In this document: one piece after another, positions 1-64,000 of the stretch
Layout: each line of letters begins with the position of its first letter
Position numbering within the stretch: the first letter of the stretch is position 1
Translations under genes and position numbers: made by a program
Notes under the pieces: generated by a model
Databases searched by the model: none
The model's input: only the letters and a program-made list of their open reading frames with translations
Told to the model about the DNA's origin: nothing
Assembly: GCA_029339195.1 (NCBI GenBank)
Contig: JAPTJF010000210.1
Span: 37,821 to 101,820 of the forward strand
DNA length: 64,000 nucleotides
Direction of reading: 5' to 3'
From: Micractinium sp. NFX-FRZ
Taxonomy: Eukaryota > Chlorophyta > Trebouxiophyceae > Chlorellales > Chlorellaceae

Positions 1-173
1 CTGCTGCTGCTGGTTATGATGATGTCGATGCACCAGAGAGCAACAAGCTGGGTGGCGCGCACCCGTGTTATCAGCAGGCAGGCCGGCTAGGGGGTGGCAG
101 GGCTTGCTGGTGCCACGTAACTCCCTGATCTGATCCTCGGACTGCTTTACCGCCCCACCCGCTGTGCAGGCAG

Positions 174-1669
174 ACGCTCACGTCTGTGCGGCTGTCTGGC
201 CCCACGCTCTTCGCCCCCATCATTACAGCGGCATCACAGGTAGCGCCCCCATGCACTAAGTTGGCCCTGACCTGGCCCTCCTGCCTCCGTAGACAGCACA
301 AAGGGGCCTGGCGCTGCCTGCACGCCCTGCTCGTGTTTTAACGTGCCTCCCCCTCCCCCGGTGCCCGCTGTGCGCGCCTGCAGCTGGCGGCGCAGCCAAG
401 TGCGCACCCCCAGTACTACGTGCTGCTCATCCTGACGGACGGGTGAGAGACATAGGGGGGTGCTGTGATGCATGGTTGGCGGCAGCAGGTGCAGAGAATC
501 ACCTGCATGCTGCTGTTTGTTGTGCCCCTGCCTGCCTGCCCCGCCCCCGCTCAGGACCCTCCCCTGCCCACCCCTCCTGCCCCCTGCCCCTGCAGCTGCA
601 TCATGGACATGAACAACACGGTGAGGCCAGAGGGGCCAGTAGTAGGTTTATGCAAGTTCCCCAGCAGCACAGCGGCGGCACATGCCGGGGCTTGGGAAGC
701 GCGCTGCCCCGGCGTGCACCTCGCCCTGGTCCCTGCCTGCCTTACCAGCCCCACTTCACCTGCCCTGCCTGCGCCGTGCAGCTGACAGCGCTGGTCAACG
801 CCTCGGGCCTGCCCCTCTCCCTGCTCATCATTGGGGTGGGGAACGACGATTTTGCGGCCATGGAGGTGTGTGGGTGCCTGCTCGCCTTCCGCCCCGCCTG
901 CCTGCCTGTCTGCCTGTCGACGTCACCTGTCTCTGCGCCTGCCTCTGCGCCTGCCCACCCATCCCAGCGCCTGCCTTTGTGCCTGCTCACCCGTCCCTGT
1001 GGCTGCCTGTGTGCGTGCCCAGCCATGCCTGTGTGTGCCTCTGCGCCTGCTCACCCGTCCCTGTGCCTGCCTCTTTGCTTGCCCATCCATCCCGCCTGCC
1101 ACCCTGCCAGTCCAAGCCTCCCTCTGTTCATGGCCGCCCCAATCCCTGCTGCAGTTCCTGGACGCCGACGACCGTCGGCTGCGTGCGCCCGACGGCCGCA
1201 TGGCGCAGCGCGACTGTGTGCAGTTTGTGCCCTTCCGCCCCCACCAGGCAAGGCCGGGATGCATGCCCGTGCGCGTAACAGCAAGCGGGGCAGCCTGCGG
1301 GAGGCAAGCTGGCGTGGGGCGAAATTGCAACCGGCGGGCGGCTGCATGTCTCGCCCCTGCCCGACTCCCATCCCTCCCAACTCGTCCCCTGTTTCCCTCT
1401 CACACCACACTCACACCACACACCCCCCGCAGCGCGACACGGTGGAAGGCCTGGCCTCCAAGCTGCTGGCGGAGCTGCCCGGCCAGGTGGTCGAGTACTT
1501 CCACGATATGAAGAGGGTGCCGCCGCCGCCCAAGCGCAAGGCACCCCCGCCGGCGATGGCGGCAGCGCCAGCGCCCGCGGGCGCAGACGTGCCACCTATC
1601 ACCGTGGCTCATGTCGCCACAGGAGTCCCCGCTGGCAATGACGACAAGCGCTTCCCCAGCCTGATATGA
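174..1669 (+). CDS. Copine family protein, C-terminal part (5' end outside window)
   Basis: Six exons can be joined in phase: 174-239, 384-442, 596-620, 782-865, 1155-1247 and 1433-1669. The product reads SVRLSGPTLFAPIITAAS, then YYVLLILTDG, MDMNNT, LPLSLLIIGVGNDDF, RDCVQFVPF and LLAELPGQVVEYF, ending with TGA. This is the second half of the copine vWA domain, closer to plant BON1-type copines than to RGLG ubiquitin ligases. The C2 domains must lie upstream of the window. Copines are calcium-dependent phospholipid-binding proteins at the plasma membrane; in plants they act in growth and defence homeostasis. After the vWA domain comes a Pro/Ala-rich tail of about 50 residues with no RING. The intron after 1247 begins with GC rather than GT. 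Bases 1-173 look like intron. Family call confident; exact gene uncertain. Confidence 0.85.
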
Positions 1670-2112
1670 TCGGCTTGCTTGAGCGCAAGCCGTTGCCTTG
1701 TTGTCACCCATGCTGACCCCGTGTCCTCTGTGACCCGTCCTAAATATGTCGCATATTGAGTTGAGTTGCCTCCAGGGTGACATCATTCGTAGACCCCATG
1801 CCATTGCTTGTACCTGCCCTGCCCACTGCTTGTACCACTGCATGCGTTCCCGTCTCTCCTGCATGCGTTCCCGTCACTGCATGCGTTCCCGTCTCTCCAC
1901 TCCAGCGTCACCAAGCAACCCACACCACCCGCACTTTTGACCTTGGCGCGGCGATTGTGTAACTTGAGTGCACGTGTGCAGTGTCACAGCTTCCGAGCCT
2001 GTGTGCCACCATCACATACATGTGCTGCACCCAGGCGGTACTGTACTGCAAGGGTTTCCATAGCCCGACTGCTGCTGCTGCTGCAAAGGTGTTCAAGCCT
2101 CGACAGGGGCCG
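1670..2112. other. Convergent 3' intergenic region with a short tandem repeat
   Basis: This stretch lies between the 3' ends of the copine (+) and the oxygenase (-). It holds the copine 3' UTR and three copies of a GCATGCGTTCCCGTC unit at 1840, 1861 and 1879. No gene was seen. Confidence 0.6.
1958..1962 (+). terminator. TGTAA poly(A) signal of the copine gene
   Basis: TGTAA lies about 290 bases after the copine stop. UGUAA is the usual polyadenylation signal of chlorophyte algae. Confidence 0.5.
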
Positions 2113-5100
2113 TCACGCCGCCGCCCCCGGCTCAACAGCCGCCTTGCTGTAGCCGGCGTGTGTTGCATTGTACCGCTCCAAGATGTGGGCACCCGCCGTG
2201 GTGGGCGGGTACCGAGGCTCCTTCCCCGCCTCCAAGCACTGCACCAGGGGCGGCAAGCAGGGGCAGCAGGGTTGGCAAAGAGCGAACCAAATTGGTGGGA
2301 GCCGCGGTGTTGGCCTGGGCAGGTGGAAGAAAGGCGGATGTCTGCCTGTGTTCGGCCCTGCAGGCACCAACCTGCCAGGCACCAGCGTGCCTGCTCAGCC
2401 AGGCGGGCCTGACACTGCCAGCACGCCCCGCCCCGCTCCGCCCCCCAGCGCTGGCCTGCCTCCGCCCCCGCCCCCTGGCCCGCACACAGCCACACCCTCG
2501 CCTGCGGCAGCGCCTCGACGTGCGCATCAAAGTTGGGCTCAAAGAAGTATGCAATTGAGTAGCGCTCCCGCCCCGTCGTGTTGACCACGCGGTGCAACGT
2601 GGATCGGTACAGCCCGTTGGTCCACCTGGGAGGGGGGCAGTGGGTGGGGTGGAGGCAGAGCATGCAGGGCGGGGGTGTCGTGCCGCAGGGTGGGGATGGG
2701 GGCAGCACTCAGGGTGGGGGGTGAAGGCAGCACTCAGGGCGGGGGTTGGAGGCAGCATGCAGGGTTGGGGTGGGGTGCGGCAGGTCGCAGGTGGGAGTGG
2801 CCCTAAGCAGCAGTACCAGCTCTCCCTCTGGTCGACCAGTGGGCAGAACCAGGCAGGCAGGTGTGTGTGCAGGGCTGGCTGCATGCATCCCTGGCGCTGC
2901 CACCTCCTGGGCCCCCTGCCCGTGCCCCCTCGCCCCGCCCCACCTGCACAGCATGTCTCCCAGGTTCACAATGAACGCCCCCTCCATTGGCGGCACGTCC
3001 CGCCACGCCTTGCCGTCCGTGCAGATCTGCAGCCCCGGCACGCCGTCGGTGCGCAGGAAGGTGAGCATGCCTGCGGGAGGGGGCAAAGAGGCGGGGGTGC
3101 GGGGGCACGGCTGGGCTGGCTGTGGGCCAGCGTGGCCACAAGGGGTAAAACTCTTGGCCCCCTGAGCGACGCCCGGGGTGGCGCCCTGGGAGGCAGGCAC
3201 TCGAGGCATGCCTGGCTGGTGCCCCGACGCAAGCCGCAGCCCGCTCAGGCTGCGTGTTTTTGCATTTGCGGGGTTGAAGTCTGATTTCCGCATGTAGAAC
3301 ACGACACAGACGCCTGGAGGCAGCAGTGTGCTGCCAGGATTGCAAGCAAGCCGCAGTCCCGCCCCAGCCTGCCCACATCTGCCCCTCCCCCTTCTCCCCT
3401 AACCCCTTTCAGCCCTCACCGTAGTCGGTGTGCGCCCCCGCCCCAAACACACCCTCCTCAACATCCGACTGCTCCGCGCTGCAAGGGTGGGGAGTGTGAG
3501 TGGGGCGGCAAGCGCCTCATCCCGGAAGTCAGGTCACACAGCAGCAGCGGGACTCAGACGCAGGGAGCTGTGGCGGCACAGAAGTGGGGGGCTGGGTGAG
3601 GGTCGGGAGCGTTGCATACAACTCGTTCATGCGGCCATGAGCAGGCCCTCCCACAGCAGCAAGCGGTGCAACACACACAAAAGCATGCCAGCCAGCCAGC
3701 CAGCCGCGGCACACCCGACTGTGCCGGGCAATGCACCGTACCTGTAGTGCAGCGGGCGGAGGAAGAGCATGGGGCGGGAGAAGGAGGGGGCAAAGAAGTC
3801 GGGCGGCAGGCGCAGGCTGAGGGCCAGCAGGCGCAGCAGGCGGCTGCCCAGCGCCCCCACCGCCTCAAAGTACGCCTCGGTCGCCTGCGCAGGTCGGAGG
3901 GAGGGCAAGGCAGCGTGGGGGGGGGCAGGCGGGTTTGGGGAGGGAGAGAGGGAGGTGAGAGGGAAGAAATAGGGAGGGAGTGGGAGGGAGGGACAGAGGC
4001 GCGGTGGGAGGCGGCAGACTACAAGCGGTGGGAGGCGGCAGAGAGGGCAATCTGTCAGTGACCCGACCAGCGGTTGTGTCGTGTGCAGCTGAGCAGCCAA
4101 GCAGGCAAGCACACATCGCCCTCAGCGACGTCTCACCAACAAGTTGCTGCCCCGCTTCCCGCCCTCCTCTGCCTCCCACCTCGCGATACCCCGGCAGGTC
4201 TGGCCACTGGTTGGGCCCATGCAGCGGCAGCTTCGCCTCCTCGCTGCCCTCCTCCACGTGCCGCCCGTAGTACAAACCCTCGTGGGTGTCCCCCCGCTGC
4301 GAGTGCTCCGGGTCCAGCGTCTCCTCAGCAAACGGGGTGTAACCGCTGCAGTGGAGGGAAGGGACAGGGTGGTACATGGGGAGGACTGTGAATGCTGGAC
4401 TTGGTAGGGCAACAGGCGGATCACAGCAGTGCTGCGGATCCTGCTTCCTGATAGCAATGGGGGGTGCCGCCCCTGGGGTGAGGGACGGAAAGCATGTGCT
4501 GATGTCAGGGGGGCGGCAGGCGGAGCACAGGGGGGAGCTCAGGGCGCAGCGTCACCTTGGCAGAGGGCGCTGAACCCTTGGGAGTGAGGCCAGGGAGGTC
4601 AGCAGTTCGGGAGGGAAGCAGGGTCGGCATCGCGTGTGACTTTCTACGCATGATGCCAAAAGCAGATGAGCTCTCAAGGTATGCTACCTTAAAAGGCTGC
4701 ACAGTTTGCACGGCCCTGCAGGCCAGCTAAGGCCAGGACAGGGAAGAAAGAAGGCGCCCCTGCCCACAGGAGGAGGCACCCACCCACCCACCCACCCACC
4801 GATAGTACTTGTTGGCGGCCACCCGCATCTTGTCCTCCAGCGGCTGGCTGAAGAAGCGCCGCTGCTGCTCAAACGTGGCGGCCACCAGCTCCTCGGGCAC
4901 AGCGTGGTCGACCACTGCACGGTACGGCAGGCAGGGCGCGCAGGGCAGGGCAGGCAGGGCCATGACTCGCCGCCACTGCACATCTCCCGCTGGTCTGGGC
5001 TGCGCGCTTCACCAGATGAAGTCGAGGATTGTTCCGTTGTGGTGCTGCTCTGAATGGCTGGGCCAGCAGGCGAGGCGACGTTGGGCGCTCCCCGACCCTC

Positions 5101-5448
5101 CAGGACCCGTTTGCTGCTCCGCCTGTTCACTCACGGTAGAAGAAGCCGTCTTCGATGCATGCCTGGCGCAGCACCGCCGCCTCCTCCTCCTCAGGCGCTG
5201 CCAAGCTGACAACTGGGACCTGCAGCCACGATGACGGGGCGGGCAGCGGACGGGGCCAGTGAGGCGGCGCCGCCTACGCTGGCACCGTGCACCGCTGCAA
5301 TGCAGCTCACAGGGTGCGGCGTGCGCTTCCAGTAGTCAAGCAGCGCTGGTCAATATCTTATAAAAACAGGCACGGCAAGCAGGAAGGGAGCCGCTTGTCG
5401 CGCAGACCAGCAACCCTAGAGGCTCACCGGTGCGGCGCCCCCCGCCAT
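2113..5448 (-). CDS. 2-oxoglutarate/Fe(II)-dependent dioxygenase (isopenicillin N synthase-like)
   Basis: Nine exons join in phase: 5448-5428, 5219-5135, 4914-4800, 4345-4180, 3884-3742, 3478-3420, 3070-2944, 2625-2502 and 2238-2113, giving 321 residues. The start is the ATG of MAGGAAP; its exon joins VPVVSL, the usual N-terminal strand. Family marks follow in order: FFYLVDHAVPEEL, KLPLHGPNQWP, AHTDYG (iron ligands H193 and D195), GAFIVNLGDML, RWTNG, LHRVV (third ligand H250) and RYS (R260 and S262, 2-oxoglutarate binding). All catalytic residues are present, so the enzyme should be active on a small-molecule substrate that cannot be named from sequence. The last intron begins with GC (2501-2500). 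The gene is divergent from the cramped-like gene. Confidence 0.93.
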
Positions 5449-5902
5449 GTCGCCCCAAATGCCTGAGACGGTCCTAGAACAAGGCCAACGTCTACCGACG
5501 CGCTAGTTCTGGCCATTTTGTTCAGCTGCTGCCAGCCTGGATGCGCAAAAATGCAACTAGGCTTGACAGCCGCTGAACGCCTGATCGGGCAGCTGGGTTC
5601 GCTTGCTACAGGCACATTGCGTGCCCTGCGTCCCTCCACGCGCTGTCTGCCCCGTCTGCAGCACCGCGCACCGGCGTTTGAACGAACCGCCGTGGCTCCC
5701 CCACCCAGCCTCATTCTCCCGCTCTTAACCGTCTACTGCACTGCAAATATCGTTGTTGTGCACCAGCCGGACAGCTTTACTGCACCGCGGGAGCAGCAGC
5801 ACTTAAAGGCGCAGCGCCAGGCAGCCGCGAAGCGACCCCAGGCGGCAGGTCCCGGCGATCAGTAGCAGAGGAGGGTATGTGCGCAGCCCGGGCGGCCCTG
5901 CT
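5449..5902. promoter_or_regulatory. Divergent promoter region between the oxygenase and the cramped-like gene
   Basis: These 454 bases separate two start codons pointing away from each other, so they must hold both 5' UTRs and probably a bidirectional promoter. No clear TATA box or operator-like element was seen. Confidence 0.5.
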
Positions 5903-8900
5903 ATGACGGCGCCCCAAGCAGGCCAGGAGGCAGCCGGCAGCAGCTCGCCTAGTCAGGGCCCGGCGCGGAGGGAGGCGATGGAGGCACAGCAGAACGGAGC
6001 GGGTGCCAAACTCTCGGAACTGGGCCAGCCCGGCCTGGGAGACGGCCTAGAGGCGGCGCCGTCGTCGGCAGCGGCAGCCGAGGCGGGAGCCGAGGTGGGG
6101 GCGCGCCGGACTTGCAGTTGCTGGCGCGTCACGAAAACGGTGCTGATCCCATGCCTGCAGCCCCTGGCAGCGCGACTGCCTGTTTGTGTTGGAAATCACC
6201 AACTTGCTCTCCAACCCTGCCCTGTGCCCGCTCTGCAGCCGGAGCAGGCGCCTGTGCCCATGGGCGCTGAGGGCACCGAGACGTCAGGCGGCGATGCAGC
6301 CGAGGAGGGTGTGGCAGCAGGCGCTGAGGGGGAGCCAGCAGAGGAGGAGGGCGGCGAGGATGATGGGGGCGAGGATGATGAAGGCGAGGAGGAGGGCGCA
6401 GACGGCGGTAAAGGTGAGCCTGTGGCAAAGGCAGCTTGGGCGTTTGGGCCGGCAGTTGGCAAGCAGTTGAGCAGGCAGGCATGCAGGCAGGCAGGATATT
6501 ATGTAGTGAGCAGCCCAGGCGAGCCGCTGCATGTGTCAACCACTTGTGTGGAGCATGCAGGGCGGGGCTGCAAGTATCCTAGCCTCCTGCATCTGCTGCC
6601 GTGCTGCCGTTGTTGCTTGCTGCTTCCCCACATCTTTCCCTGCCCACCTGCCCCGCGCACTTCCCGCCCACCCGCCTGACCACCACACCCAGTTGCGCTG
6701 CCCCGCCTGCCCTGCCTGGCTTGCAGCCAAGCGCGAGTATGTGCGGTGGACCCCCCAGGAGGAGGGGGTCTTCTACGCAGCCCTGCGTGACGTGGCGGGG
6801 CAGAAGCCGGAGATGTGCCTGAAGGAGGTGACGCGGCGGCTGGGCGGTACCAAGGACTACGCGCAGGTGGTGGGGCGGGAGAGAGGCAGGGGCAGGGCCA
6901 CATGGCTTGTGTGGTTGGCGGTGGCAGGGCAGGCTACCGGCATGTGTGTGGGGCAGGCGGTGGGGTGCGGGACCAGGGGTGGGTGGTGCGCTGTGAGTGG
7001 AGATGTGTGCGGGGCCGGGTCGGGCAGAGAATAGAGGGCTGGAAGCGCGGGGAGGCAGAAGTGGAGCGGCGCCGGAAACAGGGGACAGCAGCAGTGGCCG
7101 CTCCGTCCCATCCCTTGCCACATCGCACCCTTCTCTCCCTCGACCCTGCACCCTTGCACACTCCTTCTCCCCCCCAGGTGCGCCACTACTACTACCGCCT
7201 GATCAAGCGCCTGAACAAGATCCTGGGCAGCGACTCCAAGCTGGACATCAAGAACGCGCTGCAAGTGCACCGGGCCATGATCAAGTTCTGGGAGGTGGTG
7301 AGCGGGGGAGGGGGCGGGGGCGGGGCGGGGGGATGCTGATATGGGGGCAAGTCTAGTGGGGAGGCAGGGGTGGGGGTCGAGGGCAGGGGTGGGGTGGGGA
7401 GCTGCTGATGTAGGTGCAAGTCTGGTGGGGAGGCGGGGGGCGGGGCTGGGCGGGATGGGATGGGACCAAGTCTGGTGGGCAAGGTGAGCGGGAAGGCAAG
7501 GGCGGCAAGGGCGGGAGGGGGGTGCTGCTATAGGGGCAAGTCTACTTGGTCTGGAGGACATGCGGTTGCGGGCGGGCGGGTGGGTGGGCGCGAGGCGGGG
7601 CATGCCTGGGGGCCCACTGCCTGCCTTTGTTGGCCGCCCACCACGCGCTGCTTGGGTGCGCTGCCAACGCTGCCTGCCTGCTGACACCCGCCATCCCCCC
7701 CTGCGTGCTGGTGCCTACAGATGGTGGGCAAGGGGATGCGCGGCACCTGCATGGTGGGCATCATGAAGAAGCCTCGCAAGCAGCGGGAGCTGTCCACCAC
7801 TGTGCAGCGTGGAGTGAAGGCGGTGATGCAGCGCACAGGAGCGGCGGCGGCGGCGGCGGCGGCGGCAGCACCCGCTGGTGCGGCCGCGGTGGCCGCTGCG
7901 GCCACCGCCGCCACAGCAGGGGGTGGGAAAGGCGGCAAGGCGGGTGCTGCGGGTGGCAAGGCTGCCGCTGCCAGCGGCAGCCGAAAACGCAAGCCGCGGA
8001 CGGCGCCCACGGCGGCACCGGCGGCGGCAGGCGGCGCCACTGGCGGCGCTGCTGGCGGCGCTGCTGCTGCTGCTGCTGCTGCCGCCGCGGGAGCCAGCCA
8101 GGGTCAGGATGCCGAGATGGCTGAGGCTGAGGCACCCCCTCCAGCAAAGCTGCCGCGCCGCACCACGGGCCCCAGCACGCGCCGGCAGCAGCTGCAGCTG
8201 CTGGCAGCGGCGGCCGAGGAGGTCGCGGCTGGCTGCAGGACCGGCACCGGCGGCGACGGCGGCAACGCCGGTGGCGGTGCCGCCCCCAGCGGGGGGCAGG
8301 GCAGGGCGGAGGGGAGCTCCCAGAGCCAGACGGGGGCCCACGATGCCGCTGCCAGCGCGTCAGAGCAGCCCGCCAACAGCAGCCACACTGTGGGCAGCCA
8401 GCCGGGTGATGGGGCGCAGCAGGGGGCAGCCAAGGCTGCGCACAGCTTCCGCAGCAGCAGCGGCGGGGGGCTGTCGGGGACGATGCGGGAGGGTAGCATG
8501 GGCCAGGTGCGCAGGGATGGTGATGGGCTGGCAGCTGCTGGGTTGTCCTGCCTGGCACTCACAGTAGCTCTGTGCTCGACTGACAGCTGCTCTGCTGGGT
8601 TCAGCGCACATGCAGTTGTTGCCAGCGGCCGTGTTCCAGGGGCATGTTACCTGTGTGCTCTGTGTCAGCGGCTGCTTCAGCGGTCAGCGCTCATGCGCGT
8701 GCCCCCCGTCGACTCCTAGTTACCCTCCCCGCCCTCCCGCTGCAGGCGGGCAGCAAGCTGCGGCTGCAGCTGATGCCGCTGGACGGCACCACTGCCTCTG
8801 CCATGGCGGCTGCTGGGTACCACCCCTTCCTAGAGCTCACGCTGAGTGTGACCAAGAGCCTGCTGTCCGTGCTGCGCCACCTGGGCACCAAGTGGCAGGC

Positions 8901-10438
8901 GGCGGCGGCGGCGGCGGGCGGTGCCGTGCCCACCAGCGGCAGCGCCCCCCCCATCATCTTTGTGCACCCGCCGGCGGACTGCCCCATCACGCTGCGCGGC
9001 GTCAGCTGGGGCGGGCCCGACTGCGATGGCCAGCTCAAGGTGGGTGGGCTGACGCTGTGCTGGTGCAGCTTCTGAGCTAATAGAGGCTGAATTTTGGCAA
9101 GTGACCGTGCTGTGTCGGTGGCTGTGTCTCGACAGTTATTGCAAGAGTCAATGTGTGCAACCTGCCAATCGCTGTGTGATGTGTGGGGTCCGCCGCCCCC
9201 TGACGCTCCCCTGCTTGGCTTGGCCCCCCTGCTTCTCCGCCCGTCGGCAGGTGGGCGACATCTTTGGCGCGCTTCAGGGCCCAGCCCCCTTCCAGCTGCT
9301 CTACAGTTGGGGCCGCCCAGCCGCCGCCGCCGCCACTGCCACCACTGCCGCACCCAGCGCGGCGCCCAGCACGGCGCCCAGCAAGCAGGCGGCGCGCCCC
9401 AGCAGCAGCCGCGCCACCTCGCAGCTGCGGCAGCAGCAGTCGGCGCGCAAGGATGAGCTGGCAGCGGTGCTGAAGGAGGCAATCTCAGCGGTGGCTACAG
9501 AGCCGGTTGCCGAGGAGCCAATGGCTGCAGATGAGGGGTACCAGCTGCATCAGCAGGCGTGGCCCCAGCAGCAGCAGCAGCAGCAGCAGCAGTGGGGACA
9601 GCCGCCGCAGCCGCCGCCGCCGCAGCAGCAGCAGCAGTGGGGACATCAGCAGGAGGTGCAGCCGCAGCAGGTGGCACACCAGTCGTTCCTGCAGCTGCTC
9701 AACTGCGATGTTGCCATGGCGGCAGGCGAGCCCGGCGGCGGCGCTGACGTGGCAGCAGCAGCAGTGCCGGCAGGGTACATACAGCCAGCAGGGTACATGC
9801 AGCCGGCAGCAGGCGCCTTTGCAAGCCCCCACGCAGCAGCAGCAGCAGCAGGCGCCGGCTATGCAGGCCCCCGTGCAGTGGCAGGATACGGCCAGACGCC
9901 AGGCCCCGGCGCCGGCTGTGCGCAGCCGGCTGGGTTTGTGCCCACAGGCCACTTTGACGAGCAGCTGCCCGCCTCCATGGGGGCGCTGCCGCTGGGCTTT
10001 GATCCTGGCCAGCCTGCAGCAGCCCCGCCGCCCACCACTGCCAGGCGCCGGCGCCCCACCAAGGCCCAGGCAGCGGCAGCAGCGGCAGCGGCTGCTGGGG
10101 AAGGTGGCACGCCGGAGCATGCACTGCCAGGCGGCGACAGCCCGTCTGCTGGCACAGCAGCGGGTCAGCAGGGGCAGGCGCAGGAAGAGGGGCAGGCACC
10201 CTTGACGGAGGTGCGCAAGCCACGCGGCCTGCTGGGCCTGCTGCAGACGCCAGCGGAGAAAGCGGCCCCCCCGGCAGGCAAAACCCCAGGAGGCCAGAAA
10301 GCGCCCAAGTCCTCTGCCAAGCCCAAGAAGGTGGCACAGCCGCGCAAGACGCCAGCCAGCGGCCGCAGCAGTGCCAAGGGCGGCGGGCGGCAGCGCAAGG
10401 GAGCCGCCGCGGCCGCGGCCGCCGCTGCAGCGGAGCAT

Positions 10439-10476
<38 letters not shown>

Positions 10477-11695
10477 GCAGTTTGCCGGCGTGCCGCTGCC
10501 CCCCGGCTTTATGTGGGCGCACATGCACCCGCACCTGCAGCAGCCGCTGCCGCCGCAGCCGCCGCAGCACCAACAGCAGCAGCAGCACATCTCGGTACTG
10601 CAGCAGCCGCCGGTGCTGCAGCACCCGCTGCAGATGGCGGTGCTGCAGGAGCCGCCGCTGGCGCCTGCTCACATGCAGCAGGGCCAGCAGCAGCAGCAGC
10701 AGCAGGGTGCCCTGCTGCAGGCACAGGTGCCGCAGCACCAGGCTGGCGAGGAGGGCGGAGGTGGCCCGCTGGATTTTGCCGGAGACACGCTGCTGCAATT
10801 CTTGGATGGCAACCGCAGTGGTGCGACAGTCGCGGCGGCGGCAGGTGCGTGGGTGGGTGGCTGACCAGGCCTCAGCCCCTCTGCCCAACTGCCAATGACG
10901 GTGCAAATGTAGGGCTCCATGTCAGCATTGCCCACCCACGAAGGTTGACAGCCCACCCACCTGCCTGTGTCTGCAGCGCTCTTTACCTGCCTGCACTCCG
11001 CTCATGCCCCTGCCCCCCCCGCCTGCTACCCCTGCAGGCTTCACCGGCCACCTGTTTGCCGGCCTGCCCAGGGAAGGGCAGCATCCCGACGGTGAGGCCT
11101 CGAAATATACATATCACTCTACCTGTCCTCTGGCCCGGCTGTTGTGCCTGACTGGCGGAGCAGGGTGTGGCGTGGCTGTCGTAGGAGAGTTGCCCTGCCC
11201 AGCGCACCTCCCTCCCTGCTTGTTTGTGCCCCTGATGTTCCACTGACCCACCGACGAGGCACCTCCCCTCCCGGGCCCGCCCCTGACCGCCCCTCCCCAC
11301 CACCCTACCCTGTCTTGTCTGTCCCTGCAGCAGGCGGCGCCGCGCTGCCCGGCTGCGACGACTTCAGCCTCAAGAGCTGGCCCTCCCTGTCGCCGCCCCC
11401 CAACTTCCAGCTTCCCGACGGCTTCCACACGGGGCTGTCGCCCATCCGCAAGCCGCGGGGGGCGCCCGGGGCTGGGGGCACGCTGACAGGCGGCGTGGGG
11501 GCGTCAAAAGCCCACGGCGCAGCGGCGGCCGCGGCAGCCGGGCTGGATGCTGTGCTAGGCCCCACCGATTTCAGCATGCTGATGGCTGGCATGACCGGCG
11601 CCACAGGCACCACTGCCACTGGAGCCGATGGCTCTGCAGCTGCCGGCGAGCGGCAGGTGGCGGCACAGGGAGGACCAGGAACTGCGGCCACTGCA

Positions 11696-11734
<39 letters not shown>

Positions 11735-12073
11735 CACGCCTCGGTGGCAGCTCTGCCAGTGGTGGATTCATTCTATGGTGGGGCCACCACCCTGCTGGGC
11801 TTCCTGGGGGGCGGGGCCACCCACATGGGTGGTCCCACCCGCAAGCCAGGTGGCGGCGGCGACACGGGCACTGGCCTGCCGCTGCCGCTGGACAAAGACC
11901 TGGCTGACCTGACTTTTGACTTTGGCAGCCTGCTGGGTGTGGGAGACGCAGCACCCAGCTGGCTGGGACCGCAGGGGCCCCCGGCGCACCATGCAACGCA
12001 GCAGCAGCAGCAGCAGCAGCAGCCGGCGGCAGCGCTGGGTGACCGTCCTTTCGCTGCGCTGTTTGGCAAGTGA
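5903..12073 (+). CDS. Cramped/TSL-kinase interacting protein 1-like SANT-domain nuclear protein
   Basis: Exons 5903-6094, 6239-6413, 6727-6866, 7178-7297, 7721-8506, 8746-9039, 9251-10844, 11038-11091 and 11331-12073 join in phase to 1,365 residues. Residues about 123-210 form the SANT/Myb module (REYVRWTPQEEGVFY, then VRHYYYRLIKRLNKIL), followed by Ala-rich low complexity. Residues about 473-590 match the second conserved block of plant TKI1 and animal cramped: KLRLQLMPLDG, HPFLELTLSVTKSLLSVL and VGDIFGALQG. The remaining 750 residues are Gln/Ala/Pro/Gly-rich with runs of up to about ten Gln. Cramped proteins act in chromatin and histone-gene control; TKI1 binds the Tousled kinase. An ATG at 5903 was preferred because the open frame upstream has only a GTG. 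The long disordered C-terminus is the odd feature. Family call confident, role inferred. Confidence 0.88.
10438..10480 (+). repeat. CAG repeat coding polyglutamine
   Basis: A nearly pure CAG run codes about fourteen Gln in the cramped-like protein. Similar shorter runs occur at about 9567-9594, 10687-10707, 11700-11732 and 12000-12021 in the same gene. Confidence 0.85.
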
Positions 12074-12589
12074 GCCAGGCTGGCCAGCGTGTGGAAGGGC
12101 GGCTTGCCTTGTCCAGCCGGCCTGCGTTTTCCCGACTAAAAAACGTGACTTTGACCGCACTTGCCCTACCCCACTCTGCACCACCCGACGGCACCCATGT
12201 GCATTCCCTTCCCCCTTGGCAGACTCCCACCACCTCTTTGAGCCTCATCCTTCTCATGTTTACCTCCCTGCTCAGTGCACCCAACGGCTCAGCGCGATTG
12301 ACAGCATGTGCGCCGCCGCCCTGCATGGAGCTGCCGTGGGCCCTGAACCCCGCCTGTTTACTTGGCCTGGCCCCTTGGCCGTGTAACAAATGCCATTTGC
12401 ATCACTTACAGCCTGCAACTGTGGGGACACACGAAGGGTGGCTTGGAAAGGAAGGAATCATGCGCTGCAGCGGTGTCTTCAAGCGGGCCGCCCGCGGCTG
12501 CCGCTGGGAGCGCTGAGCTTCTGCTTTGAGCCAGGCGGATCTGGCGGCGTGTGGCGCTCTGCGCTTTGCTGTAGCCTCCTCAAAGCGCC
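12074..12589. other. Intergenic: cramped-like 3' UTR and promoter of the next gene
   Basis: These 516 bases carry the 3' UTR up to about 12400 and then the presumed promoter and leader of the first UBP12-like gene. No additional gene was seen. Confidence 0.6.
12382..12386 (+). terminator. TGTAA poly(A) signal of the cramped-like gene
   Basis: TGTAA lies 308 bases after the stop codon at 12071-12073, a usual chlorophyte 3' UTR length. Confidence 0.55.
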
Positions 12590-15500
12590 ATGGGCAACGC
12601 GCGTCTGTGCTCCGTGCGCGTTGCTAGAGACAAGGACATTACCTTCCAAGTCAGCGCGGCAGCGCCGTTCGAGCTTGTCACCGACTTTGACAATGTGCGC
12701 ACGTTGGTTGGGCCGGTTTAAACCGTGCCCTGCCATGCCGGGTACCACAGGCCTGGCTGAGTGTTGAAGCGGCGCCAGCGGCGACAGAGTGTGGCCTGCC
12801 CGGGGCAAAGCCCCAGGCCTGCCCACCCCTGACATGGACTCCCAAGTCCCCTCCCACCTCTTCTGTCTCCTACAACTCTGTCTCCAATACTGGCTTCTGT
12901 CCCCCCGCCTACAGGTGGACCTGGTAATTGAGGTGCCGGAGGCGGCGCCCTTTAGCGAGGTGCGGCGCCTGGTGGCGGAGCGGCTGGGCACAAAGCCCGC
13001 CGCCGATCGGCAGCGCTTCTGGACTTGGGTGCAGCGCATGGATGGCTCCTACCGCCCAGAGGCGCCGGTGATGCAGGACCTGCCCGTCTCGGTGAGCTGA
13101 GGAGCAGGCTGGGCGTGCACCTGTGCTTGTGAGCGGGTACACAGGGCTGGCTGTTGCTATGCATGCCAGTACTGGAGGTGGCAGCTGGGCTTTGGGTGCA
13201 GCGTGCCCATGCCGCCAAGCTGAGGGGAGGGCTGAGTGTATTTGTAGATGTGCGGCTCTAGAGGGCTGGCTGTTCTGATGCATGCCAGGGCTGCGGTGGC
13301 AGCTGGGCACAGCCGCACCCCCACGCCAATCCTGCCCCCCGTGACGCCCTGCCGCGCCGGCCCCCTGCCTGCTGCGCCCCTGGGCAGGCCTACACCCGGG
13401 GGTCCAGCGAAGGGGGAGCACCCACTGTGGACCTCTTTCTGGAACTGCCTCCGGCGGGCAAGGCGCTGCCGCCCTACAACCCCTCCTCCAGCCACCTCCT
13501 CTTCCTGAAGCTTTACAAGGGGGCGGGGGCGGTGCCCATGCTGGAGTACGCCGGGCACCTGGTGACGGGCAGCGACACGCCCCTCGCGGTACGTGTGTGC
13601 GTGCGCTGCCAGCCCCCAGGGGTGGCAGGCAGGCTGTGGTGCCAGCGGCGGGGTTGCGGCGGCAGCTGGCCCCGCCCTCCTGTGCTGCCTTCCCATATGC
13701 TGGTTTCACGCTCAGCCCGCCCCTCCCTTGCTTAGGCTCTGTGTTGCCTGCTCACGGCCTGCCTCTCCGCCGCCCTGGCTGCCCCCCTGCCCCTGCCCCT
13801 GCCCCATGCCCACCCTGCAGACCCAGCTGTCCAAGGCTGGCCTGCTGGCGGGGGTGCCGGGGGGCGAGGGTGCGCTAGAGGTGCTGGAGGAGGTGACCCC
13901 CTCGCCTCCCACGCTGGACCCGCTGGCCAAGGGGGAGAGCCCGCGGCTGGCGGGGCTGGAGACGGGAGACATCCTGGTGCTGTCGGCCAAGGCAAGTGGG
14001 TGGTGATGGGAGTTGAACGTAAGGGCTGGAGACAGGGGACATCCTCGTGCTGTCGACCAAGGCAAGTGGATGGTGGTGGGAGGGCTTTTATGAAACAAAC
14101 CACGCAAGGGCTGGGCGGGCAAAGGGGCAATCGAGCGGAGAAGCTGTGGTGCGGTTGCTTGAGACACCTCAATTGCCGGTGTGTCGCTTCCAAAGGGAGC
14201 GGCTGCCATGGGAGGGGCACAGGCTCGAACAGATGACGGCAGCCGGGATGGCAGCTGCTTACTGAGGCCACTGGGCATGTGGCGCATGCAGTGCACCCTC
14301 GGCCAGAGCCGGCGCCCACCCCTCATGTCCCCATGCTCCTCCCTGCAACCCTTCCTGCAGGGCGCCACTCCCCCCGCCCACGACTTCTTCATCACCGCGG
14401 CAGAGGTGCAGCAGCAGCAGCAGCAGCGGCGGCAGCAGCCGCCCAAGGCGGCGCCGCAGGTGCAGTCCACGCAGCCGTCGCGGCAGTCCAGCTCTGTCGT
14501 GCTGCCCGAGGCAGCCCACCAGGTGGCGCTGCTGCTGCAGCAGGCGGCGCAGGTGGCTGAGCAGGCCATGCTGCAATCTGCCGAGGAGGCGGCTGATCTC
14601 CGGCAGGGCATGGCGTCCCGTGAGCGGCGTATCGAGGCGCTGGAGGCGCAGCTGCTGCTGGTCACTGGGGAGGGTGAGCAGGCGGCGCAGCGGGCGAAGC
14701 AGCTGCAGGCTGAGCTGGCGGAGCGTGGGCAGCGGGTGGGTGAGCTGGAGGCAGCGCTGCAGCGGGCGCAGCAGGAAGCGGAGTGGGCGGCAGCGGCGGC
14801 GGCAGAGGAGAAGAAGCAGCTGCAGCAGGAGGCGGCGGACAGGGAGGCGGCGGTGCAGGCGGCGGCCGAGGAGCAGTTGCAGCAGGTGGCGGCGGAGCGG
14901 GAGGCGACGCACGAGGGGCGGGTGCGGGAGATGGAGCTGCAGCTGGAGCAGGTGGCCGAGGCGTCACAGCGGGCGGCGCAGCAAGCGGAGCAGGAGAAGA
15001 AAGAGCTGGCTCGTGAGCTGGCAGAGGCACAGCAGGCCCAGCAGGCGGCAGCGGCAGAGGCGGAGGCAGCCCTGAGCGCAATCGCAGAGCAGGCGGCGGC
15101 GCTGCAAAAGGGCGTGGAGGCGCGGGACCAGGCGCTGCGTGCGGCGGCTGAAGAGGTGGGGCAGCTGCAGCAGGAGCTGGCGGCTCGCGAGCAGCTGTTT
15201 GAGCGGCGCCTGGCGGCGGCGCAGGACCAGGTGTCCCTCGCCTCCCAGGCTGAGTCAGCGCTGGCAGAGGCGGCGGCAGAGAGCGAGGCGCTGCAGGCGG
15301 CGCTGGCGGCGGCGGAGAAGAAGCACGCCAGCGTGGTGAAGAGTTTGGAGATGCAGGTGAAGGGGCTGGAGACTGCTCAGGAGCTGATGATGAAGCGCAT
15401 GCTGACGATGGAGGGGGACGAGAACGCGACCAGGTGGGGGTGGGTAGAGCGGTGTGGGTGATGGTGGGTCGAGTGGATGGATTGTGTGAGTGTAGGTGCA

Positions 15501-16049
15501 GAGGCAGGGTTAAGGCGGGGAGATAAGGCGAGCTGATAGTTTGATGGAGCGAGACGAGAATTCAACCAGGCGGGGTGGGGTAGAGTTGGTGTGCGTGGGC
15601 GGGTGAGTGTGGGATGGAATGTGGTGAGGCGAGGACGGAACTACGTGACAACAGGCTGGGTGCGTGGAGTGTGGGGCGTGGCTGGAGAGTGGCTGGGTGG
15701 GGGGAGGCGGGGTTGGCAAAGCTGATGGGGCGGTTGGTGACCGGGGCAACGAGAAGCGCACTGGACGGGGGGTAGTCTGCTGTGGCTGTAAGGTTGGTCT
15801 AGCTGCCTTCATCGTTGCTTGCATGCTTTCCTGCATTCCTGCATTCTTCAGAGTGCGCCACCATGCTCCTGCGCTGATTGCCGCCCACCACCATGACTGA
15901 CGCACTGCTCAATCTTGGCCACGCCTGCCCGTGGGATGTGCAGGGCGCTGTCGGCCGGCGGCCTGCAGGCCCTGCTACGTGGGCTGGAGTCGAGCTCGGG
16001 GCGTGTTCGCAAGCTGCTGGCGGAGCGGTGGGCGCAGGAGCAGGGGTAG
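12590..16049 (+). CDS. UBP12/USP7 C-terminal-like (HUBL) coiled-coil protein, paralogue 1, no RING
   Basis: Exons 12590-12694, 12915-13091, 13388-13588, 13821-13991, 14361-15433 and 15944-16049 give 610 residues. Residues 5-60 (CSVRVARDKDI, then FSEVRRLVAERLG) and QRFWTWVQRMDGSYRP follow the ubiquitin-like region downstream of the protease in plant UBP12/13 (QRFWIW...TYRP). SSHLLFLKLYKG, EYAGHLV, EVLEEVTPSPP and LETGDILVL match the rest of the USP7 ICP0-binding domain. There is no protease domain. Residues about 240-570 are a long Glu/Gln/Ala coiled coil. The last exon stops after RKLLAERWAQEQG, where the downstream paralogue continues into a RING. Exon 4 ends in a GC donor. The gene is a tandem duplicate of 16405-19195 with the same intron phases. 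Probably a scaffold or competitor in ubiquitin signalling; function inferred. Confidence 0.82.
13954..14082 (+). repeat. Tandem duplication across an exon 4/intron 4 junction
   Basis: Bases 13954-14012 (exon end LETGDILVLSAK plus donor) recur at 14024-14082 with a few changes and a spacing of 70 bases. The second copy still codes LETGDILVLSTK and keeps the same GCAAGT donor. Confidence 0.8.
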
Positions 16050-16404
16050 GCAGGTAGCGGCCAGCGGCCAGCATGCAAGCTTCAGTGGCTGTGTCGTGCT
16101 GGCCCCGACGCAGCGCTGCTGGCAGAGGCTTTGCTCTGGCATTGCCTCTCTTACTGCAACTTGTGATCAACATGTGCACGTCTATAGTATTAACCTATTC
16201 AGTGTAACTCCTTTTTCGAAAGCAAGGAGCCGACGAGCTGTGGCACATTCCCTAGCCGGTCGGTGTGCGAAGTCGTGTGCGGCGTGCCTGCTGAGCGGCG
16301 GCAGCAAGTGCCGACAGCAAAGTTGGCAGTGCCTCCCGGTCGGCTTGAGCCACATCCTGCCTTGCATATCGCTGCCCACAGTTAACAGGTTGCTGTGGCG
16401 GAGT
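16050..16404. other. Intergenic between the two UBP12-like paralogues
   Basis: These 355 bases hold the 3' UTR of paralogue 1, with a TGTAA at 16203-16207, and the promoter of paralogue 2. No RING remnant was seen in any frame after the stop at 16049. Confidence 0.6.
16203..16207 (+). terminator. TGTAA poly(A) signal of HUBL paralogue 1
   Basis: TGTAA lies 154 bases after the stop, within a locally AT-richer stretch, in the space before paralogue 2. Confidence 0.5.
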
Positions 16405-18117
16405 ATGGCGGGCGCGCGCCAATGTGCAGTTCGAGTTGCCACAAGCGAGGATTTGCACGCCCAAGGCAGCTCCGGAAGCCCGTTTGAGCTCATCAATGAC
16501 TGGTGCAAGGTGCGCCGGGACCTGCGATTTCAAACGGGCAGCGGGGCAAGGGCCCGTGGTGGGCCGCCAGCAGCGGCGGCGCTCTAGGAGCAGCCCTTCT
16601 GCACGCTCCAGCCCCAGGGTCCCTCCTGCCCATTTGACGTCCTTCCCTGCCTTCTGACGCAGGTCAAATTGACTTTTACACTGCCCGATAGCTCTCCCCT
16701 GAGCGAGGTGCGGCGGCTGGTGGCAGAGCGGCTGGGCGCGGCGCCGTCGCCCGATGCGCAGCGCCTGTGGAGCTGGGAGGCGCGGCCGAACGGGACGTAC
16801 CGCCCGGGCAAGCCGGTGCAAGGGTACATGACCCTGGCGGTGAGCGGCACCTCTTCACTGCCTGCCTGCACCTCTTGCTGGCACCTTGCTCTTGGCGCCG
16901 CAAGCTGCGAAGCGGGGCTGACATGGCAGCTGCTCTGCTCTCCCACGTTGGCCCCAACAACAAGATCATCCCGCTTCTTCGGCACTTCAACAATGGCTTT
17001 AAAGCCAAGACCTGAGACCTGCTGGATTCGACCTGACCCTGGCCCCTGTGCAGGACCTCATCCGCGCTGGCAGCGGAGCGCCGTCGGTGGACCTCCTTCT
17101 GGAGCGTGCCGCCCCCGGCAGCGTGCTGCCGCCCTACAACCACTCCACCTCCGTCCTGCTCTTCCTGAAGCTCTTCACGGCGCCGGCACGCGTGGAGTTT
17201 GTGGGCCGCTTCTTTGCCAAGGACAGGCTGCCCATCTGGGTGCGTGCGCCAGCTGGGCGCGCATGCGCATGGAGGGATGGGAATGGGGGAGGCTTCCATC
17301 GGCGCGGCGTTCATTCCGCCCGACTGCGGAGCGTGAAGACGTCTCAGTAGCTGCCCCTGCTGGCAAGCATTGCAAGCTGGAGGTGCACCAACTGCATGCA
17401 TGCGCACCCATGCTCCCGCCTCCCTCCAGGCCCAAGTCCCCGACATGCTGGGGGCGGCGGGGATGGTGGGGGGTGCCGACCTGGAGGTGTTTCGGGAGGT
17501 GTCCCCCTCGCCGCCCACCGTAGAGAGGGTGATGCTGACGGCCACGCCCCGGGGGGCGCAGCTGGGGAGCGGCGACATCTTGGTGCTTTCACACCAGGTG
17601 GGGCAGGCAGGCAGGCAGGCATGAGGGGGGCCGGCGGGGGGGCTGGTGGTGGGTGAGGGGTGGGATGTTGAGTGGAGCACTGGGTGGGGTTGGTGTGGGG
17701 CCAAGTGCACGCGCGGGTGCGGGTGGGGTGGGGGCGAGGCAGCTGGGAAGGGGGATGTCCTCGTTGCTATTGGCCCACTAGGTATTGCATGACGCACGGG
17801 GTTTTGAGGAAGGCGGGGACTGGAGAGGGCACATACGTGAGGGGGCGCGGTTGGGGAAGCCCGGGAGCAGATGCTGACCATGCTGTGCCTACTGAAGGGG
17901 ACCTGGGCACAGCGGGGGCCAGCATGGCAGGGAGGCGATTCTTGGCACCAGTGCTCAGCGACTCACGGTGTGCCATGCTGTGCTGTGCTTTGCTGTGCTG
18001 TGCTGTGCAGGGCAGCAACCCGAATGCGAGGGACTTCTTCACAGCAGCAGCTGAGCGGATGGCAGCGCAGCAGCGGGGACAAGGGGCACTGCGGCCATAT
18101 CGGCCCTTGCTGCAAGC

Positions 18118-18152
<35 letters not shown>

Positions 18153-18199
18153 CACCGCCGTCGCAGCCGGCGACGCCGACGTCCCAGCAGGAAAGCAGT

Positions 18200-18230
<31 letters not shown>

Positions 18231-19195
18231 CAGGCACCGAGGAGGATGACACCGGCACACCCGTGCCTGGCCAGCAAGCGGTGCAGCTGCTGCAGCGAGC
18301 AATGCAAGAGGTGGAGCAGACGGTGCAGCAAGCGGGGGACATGCAGAGGCGCCTGCGGGCACATGAGGCGGAGCAGCAGGATCTGCAGCTGCAGCTGCAG
18401 GCGAGGGATGAGGAGCAGGAGGGGCTGAAGCAGCGGCTGGCAGCGAGGGAGGAGGAGCAGGAGGGGCTGCGGAAACGGCTAGCAGCAATGGAGGAGGAGC
18501 AGGAGGGGCTGAGGCAGCAGCTGGCAGCGAGGGAGGAAGAGAAGGAGGGGCTGCGGCAGCAGGTGGCAGCACAGGAAGAGGAGCAGGAGGGGCTGCGGCA
18601 ACAGCTGGCTGGCAGTGAGGTGGAGGTGCAGAAGCTGCAGGGGTGCTTGCAGGCACACGAGGCAGAGCAGGAGGGGCTCAAGCGGCAGCTGCTGGCAGTG
18701 GAGGGGGATGCGGAAGCGTGCAGGTGAGCCTAAGGTGGCTCTGCTGCCTCTCTTGCCAGGGTGTATGCATCTACCAGGGTGTGCGCCTGCGTCCCGGCAG
18801 TGTGGTGGCTCGCCTGAATGCTTGCCCATGCCTGCTGTGCTATGCTTGAACCGTCTGCTTGCCCTTATGCAGTCATGATATTCACTTCGCTGCTCAACTC
18901 ACATGCCCGCACGTCCAATCCTTGCAGGGCGCTGTCTGCCGCCGAGCTGGAGGGCCTGCTGGGTCGGCTGGAGGAGGGGACTGCCCGCGTGCGGCGCTTG
19001 CTCATCGAACGGCGCGTGGACGAGGCGCGGGCGGAGGCGCAGGCAGAGGCCACGGAGTGCGCCATCTGCATCTCGGCCCCCAAGGACACGCGGCTGAGCT
19101 GCGGGCACCTGCTGTGCCGGGGGTGCAGCCAGCGGGTGGCGCACTGCCCGGTGTGCCGGCAGGCGGTGACGTCGCGGGAGCGCGCCTACCTGTGA
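16405..19195 (+). CDS. UBP12/USP7 C-terminal-like (HUBL) coiled-coil RING protein, paralogue 2
   Basis: Exons 16405-16509, 16663-16839, 17054-17239, 17430-17597, 18011-18723 and 18928-19195 give 538 residues. Residues 1-212 repeat the UBP12/USP7 C-terminal module: FELINDW, LSEVRRLVAERLG, QRLWSWEARPNGTYRP, VLLFLKLF, EVFREVSPSPP, GDILVL. The next exon begins PNARDFFTAAAERM, like the PTAKEYFRDL that follows in USP7. Residues about 260-450 are a coiled coil with polyGln and a 14-residue repeat. The C-terminus is a C3HC4 RING with zinc ligands C494, C497, C508, H510, C513, C516, C523 and C526. With a RING but no cysteine protease, this is a candidate ubiquitin ligase that may use the substrate-binding module of a deubiquitinase. 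Exon count and phases match paralogue 1. Domain calls are firm, function inferred. Confidence 0.86.
18405..18620 (+). repeat. 42-bp tandem repeat coding a 14-residue coiled-coil unit
   Basis: About five or six units code variants of AAREEEQEGLRQQL in paralogue 2. Fourteen residues are exactly two heptads, so unit gain or loss would keep coiled-coil register. Confidence 0.8.
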
Positions 19196-19778
19196 CGCCA
19201 CATGTGACACGGGCAGATGCCGTCTGTCCCGCTCATGTGACAACACCTTAACGCCTGGGAATGTGATTCGTGAGCAGTGGCATGGACGTCACATGGAACC
19301 CGCAACGGCATCCATGTTCATTTGAATTAAAACAGGGGTGGCGTGAGCGAATCCGGCGGTGTCAAGTGCTTGCACCAAGGGGTGGTGCGGGGTGGGGTGG
19401 GGAAGCAGCAGCAGCAGGCGAGCAATAAGAACAGGGTGGGGAGTCGGGGAGGCACAGGCAACTGCGCAGGGCGGAGCAGTCGTGGGGCAGCTAAAGCGTG
19501 CGGAGGGGAGCAGGCCTGCCAGGGGAGGAGGCTCAGGCAGCTGCAAACAGAAGCCGCCTCAGAAGGAGAGCTTGTCAGCTCGATGTGCGGCACGACAGAT
19601 TTGCTAACAGGACCGCCCAGCAATGTGCGGAACAGGGGCTGGAGAGGGGGAGGCGGACGTAATGAGGCCAGGGGGGCCAGGTATGGAGGCAGTGCCGAGG
19701 GGAGCAAGATTCCCCAGAGAAGAGGTAGAGGTGGGGAGAGCTGTGGTCACGTGAGGGCAGCTGCAAGCAGAAGCTGCC
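19196..19778. other. Convergent intergenic region with a partial copy of the METTL21-like 3' end
   Basis: This lies between the RING gene (+) and the methyltransferase (-). Bases about 19538-19600 resemble 19755-19817, the last codons and stop region of the methyltransferase. On the minus strand the copy reads PHIELTSS against PHIEMYELSF in the gene. No intact gene is present. Confidence 0.65.
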
Positions 19779-20840
19779 TCAAAAGGACAGCTCGTACATC
19801 TCAATGTGTGGCGCACGGTACGCCTCTGGCAGCGCCTCCGCCGGCAGCTGCCGCACCCGGCACGCCAGCGGCGCGGCCGCCGCCGCGTCCAGCAGCGCGC
19901 GCCGCAGCGCGTCAGAGCGCGTCTCAAAGCTCAGCAGGGCGCGGGTGCGGCCGGGCGCGGCGAGCGCGCATATGGTCGCCAGCAGGGCGCTGCTGCTGGG
20001 CACGCTGCCGTCGGGGTCTGGGTAGATGCAGTCGGTGCCAACCACAAGATCAACTGGCCCAGCGGCGGTGATGGCGGCACAGGATACAGCCGCAGCCGGT
20101 TCATCCTCCCAATCCAGCCCCACCACCGCCACGCTGCCTGGCGTCGGCGTCGCCTGCTGCTGCAGCAGCTGCTGCCGCTGGTGCAGCGGCGGCAGCGGCG
20201 ACGGCGGCGGCGCCGCCGGCGCAAGCAGCCGGTTCCTGCCCGCGTTGGTGCGCCCAAACACTGTCATGGCGGGCTTGTCTGTAACGTAGACTGCTGCCCC
20301 AAGGCGTGCCAGCACGAGGCCCGGCAGGGCCATGCCGGCGCCCAGCTCGACGGCGCGCAGCCCAGCAAAGGAGCCAGGTGGTTGGGAGTCCAGGTAGGCG
20401 GCCAGCACATAGGCGCCGTCCCAGGCGCAGGCGCCCACCCTGATGCCGCCCGCGCTGCCGGGGCGCAGCGCCAGCGGGTTCTGCTTGATCGTCACCGTGG
20501 CAGGGGTGGCGGGGGTGGCGGACGCGGGTGCTCCTGCCGCTGCTGGTTCCGCTGCTGCTGCTGCTGCCGCTGCTGGTTCCGCTGCTGCTGCTGCTGCTGC
20601 CGCTGCTGGTTCCGCTGCTGCTGCTGCTGCTGGTTCTGCTGGTTCCGCTGCTGCTGCTGCTGCTGGCACTGCTGCTGCTGCTGGCACTGCTGCTGCTGCC
20701 GGCACTGCTGCTGCTGCCGCTGACGACAGCTGCACCGTCACCAAGTCTGCTGCCTGCGTCTGGGCGCGGTCCAGCCCGGCCAGCGTGCCGCGCACGTGCT
20801 GCCGGTCAACAGGGTCCCATCCCTCTATAGTAATGCGCAT
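19779..20840 (-). CDS. METTL21-like protein-lysine methyltransferase, intronless
   Basis: A single uninterrupted frame of 353 residues. The Rossmann fold S-adenosylmethionine site is AVELGAGMALPGL (about 163-174), followed by YVTD. The family motif DxxY appears as DCIY at 270-273 within LVVGTDCIYPD. The C-terminal strand region is RALLSFETR. These are marks of the METTL21/class VII-like small methyltransferases that modify lysines on chaperones and elongation factors; the target here is unknown. Residues about 41-105 are an Ala/Pro/Glu insertion coded by a GCT/GCC repeat. Lack of introns is unusual among its neighbours and could mean retroposition or a simple ancestral structure. Its 5' end and upstream DNA reappear, damaged, at 32230-32910 and 35107-35787. 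Confidence 0.87.
   Translation of the reverse strand: MRITIEGWDPVDRQHVRGTLAGLDRAQTQAADLVTVQLSSAAAAAVPAAAAVPAAAAVPAAAAAAEPAEPAAAAAAEPAAAAAAAAAEPAAAAAAAAEPAAAGAPASATPATPATVTIKQNPLALRPGSAGGIRVGACAWDGAYVLAAYLDSQPPGSFAGLRAVELGAGMALPGLVLARLGAAVYVTDKPAMTVFGRTNAGRNRLLAPAAPPPSPLPPLHQRQQLLQQQATPTPGSVAVVGLDWEDEPAAAVSCAAITAAGPVDLVVGTDCIYPDPDGSVPSSSALLATICALAAPGRTRALLSFETRSDALRRALLDAAAAAPLACRVRQLPAEALPEAYRAPHIEMYELSF
20528..20722. repeat. GCT/GCC microsatellite inside the methyltransferase
   Basis: An imperfect trinucleotide array (CTG/CCG-rich on +) codes the Ala-rich stretch of the METTL21-like protein. It is likely to vary in length between strains. Confidence 0.85.
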
Positions 20841-22420
20841 CCTGGCCTGGACGCCTTGGGCAGGATGCTACTCTGCAGGCGCACTGCCTACACTGCATGG
20901 GCCGGTTGAAGGAGCGTAGGGCATGGGCATGAGCAAGGGGCGGTAGGGGCCAGAGCACCGGTGGCGGGAGGCGGGTGGCGGCGGCAGCGAGCAGCAGGGG
21001 GCCGAAATGCAGGTTCGGCCGCCGCTGAGCCAAAGGTTTGGCCGTAGCATGACCTCTAAGCCGCGGAGCAGGTCACAAAAGCGGGCCCGCGATGTGCATC
21101 GCAACGCACCCGAGTGTTCTCCTGCACCTCTTGCACCTCTTGCACAGCTTGTAATGAAAGCGGGCGTGAGGAACAACAAGTGTGACGCGCGAAAGGCAGC
21201 TTACAGGCTGGCGGCATCAGCCGCCGCCGCCGCCGGGGCCAGTGGACTGCTCGCTCCTCCCCATCTCATGGCGTGTGCTTGGGGCCAGTGGGGGCCGCTC
21301 CAGCTGATAATAGGAGGTATTGCAATGCTGCTCGGCATTTCCAGTTGCATTTCAGCGTGTTTCGCATTCTTTTTTGGGGTCTCCCCATACCCGCTTGCCG
21401 TCACCATGAGCTGCCTTCAGCTCGCTGGTCAGTGACCTGAGTGTGAAAGCCAATGCATTAAAGGGTCACAAGTTGCCAGACCATGCCTAGTGTACAAATG
21501 GGAGACGTGAAAGCGCTCAGCTCAAACAGCTTACTCGTCTGGATTTGGAGGCGTGGCGAGGAGGGGGCGCAGCGAGGGTGGGCGGGGGTGCGGGGAGGCC
21601 GGAGGCGAAGGCAGCGGGCGCGGGTGGGGACGGCCTTGGTGGGGGACGGGAGGGCCGCGGGGGCGGTGCGGAGGTTGCGGCAGTGAGGAGAAAGCCGCCG
21701 TGGCGGTGATGGCGGTTGGGGTGGGGCTGGCAGTTGGATGAACCGTGAAGCTGCGTGACGCAGCCGGCGGCAGGGGACTGGGCAAGTGGTGCTCTTGAGC
21801 TGAGGATGCACATGTGTTGGCGGCGTCAGCAGGACCGGTGATCATGGCAGCAGAAGCCGCATCCACCGTGAATACCTTGCTAGTTACCCCATTGCAGCAG
21901 TGCAAGGCATTATCTGTCCATGAAGAAAAGGCAACAGCCTGTGGCAGCACACCTTGCACCAAAAGCCCCTGGCAGGGCTCCGCTACGTTAACCAAAGACC
22001 TGGCTGCCGGGTGTTTCGTAACATATTACATATCCAGACGCATAGGCATATGATAGGTGCCTCGACTTGTGGACAAGGAAGAGACGGCAGGCATGACGGC
22101 TTCACCTGGACCAATGAGACTAACAACGCTTAGAGGGGTGGGCCCTTGTTGGGGATCGCGACCGGTCGCGAATGCAGACATGGAAGAGCATGAAGGTGGG
22201 GCACACAAACGAGACAGAGGTCAGGGGGCACGCACGGGGAGATGTATGGGGAGCTCGGACAATGACGAGCGTGCTGTGGTTGTTGGCAGCACGCTGCAGC
22301 GAAGAAGAGGCAAAAGGTACCCTAGAGCATGGGTCAAGGTGACCAGCGGATGTAGCCAGCGCGTTAACGTTGCAGCAGCCCATGGTCGATCCAACGCCAG
22401 GCTGCGCGGTGCATTGGCGC
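20841..22420. other. Intergenic: methyltransferase promoter and chitinase 3' region
   Basis: These 1,580 bases separate two minus-strand genes. Bases 20841 to about 21250 are the presumed methyltransferase promoter and are the parent of the copies at 32373-32910 and 35250-35787. A 142-residue open frame at 21007-21435 (+) has a hydrophobic end but no recognisable family. The remainder holds no supported gene. Confidence 0.6.
22026..22030 (-). terminator. TGTAA poly(A) signal of the LysM-chitinase gene
   Basis: TTACA on the plus strand (TGTAA on the minus) lies 391 bases after the chitinase stop, in a locally AT-rich stretch. Confidence 0.4.
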
Positions 22421-25400
22421 TTAATCCCTCCTGCAGTCCTCGTCGCGGCGGGGTGCCTTGAAGCCTTCGCAAGGGTCGTTGGCGGAGTCAAAGATGTTGC
22501 TCAGCAGCTCGCCTGCAGGCATGGGACACGCCGGGAAGGCAGGCAGGTGCCAGGCTGGCGTTTTATCCCTCCAATAGGCCCAGCTGATGCCACCTGGAGC
22601 CACGCTTGCACAGCTGCACAGCAGTGCTGCGCTGGTACCGTGATGCACTTGCATCACCAACCAGCCACGTGGGTGCACCCAAAGCAACAGGCGGGCGGAA
22701 GCACGGCCTCAAGCGCAATACAGTCTAGAGCAAGGTCTGGGCCAGGCATGTGCGCTAGGGGATCATGTGAGCTGTGGGGCGCACCTTGGTCGTCGGTGTC
22801 AGAGTCCCACATCATGACGCCGCTGATCTCGCGGGAGCGGGCGTAGCACATCTTCAGGCGGTGGGTCTCTGGGGTGTCAAAGCCCACCCAGTGTGCGGTC
22901 CACTGCAATGGTGCCCTTCCGCTGGAGCAGCCTGCTCTTGATCTCTGCGCCACAGGCAAACACAGAAGCAGGCGGGGTACGAACTGAATGAAAACCCTCG
23001 AGCATGCTGGCCATCGGCGCGCATACATGCTGTGCTGCACGGCCCCCTGCTGTGTCTGCTGGCCGTCCTGCCCCCCACCCCCCACCCCCCCCACCCTCAC
23101 CATACCACGCCATCGTGCCGTTGGTCTGCGTGCACTCCCCACGCAGCGCAGTCATGCCGGTGGCAAACGAGTCGAGCGCGGCGCCATATCCAGGGCTAGA
23201 GGGGAAGAGGCCCAAGGGGTTAAACAAGCTGTTCCAGACTGTTCCGCCGCCGCTGCCTTCAGGCACGGGCACGCCGCGGCCATACGACGCCAGGCCCAGC
23301 ACGAGCTTCTCCTTTGGCACACCATTGTCAAGGTACGCATCCAAAGCCCCCGCTATGTCCCAGTTATACCATTTGCCCGTGGCGGAGCAGTCCAGCACAG
23401 GGGCGTGGCTGTTCACCTTCCGGTAGCCCTGGCTCCAGTCAAAGGCGCCGTGATAGTCGTCTGCGGGTGGCCACGGGCGGGAGAGAGGGGCGATACAAGG
23501 CATCAGTGGAAGGCGATCGCGACTTGCGGCAAGTACTTCACGCGAGCTGCTAAGACTCCTGCACCTCGCAGCCGCTGTGCAAACCGGTGACAACTTGTGC
23601 TGAGCCTGCCCTCCACTGCACGCAGTGGCACACGTCCCCAGGCGCCTGCCCTTCGTGTTGCTGCCCCGCACCATGCCTGGCGCCTTGTCGCCTGCCGCGC
23701 CCGTCCCCCCCCCCCCCGGGCCCCCCCCCCCTTTCCCCCCGGCCCGCCTCACATGTCATGAGGTTGATGAAGTCGACACAGTCAGCTATGCTGCGCATGT
23801 CGACGTGGCGCGATGGGGTGGGTGTGGCGCGCAGTGCAGCGGTGAGCAGCATGCGGGGCTGCTGGGATTCGGTGGCCTCCCGCAGCTCCCGCATCAGCGT
23901 CATGAAGTCGTCCACCTCACTGTAAGTCTCACGCTTGTTCTCGAAGTTCGGGAACTCCCTGCGACGGCGGCATGAGTGGGCGGGTGGATGGGGGGAGGAG
24001 CCATGTGGGAATGGATGGGGCCGGTGAGTGGGCAACTACACCTGTGCCCTTACAGTCGTACACGCCCCCACTTTCCCCCCACCCTTCCAGGTCCAACCCC
24101 TTACATCGGTGCATCCCCCGCCTCCTTCCGCTAGCCTCCCGCCGAGCGAGGCAAGCACCAGGCGCTCACCAATCCATGTCGATGCCGTCAAACTCGTACC
24201 GCTTGGCGTATGCGATGACTGAGTCTATGAAGCGGGCACGGGAGGCGCGGTTTCTGGCCATGGCGGGGAACACTGCAGCGGGGGAGGGGTGGCACCAGGC
24301 GTGGCTGTGTAGCAGCAGCATAGTACATGGGCACCGGCCCCACTTGCTTCTGCGGCTCCGGACCCAGAAGCAGGTGAGCGGCAGGACAGGGTTGTGTGCG
24401 GCCGAGGGAAGCGCCGGCGTAGGGCGCAGCGATTGCATGGGCTTGCCCACACCGCTTGTAATGCCGCTGCCAGTGCTTCCGTGTGGCCAGGGCGGCCCGC
24501 AGCAAAGCCCACTAGGATTCACACGGAAGGCATTCTCGGACACAGTACGGCGGGGCAAGCAGGCAGGCAAGCAGGCGGGCGGGCGGGCGGCCCGCGGCAG
24601 GCAAGCGGGCGGGCAGGCAGGCAGGAAGGCAGGCAAGCATTCAAGCGGGGGGGGGGCAGGCAGACAGGCAGGCAGGTGGGCGGCCGAGGGAGCGAGAGAG
24701 GGGGGAAGGGGTGTGCACGGGAGGCATTCACTCCGCCCACCTTCGGAGGCGTTGGTGCCCTTGAACGCCTCCTCTGACCGGGAGAAGCTCCACCCCCCAA
24801 TAGAGATGAGCGTCTGGAGCTTGGGGTTCTGTATCTTGAGGTCCTGCAGCAACGGTGATGGTGGGTGGTGTGCGCTTGGCAAGCACACAGGCGGTATGGG
24901 GAAGGGGGGGCACAGCCCCCTCACAAGCCGCAGGCGAATGGGTGCGGGGGCTGCCGGTGGTGCACCCTGATTTGCTTGGCTGCCTGATTGCGGCCAGGCC
25001 TTTTCTCCCTCCCCCCGCCCCAATCTTCCCCCACCAACCGCCGTAGTTTGCGCGCCCTCCCCTCTTGCCGGCCTCTCCCCGCCTGCCTCCTCCCTGCCTC
25101 CCCTCCCCTCGGCACCCCCGCACCCGCACTTGCGCCATCAGCTGCGGCGCATTCTCCTCCACATGTTCCACTTCGAAGGTTCGGTTGTTCAGCTTGGCAA
25201 ATGCAAAGTTTACGTGAGTGGCAGCTGTAGCATTGATGTAGCCCGGGGTGTAGGCATACGCGTCGCAGTGAGCGGGGCGGCCGTTGCTGGAGCGCCTCCA
25301 CTGCGCATAGTCTGCGGCCGGGGGAAGGGGGCGGGTTTTACAAGGGAGGTGGAACAGGGGACGGTGCAGTAGCTGTGGCAGTGGGGCGCACGCATCATGC

Positions 25401-28400
25401 CATGTTGCAGCAAGAGCTGTAAACCGCAACTAAGCGGGGGGTGGGTGGGGGGGGGTGGGTGGGGGGGCGCAGATTGCACGGTGGGGTGTGCGGGGAGGGT
25501 CCTCAGGCTGGCCGGTGCCCAGGGGGCAGAGCCCGTCCTTGGCACACACCACTGCATCCCTCTGCCCGCACCCACTACTCCCTCACGGCACTGTGCTGCA
25601 CCGCCTCACCAGTGGCATAAACAACCACCCTGCACATGGGCGGGAGGGGAAGGAGGAAAGGGCAGGTGAGCATGTGCAGCGCCGCAACGTATGCTGCGCT
25701 CACCAGCGGAACCCCTTCAAGGCTGATGGCCGCATCGTGCGCCCACTGGGTGGCACCAGCTGAACGGTCTGGCACGCCCGCTGCTCTCCTGGTTGCCATG
25801 GCAGTCTGCCGCGCCCACTGCCCTCCCGCTGGTCCCCGCCTCCAACCACCAACCTCAGCCCACCTGCTGCCACACCCCACCTGTTGATTGGAGTCTTTGC
25901 AATGTTCGCCTTGTCCTGCGCCCTGCGGCACAGGTCGTCCGAGCCGTCGTCCACCGGATTAACGGTGAACAGCCTCACCCGCCTAGAACCAGAGCTCCAG
26001 AAAAATACTAAAGGAAAGCTGGCTCTTGCCCTCCGTAAGCCTGCAGAACGGCCTCTGCAAACCGGCCAAAGCAAGCGGGGGCGCCGGGTTTGTGTGTGTG
26101 GGGGGGGGGGGTTGAGGGGGGGCGCAAGAGGGCGGAGCGCAAGGCAGGGTCGGCCCGGCAGCCAGGGGTGCCGCTTGCGAGCGGTTGTGGCATTCCGTAC
26201 CTGCCGCAGTGCATCAAGCATGGGCCTAGCTGGTTGGCCACGCCGCCGGCTGGGCTCACCTTCCGGCACTCGCCGTTCTCCTTCAGGCACAGCTGGAACT
26301 TGTCCTTGGGCTCGTCATACAGTTGGAGGGTGTACCGAAGCTCTGCACACACATACACACGCACACACGGATGGGTTAGTTTGTCATGCGCACACACACA
26401 CACATTACACACACACAAGAGCAGGCGGCATGTAGGGGTCAGGACATTGCTGGCCAGCCCGCGGAGGGCTTCTGCAAGCACTGCCCAAGCTGCGCAACAC
26501 AAGAACCGCAGCAGCAGCAGCAGCAGCAGGCACGGCCGCAGGTGGGCTGCCGGCAGTGCCCCGCCCCCTTGCCGCGACGCACCACCTCTAGAGATCTCCT
26601 CCCCACCCCGCTCCCCGGGCCTGCTTACCAAACTTCACCACAATGATCTTCAGGCTGGCTGTGACCTCCAGGGAACCCTGGAAGGCATAGAATCTGAGGG
26701 TGGACGGAGGGGAGGCGGGGTTGCCAATCGGCAGCATTGGGGTTTTGGGTAGGGTTTTGGGTTGGGGTTCACACTCACAGCGTACCCACCTGCTCGTGAG
26801 GCGGTACCCACATGCTCGTGGGGTGTGCCGGCATACGCAGGAGCAGCGCAGGGCGTGCTGCCCTGCTGCTGTGCCAGCACGAAACGGACACACCACAAAC
26901 CCGTCGGCCCTATGAGATTGGGCCCCATGCTCACTCACTTGATGTCTACGGTCAGGCACATCTGCATGCCAAAGAACTCCATGAGGTCTTGTATGCCCAC
27001 CAGGCCGAGGCAGAGGGACAGGCTCCCACCCATTTGATTCTCAATCATGAGGTCCTTGGTCGAGTCCAGCGTAAAATCCAGGTGCTGGCACTTGCCGTCA
27101 ACATCGCACACCTCCCCCTGTGCCAGGTGGATGGGCGGGCACACCGACCCAGGGAGGAGCAGTGGGCGGAGGGCGGGCGAGGGAGCAGCAATCAGCAGCA
27201 TGTCGCGTGTGGGGGCGCGAGGACGCGCGCAGGACGGTGTGGGGAGTGATTACGAGACCTGTGGGGCTGAGTGCCTCCACGGCACGGCCGCAACCCCCCT
27301 CCCCACCCGCCTTGCTCCCGCCTTGCCCGCTCGCCCCCCATCCCAGGCCCTGCTTCACCCAGGTTTCAGCCGCTGGCACTCCACTTACTTTGGTTGGGAT
27401 CTTGTTTTCCTCGATGTTCCACTCTGCCCAGGGCTGGCAGATGTTGATGGCGCCCTCCACCTTGGCCTGCAACCCGCTGGGGCCGAGCGGGATGGTGGCG
27501 GCGCACGTCCCTCCGGGCAGGCACAACTTCCTGCCCTTCGCCGCACCCTTCGCAAAGCTCTTCCAGAACGCAGGGTTGAACAGGTTTTGGACGCCGCACT
27601 CAAGTTGCTGCAGGCTGCGCCGTGCATGTGAGTCCTGCTGCGCGGCTGCCCACTCCGCTGCCGCCCTGCGCTTGTGGGCTGCCACGGCGGCCTGGTAGGA
27701 GGGGTCGGCCTCCAATGCGTCCCTAACCTGCTGCTCCAGCAGCCGCCGCCCGCTGCCACTGTTGGTCTGCTCAAGGAAGGCCTTAAACCGGGCATCGAAC
27801 TCAACTTGCACCCTGGAGTCGCAGTGCAGGAGGGGGTGGGTGGCGGGGTCTCCGCACACGCAGTCCACCAGCGGAGCCGGCATAGTGCCGTTACGGAATG
27901 AAGCACACTTGGAGGGGCGGTCTGTGGGTGGGGGCGGGGGGGGGGAGGGGAAGGGGAGAGGAGGCGCGGTTGTGTTGTGTTGTGGGGGGTGGCGGGGCAG
28001 AACACCCAGAGGGGCAAGCCTTAAGGGCAACACAGCAAGGGAGACACCGAAGGGTGCGAGTGAGTGAGCTATGCTGCGGTATCGGCCCCCGATCAGACAA
28101 CAGGGTGCCGCAGGCGTGTAGCCTGCGCCTTGGCATACTGCGCAGGCCATCTGTGGCATGCAGAGCCATTTAAACCGAGGGGCTCTCTTTGCCGTCGTCT
28201 TGCTGCTGTTTGATGCTGCGCCGTACCTCACCACCCCGCCCCTCACCTGTTTCATAAGACGCTGTGTAGGCAGCAAAGCTGGGGTTGCCCCGCTGCTCGC
28301 GCAGCACCGCCAGGCGGCCAGCCTCGGAGGCCCACAACCTGCGCAGCGTCAGCTGCAGCGCGTCGCGGCCCTCGGGGGAGGGGGCCGACTCGTAAGCCTG

Positions 28401-31400
28401 GGCGGCAGGGGCCACACTGGGCGCATCGCGCACGAACAGGCGGGCCACGGAGAGGAGCTCGGCATCAATGGCAGGCTGGGTGCCGTTGCCGGGGGCGGAG
28501 GCGCAGGGCGCCACCAACACCTTCTGCCCGGGTGTCAACTTGTCGATGCCCTGCAGGCATGGGAGCGGTGCGATGTGGGGTACAGGTTGGTGGGGTAAGC
28601 GTGGGGCTGGCATCACGGTCTAAAGGCCTTCAGAACAGTGCAGCTTGGCGGCACCTGGAGCAGGCAGTCAAGTGGTAGGAACGCAGGAGTGGAACAAGTG
28701 CGTTGCGTTGCACCGCATTGCACCCATGCAGGCGGATGGGTCTGGCTGGTGGCATGGGGATGAAGTGCCACACACAACCGGTGCAGCGCGCCCCAGCGAG
28801 CATAGGCGACGGGCAGAGGGACCGCCAGGTTTGGTTGCGGCAACACCCCGGCGTTGCCATCTCAAGCACAGGCGGTACACATACACGCAGTCCGGAAGAA
28901 GAGGGGTGTCGCATCCCACGGGGTGTGAATTGTGCCGCCAAACGTGTTGCTGGGCAGATCTCGGAGCGCTGGTGCAGCGCACGCTTTGCGCCGAGCTTGG
29001 AGCAAGCGTGGGCAACCAGCAGCATGTAGCCCACGGACACCTGCCTGCTGCTGCCAGACCCACGGGCGCACCTTGGTTGCCAGGGCGGGGTTGAGGGCCA
29101 CTAGGTCCACCACGGTGGTGGAGTATGCCTTAGCCACGCTCCACAGGAAGTCTCCCGCCACCACGGTGTGCGTCTTGCAGTCGCCGGCGGGCACGCACAC
29201 GGGGGCTCCCGGCGGCAGCGGCATGGCCAGATCGGCGGCATTATTCAGCACCAGCAGGTCGCCATACGGCACGCTGAGCTGGGAGGACAGCTGGGCAATG
29301 GAATCGACACGGGTGATGAGCGAGATGACCACCCCCTGGCAGCGGTCCTCCAGGGGTGGCAAGGGGCCGGGGAGGACGTCAGGGAGGGGGAGGGGGGCGA
29401 TGGGGTCGCGGGGAGGTGGCAAGGGGCGCGGCCCCACGCACACCGCCTGGCCCAGCGCCAGGGTGGAGCAATTCTTGTTGAGCGGCAGGTTCAGCTGCCA
29501 GAACTCGTCCATGGTGAGGCCGTAAGAGGAGGCGATCTGTAGGGTGGGTGGGTGGGTGGGTGGAGGAGGGGCGGGGGGGAGCAGGTGTGCCTGTGCGGAG
29601 GGCGCTCCAACGAGATGCAGACGCTGGGCATGCTGTGCCGTTGGGTGCGCCGGGCACCATGCACTAGGCCCGCACAGCTCAGCAGATCTCACAACACGAC
29701 TTGCCTTAAAGCAAAACTCGCCAGCAGCCACGACGTGCTGCCGGGTGCACTCCAGTGTGCCCGGTGGGGCGGGCGGCGGCGGGGGCTGCGCCGGTGCCGG
29801 GGGCGGCGGCAGCAGGGGCCCCACGCACAAACGCTGGCCAGATTGAAGCGCTGCGCAAGAGCGGTTGAGGGCGGGGTTGATGGCCCAGAATTGATCCATG
29901 GTGAGCCCGCGGTCAGTAGCAACCTGCGGAAGAGAGGGAGCAGGCCCCACATATGTTGCGCTAGCAGCAGCAGGGGTTGGTGTGGGCACAATGCCAACTC
30001 CGAAAGACGTGACCCGTCCAGGCCGGGTGCACCCCCCCTGAGCCAGCCAGCTTGGCAGCATGACTAACTCGTGACGTGCGGGAGGCGCACACGAGGCGGG
30101 GTTCGCCTAGCAGGCGCATGTGGAGCTGGTGCCACGGTGCCGTGCAGCGCCCCACTCACCTTATAGCAGAAGTCTCCGGTCACCACCGTGTGCCACTGCT
30201 GGCATGCCCAGGGAGCGGCAGGTGGTGAAAGGGTGGAGGCGGTGGGGGGTTTGGGGCTGGGAGGCAAGGGTGGGCGAGGGCTGGGGGGTGGAGTGAGGGG
30301 AGCGGGGAGGGATTGGGGCGGCCCGGGGAGGATGGTGGGGGGCAAGGTGCGAGGGGCAGGGGAGGGAGGAGAGGTGCTGGGGGGTCTAGTGGTTGGCAAT
30401 GGTGGGCTGAAGGAAGGTGGGGGGGTAGGGGGCCTTAGGGTGGGTGAGGGAGGCGGGGGCCTTGGAGCGGGTGAGGGAGGCGGGGGCCTTGGAGCGGGTG
30501 AGGGTGGCGGGGGCGTAGGCGAAGGTGAGGGAGAGGGGGGCCGTGGAGGGGGAGGCATGGGAGGGCGAGGGGTGGGAGGGCTGGGAGGGCGCGGGGACGG
30601 AGGCAGCGGAGGAAATGGTGAGGGTGGCAGGGGAGGGCGGGGTGAGGGCGGCGGCGGGGGCCTGGGGGAGGGCGGGGGCGAGGGCAACGGAGGCAGGCAC
30701 AACACCTGCCCCACCCACAGGTTTGTGCACGCACTGTTGATGGACGGGTTGAGTGCTGTCAGCTGCTGCACTGTCAGGCCCTGTGCCTGGGCAATCTGCC
30801 AGCAAGAGCTGCCAGCTTGCACGGTAACGGTGCGCCCCGTGGTGCAGGTCGCCGCCAGCGCCAGGCAGAGCCGCTGCCCGGGCTGCAGGCGTGCGCAGTC
30901 CAGACCAGGATTGAGGGCCTGGAGATCGGTAACTTGCATGCCGTACTGCTGGGCGATGCCCCAGCAGAACTGCCCGGAAGCAACCGTGTGATCCCGTGTG
31001 CACCCCTGAACACACATGTGAAGCAAAAGGGGGGGGGGCAGGAGAGGGCGCGGGGTGAGTGCCGGTTGCCGAGATGAAGGGTGCACAGAAGTGATCACAA
31101 GCCTGCCGCCAGCTGTCACAGAGGGCTGGCGCAGCCCATTGCCACACTGGCAGCGGCCCATATGTGCATCCGTACCTTGGGAAGGGCCGCGGGCGTCGAC
31201 GCCAGGCAGAGCACTTGGTTGACCCACAGGTTGCTGCATGCGCTGTTGATGGAGGGGTTCAGTGCTGTCAGCTGCTGCACCGTCAGACCCTGTGCCTGCG
31301 CAATCTGCCAACAACTGTCGCCGGACCGCACGGTGTAGGTGCGGCTGCAAGTCTGGCCATGCTGCACAGAAGCATGGCCGGGGAAACGGGACAATTACAA

Positions 31401-31584
31401 AATATGAGCAAAGCGCTTCCTCCGTAGTGTGTGAAGGCAGGCAGGCAGGCAGGCAGCGCAGACTGATTTCAACTCGTGAATGTTGCGGCCGGCCATCGCG
31501 CCGGCCGCATCGCGCCAGGGGCTCACCGCCCATCCGCGACGAGGCCAGAACAACCAGCACCAATCCGATTGAGACGGCGCGCAT
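22421..31584 (-). CDS. Secreted multi-LysM, proline-rich GH18 chitinase
   Basis: Nineteen exons: 31584-31527, 31361-31176, 31005-30160, 29923-29705, 29536-29072, 28550-28247, 27921-27389, 27117-26939, 26693-26629, 26342-26201, 25994-25881, 25629-25610, 25311-25130, 24843-24741, 24272-24170, 23958-23753, 23460-23101, 22931-22785 and 22512-22421, about 1,440 residues. MRAVSIGLVLVVLASS is a signal peptide. Five clear LysM modules follow (for example YTVRSGDSCWQIAQAQGLTV) with two divergent ones; a Pro/Ser hinge of about 160 residues separates the third and fourth. Residues about 600-1035 are unrecognised. GH18 starts at VVVYATGDYAQW and has LISIGGWSFSRS, the catalytic FDGIDMDWEFP and YDYHGAFDW. 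LysM binds chitin or glucosamine polymers and GH18 cuts them, so wall remodelling or daughter-cell release is likely. All junctions are in phase except exon 1 to 2. Intron 4 is GC-AG. Confidence 0.85.
24541..24700. repeat. GGCA/GGCG-rich minisatellite in a chitinase intron
   Basis: Tandem GCAGGCAGGCAAGCAGGCGG-like units fill part of the intron between the LISIGGW exon and the catalytic exon. Confidence 0.7.
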
Positions 31585-32910
31585 GGTTTCGCCCGACGTA
31601 GTCAATAAGTTTTTGCACAGGCTCCAGCCTGGCGCCAGCCGGCCGGTGTCCTCGATGCGGCACAAAAGACCGGAACAGCCCAGGGGCCATCGCAGCCGTC
31701 TAGACTCGAAATGGCGGCTAGATAGCGTGGGTCGTGTTGCAACTTCCTCGCAACTTCAACCGCTTGTGCCCCCTCATCCGACGCCGCGGCGGTTTGCGTT
31801 TAGGGTCTACAGTCTGACTGTAGCCACTGCACAGACTGCCAATTCTCTGAATGCGATAGAGACCCCTGGACAGCAAGGGGCTACCAGGAATGCAAGCAAC
31901 ATACTCTGTGGCGGCGACGCCGCGCGGCGCAGCCCACTGGCAAAGCCTGCTCCACTGGTGGAAGACCAGCGCTTGAAGTGACTCTCATACTGATTGCCAT
32001 ATCACAGGCGGAACGGGCACTACTGTAGAAGCGGGTGGCCCTGTACATACTTGAGCGCCTTCGGCGGCATGGGTGCGCGGCGCCTGGCTGAGTGTGGGAC
32101 TGGGTCGACTGGCAGAGGAGGCTGGGTGCGGCTGGCGCCGCACGACTGGCAGAAGTGAAATGAGACCTGGCGGACCTAAGTGCCAGTGGCGGCGCCTGGT
32201 GCTTCCACTGCCGGTCAACCAGGTCCCAGGTGCTGCTGCTGGCTCCACTGCTGCCGCTGACGACACCTGCATTGTCACCAAGTCTGCTGCCTGCGTCGTG
32301 GTGCAGTCCAGCCCGGCCAGCGCGCACGTGCTGCGGATCAACAGGGTCCCATCCCTCTACCCTAATGCGCATCCTGGCCTGGCCGCCTTGGGCAGGATGC
32401 TACTCTGCAGGCGCACTGCCTTACATGGCATGGGCCGGTTGAAGGAGCGTAGGGCATGGGCAGCAGCAAGGGGCGGCAGGAGCCAGAGCACAGGTGGCGG
32501 GAGGCGGTGGTGGCGGCAGGGAGCGGCAGAGGGCCGCCCCCGCAAGCCCTGTCGCCGATGAGCGCCATCGCTGGCCGTTGCATGATTGCTGGCCCGCGAG
32601 GCAGGTCCCAAAAGGCTGGCCCGCGATGTGCATCGCTTGCAGACTCTGCAAACCCACCTGGGAGGGAATTTCCTTGCGCCTTCTCCAGTGTCTAACGAAG
32701 TAAGTGGCGCGCCGACGGCCTTTCAAATGAGAGGAAGAACAGTTGCGAGGGGCAGCTTACAGGCTGGCGGCATCAGCCGCCGCCGCCAGCGCCGGCGCTG
32801 GTCTGCCCATCCCGCTGCTTGCAAAGCTTTTCGTCATGCTGCCCTCAATGTGCAGTTGCATCAGCGACTTACAAAGTGTGCGCCAATTGGCAAATTCTTG
32901 CCAGCAGAAG
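30665..32910. repeat. Duplicated segment, copy A
   Basis: This 2.25-kb block is repeated at 33542-35787, offset by 2,877 bases. It covers the LysM gene from the proline-rich region through the start codon, the upstream region, and the METTL21-derived fragment. Only about three substitutions were found by eye, for example 30926 T against 33803 C, which changes VTDLQALN to VTGLQALN. Confidence 0.9.
32230..32372 (-). pseudogene. Fragment of the METTL21-like gene 5' end, copy A
   Basis: The minus strand starts MRIRVEGWDPVDPQHVRA, matching MRITIEGWDPVDRQHVRG of the methyltransferase at 20840. A 5-base deletion then shifts the frame; the next match (LAGLD...TQAADLVT) is in another frame. Similarity ends after about 45 codons, well before the methyltransferase fold. 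Upstream DNA to about 32910 also matches the methyltransferase promoter. It is a dead gene fragment carried with its promoter. Confidence 0.8.
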
Positions 32911-33541
32911 CTCATGCACATGGTGGGCCTGAATAATGATTACAGCTGACCAGCTCTTGGGAAGCTTGCGCGCATGGAAGAGCGAGGGAGCTAAACTGTG
33001 AAAGTGGCGCTTTTGGTGACTACGGAAGTGATGCTGGAGGGAGCTAGAATATGGAATGATGCTGGGGGTCTACAGGGTGGACGGTGTGGGCAGTGCGCAG
33101 AGGTGATGAAGTGTTCCTTCACAGTGGTTTAGGCAGGCTTGGGTAAACGGCCAACATGTCGATACTGGGGTGCTCAACGCAGGGACGGAGTGGAGCAGCA
33201 ATCTTGGAAAGTATTTGCAGAAGCTGTGCAGCTGGGCTCAGCATGCCACGGCTGCCGCTGGCAGCGCCGTGGACACACGAGGGCGCGCTCACCAGACCGA
33301 CCCACGCGTGCCACGTGGCGGGGGCGGCCTGCGGGGGGGGGGCCCACGGCGGGACGGCGGTGGGCGCCTCTGGGCAGCAGCGGCATCCCTGGGGGCAGGC
33401 GGCTTGCGCCTGGGTGGCGGCGGAGGCGACCGCGGCTTAGGGGGCAGTGGGGATTTCAGTGGTGAAGGCGGGGGTGGTGGAGGGCGTTTGGGTGAGGGGG
33501 GCGGAGGCCGCCGGGGAGGTGGGGAGCGCTGCGGGGGCCGG
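32911..33541. repeat. Diverged copy of the hydrolase-gene 3' end, joined to the LysM gene
   Basis: This segment aligns with about 35990-36500, the 3' end and downstream DNA of the hydrolase gene. Shared blocks include GACCAGCTCTTGGGAAGC, CAGTGCGCAGAGGT and CCACGCGTGCCACGTGGC. It is clearly less alike than the flanking duplicated block and lacks about 190 bases near 35800-35990. Confidence 0.75.
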
Positions 33542-34461
33542 GGGGAGGGCAGGGGCGAGGGCAACGGAGGCAGGCACAACACCTGCCCCACCCACAGGTT
33601 TGTGCACGCACTGTTGATGGACGGGTTGAGTGCTGTCAGCTGCTGCACTGTCAGGCCCTGTGCCTGGGCAATCTGCCAGCAAGAGCTGCCAGCTTGCACG
33701 GTAACGGTGCGCCCCGTGGTGCAGGTCGCCGCCAGCGCCAGGCAGAGCCGCTGCCCGGGCTGCAGGCGTGCGCAGTCCAGACCAGGATTGAGGGCCTGGA
33801 GACCGGTAACTTGCATGCCGTACTGCTGGGCGATGCCCCAGCAGAACTGCCCGGAAGCAACCGTGTGATCCCGTGTGCACCCCTGAACACACATGTGAAG
33901 CAAAAGGGGGGGGGGCAGGAGAGGGCGCGGGGTGAGTGCCGGTTGCCGAGATGAAGGGTGCACAGAAGTGATCACAAGCCTGCCGCCAGCTGTCACAGAG
34001 GGCTGGCGCAGCCCATTGCCACACTGGCAGCGGCCCATATGTGCATCCGTACCTTGGGAAGGGCCGCGGGCGTCGACGCCAGGCAGAGCACTTGGTTGAC
34101 CCACAGGTTGCTGCATGCGCTGTTGATGGAGGGGTTCAGTGCTGTCAGCTGCTGCACCGTCAGACCCTGTGCCTGCGCAATCTGCCAACAACTGTCGCCG
34201 GACCGCACGGTGTAGGTGCGGCTGCAAGTCTGGCCATGCTGCACAGAAGCATGGCCGGGGAAACGGGACAATTACAAAATATGAGCAAAGCGCTTCCTCC
34301 GTAGTGTGTGAAGGCAGGCAGGCAGGCAGGCAGCGCAGACTGATTTCAACTCGTGAATGTTGCGGCCGGCCATCGCGCCGGCCGCATCGCGCCAGGGGCT
34401 CACCGCCCATCCGCGACGAGGCCAGAACAACCAGCACCAATCCGATTGAGACGGCGCGCAT
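33289..34461 (-). CDS. Chimeric secreted LysM x3 protein with a proline-rich tail, no chitinase
   Basis: Exons 34461-34404, 34238-34053 and 33882-33289, about 279 residues. The signal peptide and three LysM modules are the same as residues 1-183 of the LysM-chitinase because they lie in the duplicated block. After QVLCLPPLPSPLPSPRPP the sequence switches to the Pro/Arg-rich tail of the neighbouring hydrolase, ending RPPPPRGTRGSVW. The final TGG TGA overlaps a perfect GTGAGC donor, so the frame could continue by splicing, although the best downstream acceptor would rebuild a TGA. The result is a small secreted chitin-binding protein with no hydrolase domain, like plant-pathogen LysM effectors or wall lectins in layout. 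Expression is not known. Exon 1 to 2 has the same phase problem as the parent. Could be a recent non-functional by-product. Confidence 0.65.
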   Translation of the reverse strand: MRAVSIGLVLVVLASSRMGGEPLARCGRRDGRPQHSRVEISLRCLPACLPSHTTEEALCSYFVIVPFPRPCFCAAWPDLQPHLHRAVRRQLLADCAGTGSDGAAADSTEPLHQQRMQQPVGQPSALPGVDARGPSQGTDAHMGRCQCGNGLRQPSVTAGGRLVITSVHPSSRQPALTPRPLLPPPLLLHMCVQGCTRDHTVASGQFCWGIAQQYGMQVTGLQALNPGLDCARLQPGQRLCLALAATCTTGRTVTVQAGSSCWQIAQAQGLTVQQLTALNPSINSACTNLWVGQVLCLPPLPSPLPSPRPPQRSPPPRRPPPPSPKRPPPPPPSPLKSPLPPKPRSPPPPPRRKPPAPRDAAAAQRRPPPSRRGPPPRRPPPPRGTRGSVW

Positions 34462-35787
34462 GGTTTCGCCCGACGTAGTCAATAAGTTTTTGCACAGGCT
34501 CCAGCCTGGCGCCAGCCGGCCGGTGTCCTCGATGCGGCACAAAAGACCGGAACAGCCCAGGGGCCATCGCAGCCGTCTAGACTCGAAATGGCGGCTAGAT
34601 AGCGTGGGTCGTGTTGCAACTTCCTCGCAACTTCAACCGCTTGTGCCCCCTCATCCGACGCCGCGGCGGTTTGCGTTTAGGGTCTACAGTCTGACTGTAG
34701 CCACTGCACAGACTGCCAATTCTCTGAATGCGATAGAGACCCCTGGACAGCAAGGGGCTACCAGGAATGCAAGCAACATACTCTGTGGCGGCGACGCCGC
34801 GCGGCGCAGCCCACTGGCAAAGCCTGCTCCACTGGTGGAAGACCAGCGCTTGAAGTGACTCTCATACTGATTGCCATATCACAGGCGGAACGGGCACTAC
34901 TGTAGAAGCGGGTGGCCCTGTACATACTTGAGCGCCTTCGGCGGCATGGGTGCGCGGCGCCTGGCTGAGTGTGGGACTGGGTCGACTGGCAGAGGAGGCT
35001 GGGTGCGGCTGGCGCCGCACGACTGGCAGAAGTGAAATGAGACCTGGCGGACCTAAGTGCCAGTGGCGGCGCCTGGTGCTTCCACTGCCGGTCAACCAGG
35101 TCCCAGGTGCTGCTGCTGGCTCCACTGCTGCCGCTGACGACACCTGCATTGTCACCAAGTCTGCTGCCTGCGTCGTGGTGCAGTCCAGCCCGGCCAGCGC
35201 GCACGTGCTGCGGATCAACAGGGTCCCATCCCTCTACCCTAATGCGCATCCTGGCCTGGCCGCCTTGGGCAGGATGCTACTCTGCAGGCGCACTGCCTTA
35301 CATGGCATGGGCCGGTTGAAGGAGCGTAGGGCATGGGCAGCAGCAAGGGGCGGCAGGAGCCAGAGCACAGGTGGCGGGAGGCGGTGGTGGCGGCAGGGAG
35401 CGGCAGAGGGCCGCCCCCGCAAGCCCTGTCGCCGATGAGCGCCATCGCTGGCCGTTGCATGATTGCTGGCCCGCGAGGCAGGTCCCAAAAGGCTGGCCCG
35501 CGATGTGCATCGCTTGCAGACTCTGCAAACCCACCTGGGAGGGAATTTCCTTGCGCCTTCTCCAGTGTCTAACGAAGTAAGTGGCGCGCCGACGGCCTTT
35601 CAAATGAGAGGAAGAACAGTTGCGAGGGGCAGCTTACAGGCTGGCGGCATCAGCCGCCGCCGCCGCCGCCGGCGCTGGTCTGCCCATCCCGCTGCTTGCA
35701 AAGCTTTTCGTCATGCTGCCCTCAATGTGCAGTTGCATCAGCGACTTACAAAGTGTGCGCCAATTGGCAAATTCTTGCCAGCAGAAG
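33542..35787. repeat. Duplicated segment, copy B
   Basis: Partner of 30665-32910 at an offset of 2,877 bases. The only other differences noted are near the start (G to A in the proline-rich part) and at about 35665 (GCC for AGC in a GCC run). Such identity, introns and intergenic DNA included, implies a very recent event, gene conversion, or an assembly artefact. Confidence 0.9.
35107..35249 (-). pseudogene. Fragment of the METTL21-like gene 5' end, copy B
   Basis: It appears identical to 32230-32372, including the frame-breaking 5-base deletion, so the deletion came before the 2,877-bp duplication. Confidence 0.8.
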
Positions 35788-36282
35788 CGCATGAACCTAG
35801 ACAGTATGATGGGGCAGTGATGAGGGTGAGAGGGGCGGGAGAGCGTGCAATTGAATGATTGAGGGTGTGAGGGGTGTCAGTGATGAGTGTGTCAAATGAT
35901 TGGTCAGTGTTGGGTGGGCACGGAATGCTTGCTATAGATCCACGGAGGCCTCTGGGGCAACTCATGAAACGGTGGGTGAAAGCGGTGGGCCCGAACAACA
36001 GCAGACCAGCTCTTGGGAAGCTGGCGGGCGCATGCAAGGGCAACAGTGATATTGGAGGGAGCTACGGTGTGAAAGGTGGCGGAGGATCTACAGGGATGTG
36101 CAGTGCGCAGAGGTCAGCTAGTGTTCTACCGCAGGCTGGGGCGGGCGGCCAGCATGGCGGTGCAGGGTGCCCAACCAAGGGAGGACGGAAGCAGCGAAGT
36201 TGGAAAGGCTTTGCAGAAGCCGCGCTGCTGTGCACAGCATGATGCAGCTGCTGGTGGCAGCGCTGTGGACTCGAGGGCGGGC

Positions 36283-39200
36283 TCACCACACAAACCCACG
36301 CGTGCCACGTGGCGGGGGCGGCCTGCGGGAAGGAGGCGGCCTGCGGGGAGGCGCGGGGCGTGTCTGGGCAGCGGCGGGCCTGGGGGCAGGGGGCCTGCGC
36401 CTGGGCGGCGGCGGAGGGGACCGCGGCTTTGGGGGCGGTGGCGGTGGTGGGGATTTTGGCGGGGGCGGGGGCGGGGGCCTGGGTGAGGGGGGCGGAGGCC
36501 GTGGGGGAGGAGGGGAGCGCGGCGGGGGCGGGGGTGAGGGGCGAGGAGGGGGTGGGGCTGGCGGGGAAGGCAGTGGGGGCGGCGGGGATGGCTGTGGCGG
36601 TGGCGGGGAGGGCCGTGGGGGCGGCGGGGAGGGCCGTGGCGGTGGGGGAGGTGAGGGACGAGGAGGCGGCGACGGCGGTTGGGGTGGGGATGGCGGCGAA
36701 GGTGGCTTGGGGGGTGCCGGCGGCAGAAGGGTGGGGTAGGTGCGGTTCATGGTGAGCTGTGCCAGGTTGTGTACCGCCAGGCGGGAGGCGAGGAACCGCA
36801 GGTCGGCGGTACCGTTTGACTGCAGCCAGGCCAGGCAGGGGCGCACGTAGTCGGCGATGCCCTCGTGCCATGCAAAGGCCACGTTCATGGCTGCATGGCA
36901 GGAGGGGGAGGCAGGGGGCCAGGTCTGAAGGGGTGGAGAGTGTGCAGGCAGGCAGTTGGGGCTGTTGAGCGAATGCGCGCACTCGATGGGGTGCATGGGT
37001 GCCTGGCTGGCAAGGCGGGCATCTGGGCGCAACACAAATGCAGCGCCTGCCCTGCCTTGCCCTGCGGCGCCTGCCTTCTCGCGTCCCACCGCCCAACCAC
37101 CGCCCAACCACCACCCGCGCGCACCCACCCTGGTACACCGCGCTGCGGTCTGGCAGCAGGCCAAGCGTCTGGTCGGCGGCCCCCTCATCCATGTGCAGCC
37201 AGGGCATGGCCTGCATCAGCCTCTGGTTCCACTGGTACAGCGGGCTGCTGGTGTTCTGCTGGGCAGGCAGGGGGCGGGCAGGTGGTCTAGAGTGGGTACC
37301 TGGGCGGGCAGCTGGGCGGGCAGCTGGGCTGGCAGGGGCCAGCGAGCAGGCAGGAGCGCCTGCACCTGTGGCTGTGGCAACACACCCTTGGCCATGCAAG
37401 CGCGCGACGCTGACAGGACCAGCACAGGTGTGTCATGCTCCCAGGCTGGGCACCTCGCTCATTGCTCAGCGTAGCACCTCGGCCCTGATCAGGTGCTGGG
37501 CACCTTGCCTCCCTGCGCACCTTGACCCCCACCCGCGGGTCGTCCCTCAGCCAGCCGCTGCCGTCCAGCACACCCAGCTGCTGCAGCCCCTCCACAATGG
37601 CGGCAGACTGCGCCGGGGTGATGACAGGCGAGCGCTCGGAGAACCAGGTGGCGTTGATGGGGCGGGAGGGGGCCTGCCAGGGGAGGAGCACAGGCACACG
37701 AAGGCGGGGTTACCCATGGGCTTTGGTGGGGTGGACATCTGAATGCCGGGGCTAAGGAATAGACACAGCGGCAGGCCTAGAAGAGACAGGCAGGCCGACG
37801 GGCGGGCAGGCAGGCGGACAGGGAGGCACACAGAGGGGTGGACAAGCGGGCAGGCCGGCACGCCGGCGGGCGCTTCAGCAGCATGGCAGGCTGCACGGGT
37901 GCACAGCAGTGCAGCACACGTGGCATGGCCCCACCTCCAGAAAGTCGCTGTTGATGCCGTATCTGCGCAGGGCGGGCACGTTGGCCTGCACCCTCTTTGC
38001 GGTGGCCAGGTCGCGCTGCAGGCAGGCGGGTGGCGTGGGGGAGGCGGGCGGGCACCGTGGTGTGATGCACTGGTTGATGCACGTGCCAACATGCGGGTGG
38101 TACACATGCGCACAGCAGTGCAGCCCACCGGATGCTGCAAACCCGTGCTCATGAACACGCATCCCCTCCCGCCATTCTGGCCCCACGTGGCACCCCTGCC
38201 ATCACGGGCGGTGCGCCCACACACCTGCATCTGCAGGAATGCGACGGGCGGGAAGCCGGGGAAGCGCAGCTCCCCCCGGGAGTTGAGGAGGCCCCACGAC
38301 TCCCACTCCTGGGCATTCACCTCTGCACCAGCATTGGCACATGGAGCAGAGGGGGTGTGGATGCCGGGGGTGGACGCAACCTGGCGGTGCATGCATGCAT
38401 GCATGTGCATGGCGGTGCTGCCGTGGACAGTGCAGGCTGCAGTAGCTCAAATCGAGGGCAGCGGGCAGGGGGCAGGGGGCACATGGGCGATGGGCAGGAA
38501 ACAAGGGGACAGTGGGCGGGGCCGCGATAAGTAGTGAGCAGGGGGCACGTGGCCGTCCACCCATGGCAGCCGGCTCACCAGAGACCATGCCAGTCACATT
38601 GAAGTTGTAGCTTGACGGGGCTGCACACATAAAACACACACAAGTCGCGACAGGCAGAATGCCATGTCAGCAGTCGCAGAGCAGGGCAGCTGTTGGGTGG
38701 AGTGGGCGCGCGTCCCTCCCCTTCCCCCCCTTGCTTGCCAGGGCTGCCCCAGCCGCGGCCCTCCCCTCCCGTGCCCACATGCAGTGCCAGGGCTGCCCCA
38801 GCCGAGACCTCTTCCCCTGCCCGCATGCAGTGCCGAGGCTGCCTCCCGCCCTCACATGAGAGGATGGTCCTGGGCATCCTGGAGGCAAAGCCGGCGCCGG
38901 CAGACACGCCAAACGTGTACACCGGCTTGGATGTCAAATTTTGCATGGCCAGGAAGGTCTGCACAGGCAGGAGGCAAGGCAAGAACGTGATGTTGTTTGC
39001 AGGCATTCCTTGTGTGGGTTGGTGTCAAAAGGCGCCAGTCTGGGGAACCAGGGTTGGATTGATGAAGGCGCGGTGCCTGACCATGTGGTGGGCAGGGTCA
39101 CTGGAGTCAGCGGCAGAGCGCAGCAATTGGCAGCCAGGCTGAGCATTAAGCGGCCGGGCAGGCGGGAGGCAACGCGGGGCGCACAGGCAGGCACATGGAG

Positions 39201-41119
39201 GCCACAACAGCTAGGGGCTCTGCAGCCAGGCAGCGCAGCGGCCAGGCAGGCAGCACACCCAGCCCGCACCCGTGTCCGGCCCCGTCCCCCCCCCACCCAC
39301 CCCGTCCCACCTACCGCATGCCACACACTCGACACCCGCAGGGTACATGCATCACACAGACAATAGTGTGACACAAACAGTGCTGAAAGCTGCACTCAAT
39401 TTGGTGGCGGCGCCCCTGCCCGCTGCGCATCCGTGGCCTGAAAGCAGGGTGTGAGTGAGGTAAGGGGAGCAGCCCCCGGGCTGAGCTCCCTCCCACCTAC
39501 CCACCTGGATCACATTGGGCGCCTCCGTCTGGTCTGCGGCGGCGTTGGAGCTGAAGCAGCCGGTGGTGGCGTTCTTGGAGGCGGGCACCAGCACAGCGTA
39601 GCCCCAGGCCAGCCCCTGCTTGACGTGCGCCACCTCCTCGGGCAGCCCCTGGTGGAGGGGGGAGGACGGGTGGGAGGGGAGGGCGGTGCTGTTTCAGGTA
39701 TGGAGATGGCAGGCTAGTTCAGAGGTCCACTCCAGTCAACTTGGAGGGGCAAGGGTGTAGGCATGCCCTCTCAGCAATACCCTGAAGTAAGTCGCAACCC
39801 AACCCTTGGTGTGGGGTAATCAGCTGGCACTGACCAGGCACTCTGGGCAGGTGGCGGGGTCGTAAGGCCAGCTGTGCGAGGGGGCGTGGCTGCAGCCGTG
39901 GAAGAAGACCAGCTGCGGGGGGAGGTGGGTGGGGGGGAGCAGGAGGGGCGATTTTGGAAGGCGTGGGGCGCATGGGAGGAGGTGGGGTGATCAGAGGAAG
40001 GTCGTGGCAGGGAGGGTGGGGGGAGGAGGGGGGAGCACGGCACCGGGGCCCCTGGTGGGGAGGGAGCCACGCTACGCTGTGCACGGCTTCTGCCTTGAAT
40101 CACCCAGGAGGCGGCATGGTGGGGCGCATCTGGCTGGGTGGAGAGAATGCCTGGGCATGGAAGAATGCCAGCTGGCAAGCTACTGGTTCATGCATGGGGC
40201 GGCCAGCCACCACTGCACACGGCTGCTGGGCCCGGTCCTGCTGCTGCGCCTGCTGCGCCTGCTCACCGTTCCCACCGGGTCCTCCGGTACCTGCAGGCGG
40301 GAGCAGATAGACAGCATGGCAGCGTTGGAATCCCGAGTACATACAGTCAGGGTTGTGCGACTGCCTGCCACTGCTAGTGCAAACAGTTGGACAGAGATCC
40401 GTCTGCCCGGCATGGCGCCACCCGTCGTCTCACGGCCCGCAACCGAGGGCAGGCAGCACGCAACCTGCCTGGTAGTAATGGTCCCTGTCATACTGTCTGA
40501 GCCTGCCTGGCCGCAGTCCCCTGTTGGAGGGTGCATCAACCACTGACAACTGCCAGCTGGCCTGCAGGCATGACGTGGGGGGGCAGTGGCGGAAATGGTT
40601 TTTGAGGCATGTTGGAACGCCCCACGACCCCCCCCCTGGTAGGCGGGCTAGGGCTTGCAGAAACGGTGTTGAGGAGACACATCATTTTTGAGTTTCGGTC
40701 TCTCTTCTGAGACACGCCCAGCTCATGCCCAGCACGGGGGAGCGCACCGCACCGCCGACACCTACCAAGGCGGTCGCCAGTACCCTCGCGCCGACGTCGG
40801 CGACCGCCGCCGGTGAGGCGTTGAGCTGGGCAACGGCTGCGGCGGCCGCTGAGGATGCAGAGGGTACCCGGTCCTGGCCAGTCACGATGGCCCTCGATAT
40901 GGAAGTGAAAGTTTGCAGCATCTGGGCCGCGAGGGCGGCCTCGGCTTTGGTGCCCATGGGCACTGTCAAGCCGGTCAAACGCAATTCAGGCGTGAGTTCC
41001 GAGGTGCAGCCGCTGATCGCAAACACCAGAAGAGCCAGAAGCAGAGGCCGCACTGGGCGCGCGGCGGTGGTAGGGCCCAGCGCTTGGCTGCGCCGAGCGC
41101 CCCGCCCGCAGCACAGCAT
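36283..41119 (-). CDS. Secreted alpha/beta-hydrolase-like protein with a proline-rich C-terminal tail
   Basis: Eleven exons in phase: 41119-40766, 40290-40267, 39912-39835, 39648-39505, 38958-38856, 38620-38579, 38322-38225, 38015-37935, 37673-37521, 37258-37129 and 36890-36283, giving 604 residues. A signal anchor (VRPLLLALLVFAISGC) precedes an Ala-rich stretch. The fold marks are LVFFHGCSHAP (oxyanion loop), GLPEEVAHVKQGLAWGYAVLV, a nucleophile elbow GVSAGAGFASRMP, and AFAWHEGIADYV late in the domain. This resembles an uncharacterised plant alpha/beta-hydrolase family; substrate unknown. The last 190 residues are Pro/Ser/Arg-rich, like wall hydroxyproline-rich glycoproteins, and end RGTRGFVW. 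As in the chimeric gene, TGG TGA overlaps a GTGAGC donor. Its place beside the LysM-chitinase suggests a wall role; that is inference. Confidence 0.78.
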
Positions 41120-41339
41120 GGCTTCAGGCCAACATGACTCACTGGGGAAGAGGCTGAGACCAAGGCCTTATGTACCCCCATGCCAGCGGTGGTGGTATCC
41201 CATGCCGCCGCCACCTGAGCAAGAGCATGCCAATCCAGCGCGCCCAACTCTGTGCATGCCTGCCTGCCCTCTCGCTCATCTTGCCTTGTGACAATGTGTG
41301 ACTGATGAAATCAATGACATGGCACAAAAGGCTGGCCAT

Positions 41340-41344
41340 TTACA
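41340..41344 (-). terminator. TGTAA poly(A) signal of the RecQ helicase gene
   Basis: TTACA on the plus strand lies 65 bases after the helicase stop codon at 41411-41409, inside the 289-base gap to the hydrolase start. Confidence 0.5.
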
Positions 41345-41408
41345 CAACCTGAGCAGTACATGGGCGCATGGGCTCTCACTGCCGCAGCATGTGCCGCTGG
41401 CCCCGCCC

Positions 41409-44400
41409 TCACGCCGGCTCGCCGCGCACCACAATCTCTGCCGCCCGCAGCACCGCCGCAAAGTCCACGTGCGTCTGGCTGCCCCAGAAGGCGCCCATGC
41501 GCTTGCCCCACGCGTTCGGTGGGAAAGCGGGGCTGCCCAAGCCGTGCAGCATGCGCGCCAGCGCACGCCCAGTCAGCACGGGCCCCGCCTGCTCCCGGTT
41601 GCTGCGCAGCGCCGCGCGCGCGGCGCCCAGCAGCGCCGGCTCTGCCCGCTTCAGAGGCAGCCCCGAGGTGTCCAGGAGCAGAGTGCTGAGGGCGCTGCCT
41701 CTGCTGCCTGCTGCGGCTGCTGAGCTGCCGCCTGCGCTGCTGCCAGCTGCAGCTGCGGCTGCCGCCTGGCTGCCTGCCTCCAAGCTTGGCCCCGCCGCTG
41801 GCTCCCCATCCGCAGCAGCGCTGCCAGCTGGCCCCTCAACCGCAGCGGCGCTGCCAGCTGGCTCCCCAGCCACAGCGGCACTGCCCGCTGGCTCCCCAGC
41901 CACAGCAGCGCTGCCAGCCGGCTCCTCAGCCACAGCGGCACTGCCAGCACCGCTGCCAGCTGGCTCCTCCTGGTCATCAAAGTAGCGCTCCACTGCCGCC
42001 CTCACCGCCGCCTCCTGCGCCGCCAGCCGCTCGTCGGGCCCCAGCCCCGTGGCGGCCTGCCCCGCCTGCAGTGCCGCCGCCAGCGCGCGGTACGACATGT
42101 CCAGGCGGGACACCTGGCAGGACAGTACCGCCGCCAGGCGGGCGTACACCTGGCGGGCCAGGGCGTCCAGGTCGGCCGGGGTGTGCAGGATCTGCAGGCA
42201 GGCAGGCAGGCAGGCAGGCGGGCAAGGTACCATGCATGCGGAGGCTTGAGCGGGTGAGCACGCGGGGCGGGGAAGGAGAGGGAGAGACGAGGACAGGGAG
42301 GGAGGAGGGTGAAGCGATGCGTGGGTCCACACAGACTGACCGGCCGGCAAAACATGAAAACCGCACCACAGCTGCACTTGTTGCGACGCTGTGCACCGTG
42401 AGCGCCCCTCCGGTCAGCTGCCAGCCCAGTCCCCTGGCCCGCCCTCCTCTCACCACGCCACGACATCTCCCTGGCCCACACAGCCGCTCCGATCCACCCA
42501 TCCCCGTGCCGGCACCCCATGACATCTCCCCAGCCCCCCAGCCCCCATGACACCGACCCACCTCGTAGGCGGGCCCCTCCTCCTCTTCCACCCAGGCACC
42601 CACTCTGCTCTGCCCATCCCTCTCTCCGCTCAAGATGCCTCCCCGGCCCCTCCTTCACACAGCCCCCATAGGCGCCCACCCACCCGTAAGCGGGCCCCTC
42701 CTCCTCTTCCACCCAGGCACCCACTCTGCTCTGCCCATCCATCCGAGATGCCTCCCCTTCTTCACACAACCCCCACCTACCCACCCACCCACCTCGTAGG
42801 CGGGCCCCTCCTCCCGCGACAGCTCAAACCCGATGAGCCCGCCCGCCGCCATCCCCCGCAGCTCCTGCAGCACCAGGCCCGGGGCCTGCTGGGCGCACCC
42901 CGCCAGCTTGGCAGCGGGGCAGGAGTACACGCCGTTGCGCGGGTTCTGGCACGCCTCCAGTACGCTCTGTGTGTGTGGTGGTGGGAGGAGAGCACGGGGG
43001 GGGGGGAGACGTCGTGTAGGGTACGGGTCACTGGGTAGCATGCACGCATGCACACGTGTACACCATGTGCAGCAGGGAGCCGGGGAAGAGGAGGGCACAG
43101 ATGGTGTGCGAGGCGGGGGCAGAGCTGTAGCTGGGCATGCTCCTGCCTCCCCCAGCCCTGCAGCAGCAGCAGAGTGGCAGCCGCGGGCGAGCACGTGTGC
43201 TCATGAGCAAGCATACGAAGCACAGAGAGTGTGAGCCCACCTGCACGACGGGGTACCGCTGCGCCAGCTGCTCGGGAGCTGCCGCGTAGAAGGAGACCTT
43301 GACAGACATGGCGGTGGAGGGGAGCATGCGCAGGCAGGGGGAGCCGTCCTCCGCCTCCAGGTAGGACAGAATCGTCTCCTGGCTTTCCTCCTTCATGTCC
43401 AGCTCAGCAGCCAGCTTCCTGGCAGCTAGCACGCCAAACCGACGCGGCCCTTGCTGCTGGCCCGAGCCCTCCGCCTCGCCAGCGGCGGCAGCGGCGGCAT
43501 CACGCGTGCCCTCCACTGCTTGCCCCTGCTGCTGCTGCTGCTCGTCAGGCCCTGTTGGCGGCTGCAGGTCGCCTCCGCTGGCGCCAGGCTCAGCACCCGC
43601 CGCCTCTGCCTCCTCTGCTTCCTCATCTGTCTCCCCCTCCACCTCCTCCTCCTCCTTTGCTGCCGCAGCCGCCGCCGCCTTGCGCTTGCTGGCCCCTACC
43701 GCCTCGGTGCCTCCCGCCGCCTTGCGCTTCCTCCCCTTGCTGCCACCACCCTTGCCCGCTGCCGCCGCCGCCTTGTCCGCCGCCGCTTTCGCCTTCGCCT
43801 GGGCCTTGGCGCTGCCGCGCCGGAACGACTTCTGCCCCTCGGCAGCAGGCGAGAACACGGCCTCCAGGAAGCCACGCACAGCTGGCAGGTCCAGCACCCC
43901 GCTGAAGGCCAGGGAGCGCAGGCGCACAAAGTCGCCGTCATCCAGCATCGCCACGCAGCGCGCCTCGCTGCCGTCGCGCCCCGCGCGCCCAATCTGCCGT
44001 TGAGGGGTGGGTGGCGGCGGTGGCGGTGGCAGGTGAAGGGCAGGGGGCATGAGCAGGCAGCCGAGCAGGCAGGGCAGCATGTACCTGTGCCTGGTGATTA
44101 CATGCCACAAGGCCTCCCTTGACCCTGTGCTCACCCAACACCACTCCCGCCCTCCACGTCCCTCTCACACCGACCTGCTGCACACATGCCTCCAGGCCGC
44201 ACTGCCAGCCAACTCCACCAAAACCCCAGTCTCCCTCCCCCCCACCTGCTGCACATACTCCTCGAGGCTGCGGGGCATGGTGGCGTGGACCACGGCCCCC
44301 ACTCGGGCCAGGTTGATGCCCATGCCTGGGGTCGGTTCGTGAGGGGTGGGGGTGAAGGGGGACCATGGGGGGAGGTGAGCAACAGCTGGCTTACGACAAG

Positions 44401-47400
44401 GAAAGATGCTGGTGCATTGCATGGATCAAGTGGCAGGGCGTGACGGCTTGGTGGCTGGGGGAGAGCAGGTCTGACGTCCCGCCCGCCCATGAGGCAACCA
44501 GCGCCGGCACCCCCGTCTCCCCCACCCTCCATCCCTCCACCCCGTGTATCATATGCACTCACCAAACGCCACAGTGGCCACCACCACGCGCAGCCGCCCA
44601 GCAGCAAAGTCGGCCTCCACGGCTGCACGCTCCTGCGGGCAGATGCAGAAGAATGCAGGAGGCAGATGGAGCAGATCAGACAGGCGGTGGGTGGGCGTGG
44701 GAGCGGGGTGCAAGATGGAGGGGTCCCAGCGCAAGCGGCCACCCAAACTTTGCATGCCCCACGTTGCGTCCCCATGCGCTCTGTGATTGCATACACCTAA
44801 GCCCCCCGCTCCCTAGCCCCACATGGGTGCCCACCCACCCTGTTACCCACACGCTCAATACGCCCCCACCTAACAATAACTCTGCCCCTCCCTTGATCAC
44901 TCCAGGCCCACCCACCCGGTAGTCTTTCCCGGCGTGGTACGCCCGCGCCGTGACGCCTCGCACCCCCAGCAGGCGCGCCAGCTGGTTGGCGTCCTCCTTG
45001 AAGGCGCAGTAGACGATGGCGGAGCGCACGGCGGCCAGGGGGCCGCTGTTGGAGAAGAGGGCGCAGATGCGGTCGCGGGTGGACTGGCTGGAGCCGCCTG
45101 CAGCCCGGCGGCGGGCGGTGGGAGGCGATGTGACGTGGTGTGATGTGATACAACATGTGATGTGCGAGGTGGGGACGGTAAGGGGTGGGTGTGCGGCAGG
45201 CCAGTGGCAGGGGCGGGTGCGCTGAAGAAGGAAGAAGGAAGATGCAGGGCCGGTGCTCAGAGTACAAGGACAGAGGGCGGTAGCTGCGCAAAACGGCAGG
45301 CCAGCTACATGAAAGCGGGTGCAAGCGGAACAGGGGCCGCCCTGGGTTTGCTGCAGCGGCAACCTCGCCAGCCCCCCAGCCTGCCCCACCTCCAGAGGTG
45401 CGCAGCACTTGCAGGCGCAGGTTCTGGCGCACAGCGGCATCGCGCAGCACGCTGCCAGCGGGGATGCGCAGCACCTGTGGGGCAGGAGGGCAGGGTGAGG
45501 CGGGTTGGAACAGGCAGGCAGCAGGAAGACGAGGGGGCACAGGGATGTGGCGTCGCGAAGCTCGCTCTCCAAGAGGGCAGGCAGGGGGGCGCAGCACCTG
45601 TGGGGTAGGGCAGAGGTTGCCAAGGCAAGGCAGGGACGGGAGGGCGCAGGGAGGCGGGGCGCAGAGTCAGGGAAGCAGGCAAGCAGGCGGGTACATGGCT
45701 GAGCTGGCTGCTTGCCCTGCCTGACGCAGGGCTGGCTCGCCGCCTGCATGCAAGCATGTGTGATGCAACGCTGACACTTCGCCAGCAATGCACCAGCCCC
45801 TGCGCCTCCTGCGAGTCTCTTGTACGGTGGCCAGCCACGCTGCGCCCCTGCTGTGCACCCCGGGTCACCCACCTGCCGGATGGCCCCCTCGGTGGCTCGG
45901 GTGGCGGTGGCGGTGAGCGCCAGGATGCGCTGTGCCCGCACCCGCCCCGCCAGCGCCGCCCCCAGCCGGAAGTAGGCGGGGCGGAAGGAGTGGCCCCACT
46001 CTGCAGGCGGCACACAGGGGTTTCAGCCTCAGCACATGTCAAGGTAAAAGTGCCCAGCCCGCCATGCAGAAGAACAGTGTCAGTGCCTGTGTGAGCCCAT
46101 TGCCCGCCCACACCACCCACCTACCACGCTCTGTGCCCTCGATCGCTGCCACCGCCCACCACCCACCTCACAGCCATCGGACAGCTCTTTCAAGCACCCA
46201 TCACCACTCAAGGCATCACATCATACCAACAAGCAAGCCCACCGCACCGCAGCACCCCACCCTACCCACCCGCCACGCAGTGCGCCTCGTCCACCACCAC
46301 CAGCGGCAGCGGCATGCGGGGCCCCAGCGCCTCCAGCAGGTGCGGGTTGCCCAGCCGCTCGGGGCTCACAAACAGAACCTTGATGCGCCCATTGGCCACG
46401 TCGGCCAGCACCTGCGGGGCGAGGGGGTGAACGGGTGAATGGGTGGGTGTCTGTGGGTGGGGGAGAGCACGGAAGTGTGAGGGGGGTGTGTAGGTTGGAG
46501 GGAAGGGAGGAAACAAGTAGACAGCACTTTGGTGCGCCTGCACGCCACGTCGGACAGCATCTGTGCATTGGGGAGGGGCCGCAAGAGGGGTACCAGCAAA
46601 TGAGTGGTGGATGGAGGGGCGCACAGGCAGCACTTTGGTGCGGGCAGCCCGTGGTATGGGCATGGGGCAGCATAGCGGTAGTTAGTCACGGCAAACGAGT
46701 GGACGACAACGGGGGAAGTCTGTATCTGCAGGGAGTTGCAGCCCTGTGTGCGGCATGCAGCAACAAATGGGCGACCTCTTGCACACCACAACCTGCCGTA
46801 GCCAGCATGCCCACCCCGCTTGTCTGCACCCAAGTCAATCAATCAAGGCAGGCAGGGCACTGCATGCAGCAACACTAGCCCGCCACACACACACCTGCAG
46901 GGCGTCTGCCCGCGACTGCCCCGACCACAGCACCGCCGCCGTCAGCTGCAGAGGCACGGGAGGAGGGCAGCAGCGCGGCAGCAATCAGGCTCGGCCAGCT
47001 TTGAGTAAGCACACACACAGCGGCCAGCCAACGGCCCCTCAGGCTGTCAAATCGCCTTCCAGCCGGCGAGCCAGCCAGGTAGTCCACCCCGCCCACGCCA
47101 GCCAGCTCCGCGCATCAAGTACAGCACACAGTAAGGCACACAATATAGCCCACAGCTCACCGGCGGGGGCACCGAGGCTGCCTGGTCGTGCATGAGTGCG
47201 ATGAGGGGCGACACGACCAGCGTGAGCCCCGGCAGCAGCACCGCCGGCAGCTGGTAGCACAGGCTCTTGCCCATGCCGGTGGGCATGATGCTCAGCAGGC
47301 TCTCCCCGCCCAGCAGCCGCTGCACCGTGGGCAGCTGCAGGCCGCGGAAGGCGGGGTGGCCAAACACCCCCTGGAGCACGCCTGTGAGCGCCTCCTCGCT

Positions 47401-49698
47401 GGGGTCCGCCAGCACAGCAGCGTACTGCTCCGCCGGGTCACCCACCGCCGCCTCGGCAGGCTGCGGAGGCGGCAGGCTGCCGGCCGACAGAATGCGCAGC
47501 GAGGCGCCGCTGCCGGGTGCGCCCGCGCCGCCTGCCTGCTGCTGCTGCTGCTGCTGCTGCTGCGATGAGACGGCTGTGGCGCCTGCCGGCCCCCCCGGCG
47601 CCCCGCCCTCGCTGCCCTCCTCCTCCTCCTCGTCGCTGCTGCACAGAAGCGCGCCCATGTCCGCCTGCGCCTGCTGCTCGGCGGTGCAGTCCTTGGCAAA
47701 GTGCCCGCCGCCGCCGCACTTGAAGCAGCGCAGCTTGCTGCCGCGCCAGCCCTCCAGGAAGTCGGAGCCGTCGCCCACCTGGCGCAGGCGGCTGACTGCA
47801 GGGGGTGGCAGTTTAGGGAAGGGGGATGGGGTGGAGGGGGACAGGAGCAGGGGAACGGGGGAGCAGCGGTGAGGGAGTGGGTGAGGGAGGGGCCCACGGT
47901 GGCAGCCAGGACGCACAATGCATGGCTGTAGGCATATTGGCAGGCAGCCCACGGAAGTTTGGCATGCCCAGGGCAGCTGGCATGCCTGCCACCTGCTGTG
48001 CCTGCTGTGCTTCAACAGCGCGCCCACAGCCTCACCCTGCCAGCGGCTGCCGCCCCGGCCGCCCCCCTTCTTCTTCTTCTTGCTGCCGTGCTTGGTCCCA
48101 AACTTGGTGCTGCCTTTCCCCTTCTGCGCCAGGGGAAGCAGGGGAGGCAGGTCGGAGCTTGGGGTTGGGAGTGAAGCAGCAGTGTGGGGGAACCAGGGCG
48201 GGCTTCGCTCTGCACTGCCCTAGCTGATCTCCCCTGTGCAGCGCAGAAGGCTGCAACCCAACCCAGCTGCAGGCCCATGGCACACACACCAGGATCTCCA
48301 TTGCATGCCTGGTGCTGTGCCACCCAACACTACTTCAATGCCACTCCTCTGCCCCACCACTCCACCCACCGTCAGTTCCACCATCACAAGAGTCCTGACC
48401 CACACACAACACCCCCATTTGCACCCACACAACACCCCCATCTGCCAGCCCAAACGTCAGCCTTTCCAGCCTCTCAGGCCCTCTCACACCCTCCCACCCA
48501 CACCCACCTTGAGATCCATCTTCACAAAGTTGTTGCCCCACCCGCTGTTCACATCCTTGCCGCCCCGCGACTTGCCGCCGCCGCCCTCGGGCCCCGCTGC
48601 GCCGTCGGCCTGCTGTGCCTGCTGCGCCTGCTGTGCCTGACGGTTGAAATAAATGACATTCAGGCCATCGGCTGTGCGGTGGAAGGTGGCGGCGGGCAGC
48701 GTTGCTCCTGTGGGGCCGTGCGCTGCAGCCGCATGCGCTGCCCGGCGGGCAGGGGCGGGTGCTTGGGCTGCGGCTCGCGCTGGCACTGCTGCCACAGCAG
48801 CCGGTGTCACTGCAGCAGCCGGTGGCGCAGCGCTGGCGCCAGCGCCAGCTGCTGCCACGTGTGCACCCCTCCGCTGCTGCTGCTGTTGTTGCTGCTGCTG
48901 GCTGCCGGCATCAGCCACGCTGCCAGGCGGCTGGCTGCCAGACGGCTGACTGCCGCCGCCGCCTGCGGCAGCATCGCTGCTTGCGACTGATGGCACAGCT
49001 GAGCTGTCGGCGGGCTGCAGCTGCTGCCGCGGCTCAACTGCCCTGCTGGGCGGGCAGGGCAGCACCTTTCGGTTTAGGAACGCTGGCCGGCTGGTAGGCC
49101 GCGCTGCTGCTTGCGCCCCTGCTGCTGCTGCTGCTGCCGGCTGCTGCTGCGCAAGGGGGTGGGTCGGCAGGGGAATGTCGCTCTCCTGCTGCTGTGGCTG
49201 CTGTGGCTGTGGCTCCCGGCCGTCAGCTCGCTCTGCCTCTACCTCCCCCAGGCTTGCGGCCAGCTCTGCCGCCTCAGCCACAGCCCGCTCCTGAGCCGCA
49301 AGGTCGGCCTGCACTGCTGCCGCCGTCTTCATTGTGCGCCGGAAGCCCCCACGTCCGGCGGCGACGCCCCTTGAAAGCGGCTTTGCGGTGGGCGCGGCTG
49401 TAGAGCGCGTGAAAGCCTTGCCCCGCGCCTGCTGTTGCTGGCTGCCCATCGCCGGCGGAAGCTGCCCATTGAGCTGCCGCAGCGCCATGGACGGCTCCTC
49501 CTTGTGCTGCTCCCACCCTTGCGGCGGCAGCGGTGCCGCAACCCAGTCCTGCTGGCCCAGCGGCCCGTCATCCTCGTCGCTGACGATGTCGTCTGCGCGT
49601 TCTGGAGAGGCCTGCAGGCGCGTGGGGCCGCGCCTCAGCAGGCCGAGGGACTCCTCATCGTCTGAGGCTGGCACGCACTCGGTGCTGCACCCCTCCAT
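41409..49698 (-). CDS. RECQL4-type ATP-dependent DNA helicase
   Basis: Exons 49698-48508, 48123-48036, 47795-47161, 46945-46895, 46411-46270, 46000-45873, 45474-45390, 45097-44916, 44632-44563, 44325-44246, 43993-43241, 42966-42793 and 42191-41409 join in phase to 1,453 residues. The first 400 residues are disordered, ending NNFVKMDLK and a Lys-rich patch as in RECQL4. A CCHC zinc knuckle, [14 protein letters not shown], sits just before the helicase. Helicase motifs are [14 protein letters not shown] (I), DEAHC spliced to [10 protein letters not shown] (II), ALTATAT (III) and QIGRAGRDG (VI). An acidic/Lys-Ala insertion and a helical C-terminus follow. RECQL4 proteins work in replication initiation and repair. 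The zinc knuckle separates it from BLM/RECQ1 types. No HRDC or classical RQC domain was seen. The start could be a downstream Met, given the tight spacing to 49725. Confidence 0.87.
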
Positions 49699-49724
49699 GG
49701 TTGAGCGACTGTGACGGTGCTCGA

Positions 49725-50293
49725 ATGAGCCGAAGCACGGAAATGTCGGCGCCTGGCGGGGGCTGCAGCATTTTTGAGCGTGGCCGCGCCTTGCTGGCAG
49801 GTGCTGTCCTGGCTGTGGCTGTGTATCCCCATTCCCGCTCGCTCAGCAAACTAGTGAGTCCTCCCACCACTGATCGCGCACCAAGGCACTGCCTTCCGAG
49901 CTCGCAATTGACAAGCCTTCCGAGAGAGACCCCGCTGTGAGCCGCCGGCAACCTCGCAGTACTAGGCAGGTGTCGATCGCTGTCTCAGCAGCTCTATCCC
50001 TCTATCTGCAACCTGCGCCGAGGTGCTGCACCGAAACACTGTCGATCTTGCTCCTGTGCCCTCTATGTGCCGCCCTGTCGTCCTTCTTGATGAGTGATAA
50101 GGCGGTTGGAGCACAATTGGTAGCGCGATGGGCGGATTGGGCGATCCGAGCTTCAGCTGCCGCCGCCGCCGCTGCCGATTCTGCCACTACCGCCACTCGT
50201 CTCGCCACGCCGCCTTTTGCACCTCGCTGCCGTGCCCGTGCACCCCGCCTGCATCTGCCTGTTGCATCTCCGGTGGAAGTGATGGTTAAGTAA
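49725..50293 (+). CDS. Possible small two-exon hypothetical gene, divergent from the helicase
   Basis: ATG 49725 opens a 43-codon exon to 49853 that ends at a perfect GTGAGT donor. A second exon from 49970 (after GGCAG) runs in phase to TAA at 50293, giving 150 residues. The product has hydrophobic stretches (ALLAGAVLAVAVY; TLSILLLCPLCAALSSFL) and an Ala-rich segment, with no recognised family. Against it: only 26 bases separate this ATG from the helicase ATG, so the two 5' UTRs would overlap, and GC-rich DNA gives spurious frames. Weak call. Confidence 0.3.
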
Positions 50294-51032
50294 AAGGTCT
50301 GAGCAGCCGTTGGCGCGCTGCCCTGTGCCAGCGCTGGCGGGCTGTGTGGGTCGGCTCCCCCTGCCCCCGCTACCACCGCTGGCTGCCCGCCATACCGCCC
50401 CTCTGTGTGAACCCCCGGCGGGCCGCCAGCCCTTGGCCCTGCCTGTCGCAAGCGCACAGACAAACCCAACCCTTGGCACGCTATCTGGCTTGGGCTGGCC
50501 GGGCCTCCCGGCCCGTGCCACCCTTGCACAGACCAAGCGTTTGGCCCAGCACTGTAGCACAGCGCTCCAGCGCCTGCGCTGCTGCTGAGTGCCAGTGGGC
50601 CGTATATCACTGGGGTGGGGCAGCCAGCGGGGCGGGCCACGGGCCTGCCGGCACCCCCGCACAGCGCGCCCAGCGCTGGTGGCGGCGCCACCGGCCTGCG
50701 CATGACGCCAAACCTCCAACTGATCCACTGCTGCATGCTGCTGCCACAGTCCTGCTGCCACTTCGCCTGCTGCTATAGCCCTGCAGCTACTGTCCTGCTA
50801 TTTCTGGCACCCCCCCCTGTGCTCCTGCGAGGCATTGTGCTCACAGAGCTTCATCAGTGCGTGCGAAGCAAGCCTGCTCTGCCCTGCTTTGCACACACCT
50901 GCCCTGGCTGCCCCACTCCCGCATGCAGATCTGCGCAGCAACCGCTTGTTGACAGCAGCTGACCCCACGTCTGCCTGCCTTGGCGCGCAAGCCAACACCC
51001 TTCCCCCGCGCTACCGTGACTGACTTGACAGC
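50294..51032. other. Intergenic: glycerol-3-phosphate dehydrogenase promoter region
   Basis: About 740 bases, locally rich in CTGC motifs. Long minus-strand frames cross it (50002-50736) but have no recognisable domain or splice logic. Nothing further is supported. Confidence 0.55.
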
Positions 51033-54000
51033 ATGGCAAGCGACGGCCCCAGCGGCGGCGCAGCAGGCCTGGCGCACCAGGCCAGCGGTTTGAGCAGCGA
51101 GCGCACCAAGTTCTCGGTGCTGGGCGCCGGAGCGTGGGGCACGGCGCTGGCGCAACACGCGGCGCGCATGGGGCACGAGGTGCGCGGGCGTGGACTGCAT
51201 GTGTGAACTCATTTTCCTGGACAGCCTGGAATTGAGACTGAGATGTGCGGGCAGTTGTTGTGCGGGCAGTTTATGTCGCTGAATCTGCCAACCTGTGGAC
51301 GCCGTGTGCTGCACCTGCCCAGCACTGTTCAGGTGTGCCTACACCTGCCCCCTTGTGCAAGCCTGCCTGCGCATGCTCCACCGCCCACCCCCACCCCCAG
51401 CACTGCCCTCCCACCCCAGCCTGCCACCTGCCCACTTGCACCGCCGCCCGCTCACTCTTTTGTGCTGCCCTTTGCGCCTCAGGTGCTGATCTGGGCTCTG
51501 GAACCGGAGGTGGCTCAGCAGATCAACGAGCAGCACGAGAACGTGACATACCTCAAGGTGAGGGGTGCGGCAGGGTGGGGCGTGGTTCAGGATGAGGGGC
51601 GACGCGATAGAAATACGAGGGTGTGACGTGGTTTGAGCTGTGAGGGCGGGGTGGATGTGAGGTGGCTGCAGTGGTTGAGTGCCCAGCAGGGGTGGCGGGC
51701 AGCCACTCCATCATGGGGCCACGCTGGGCGTACTGCACGTATGGCAGCCCCGGTCCGTCAGCTGACACCTCGCCACTCGCCCTGGAGCCGCTCCCACTGC
51801 TGCCCCGCCGCCTGCGGGGCTACAAGCTGCCCCCTGGACCCGGGCGCCTGCACTTCCCACCCGCTGCATCCATCACAGCACCGGCCCCTGTGCCCGCCCA
51901 CCTCCCCCGTCTGCAGGGCCACAAGCTGCCCCCCACCCTGAAGGCCTCAAATGACATCAAAGAGGTGGCTGCCTATGGAGAGATTGTGCTGATGGTCATC
52001 CCCACTCCCTTTGTGGAGCGCACGGTGAGGGGCAGAGGGGGTGGGACGGTGAGGGGCAGAGGGGATGGCACGGTGAGGGGCAGAGGGGGTGGCACGGTGA
52101 GCGGCAGAGAAGTGGGACGGTGAGGGGCAAGGGATGGCAAGGTGAGGGGCAAGGGGTTTGTGCCAAGGGCGCTGCTTAGCAGCCAGCATGATCGTCGTGG
52201 GGAGGAGCGCCAGCGGCGCGTGCTGTGCAGGGCGCAGTCGCTGATGGCCTGCCTGCTGTGATCTTGCTGAGATCCCTGTGGCTCAGCCCAGGGGCGGATG
52301 CCCCCTCCGAGCATGCCCCACTGCTCGTCTCCTGCTCGTCTCTAGCTGAGCGTCACGTGCCTCTCTGTCCTCCCCCGGGAGGCCTGCAGGTTGGCCAGGT
52401 GGCAGACCGTGCCCTCCCAATCTTCCGCTTGCCGCTTAACCGTAAATGATCACGCCCCTTTTGTCTCGCCTCCGTTGCTCCCCCGCAGGTCAGCCAGGTT
52501 GTGGACTCCCTCTCCGACGCCTCCATCCTCGTCTCCTGCACCAAGGGCATCTTGAACGACACCCTGGAGACGCCAGACAACATCCTGAAGCGCGTGCTGC
52601 CCCCCCGCCTGCACCCGCGCCTCGCCTTCCTGTCGGGGCCCTCCTTCGCCGCCGAGGTGGCCCGGGGCAACCCCACAGCGGTCACTGTGGCCAGCCAGAG
52701 CGATGACGTGGCAACACGCGTGCAGGTGGGTGCAGGGGGAGGGTGGCGTGTGAGCGGGCGTTGGGGCACCCTGTATGCAGGGGTGGGGGCACCTTCGCCG
52801 GCCCCCACGTGCTGCCCGCCCCCCTTGCATCCTGTCGAGTGCTTCACCCGCCCTGCCGCACCCATGAGCCCACAAACCCCACCCGCACCCCACCCCACCT
52901 GGCCCAACTCCTCCCCACATCACATCATGTCCGCTCTCAAACCCCACCCGCTCAACAACCCTGCCCCCACCCCCACCCCCTGCCCCCACCCCGCCCATGG
53001 GCAGGAGATGGTGTCCACCCCCCGCTTCCGCTGCTGCCACACTCACAAGCGCACATCCCTTTGCCCCCTTCCCCTTCCCCACGCCCGCTGCTCCTACCAT
53101 GAGCCCCTGTTGATTCCGCCCCCAAACTCCACCCGCTCATCCACCCCACCCCACCTCTCCCAACTCCTGCCCCACAGGAGATGATGTCCACCCCCCGCTT
53201 CCGCTGCTACCGCACCCACGACGTGACCGGGGTGGAGCTGGGGGGAGCGCTGAAGAACGTGCTGGCCATCGCATGCGGCATCTCGGACGGTGCGATGCGC
53301 TGCGCCGCGATGCACGCTGTGCACGCTGTGGTTGAGAGAGCGCGCCCCCGCCCGGCCTGGCCTGGCTGTGGGTGCAGGCCTGGGCTCTGGCCCCCTTTCA
53401 CCATTTCCTCCTCAAGGACAGCTGTCTTGGGAACAGACTGCCTGGCTATTTGAAGGTTAACATCAAGAATCATGCCTTATGCAGGCCTGGGCTTTGGCTC
53501 CAACGGGCGTGCCGCCCTCATCACACGTGGCCTGGACGAAATCACGCGCCTGGCAGGTGGGTTGTGCTTGGGTGGCTGGCGGGTGAGTGCCTGGGTGCGT
53601 GCGTGTGTCGGAGGGGTGGGGCCCCAGATTGCGGCGGCCGAGTGCTTCTGCTGCAGAACGACTAACATGAGGGTGGGGCTCCTGTGCCCCGCTCCACTTT
53701 TGCATGTCCCACTGCACTGCACTTCATGTGCCCCTCTGGCGCCCTCTTTACCTGCCCCACTCTGCCTGCCCCTGTGTGCACCCCCTGCAGTGAGCCTCTG
53801 GCGTGCATGTGCCCCTCTGGCGCCCTCTTTACCTGCCCCACTCTGCCTGCCCCTGTGTGCACCCCCTGCAGTGAGCCTGGGCGCCAGCCCTCTCACGCTG
53901 GCGGGCCTCTCCGGCATTGGAGACATCGTGCTGACCTGGTGAGTGAGCGATGGGGGCAAGCAGCTGGCCTGCCTCATGCCTGTACCATACCGCCGCCGCA

Positions 54001-55195
54001 TTCTCTCGTTTCCCCCCACAATGCCTTCTCGGCAGGGCCGCAGCTTATGCTTTTGAAAGAGCGAGGGGCTGGCAGCGGGGCATTTCCATGCGTCGCATCC
54101 CACCGGCCTGCTTGCTTGCTTGCTTGCTGCCCTTGCCGCACCCTGCCCTGCTTCCCCCCCACCTCTTGCTCACCGCGCACCCACCCCCACGCTGCACCAA
54201 CCCCACCCCCTCTTGCCCCTGCCCCCTGCCCCCCCGCCCCAGCACCGGCGACCTGTCGCGCAACCGCACCGTGGGTGTGCGGCTGGGCAAGGGGGAGAAG
54301 CTGGACCACATCACCGCCACCATGGGGGTGAGCTGCCCTTGAGTGGGCGGTGGGGCGATGCTGGCAGTGCAGTGCAGGTCGTGGCTCAGCCTGGGACTGT
54401 GGTAGGTGGGGCGGGGGAGGGGGGCTGGAGGACATGACAAGGTTGCCGGGTGAGCGCACCGCACAGGGTGCAGGAGCGGGCCGGCACCGGCGCGATTGGC
54501 CACTAGGCAGGGCAGCGCCTGGGCATTGGGCAAGAGGGGCGTCGTGGTGTGGGGCCCCTAGCAGCAGGGTGCCTTGCCCGCCCTGCTCCTGCCACTTCTG
54601 CTCAACCCCTCCTCCCCTCTTGCTGGGCAGGGCGCGGTGGCAGAGGGCGTGCTGACCTCGCGCAGCGCGCACCACCTGGCGCAGAAGATGGGGATTGACT
54701 GCCCCGTCATCGAGGGCATCTACAGGTGACTGCCGGCCGGGAGTCGGAGGTTGGGGGCTGCTGCGAGAAAAGGAGCGGGTGGATGGGCAGACGGGTGACA
54801 TGCGAGCACGGGTTCGGAAGTCGCCTGGTCGTGCTCCAGTGCCCCTTGACTAGTCCGGCCCCTCCTGCATGCCGCACACTGCAACCTCTCGCCCCGTCAC
54901 AACACCCTCCCCCTCGTCCGCCTGCGGCCCCGCCTTCTTCACCTCTTTTCGCCACACCCTCCCCCGCTCCTGCCTGGCCCACCCCACCCTCCGACCCCTT
55001 ATCCCTCATCCCTTTTCCCTCATCCCTTCCAGGGTCATCCATGAGGGCGCCGACCCGCACGACGTGGTCACCCAGAACATGAGCCGCCCGCTGAAGCCAG
55101 AGGTGGACCGGCGCGTGGCCGAGGCGGCGCACCACGCCGAGGTGCCCTCCGCTGCGCCCGGGGCCGTCGTGCCGACGTGCACCACCAACTGCTGA
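51033..55195 (+). CDS. NAD-dependent glycerol-3-phosphate dehydrogenase
   Basis: Ten exons in phase: 51033-51179, 51483-51557, 51917-52024, 52489-52725, 53178-53289, 53485-53556, 53872-53938, 54243-54327, 54631-54725 and 55033-55195, giving 386 residues. It interconverts dihydroxyacetone phosphate and glycerol 3-phosphate for glycerolipid synthesis and redox or osmotic balance. The dinucleotide site is [12 protein letters not shown] (G31, G33, G36). Family motifs follow: [16 protein letters not shown] (K129), [32 protein letters not shown] (K215, catalytic Lys), [29 protein letters not shown] and [11 protein letters not shown]. The short N-terminus shows no strong transit peptide, so cytosolic location is possible. 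The introns contain several partial copies of their own exon edges, described separately. Confidence 0.94.
52018..52150 (+). repeat. Tandem repeat of a splice-donor sequence in GPDH intron 3
   Basis: From the exon 3 end onwards, ACGGTGAGGGGCAGAGGG-like units of about 29 bases recur four or five times, each carrying a usable GTGAGG donor. The real donor is at 52025. Confidence 0.75.
53003..53060 (+). repeat. Decayed copy of GPDH exon 5 start inside intron 4
   Basis: After a CAG acceptor at 53003-53005 the sequence codes [11 protein letters not shown], nearly the same as [11 protein letters not shown] at the start of real exon 5 (53178). Similarity fades after about 55 bases. Flanking intron DNA is also repeated. 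Confidence 0.75.
53726..53887 (+). repeat. 81-bp tandem duplication spanning the exon 7 acceptor of GPDH
   Basis: 53726-53806 and 53807-53887 are nearly perfect direct repeats. Each contains the polypyrimidine tract and CCCCCTGCAG acceptor followed by TGAGCCT. The second acceptor (53869-53871) gives the conserved protein; use of the first (53788-53790) would add 27 codons with no stop. Confidence 0.85.
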
Positions 55196-55816
55196 GCGCG
55201 CTGAGCTAACAGAGTGCGCTACCTGTTGTGCCGCCAAAGCAAGGCGCAAGGCAGCCCCCTGATGCATCAGCACGGGCGGCGTGCGCCAGCTGGCACACCC
55301 TTGTGGCACACCCTGTATTGTATGTGAACAAACCAGTGTACAGCCCGTCTGAACCACCCAAACCACCCAAACCGCATGTACAGCCACACGGTCTGAATTT
55401 TGATCCTGCCCCCGCTTGCGCGCCTTTCCGAGTGTTGATGCGCCGGGCACGCTTCGAATTGCGTTGCACCGCCCCGCTCTGATTTTTGACCCCCGCCGTT
55501 CTGATGATACTACCGACCCTTTATTGCCTCACCGTCGTCTTCCTCTAGAGCCATGGTGGTTGTATTGCCTGTGATGTAACGTGCGCTCAGTTCTGTGTGG
55601 TGCAAGCGAGAGTTAGTGCATGGCAGGGGGCTGATGCAGGCCAGACGGGCGCATGCCGCACAGCAGGCAGCACGCAAAGCATGTCTAGTTTGCTCCTCAA
55701 ATCTCTCTCCCGCCTGTCGAACCACTCATTCCGCCTCTCATTACTCTCTTCGGCCCCTCCACAGCCCTTTCCTGCCCCCTCCGCCCGCTTTCACAGGCCC
55801 AACACCCCACACCAAA
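55196..55816. other. Intergenic: GPDH 3' UTR and ELIP promoter
   Basis: These 621 bases hold the GPDH 3' UTR to about 55590, then a pyrimidine-rich leader (CTCTC tracts at about 55700-55795) before the ELIP start. No gene was seen. Confidence 0.6.
55575..55579 (+). terminator. TGTAA poly(A) signal of the GPDH gene
   Basis: TGTAA lies 380 bases after the GPDH stop at 55193-55195. Confidence 0.45.
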
Positions 55817-57227
55817 ATGCAGACCGTCGCCCTCCGCTCCGCTTCCCTCGCCCGGCCCGCCACCCGGGCCGTGGCCGCCCGCCGCGCTAGCGCTGCCCGC
55901 GTGGTTGTCGTGCGCGCCGCCGAGGAGCCCAAGCAGGTGGGACCTTGTGACCGCTGGTGCATTGGTGGCCGTCGCCGTGCCATGCAACCACACAGCTCGC
56001 CCTTCCACCACATTTTTCTCACCCAGACGCCTGCGAACTCCTTTTACTCGTGCAGGAGGCCGCCCCCGTGCCGCAGGAGCAGGAGGCCGCCAGCAGCAGC
56101 TTCAACTTCCCCAGCAGCGGCGCCCCCGCCCCCGCCGCCGTCGCCGCCGCCGACAACTTCTCCATCCTCGGCGTGCAGCAGGAGATCATCAACTCTCGTG
56201 CTGGTGAGTGAGAGGCAGCCATTGTAGCCCTTGCGTGGGCAGCTTGTGTGGTCGGTGTGGCTGCGGTGTGGTGCGCCGCGCGTGGGGCGCCCATGTACCG
56301 CCGCACACACGCCGCATGCGTCGCCACTCTCTCTGCCCAGGTTTTGACTGTCCTCCCCCCTCCTCTTTCCTCCCTCGCCGCAGCCATGATCGGCTTCTTC
56401 ATCGCCATCGGCACCGAGCTGGCCAGCGGACAGAGCGTGTGGAGCCAGATTGCCGGTGAGTGGGAAAAAATAAATAATAATAATAAAAAATGTATATAAT
56501 ATATCTGACCCCAAGCCAAGGGGGACCTCAATTTGGGTGGGACCCCAAGCCAAGGGCGCCGCCGCCTCATGTGACCACCGGCTGGCGAGGTCCCGCCCCC
56601 ATGCTTCAGCTCCTTCGCCCCTGCCTGCTTCTCAGCCCGCCCCTCTGCTCCCTCTGCTCTGCTTCCTCCTCTCTGCGACCCTTCTCACCTCCTCTCCCCT
56701 CCCCATCCTCTTGCCTGTCCTGCAGGCAAGTACGTGGACACTTTCCAGGTGGAGAAGCCCATTGGCTTCAGCACCCTCTTCTTTGGCTTTGTGGTGGTGG
56801 TCACCGCACTGGCCTCCTTCGCCCCCCAGGTGTACAAGGGCGAGGGACCCGACTCCCGCTCCTTCGGCCCCTTCACCCCCAAGGCCGAGATCAGCAACGG
56901 ACGGTGAGTGGGCGGGCCTTGGGCACTGAAGCACCAAATTTTCCCGGTGTGGCGGGGGAGCCGGTTACCAGGAGAGGCCCTGCACAGTTTGCACAACTGG
57001 TAGCGCCGAGCACATTCCAAATCACCTTCTCAACTGTACCGTCGAGCACATTCAAGTCATCTCCTGGCCGTGTGCCCACACCCCCACCGAGCACGACACC
57101 AAACTCCCCTCTCCCCTCTCCATGTCATTCCCTCCCCCTCCCCCTCCCACCCCGCAGCGCCGCTATGATGGGCTTTCTGGCGCTTCTCGCTGTTGAGTTC
57201 TTCCGCGGCAACGTCGCCCTCTTCTGA
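55817..57227 (+). CDS. Early light-induced protein (ELIP)-type chlorophyll-binding protein
   Basis: Exons 55817-55936, 56056-56203, 56384-56455, 56726-56903 and 57158-57227 give 195 residues. The first 35 residues (Arg/Ala/Ser-rich, ending VVVVRAAEEP) are a plastid transit peptide. Two chlorophyll-binding helices carry the ELI motif: EIINSRAAMIGF (E83, N86, R88) and EISNGRAAMMGF (E168, N171, R173). A middle helix, FSTLFFGFVVVVTALASF, lies between them. ELIPs are three-helix thylakoid proteins made under high light or cold, binding chlorophyll and carotenoids to protect against photo-oxidation. TELASGQSVWSQIAG closely follows plant ELIPs. Length is normal. Intron 3 holds an AT-rich block unlike the rest of the window. 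No regulatory element was identified. Confidence 0.92.
56465..56506. repeat. AT-rich island and duplicated motif in ELIP intron 3
   Basis: Just inside the donor, about 42 bases are almost all A and T (TAAATAATAATAAT-type). Downstream, GACCCCAAGCCAAGGG occurs twice, about 37 bases apart. Confidence 0.75.
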
Positions 57228-58417
57228 GCACGTGCGCCCGAAACCTCCTGCTGCCGAAACCTCCTGCGAAACCTGCCCGTGGGCAGCGTCGCCCCGCTTC
57301 CTCTAACCGGCGGCCTCTTCAGCCCTGTCAGCTTCTGCAGCTCCCGAACTGTGACCCTCTCCAGCCCCTCTACTGAGGGATGTGAGTGAGGCCCCCCACT
57401 GGTGTGAGTACCAGCCCCCCTGCGCGTCAGCGAATGCATCCGCCTTGCACCCAGCTCATGCAACCTCCGCCGCCAACGCATGCCATTTCGTTTCTCCCTC
57501 CTAATCGCCTTGCCCCACAAAAACGGATCATGCTCCGCCCCCCCAGCCGGGACCTCTGACCCCCCTCCCGCGCTCAGCCCTGCCCCCCCTCTATGCTGCG
57601 TATTCTTCTGATTTCATTGCCACATGTTACTATTCTTTTCCGTGGCCCTCTGCTTCCCCGGCCCCAGTCACGACGCATGTGCCTTTGTGATGCCTATCTT
57701 TGTAAGCTCGCCTTGAGAAGTGATCAGAGGCAGATCAGGCTAAAGCGTGGTGGTGTGGGGAAGAGTGCTGTGGTCTTGACAGGTGTGTCCACACAGCATG
57801 AGCATGTGGCTTACCACACACCTTCAGGACATGACGTGCATTTCAGTGCCGACCTGATGCCAGCTGCGGTGCAGGCAGGCAACCGCCGAAACTCTCTCTC
57901 GTGTGTGGGCGCGCGTCGTAGCACCGCCAACCTTTCTCCCCCACCCCGCCTCAACTTGCGCCAGGCACCAGGAGCAGGGCATTCAGAGGGGCCAGGGAAG
58001 GGGTGCTGGAGGGAACGGCTATGTATCACAATGCCCAAACCTTGCTCGAGTTGACGTCGTGTGCACGTGCTTCCGTTGCGCAGCGCATCAGCTGCCTGCA
58101 ACGGCATGCCCAAGAGGGATGCAAACGCAGCTGCCAGCGTGCCAGCGACAGCTGCATCACTTGCTTGGAAGTTCAGCCTGCGTATGTCCACCTCCCGGTG
58201 GCACTTCTCGCGAATCCCTGTCTCTCTTTACCCCTATCGGCTCGATCCCTCCATCCCCGGCGGGGCTGTCGACCCAGCACCGGCACTGGCGGCGCCGCCC
58301 GGCGGCCACCGCAGCGGGCGCAGCACCGCAGCAGGCACTCCCTCCTGCTGCCGCCTCTCAGGTATTCCACACTTGTGTGCGTGCTTCCCAAACCCACTGC
58401 TCCAGCCAAACAGCACC
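57228..58417. other. Intergenic: long ELIP 3' UTR and exonuclease promoter
   Basis: About 1.2 kb. The first 480 bases are probably ELIP 3' UTR. A 126-residue minus-strand frame at 57811-58191 shows no family features. Nothing else is supported. Confidence 0.55.
57701..57705 (+). terminator. TGTAA poly(A) signal of the ELIP gene
   Basis: TGTAA lies 474 bases after the ELIP stop at 57225-57227. Confidence 0.5.
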
Positions 58418-60095
58418 ATGCAGCCTGGCGCTCACCCTTTTATGCCCGCCTACTTTGGCGGGGGGCCCGCTGTGCATGCCCCAACACCTGCCAAATACTA
58501 TTCTATAGATGTGGAGTGTGTAGCAACCGGCACAGGTCTGCTCGGGCCGCCGCTCATGGGCCGTCGCCGCTCACGCAGGCGGCGCGGTCGGACCTCGCGG
58601 AATGCATGCTCCGACCGTGATTGCATGCCGTCGCAATGCCGCCGCTCGCACGCGTGCTTGCCCGCCGCTCGGCGCTGTCTGCCGCCGCCGCTGCCCACCC
58701 CGCCCCGCACGCTGCTCACCCACCCTGCAGACCACAATGCGCGCTCAGTGGGGCAGATTGCTTTGGTCGACGAGCACGAGCGCGTGCTGTGCAACATCTA
58801 CGTGCGGCCCGAGGTGCCGGTTGTCTCGTACCTCACCCCGCTCACTGGCCTGTCGGCGGCGCTGCTGGCGCAGCACGGCATGCCGCTCGCGCAGGCGGTG
58901 GCCATGCTGCGCCAGTACCTGCCGCCCAGCGCCATCCTGGTGGGGCAGAACATCGCCAAGGACGTGCAGTGGCTGGGGCTCAAGGAGGGCGATCACTACG
59001 AGCAGGTGGGGCGGGAAGGAGGCAGGGCAGGGCAGGGCAGGGCAGGGCGGGGTGAGCGCGTGTTTGGTGGCGCCGAGCGGCACGCACGTCCGTAAGGGCG
59101 AGTTCTTTGCATCATGAAACACATTTGGGGAGCTCCCGTTGGATGTTTTGTGTAATCGCCGGGCCCCGCGCCTGCACAGCTGAGGGGCAATAGTGCCTGC
59201 GCCAGCAGCCTGGGCTGGACCCCGGCCCCTCTGCCGCCGCGCCCTGCACGGCATTGCTGCTGCCGCTGCGCAGTTCCCCTCCTGCCACAATCGTGGCTGG
59301 CTCTTCATCCCATCCTAACCTTACCCTTACCCTTGCCTCTGATCCCTGCCCCCACCCATTTCCCTCCCTCAAACAGCTGATGGACCTGACAGGCCCCTTA
59401 TGTTTCCTCTGGCCCCCCCCTCCTTTACCTCACCTGTCACCCTGCCTCCCCACGTCCCCCCCCCCCCTAAACCTCCAGATGATGGACCTGACGGGCCTGT
59501 TCCGCGTGTGGAACCCGCAGTACAAGTCGTGGAGCGTGTTTGGTCAGGATCACCTGGCCAAGGTGCTGCTCAACTGGGACACGCGCGTGGGCGGGCACGA
59601 CGCAGGTGCGCCGTGGACGGGCGCCAGCACCGGGGTTATGCTTGCTTGAGGCTGGCGGGTCGACTTTGTTGGGCCGGGCGCGACGCGGGTGAGGCAGCGT
59701 GGGCTGGGAGAGGGGGGTGGGGCCGAGGGTGGGGTCGCAACAGGAGAGACGCGCGGTGGTCAGGAGCATGCGTTCATCAGGAGAAGGCAAGCGCCCCTTG
59801 CTGCTGGGTATCATCATTGTCACGCTGCAGCCCACCCTGGCCCCATGCCCCACCCCCTGGCCCCTCCCCCACCCCCTGCCCCGCCCTCTGTGCAGTGGGC
59901 GATGCCCTCAAGTCCATCCGCCTCTTCCGCTTCTACCAGCAGCTGCAGTCCAACCAGGCGCAGTGGGCGGCGGCGCAGGCGGCGCTGCTGGCCACGCCGC
60001 CCGCCCCCAGCTTTGCGCGGCAGAACCCCTCGTTCGAGGGGGTGTGCATGGGCAACCGCAAGACCTGCACCTGCGGCGGCCCCTTCCTGGGCTGA
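58418..60095 (+). CDS. DEDDh 3'-5' RNA exonuclease (REX4/SDN-like)
   Basis: Exons 58418-58535, 58731-59005, 59479-59605 and 59896-60095 join in phase to 239 residues. The metal-binding residues are D31 and E33 in YYSIDVECVATGT, D117 in VGQNIAKDVQWLGL, and H171 with D176 in GGHDAVGDALKS, so the DEDDh set is complete. Other conserved segments are RSVGQIALV, VVSYLTPLTGL, FRVWNPQYKSWSVFGQDHLAKVL and SIRLFRFYQQ. Such enzymes trim rRNA, snoRNA or small RNA ends. The protein is barely larger than the nuclease domain and ends in an unusual Cys-rich tail (CMGNRKTCTCGGPFLG) that could bind a metal. A second copy of the exon 3 acceptor lies upstream. Confidence 0.9.
59374..59502 (+). repeat. Duplicated exon 3 acceptor and exon start in the exonuclease gene
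   Basis: CAG plus CTGATGGACCTGACAGGCCC at 59374-59396 mirrors CAG plus ATGATGGACCTGACGGGCCT at 59476-59498. Splicing at the first site would insert 34 codons in frame without a stop before rejoining the known exon. Confidence 0.75.
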
Positions 60096-61069
60096 GAGCC
60101 AGTGGCGCCTAAAACTCACCAACCCCTCCTGGGCCAGGAAGAGAGGGCGGCCCGGAGGGCCCCTTCTGTGGCTAGAACGAGCGCTCTTGCCGTGCCAGAG
60201 CCAGCTGCAGCGCTGAGCGGCCGGCCCCCTGGTGGTTGAGGCAGCCGCTTCAGGGCTGTTGGCGATGTGGCGGCGGTGTTGCGTGCCAATGCCTGCTCAG
60301 CCGGACAGCCCTTCCCTGCCTGCGTCCCCAGCCACATGCGCTGACTACAGCGCCGTTCCCGCCAACGCCGCTCGGCTTGTGGCCCGTCTTTTCTTTATCC
60401 CACTGTCACTGCTACCTTGCCCAATTTTGCCGCCTGCTGCCTGGCTGCATGATCATGTGAACTGCCCGCCCCCGCCTGCCTTGTGCGTGTCCTCCACCCA
60501 CCCTGAAGCCATCAAACCCTCTGATCTGTTCTTGATGCCTCCCCCGTATATCTTCTCCTGCTGCATCCTCTCTCGCGCATGACCACACCCACGCCCTCTC
60601 GCCCAAAGAATGACGCCCCCCAACCTCTAGGATGTGCCTTCCGAACAACGCCCTTGTCCCCCACCCTCAGCTCCCGCCCTCGGTGCCCCCGCCTGGCCTG
60701 TGTGCCGCTCCCTCCCTTCTCTGAAGCTAGCTGGCACACAGGCAACCAGTGCCGCCCCGCTTTCCACCCATCTAGCCACACATGTCACAGATGCCTTCGC
60801 ATGCTTGCTTGCTCATCACAGCTTTGTTGAGTGTAACGAATGAGCTGCAAAGCAGGTGGCTGCTGCATGGCAACTAAGTGCGATTGCTAGCAAGTACCTG
60901 CAACAAGTGCCGCTCTGACACCCGGCCGAGAAAGGGAGGGCAGGGAAGAGGCAGGTAGGAAGAGCGAGGAGGGAGGGAAAGGAAGAGCAGAAAGGGTGGG
61001 AGGGGGAGGGCAGGCAGTAGGCGGTGCATCGAATGTGCCGGAAGGCTCTCGGCTCTTCTTGTTGCCTCG
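60096..61069. other. Convergent intergenic region
   Basis: Holds the exonuclease 3' UTR and, at the right end, the 3' region of the cysteine-rich gene (purine-rich GGGAGGG tract at about 60930-61010). No gene was seen. Confidence 0.6.
60832..60836 (+). terminator. TGTAA poly(A) signal of the exonuclease gene
   Basis: TGTAA lies 737 bases after the stop at 60093-60095, implying a long 3' UTR. Confidence 0.4.
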
Positions 61070-63036
61070 TCAATCCTCACACTTGGCGGCATCGCTCCAG
61101 CAGAACTGGCAACCCTGCTCACAGTGACGACCAACACGTGCACGGCAAGGCCTGAAGTTGGCACATGATCTAACACCATGTGCAAAGCAGGCCCAGCAGG
61201 CAGCACCAGCACAGATCAGCTGCCCCCAGATGTGCGCTCGGCATGAACCACCCCTGCTTTTGCGTTTGTGGGTTACAGCCTGGATTCCGCAAGCAAAGTG
61301 CGACACAGACCCCTGGAACCCCACAGCTGCGCCTCCCAAGTGCGCGTCTCACGGCAGCTCACCTTGATTTTGCAGGGGATGCACCGCCCATCCTTGACTC
61401 CATACCCGCCTGCAGGAGCGAGGTGCCGGTGCCTTGAGGGATGGCCATTATAAATTATAAACAGCAGCAGCAGCGGCAGCAGCAGCTGAACTTCAGCCTG
61501 GCACCCCTTCATCCCAACGCCGTTACCAGGCCCCCCGGCTCCTCACTCTTGCAGCCCAGGCAGCGGTACGCCGAGGTGCAGAACTCGCACTGGGGCAGGT
61601 ACTTGTCGCATGGCACACACGACTCAAACCGGTTCCACCCCGCACTGTTCTGGCAGCGCCTGCAGATGGCAGGGGAGCTCCGGCAGTCTGCAAGGCGCGA
61701 GCAGGCAGGGGGCAGGTGAACGCAGGGCAGGGTGTCAGTCCTGCTCGCCCCAGCCATGCTTGAATGTGCCGCAACAAGTGGCAGCTAGCTGGTGACCTGC
61801 TTCATGCCCGCCCCCACCACGGCATATCACAGACACAGCATGCACCGTGACCTACCACAGGCATGTCACAGGCTTACACCAGGGGGTCTCACCTGCGCAC
61901 AACCGGTTCCGGCAGGGCACGCAGACTCCCACCCGCTTCCCAGGGTCCCTGCGCAAGTACAGGCCCTCGCCACACTGCAGGCAGGTGCAGAAGAACACGC
62001 GCATCAGGGTTCTGAACACGTCCAACAGGCCATCACAAGTGTGATGTCACTGTGAGGTTGGCGGCGGGCAGGGCAGGCAAGCGTAACACTGGCAGGTAGC
62101 ACCGGTGCAGATGCGCCAAATGTTAAAGCCGTGCCCTTTAGCGGCAGCCGGGAGGCGTCGTCACCTTGCTGCAGAGCCCAGTGAAGCGGGCGCACGCCAG
62201 GCAGCCCAGCTTGCAGTAGGCACAGGTGCCGTTCCTCAGCAGATATGCTGGCTCAGGCGTCTCCACGTCCCGACACTGGGTGCACTGCGGCAGCAGCAGC
62301 AGCAGCCAGGCAGGGGGACCATTAGGGCGGTGGCAGCGGGTGCATTGCATCCCTGCCGCCTCTGTGCCTGCCAGCATTCTGCTCTCCAAGCAGTGCCCGA
62401 AAGTTGCACACGCTCCCACATCACTGTCATCTCCCTCACCATCGTGGGCCTGTCCCCGTTGCAGGTGTAGCACACGTGGGGCTTGTCACCCCGGGGCTGG
62501 CACCGCACGCATGTCCCTGCCCTGGTCAGGCCGTACGCCGGCTGCACAGGCCCGTCTCCTATCCAGTAATGTTGGCACTCCAGGCACCTGAAGTTGAGCT
62601 TGCCAGCATTTGCTCAGGGTTGGACAGGGCTGGGAGGGCTGGCTGCAGGCTGCTTGCTGCCAGCACACACGCAGCGCAAGGAGCTTCCTGGCAGCTCCGT
62701 GCCACGCGGCGCAGCTCACCGCCTGCCTGTACGATCACACTTCTTGCAGCCCTCCTTTCCAGCAACACATCCAGCAAACACAGCTGCATGGGGTCAGGCA
62801 GTGGTTGAAAGGGGCACAGCCGGGTTCAAAGGAGCAGCGGGCGGTGGTGCAGCGGCGAGGGCAGGGCTAGCTGGGGAGCCCCAGCCTCGACGCTGCACAT
62901 GTCCTGCAAGCCTTTGGGGCGCCGTCCAATGAGCCTAGACCCCGTCCCGACACGCTGCGCTACCGGACCAACCCGGTATCACGCCGAGAAGCAGCGCGGC
63001 TTGCAGCACGGCCGTCGGAAGCAGCGGAGACGGCAT
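61070..63036 (-). CDS. Small secreted cysteine-rich repeat protein
   Basis: Exons 63036-62941, 62751-62720, 62587-62440, 62284-62165, 61974-61893, 61687-61547, 61409-61363 and 61114-61070 give 236 residues, ending CQFCWSDAAKCED. MPSPLLPTAVLQAALLLGV is a signal peptide. The mature protein is a string of CxxC and CxC pairs: CKKC, CLEC, CVRC, CYTC, CTQC, CAYC, CLAC, CVPC, CRRC, CEFC, CLGC, CIPC, CQFC. This is the layout of GCC2/GCC3 or furin-like Cys-rich extracellular proteins. It has no membrane anchor. The exon 2 to 8 junctions agree in phase; the first donor (GTCTAG) is poor, so the join between signal exon and exon 2 is less sure. Role unknown; an extracellular disulphide-rich protein is the safe reading. 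Confidence 0.72.
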
Positions 63037-63585
63037 GATTGGATCTAAAATGTGCCACGAATCATTTCACAACGAAGGCAAGCCAGCCGGAAAGCCGGAA
63101 GAGGTGGCGCGCTTGCCAGCTGTGTCGGCGCCGTGGCGTGGCGAGGCGGCCGACCTGACCATGGCCTGCCAAGAATTAAGTCCCTGGAGGTCAACAATCA
63201 GCATCACTTATGCATCGTGCTCTCCATTCCCGGGCTGTGAAATGTCTGGTTCGCATGCAACTGTACCCCCCCACTTGGCATCATCTACATCTCCTTCCTG
63301 GGAAGCCAGCTGGCTGGCACACCGCTTCTTTGCATCAGTGGTCGTGCCAGGGAACAGCAGGCACTTGCAGAGGCTTACAGGAGGGCAGGGGAGGAGCCAG
63401 GAGGGCGTCCAAACCATACATCACCAGATCCCAAGGCATGATATCAGCCCTCCCCCAGGTATGCGCCCTGGTCAAGCTGCGGCACCCAGCTCATGCCCGC
63501 GCTGCGCCGAGCCAGCCAGTGTGAACCACACACTGGCGGCGGCACACATATGCCCTGCTCGCCCCGCTCATGGGCACACGCATAG
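63037..63585. other. Intergenic: promoter of the cysteine-rich gene and 3' region of the next gene
   Basis: About 550 bases between two minus-strand genes. A plus-strand frame at 63035-63607 overlaps it but lacks family features and is not supported. Confidence 0.5.
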
Positions 63586-64000
63586 TCAGAACATTGGGTT
63601 GTCGTAGATGGCGTCAAACTGCTCCGCCCGCTCGCCACCCTCTGCCGCCTCCTCCTCCTCGGACTCCTCCTCCTCCCGCGACTCCTCCTACTCGTAGTCA
63701 TCCAGCGGGCAGCTCACTGCATCCATAGCAGCGTCATAAAGCACCTGCATCTTCTGCAGGCGGGCAACCAAGTCCAGGGGCACAGCCCGCTCCGGCCACA
63801 CCCGCCTCCCCCTCATCCTCATCATCAACATCCCCCTGCTCCCAGCACACAGCCCCCTCCCTTGCACTCCTACACACAAGCTGACAGCCAGCAACAGCCA
63901 GGGCCTACACACAGCGCTGCCGCCGCCCGCCTCTCCAACGCCTGTCCACCGCCCCCTGCACCCGCACCGCACCTGGTGCTCTGGCAGACGAGCCATCCAC
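63586..64000 (-). CDS. Unrecognised gene, 3' end only, with an in-frame TAG
   Basis: The minus strand codes AVPLDLVARLQKMQVLYDAA, then MDAVSCPLDDYE and TAG (63690-63688). The same frame continues without a break through an acidic stretch of about 25 residues and ends QFDAIYDNPMF with TGA at 63588-63586, as a natural C-terminus would. An upstream exon probably ends WMARLPEHQ at about 63973, before GTGCGG. The gene continues beyond the window. I do not recognise the family. The TAG may truncate the protein by 37 residues or may be a sequence error. Confidence 0.45.

Follow-up and report, generated by a model that had tools for sequence, protein, structure and literature searches.

A LysM gene with a hydrolase-type proline tail beside a LysM-chitinase of Micractinium: a DNA-level chimera with halves of unequal divergence

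Results

The chitinase locus and the two parent genes

The window (the whole stretch of 64,000 nucleotides analysed here, with 0 N bases) carries a LysM-GH18 chitinase gene, a second LysM front joined to a hydrolase tail and a hydrolase-like gene, present in this order in the assembly and all on the minus strand (Table 1). The earlier note took the middle gene for the product of an unequal exchange between its two neighbours, and BLAST and translation confirm that these presumed parents are adjacent and share a strand. Gene structures were drawn from splice signals and from collinearity with a chitinase paralogue on another contig, C216, which the chitinase matches exon by exon.

Table 1. Features of the locus (window coordinates).
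Feature	Position	Strand	Basis or remark
Intact methyltransferase gene	19779-20840	-	PF10294, E 7.7e-11
Older module copy: methyltransferase 5' end and upstream DNA	20691-21235	-	
Decayed relic of hydrolase proline tract	21555-21782	-	alignment to 36504-36735
LysM-GH18 chitinase gene (signal-like exon, LysM1-3, Pro linker, further LysM, GH18 part)	22654-31584	-	ends approximate
Proline-coding tract of chitinase, left edge of copied block	30200-30680	-	
Copy 1 of near-identical block (LysM1-3 exons, signal exon, upstream spacer)	30675-32911	-	alignment to 33552-35788
Methyltransferase 5' end fragment and upstream DNA, within spacer 1	32231-32787	-	
3' flank of chimera, old copy of hydrolase 3' flank	32942-33288	-	alignment
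Chimeric gene	33289-34461	-	signal-like exon 34404-34461 (consensus donor), LysM1 exon 34053-34238, LysM2-3 and proline tail exon to stop 33289
Hydrolase-type proline tail of chimera	33289-33541	-	alignment to 36283-36532
Junction interval, hydrolase-like/chitinase-like proline DNA	33528-33551	-	junction alignments
Copy 2 of near-identical block	33552-35788	-	alignment to 30675-32911
About 200 bp unmatched in copy 1, bordering near-identical block	35797-35997	.	alignment; genome search
End of hydrolase-like gene: 3' flank, stop 36283, proline tail	35998-36740	-	
Body of hydrolase-like gene	36741-40000	-	exons roughly placed; right end provisional

The LysM modules of the chitinase at 31203-31337, 30862-30990 and 30691-30825 (PF01476, converted from contig coordinates) score above the Pfam cut-off. 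GH18 (PF00704) is found in one exon ORF with E 1e-5 and a score of 25.8 bits that falls short of the curated cut-off (29.6), and NCBIfam chitinase ChiD in another with 28.9 bits, far under the cut-off of 750. In translation, exons with ...DGIDMDW and EFPNF adjoin each other and, in our reading, would form across the intron DxxDxDxE, which we take to be the GH18 motif. In the C216 paralogue, the LysM front is single (translated comparison with single-hit statistics, matches above 40 bits), and there is no hydrolase match in C216:15001-35000 of this 99843-base contig; with one front and no such match in the region, the paralogue cannot date the event.

The third gene contains HG and GVSAG motifs, which presumably mark it as hydrolase-like; the label hydrolase is provisional and combines these motifs with the word used in the earlier note. 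Joined by a crude guess, its exons matched neither a Pfam family (E<=1) nor a PDB sequence (E<=10). The first 60 residues of the C-terminal exon have three protein matches among 8 candidates, one of which names its organism; the relative P0029 of Micractinium sp. CCAP 211/92 is 76% identical over 85% of this 60-residue piece and has a single NCBIfam match, far under the cut-off. In one protein search, proline words dominated the outcome (26 matches; 7982 candidates scored). Among the nine genome matches of the hydrolase C-terminus listed (150 of 797 candidates scored), only the chimera and the hydrolase reach the last residue; further matches lie on C25 (two), C67 and C141 (two, weak).

A chimeric LysM gene joined in proline-coding DNA

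In the middle gene, LysM modules lie at 34080-34214, 33739-33867 and 33568-33702 (PF01476, converted from contig coordinates). Pfam finds LysM only, in two stretches, and no catalytic domain in the ORF 33289-34542; the third module is the separate LysM1 exon (PF01476). The introns appear to be retained, judging by the splice signals and the C216 paralogue.

By BLAST, 30617-32919 pairs with 33491-35796 at 99.1% identity, 33027-33549 with 36045-36540 at 75.1%, and the Pro-coding tracts of chitinase and hydrolase (30421-30684 and 36382-36657) with each other at 66.6%. The junction alignments bear out the claim that both parents carry Pro-coding DNA, which lies at the join site; the novel junction, expected at about 33400-33560, falls within the narrower interval of about 33528-33551. 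The junction is in frame, and the tail ends in ...RGTRGSVW with its stop at 33289, as the hydrolase ends in ...RGTRGFVW with its stop at 36283. This stop context, together with homology into the 3' flank, upholds the proposal that the gene acquired the proline tail and 3' DNA of the hydrolase. Chance similarity of proline-coding DNA is ruled out as the source of the tail match by homology that extends through the non-coding 3' flank. These data support a DNA-level chimera of two neighbouring same-strand genes, joined in proline-coding DNA. Two TGTAA motifs, putative poly(A) signals, follow the chimera at 32940 and 32869, among 24 on that strand in the window.

The LysM part has 46 protein matches among 760 candidates; those that name an organism are fungal and none carries an algal name, while matches with no organism in their name could come from algae. 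Viral contigs, scanned twice, yielded 67 and 13 pattern matches and no confirmed relative. Nine PDB sequences match the LysM part, including Chitinase A (5bum, E 2e-12; 4pxv, E 9e-8) and entries named "Chitinase, lysozyme" (5k2l, E 6e-7; 5yz6, E 6e-6), all four of which we take to be Pteris and Volvox proteins, as well as Ecp6 (4b8v, E 2e-5). Because bacterial LysM proteins match too (LytE 8i2e, E 3.5e-12; 4uz2, E 3e-8), the PDB ranking does not settle ancestry.

The earlier note had given the chimera the signal and three LysM modules of the chitinase. The modules are there, but the signal exon is out of phase by the consensus donor: in both copies alike, exon 1 (MRAVSIGLVLVVLASSRMG...) reaches GTGAGC in phase 1 and LysM1 requires phase 0. 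In a scan of exons of up to 60 codons, in-frame joins to LysM1 required weaker donors, e.g. GTTGAA at 34350. One reading, which we regard as doubtful, is that both genes carry a decaying front, with a real frame change in exon 1 and no secreted LysM1 from either gene; it would fit any origin of the chimera. It draws on the phase 1 donor of both copies as opposed to the C216 paralogue, in which exon 1 has phase 0 and is in frame with LysM1, and on the sole coding difference between the copies, which replaces an Asp common with C216. However, a weaker donor permits an in-frame join, and the LysM exons of C210 (the contig of this locus) and C216 are constrained, with a pooled dN of 0.16 and dS of 0.73 over 171 codons, averaged over their entire separation.

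The two halves of the chimera have diverged unequally

Front and spacer (30675-32911 vs 33552-35788) differ by 3 mismatches in 2237 bp (99.87% identity), at 30926, 32788 and 32789; the non-coding spacer by itself has 2 differences in 1327. By contrast, the 3' flanks (33027-33288 vs 36045-36282) are identical at 181 of 238 aligned bases, with 57 differences and five gaps; 32942-32973 and 35998-36029 are 91% identical. Equal divergence of both halves is expected of a single tandem duplication, and 3/2237 vs 57/238 (Fisher p ~4e-57) contradicts the notion of one duplication of one age. The data refute the idea that one exchange, of a single age, accounts for everything seen here: the gene order and the join in proline DNA are those predicted from a crossover between the proline tracts, but with a front that looks nearly new and a tail that looks old, at least one additional event is required.

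The difference at 30926 is derived in the chimera, since C216 keeps the chitinase residue, and that at 32788-9 in the chitinase copy, since an older methyltransferase module (see below) goes on matching copy 2 and not copy 1. An assembly artefact, in which a single front was drawn twice or two haplotypes were placed in tandem, would account for the very high identity across 2.24 kb. Yet the window is free of N, the full-length or nearly full-length genome matches of the block are only the two C210 copies, and the stretch between them (query 32920-33560) occurs once genome-wide, and the second-ranking match to it has 75% identity. Because this diverged stretch separates the copies and three bases are copy-specific, an assembly duplication is unlikely, and we give an artefact of either form very little weight.

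Identity falls sharply, from 99.9% to about 75%, at the block edge. The near-identical and the diverged block share a register, and in copy 1 no more than about 30 bp separate them (32911/32942), at the site of a 200-bp indel. In a genome search with 35790-36300 (simple repeats skipped), the first 194 bases were covered by no other match. Of 1000 shuffles, 18 reach the score of the 22 bp at the edge of copy 1 (32920-32941) against the 200 bp, which is a weak hint of ancient homology; for a longer stretch, part of it of known homology, 33 of 1000 do so. Left of the block, 2 of 21 bases differ (30654-30674), above the block rate, but in low-complexity DNA.

The tails (33289-33541 vs 36283-36532) are identical at 204 of 250 positions. 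Over 87 codon pairs (up to 33552), dS is 0.38 and dN 0.15 (dN/dS ~0.4), and differences at the three codon positions number 10/14/25 (chi-square p 0.025). The frame has been kept despite this divergence, which suggests, with modest support, that the tail was translated throughout.

Alternatively, the chimera would be recent: an old coding second copy of the hydrolase lay between the parents, and the 2.24-kb LysM front and spacer recently overwrote its front via the proline tract. We consider this possible, though unlikely. The near-identity of the front including its non-coding spacer is in line with it, as are the kept frame of the tail, expected in a full hydrolase, and the hydrolase C-terminus matches on C25, C67 and C141. 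However, a reciprocal exchange would give two near-identical tails and none are seen, the copied piece must by chance stop less than about 30 bp from where the old tail homology starts, and the hydrolase body (36741-40000) is not duplicated in the self-comparison of the window (E<=1e-6, matches above 60 bp).

An older array of methyltransferase ends and hydrolase tails

Spacer 1 contains a fragment of a methyltransferase 5' end whose frame is lost past about 17 codons. It matches the older module copy at 83.6% (32231-32636 vs 20691-21102) and 95% (32745-32787 vs 21189-21231). The two are identical at 126/142 positions in the coding part and 221/261 upstream; the module is less diverged than the tail flanks (181/238), which speaks against a simple order of events. 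The older module spans 20691-21782, with the hydrolase-tail relic at its end. The relic is identical to 36504-36735 at 164 of 215 aligned bases, with gaps of 1, 1, 8, 1, 4, 1, 12 and 2, and its BLAST score was equalled in none of 200 codon shuffles. Relic and chimera tail show no alignment between them. The tail of the chimera has one gap (3 bases) in 250 positions, vs 5/238 in its own 3' flank and 8/215 in the relic, the relic being an imperfect control that represents another part of the tail (about 29 bases overlap with the chimera part; 76% vs 82% identical) and has its gaps in low-complexity DNA. As the order of methyltransferase 5' end and hydrolase tail occurs three times, the exchange would have taken place within an older repeat array.

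We rule out that the whole chitinase was recently duplicated along with the relic downstream, since 32942-33549 and the relic are not nearly identical (no match between them among those listed). In an older variant, which we consider quite improbable, the whole chitinase and the methyltransferase-5'/hydrolase-tail module were duplicated in tandem, and a deletion from the proline tract to the downstream tail removed the catalytic end. The array still holds the substrate for such a fusion, i.e. the relic, in the same orientation about 0.9 kb past the stop of the remaining chitinase. Nevertheless, this history needs one event more than an exchange and a later homogenisation as well, and a second copy of the GH18 part is absent from the window self-comparison (E<=1e-6, matches above 60 bp).

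Discussion

Based on these data, we suggest a model that we judge to have about an even chance of being right, in which the chimera goes back to an old exchange between proline tracts, its tail has remained coding, and a recent homogenisation with the chitinase copy has renewed the LysM front. In this model, the proline tract of the LysM-chitinase recombined long ago, in a tandem array, with that of the neighbouring hydrolase-like gene. This exchange would have duplicated the LysM front, the spacer and the hydrolase tail, as the gene order, junction and flank homology indicate. The tail would then have diverged by about one fifth to one quarter with its frame kept. Later, gene conversion or a cycle of expansion and contraction would have made chitinase and chimera alike again in the LysM front and the 1.3 kb of spacer upstream of it, as far as the edge of the 200-bp indel. 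The sharp drop in identity suggests this step; a direct mark of conversion was not seen. We infer this order of events from the sequence. More tentatively, and with a low probability in our estimation, the fusion may be long-lived, with the fronts of the lectin and the parent chitinase kept identical by repeated gene conversion (concerted evolution), the tail evolving separately and proline DNA serving as a repeated joining site.

The product would be secreted, non-catalytic and built of three LysM modules followed by a basic proline-rich tail, depending on the splicing of exon 1. It may hold GlcNAc polymers at the cell surface, as a putative free chitin-binding lectin or effector-like protein, a reading that is weakened by the frame mismatch of exon 1.

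Events of this type are already known. Sdic of Drosophila is a chimeric gene, and the gene described here resembles Sdic-type tandem-duplication chimeras in its neighbouring same-strand parents and DNA-level join. It differs in that its halves are of very different apparent age and the join lies in proline-coding low-complexity DNA. As in Ecp6-type effectors, there are three LysM modules and no enzyme domain; however, the chimera is non-fungal and has an extended basic proline-rich tail, and binding is putative. Unlike the Pteris and Volvox LysM chitinases, it has no catalytic part. According to one report, PrChi-A is a LysM chitinase of the fern Pteris, and in Trichoderma the gene for the LysM effector Tal6 lies beside that for the subgroup C LysM chitinase tac6 (PMC4392113). 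As in the Tal6/tac6 pair, a non-catalytic LysM protein is encoded next to a LysM chitinase (PMC4392113). However, the Trichoderma genes are fungal, the LysM part here is near-identical to that of the neighbour and carries the proline tail of a third gene, and an effector role is only putative.

If our model is right, the locus would be a natural case of an old fusion gene that looks newborn, with one half kept young by homogenisation, and dating such a chimera from the identity of one parental half would fail here. It would also offer one way in which a LysM chitinase can give rise to a neighbouring free LysM protein; a gene pair of this layout has been described in Trichoderma (PMC4392113).

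A LysM front joined to a hydrolase tail

The window (G+C 66%; bases 37821-101820 of contig C210 in a genome of 66.07 Mb and 838 contigs) contains genes that appear to be spliced, and its self-comparison gave two blocks in a single register. The first, comprising the LysM front and spacer, pairs 30617-32919 with 33491-35796 at 99.1%, while the second, comprising the hydrolase tail and its 3' flank, pairs 33027-33549 with 36045-36540 at 75.1%. Thus, as the alignments also indicate, the middle gene is a chimera of LysM1-3 of the neighbouring chitinase and the proline tail of the adjacent hydrolase-like gene. The tails share their end (RGTRGSVW* in the chimera and RGTRGFVW* in the hydrolase), and junction alignments place the join at about 33528-33551. 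These data bear out the join proposed in the earlier note. In a genome search with the hydrolase C-terminus (150 of 797 candidates scored), only the chimera and the hydrolase reached the last residue among the nine matches listed. The paralogue of the hydrolase C-terminus at L031 (G000:C25:211391-211771) has an open frame with a different end (KTVG*) and, therefore, proline-tail ends vary within the hydrolase family. Among relatives of the hydrolase that carry an organism in their name, the nearest comes from Micractinium sp. CCAP 211/92, which suggests that the window is probably from a green alga of this group. Elsewhere in the window, a 73-bp sequence is directly repeated without a mismatch at 53725-53797 and 53806-53878, with eight bases between the copies.

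Features of the chimera locus and of the unlinked chitinase paralogue
Feature	Position	Strand	Remark
Hydrolase-like gene	end at 36283	-	rightmost of three
Chimera gene	34461 to 33289	-	between hydrolase-like gene and chitinase
LysM-GH18 chitinase	about 31584 to 22654	-	leftmost of three
Intact methyltransferase gene	19779-20840		PF10294
Relic of hydrolase proline tract	21555-21782		beyond methyltransferase-upstream match
C216 chitinase loci L009, L010	G000:C216:17754-25095		collinear with C210 LysM-GH18 chitinase

The two halves differ in divergence

The chitinase-side copy of the front block (copy 1, 30675-32911) differs from the chimera-side copy (copy 2) at 3 of 2237 bases (30926, 32788 and 32789), and the non-coding spacer alone at 2 of 1327. 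By contrast, the 3' flanks of the two tails differ at 57 of 238 aligned bases (181 identical), with five gaps of 8, 12, 1, 1 and 2 bases (front block versus flank, Fisher p about 4e-57). Front and flank are incompatible with a single age, and one exchange between proline-coding tracts, previously suggested as the sole origin, does not suffice. If flank and spacer were of the same age, selection would be unlikely to account for 99.8% identity in non-coding spacer DNA alongside 76% in the flank, which argues that a later copying step across the front would be needed.

The unlinked C216 paralogue, a second LysM-GH18 chitinase with a single front and exon-by-exon collinearity with that of C210, is an old gene duplicate (LysM dS 0.73, dN 0.16; 171 codons); no matching hydrolase was found within C216 15001-35000. 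Because C216 and the C210 chitinase both have Asp at 30926, the Gly of the chimera is its own change. The change at 32788-9 belongs to the chitinase copy, since the old module (methyltransferase 5' end plus relic, 20691-21782) matches copy 2 there and not copy 1.

In the C216 paralogue, the end of exon 1 is in phase 0 ahead of LysM1, while the consensus donor of exon 1, the signal-like exon, in both C210 copies (34404-34461 and 31527-31584), which are identical in this region, is in phase 1 and joins the LysM1 exon out of the LysM frame. In a scan of exons of up to 60 codons, in-frame joining required weaker donors, e.g. GTTGAA at 34350. The phase difference may be genuine, may stem from an error in the sequence, or may be overcome in splicing, and the problem applies equally to chitinase and chimera.

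The chimera and hydrolase tails are identical at 204 of 250 aligned bases, with one gap of 3 bases. Over 87 codon pairs including the stop, differences at codon positions 1/2/3 number 10/14/25 (p 0.025), with dS 0.38 and dN 0.15; the last 48 codons alone give dS 0.32 and dN 0.11. This is modest evidence that the tail remained coding, because the tract is of low complexity and the junction may fall a few codons into the compared stretch, so that its start would belong to the chitinase.

A repeated methyltransferase-hydrolase order

The spacer contains a fragment of the methyltransferase 5' end and upstream DNA, matching at 83.6% across 20691-21102 and at 95-96% at 21189-21235. The relic aligns with 36504-36735 at 215 bases, of which 164 are identical, and seven of the eight gaps have lengths that would shift the reading frame; when the codons of the tract were shuffled 200 times, no shuffle attained its BLAST score of 89.7 bits (highest 62.6). 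Thus, there are three occurrences of the order methyltransferase 5' end to hydrolase tail; the chitinase separates the first from the second, and the LysM front the second from the third. The reading frame is lost in the relic and kept in the chimera tail; the relic is an imperfect control because it represents another part of the hydrolase tail, is somewhat more diverged (76% versus 82% identity), and did not match the tail of the chimera itself. Methyltransferase-derived DNA lies upstream of both LysM genes (32231-32787 and 35108-35668; source 20691-21235) and is perhaps a captured promoter.

Origin of the chimera

The simplest account, to which we give about an even chance, is that proline-coding tracts within a repeat array exchanged long ago, that the exchanged tail was thereafter maintained as coding, and that front and spacer were recently homogenised up to a 200-bp indel at 35797-35997. 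Nearly all of these ~200 bp, which edge the near-identical block, lack another match in the genome search. In copy 1, the block of near identity and the older homology come within about 30 bp of each other (32911/32942). Had the front of a second hydrolase been replaced recently, which we consider doubtful, the inserted front would have hit this meeting point only by chance; moreover, no second hydrolase body was found in the window self-comparison. A deletion fusion seems improbable; the same comparison revealed no second GH18 part. Faint remnants of older similarity at the block edge (22 bp at 32920-32941, score reached by 18 of 1000 shuffles; 32912-32950, known homology included, by 33 of 1000) agree with old exchange followed by homogenisation. 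A simple order of events is harder to reconcile with the methyltransferase module, which is less diverged between its copies (126/142 identical in the coding part, 221/261 upstream) than are the flanks of the tails (181/238).

Predicted product

LysM modules bind GlcNAc-containing carbohydrates (PMC4392113), and the nine PDB sequences matched include LysM modules of chitinases, bacterial cell-wall endopeptidases such as LytE, and Ecp6. The closest known arrangement is Trichoderma Tal6 beside the chitinase gene tac6 (PMC4392113). The chimera would encode a putative secreted protein with three LysM modules and a proline-rich basic tail, which may hold on to polymers resembling chitin in the wall or matrix but leave them uncut.
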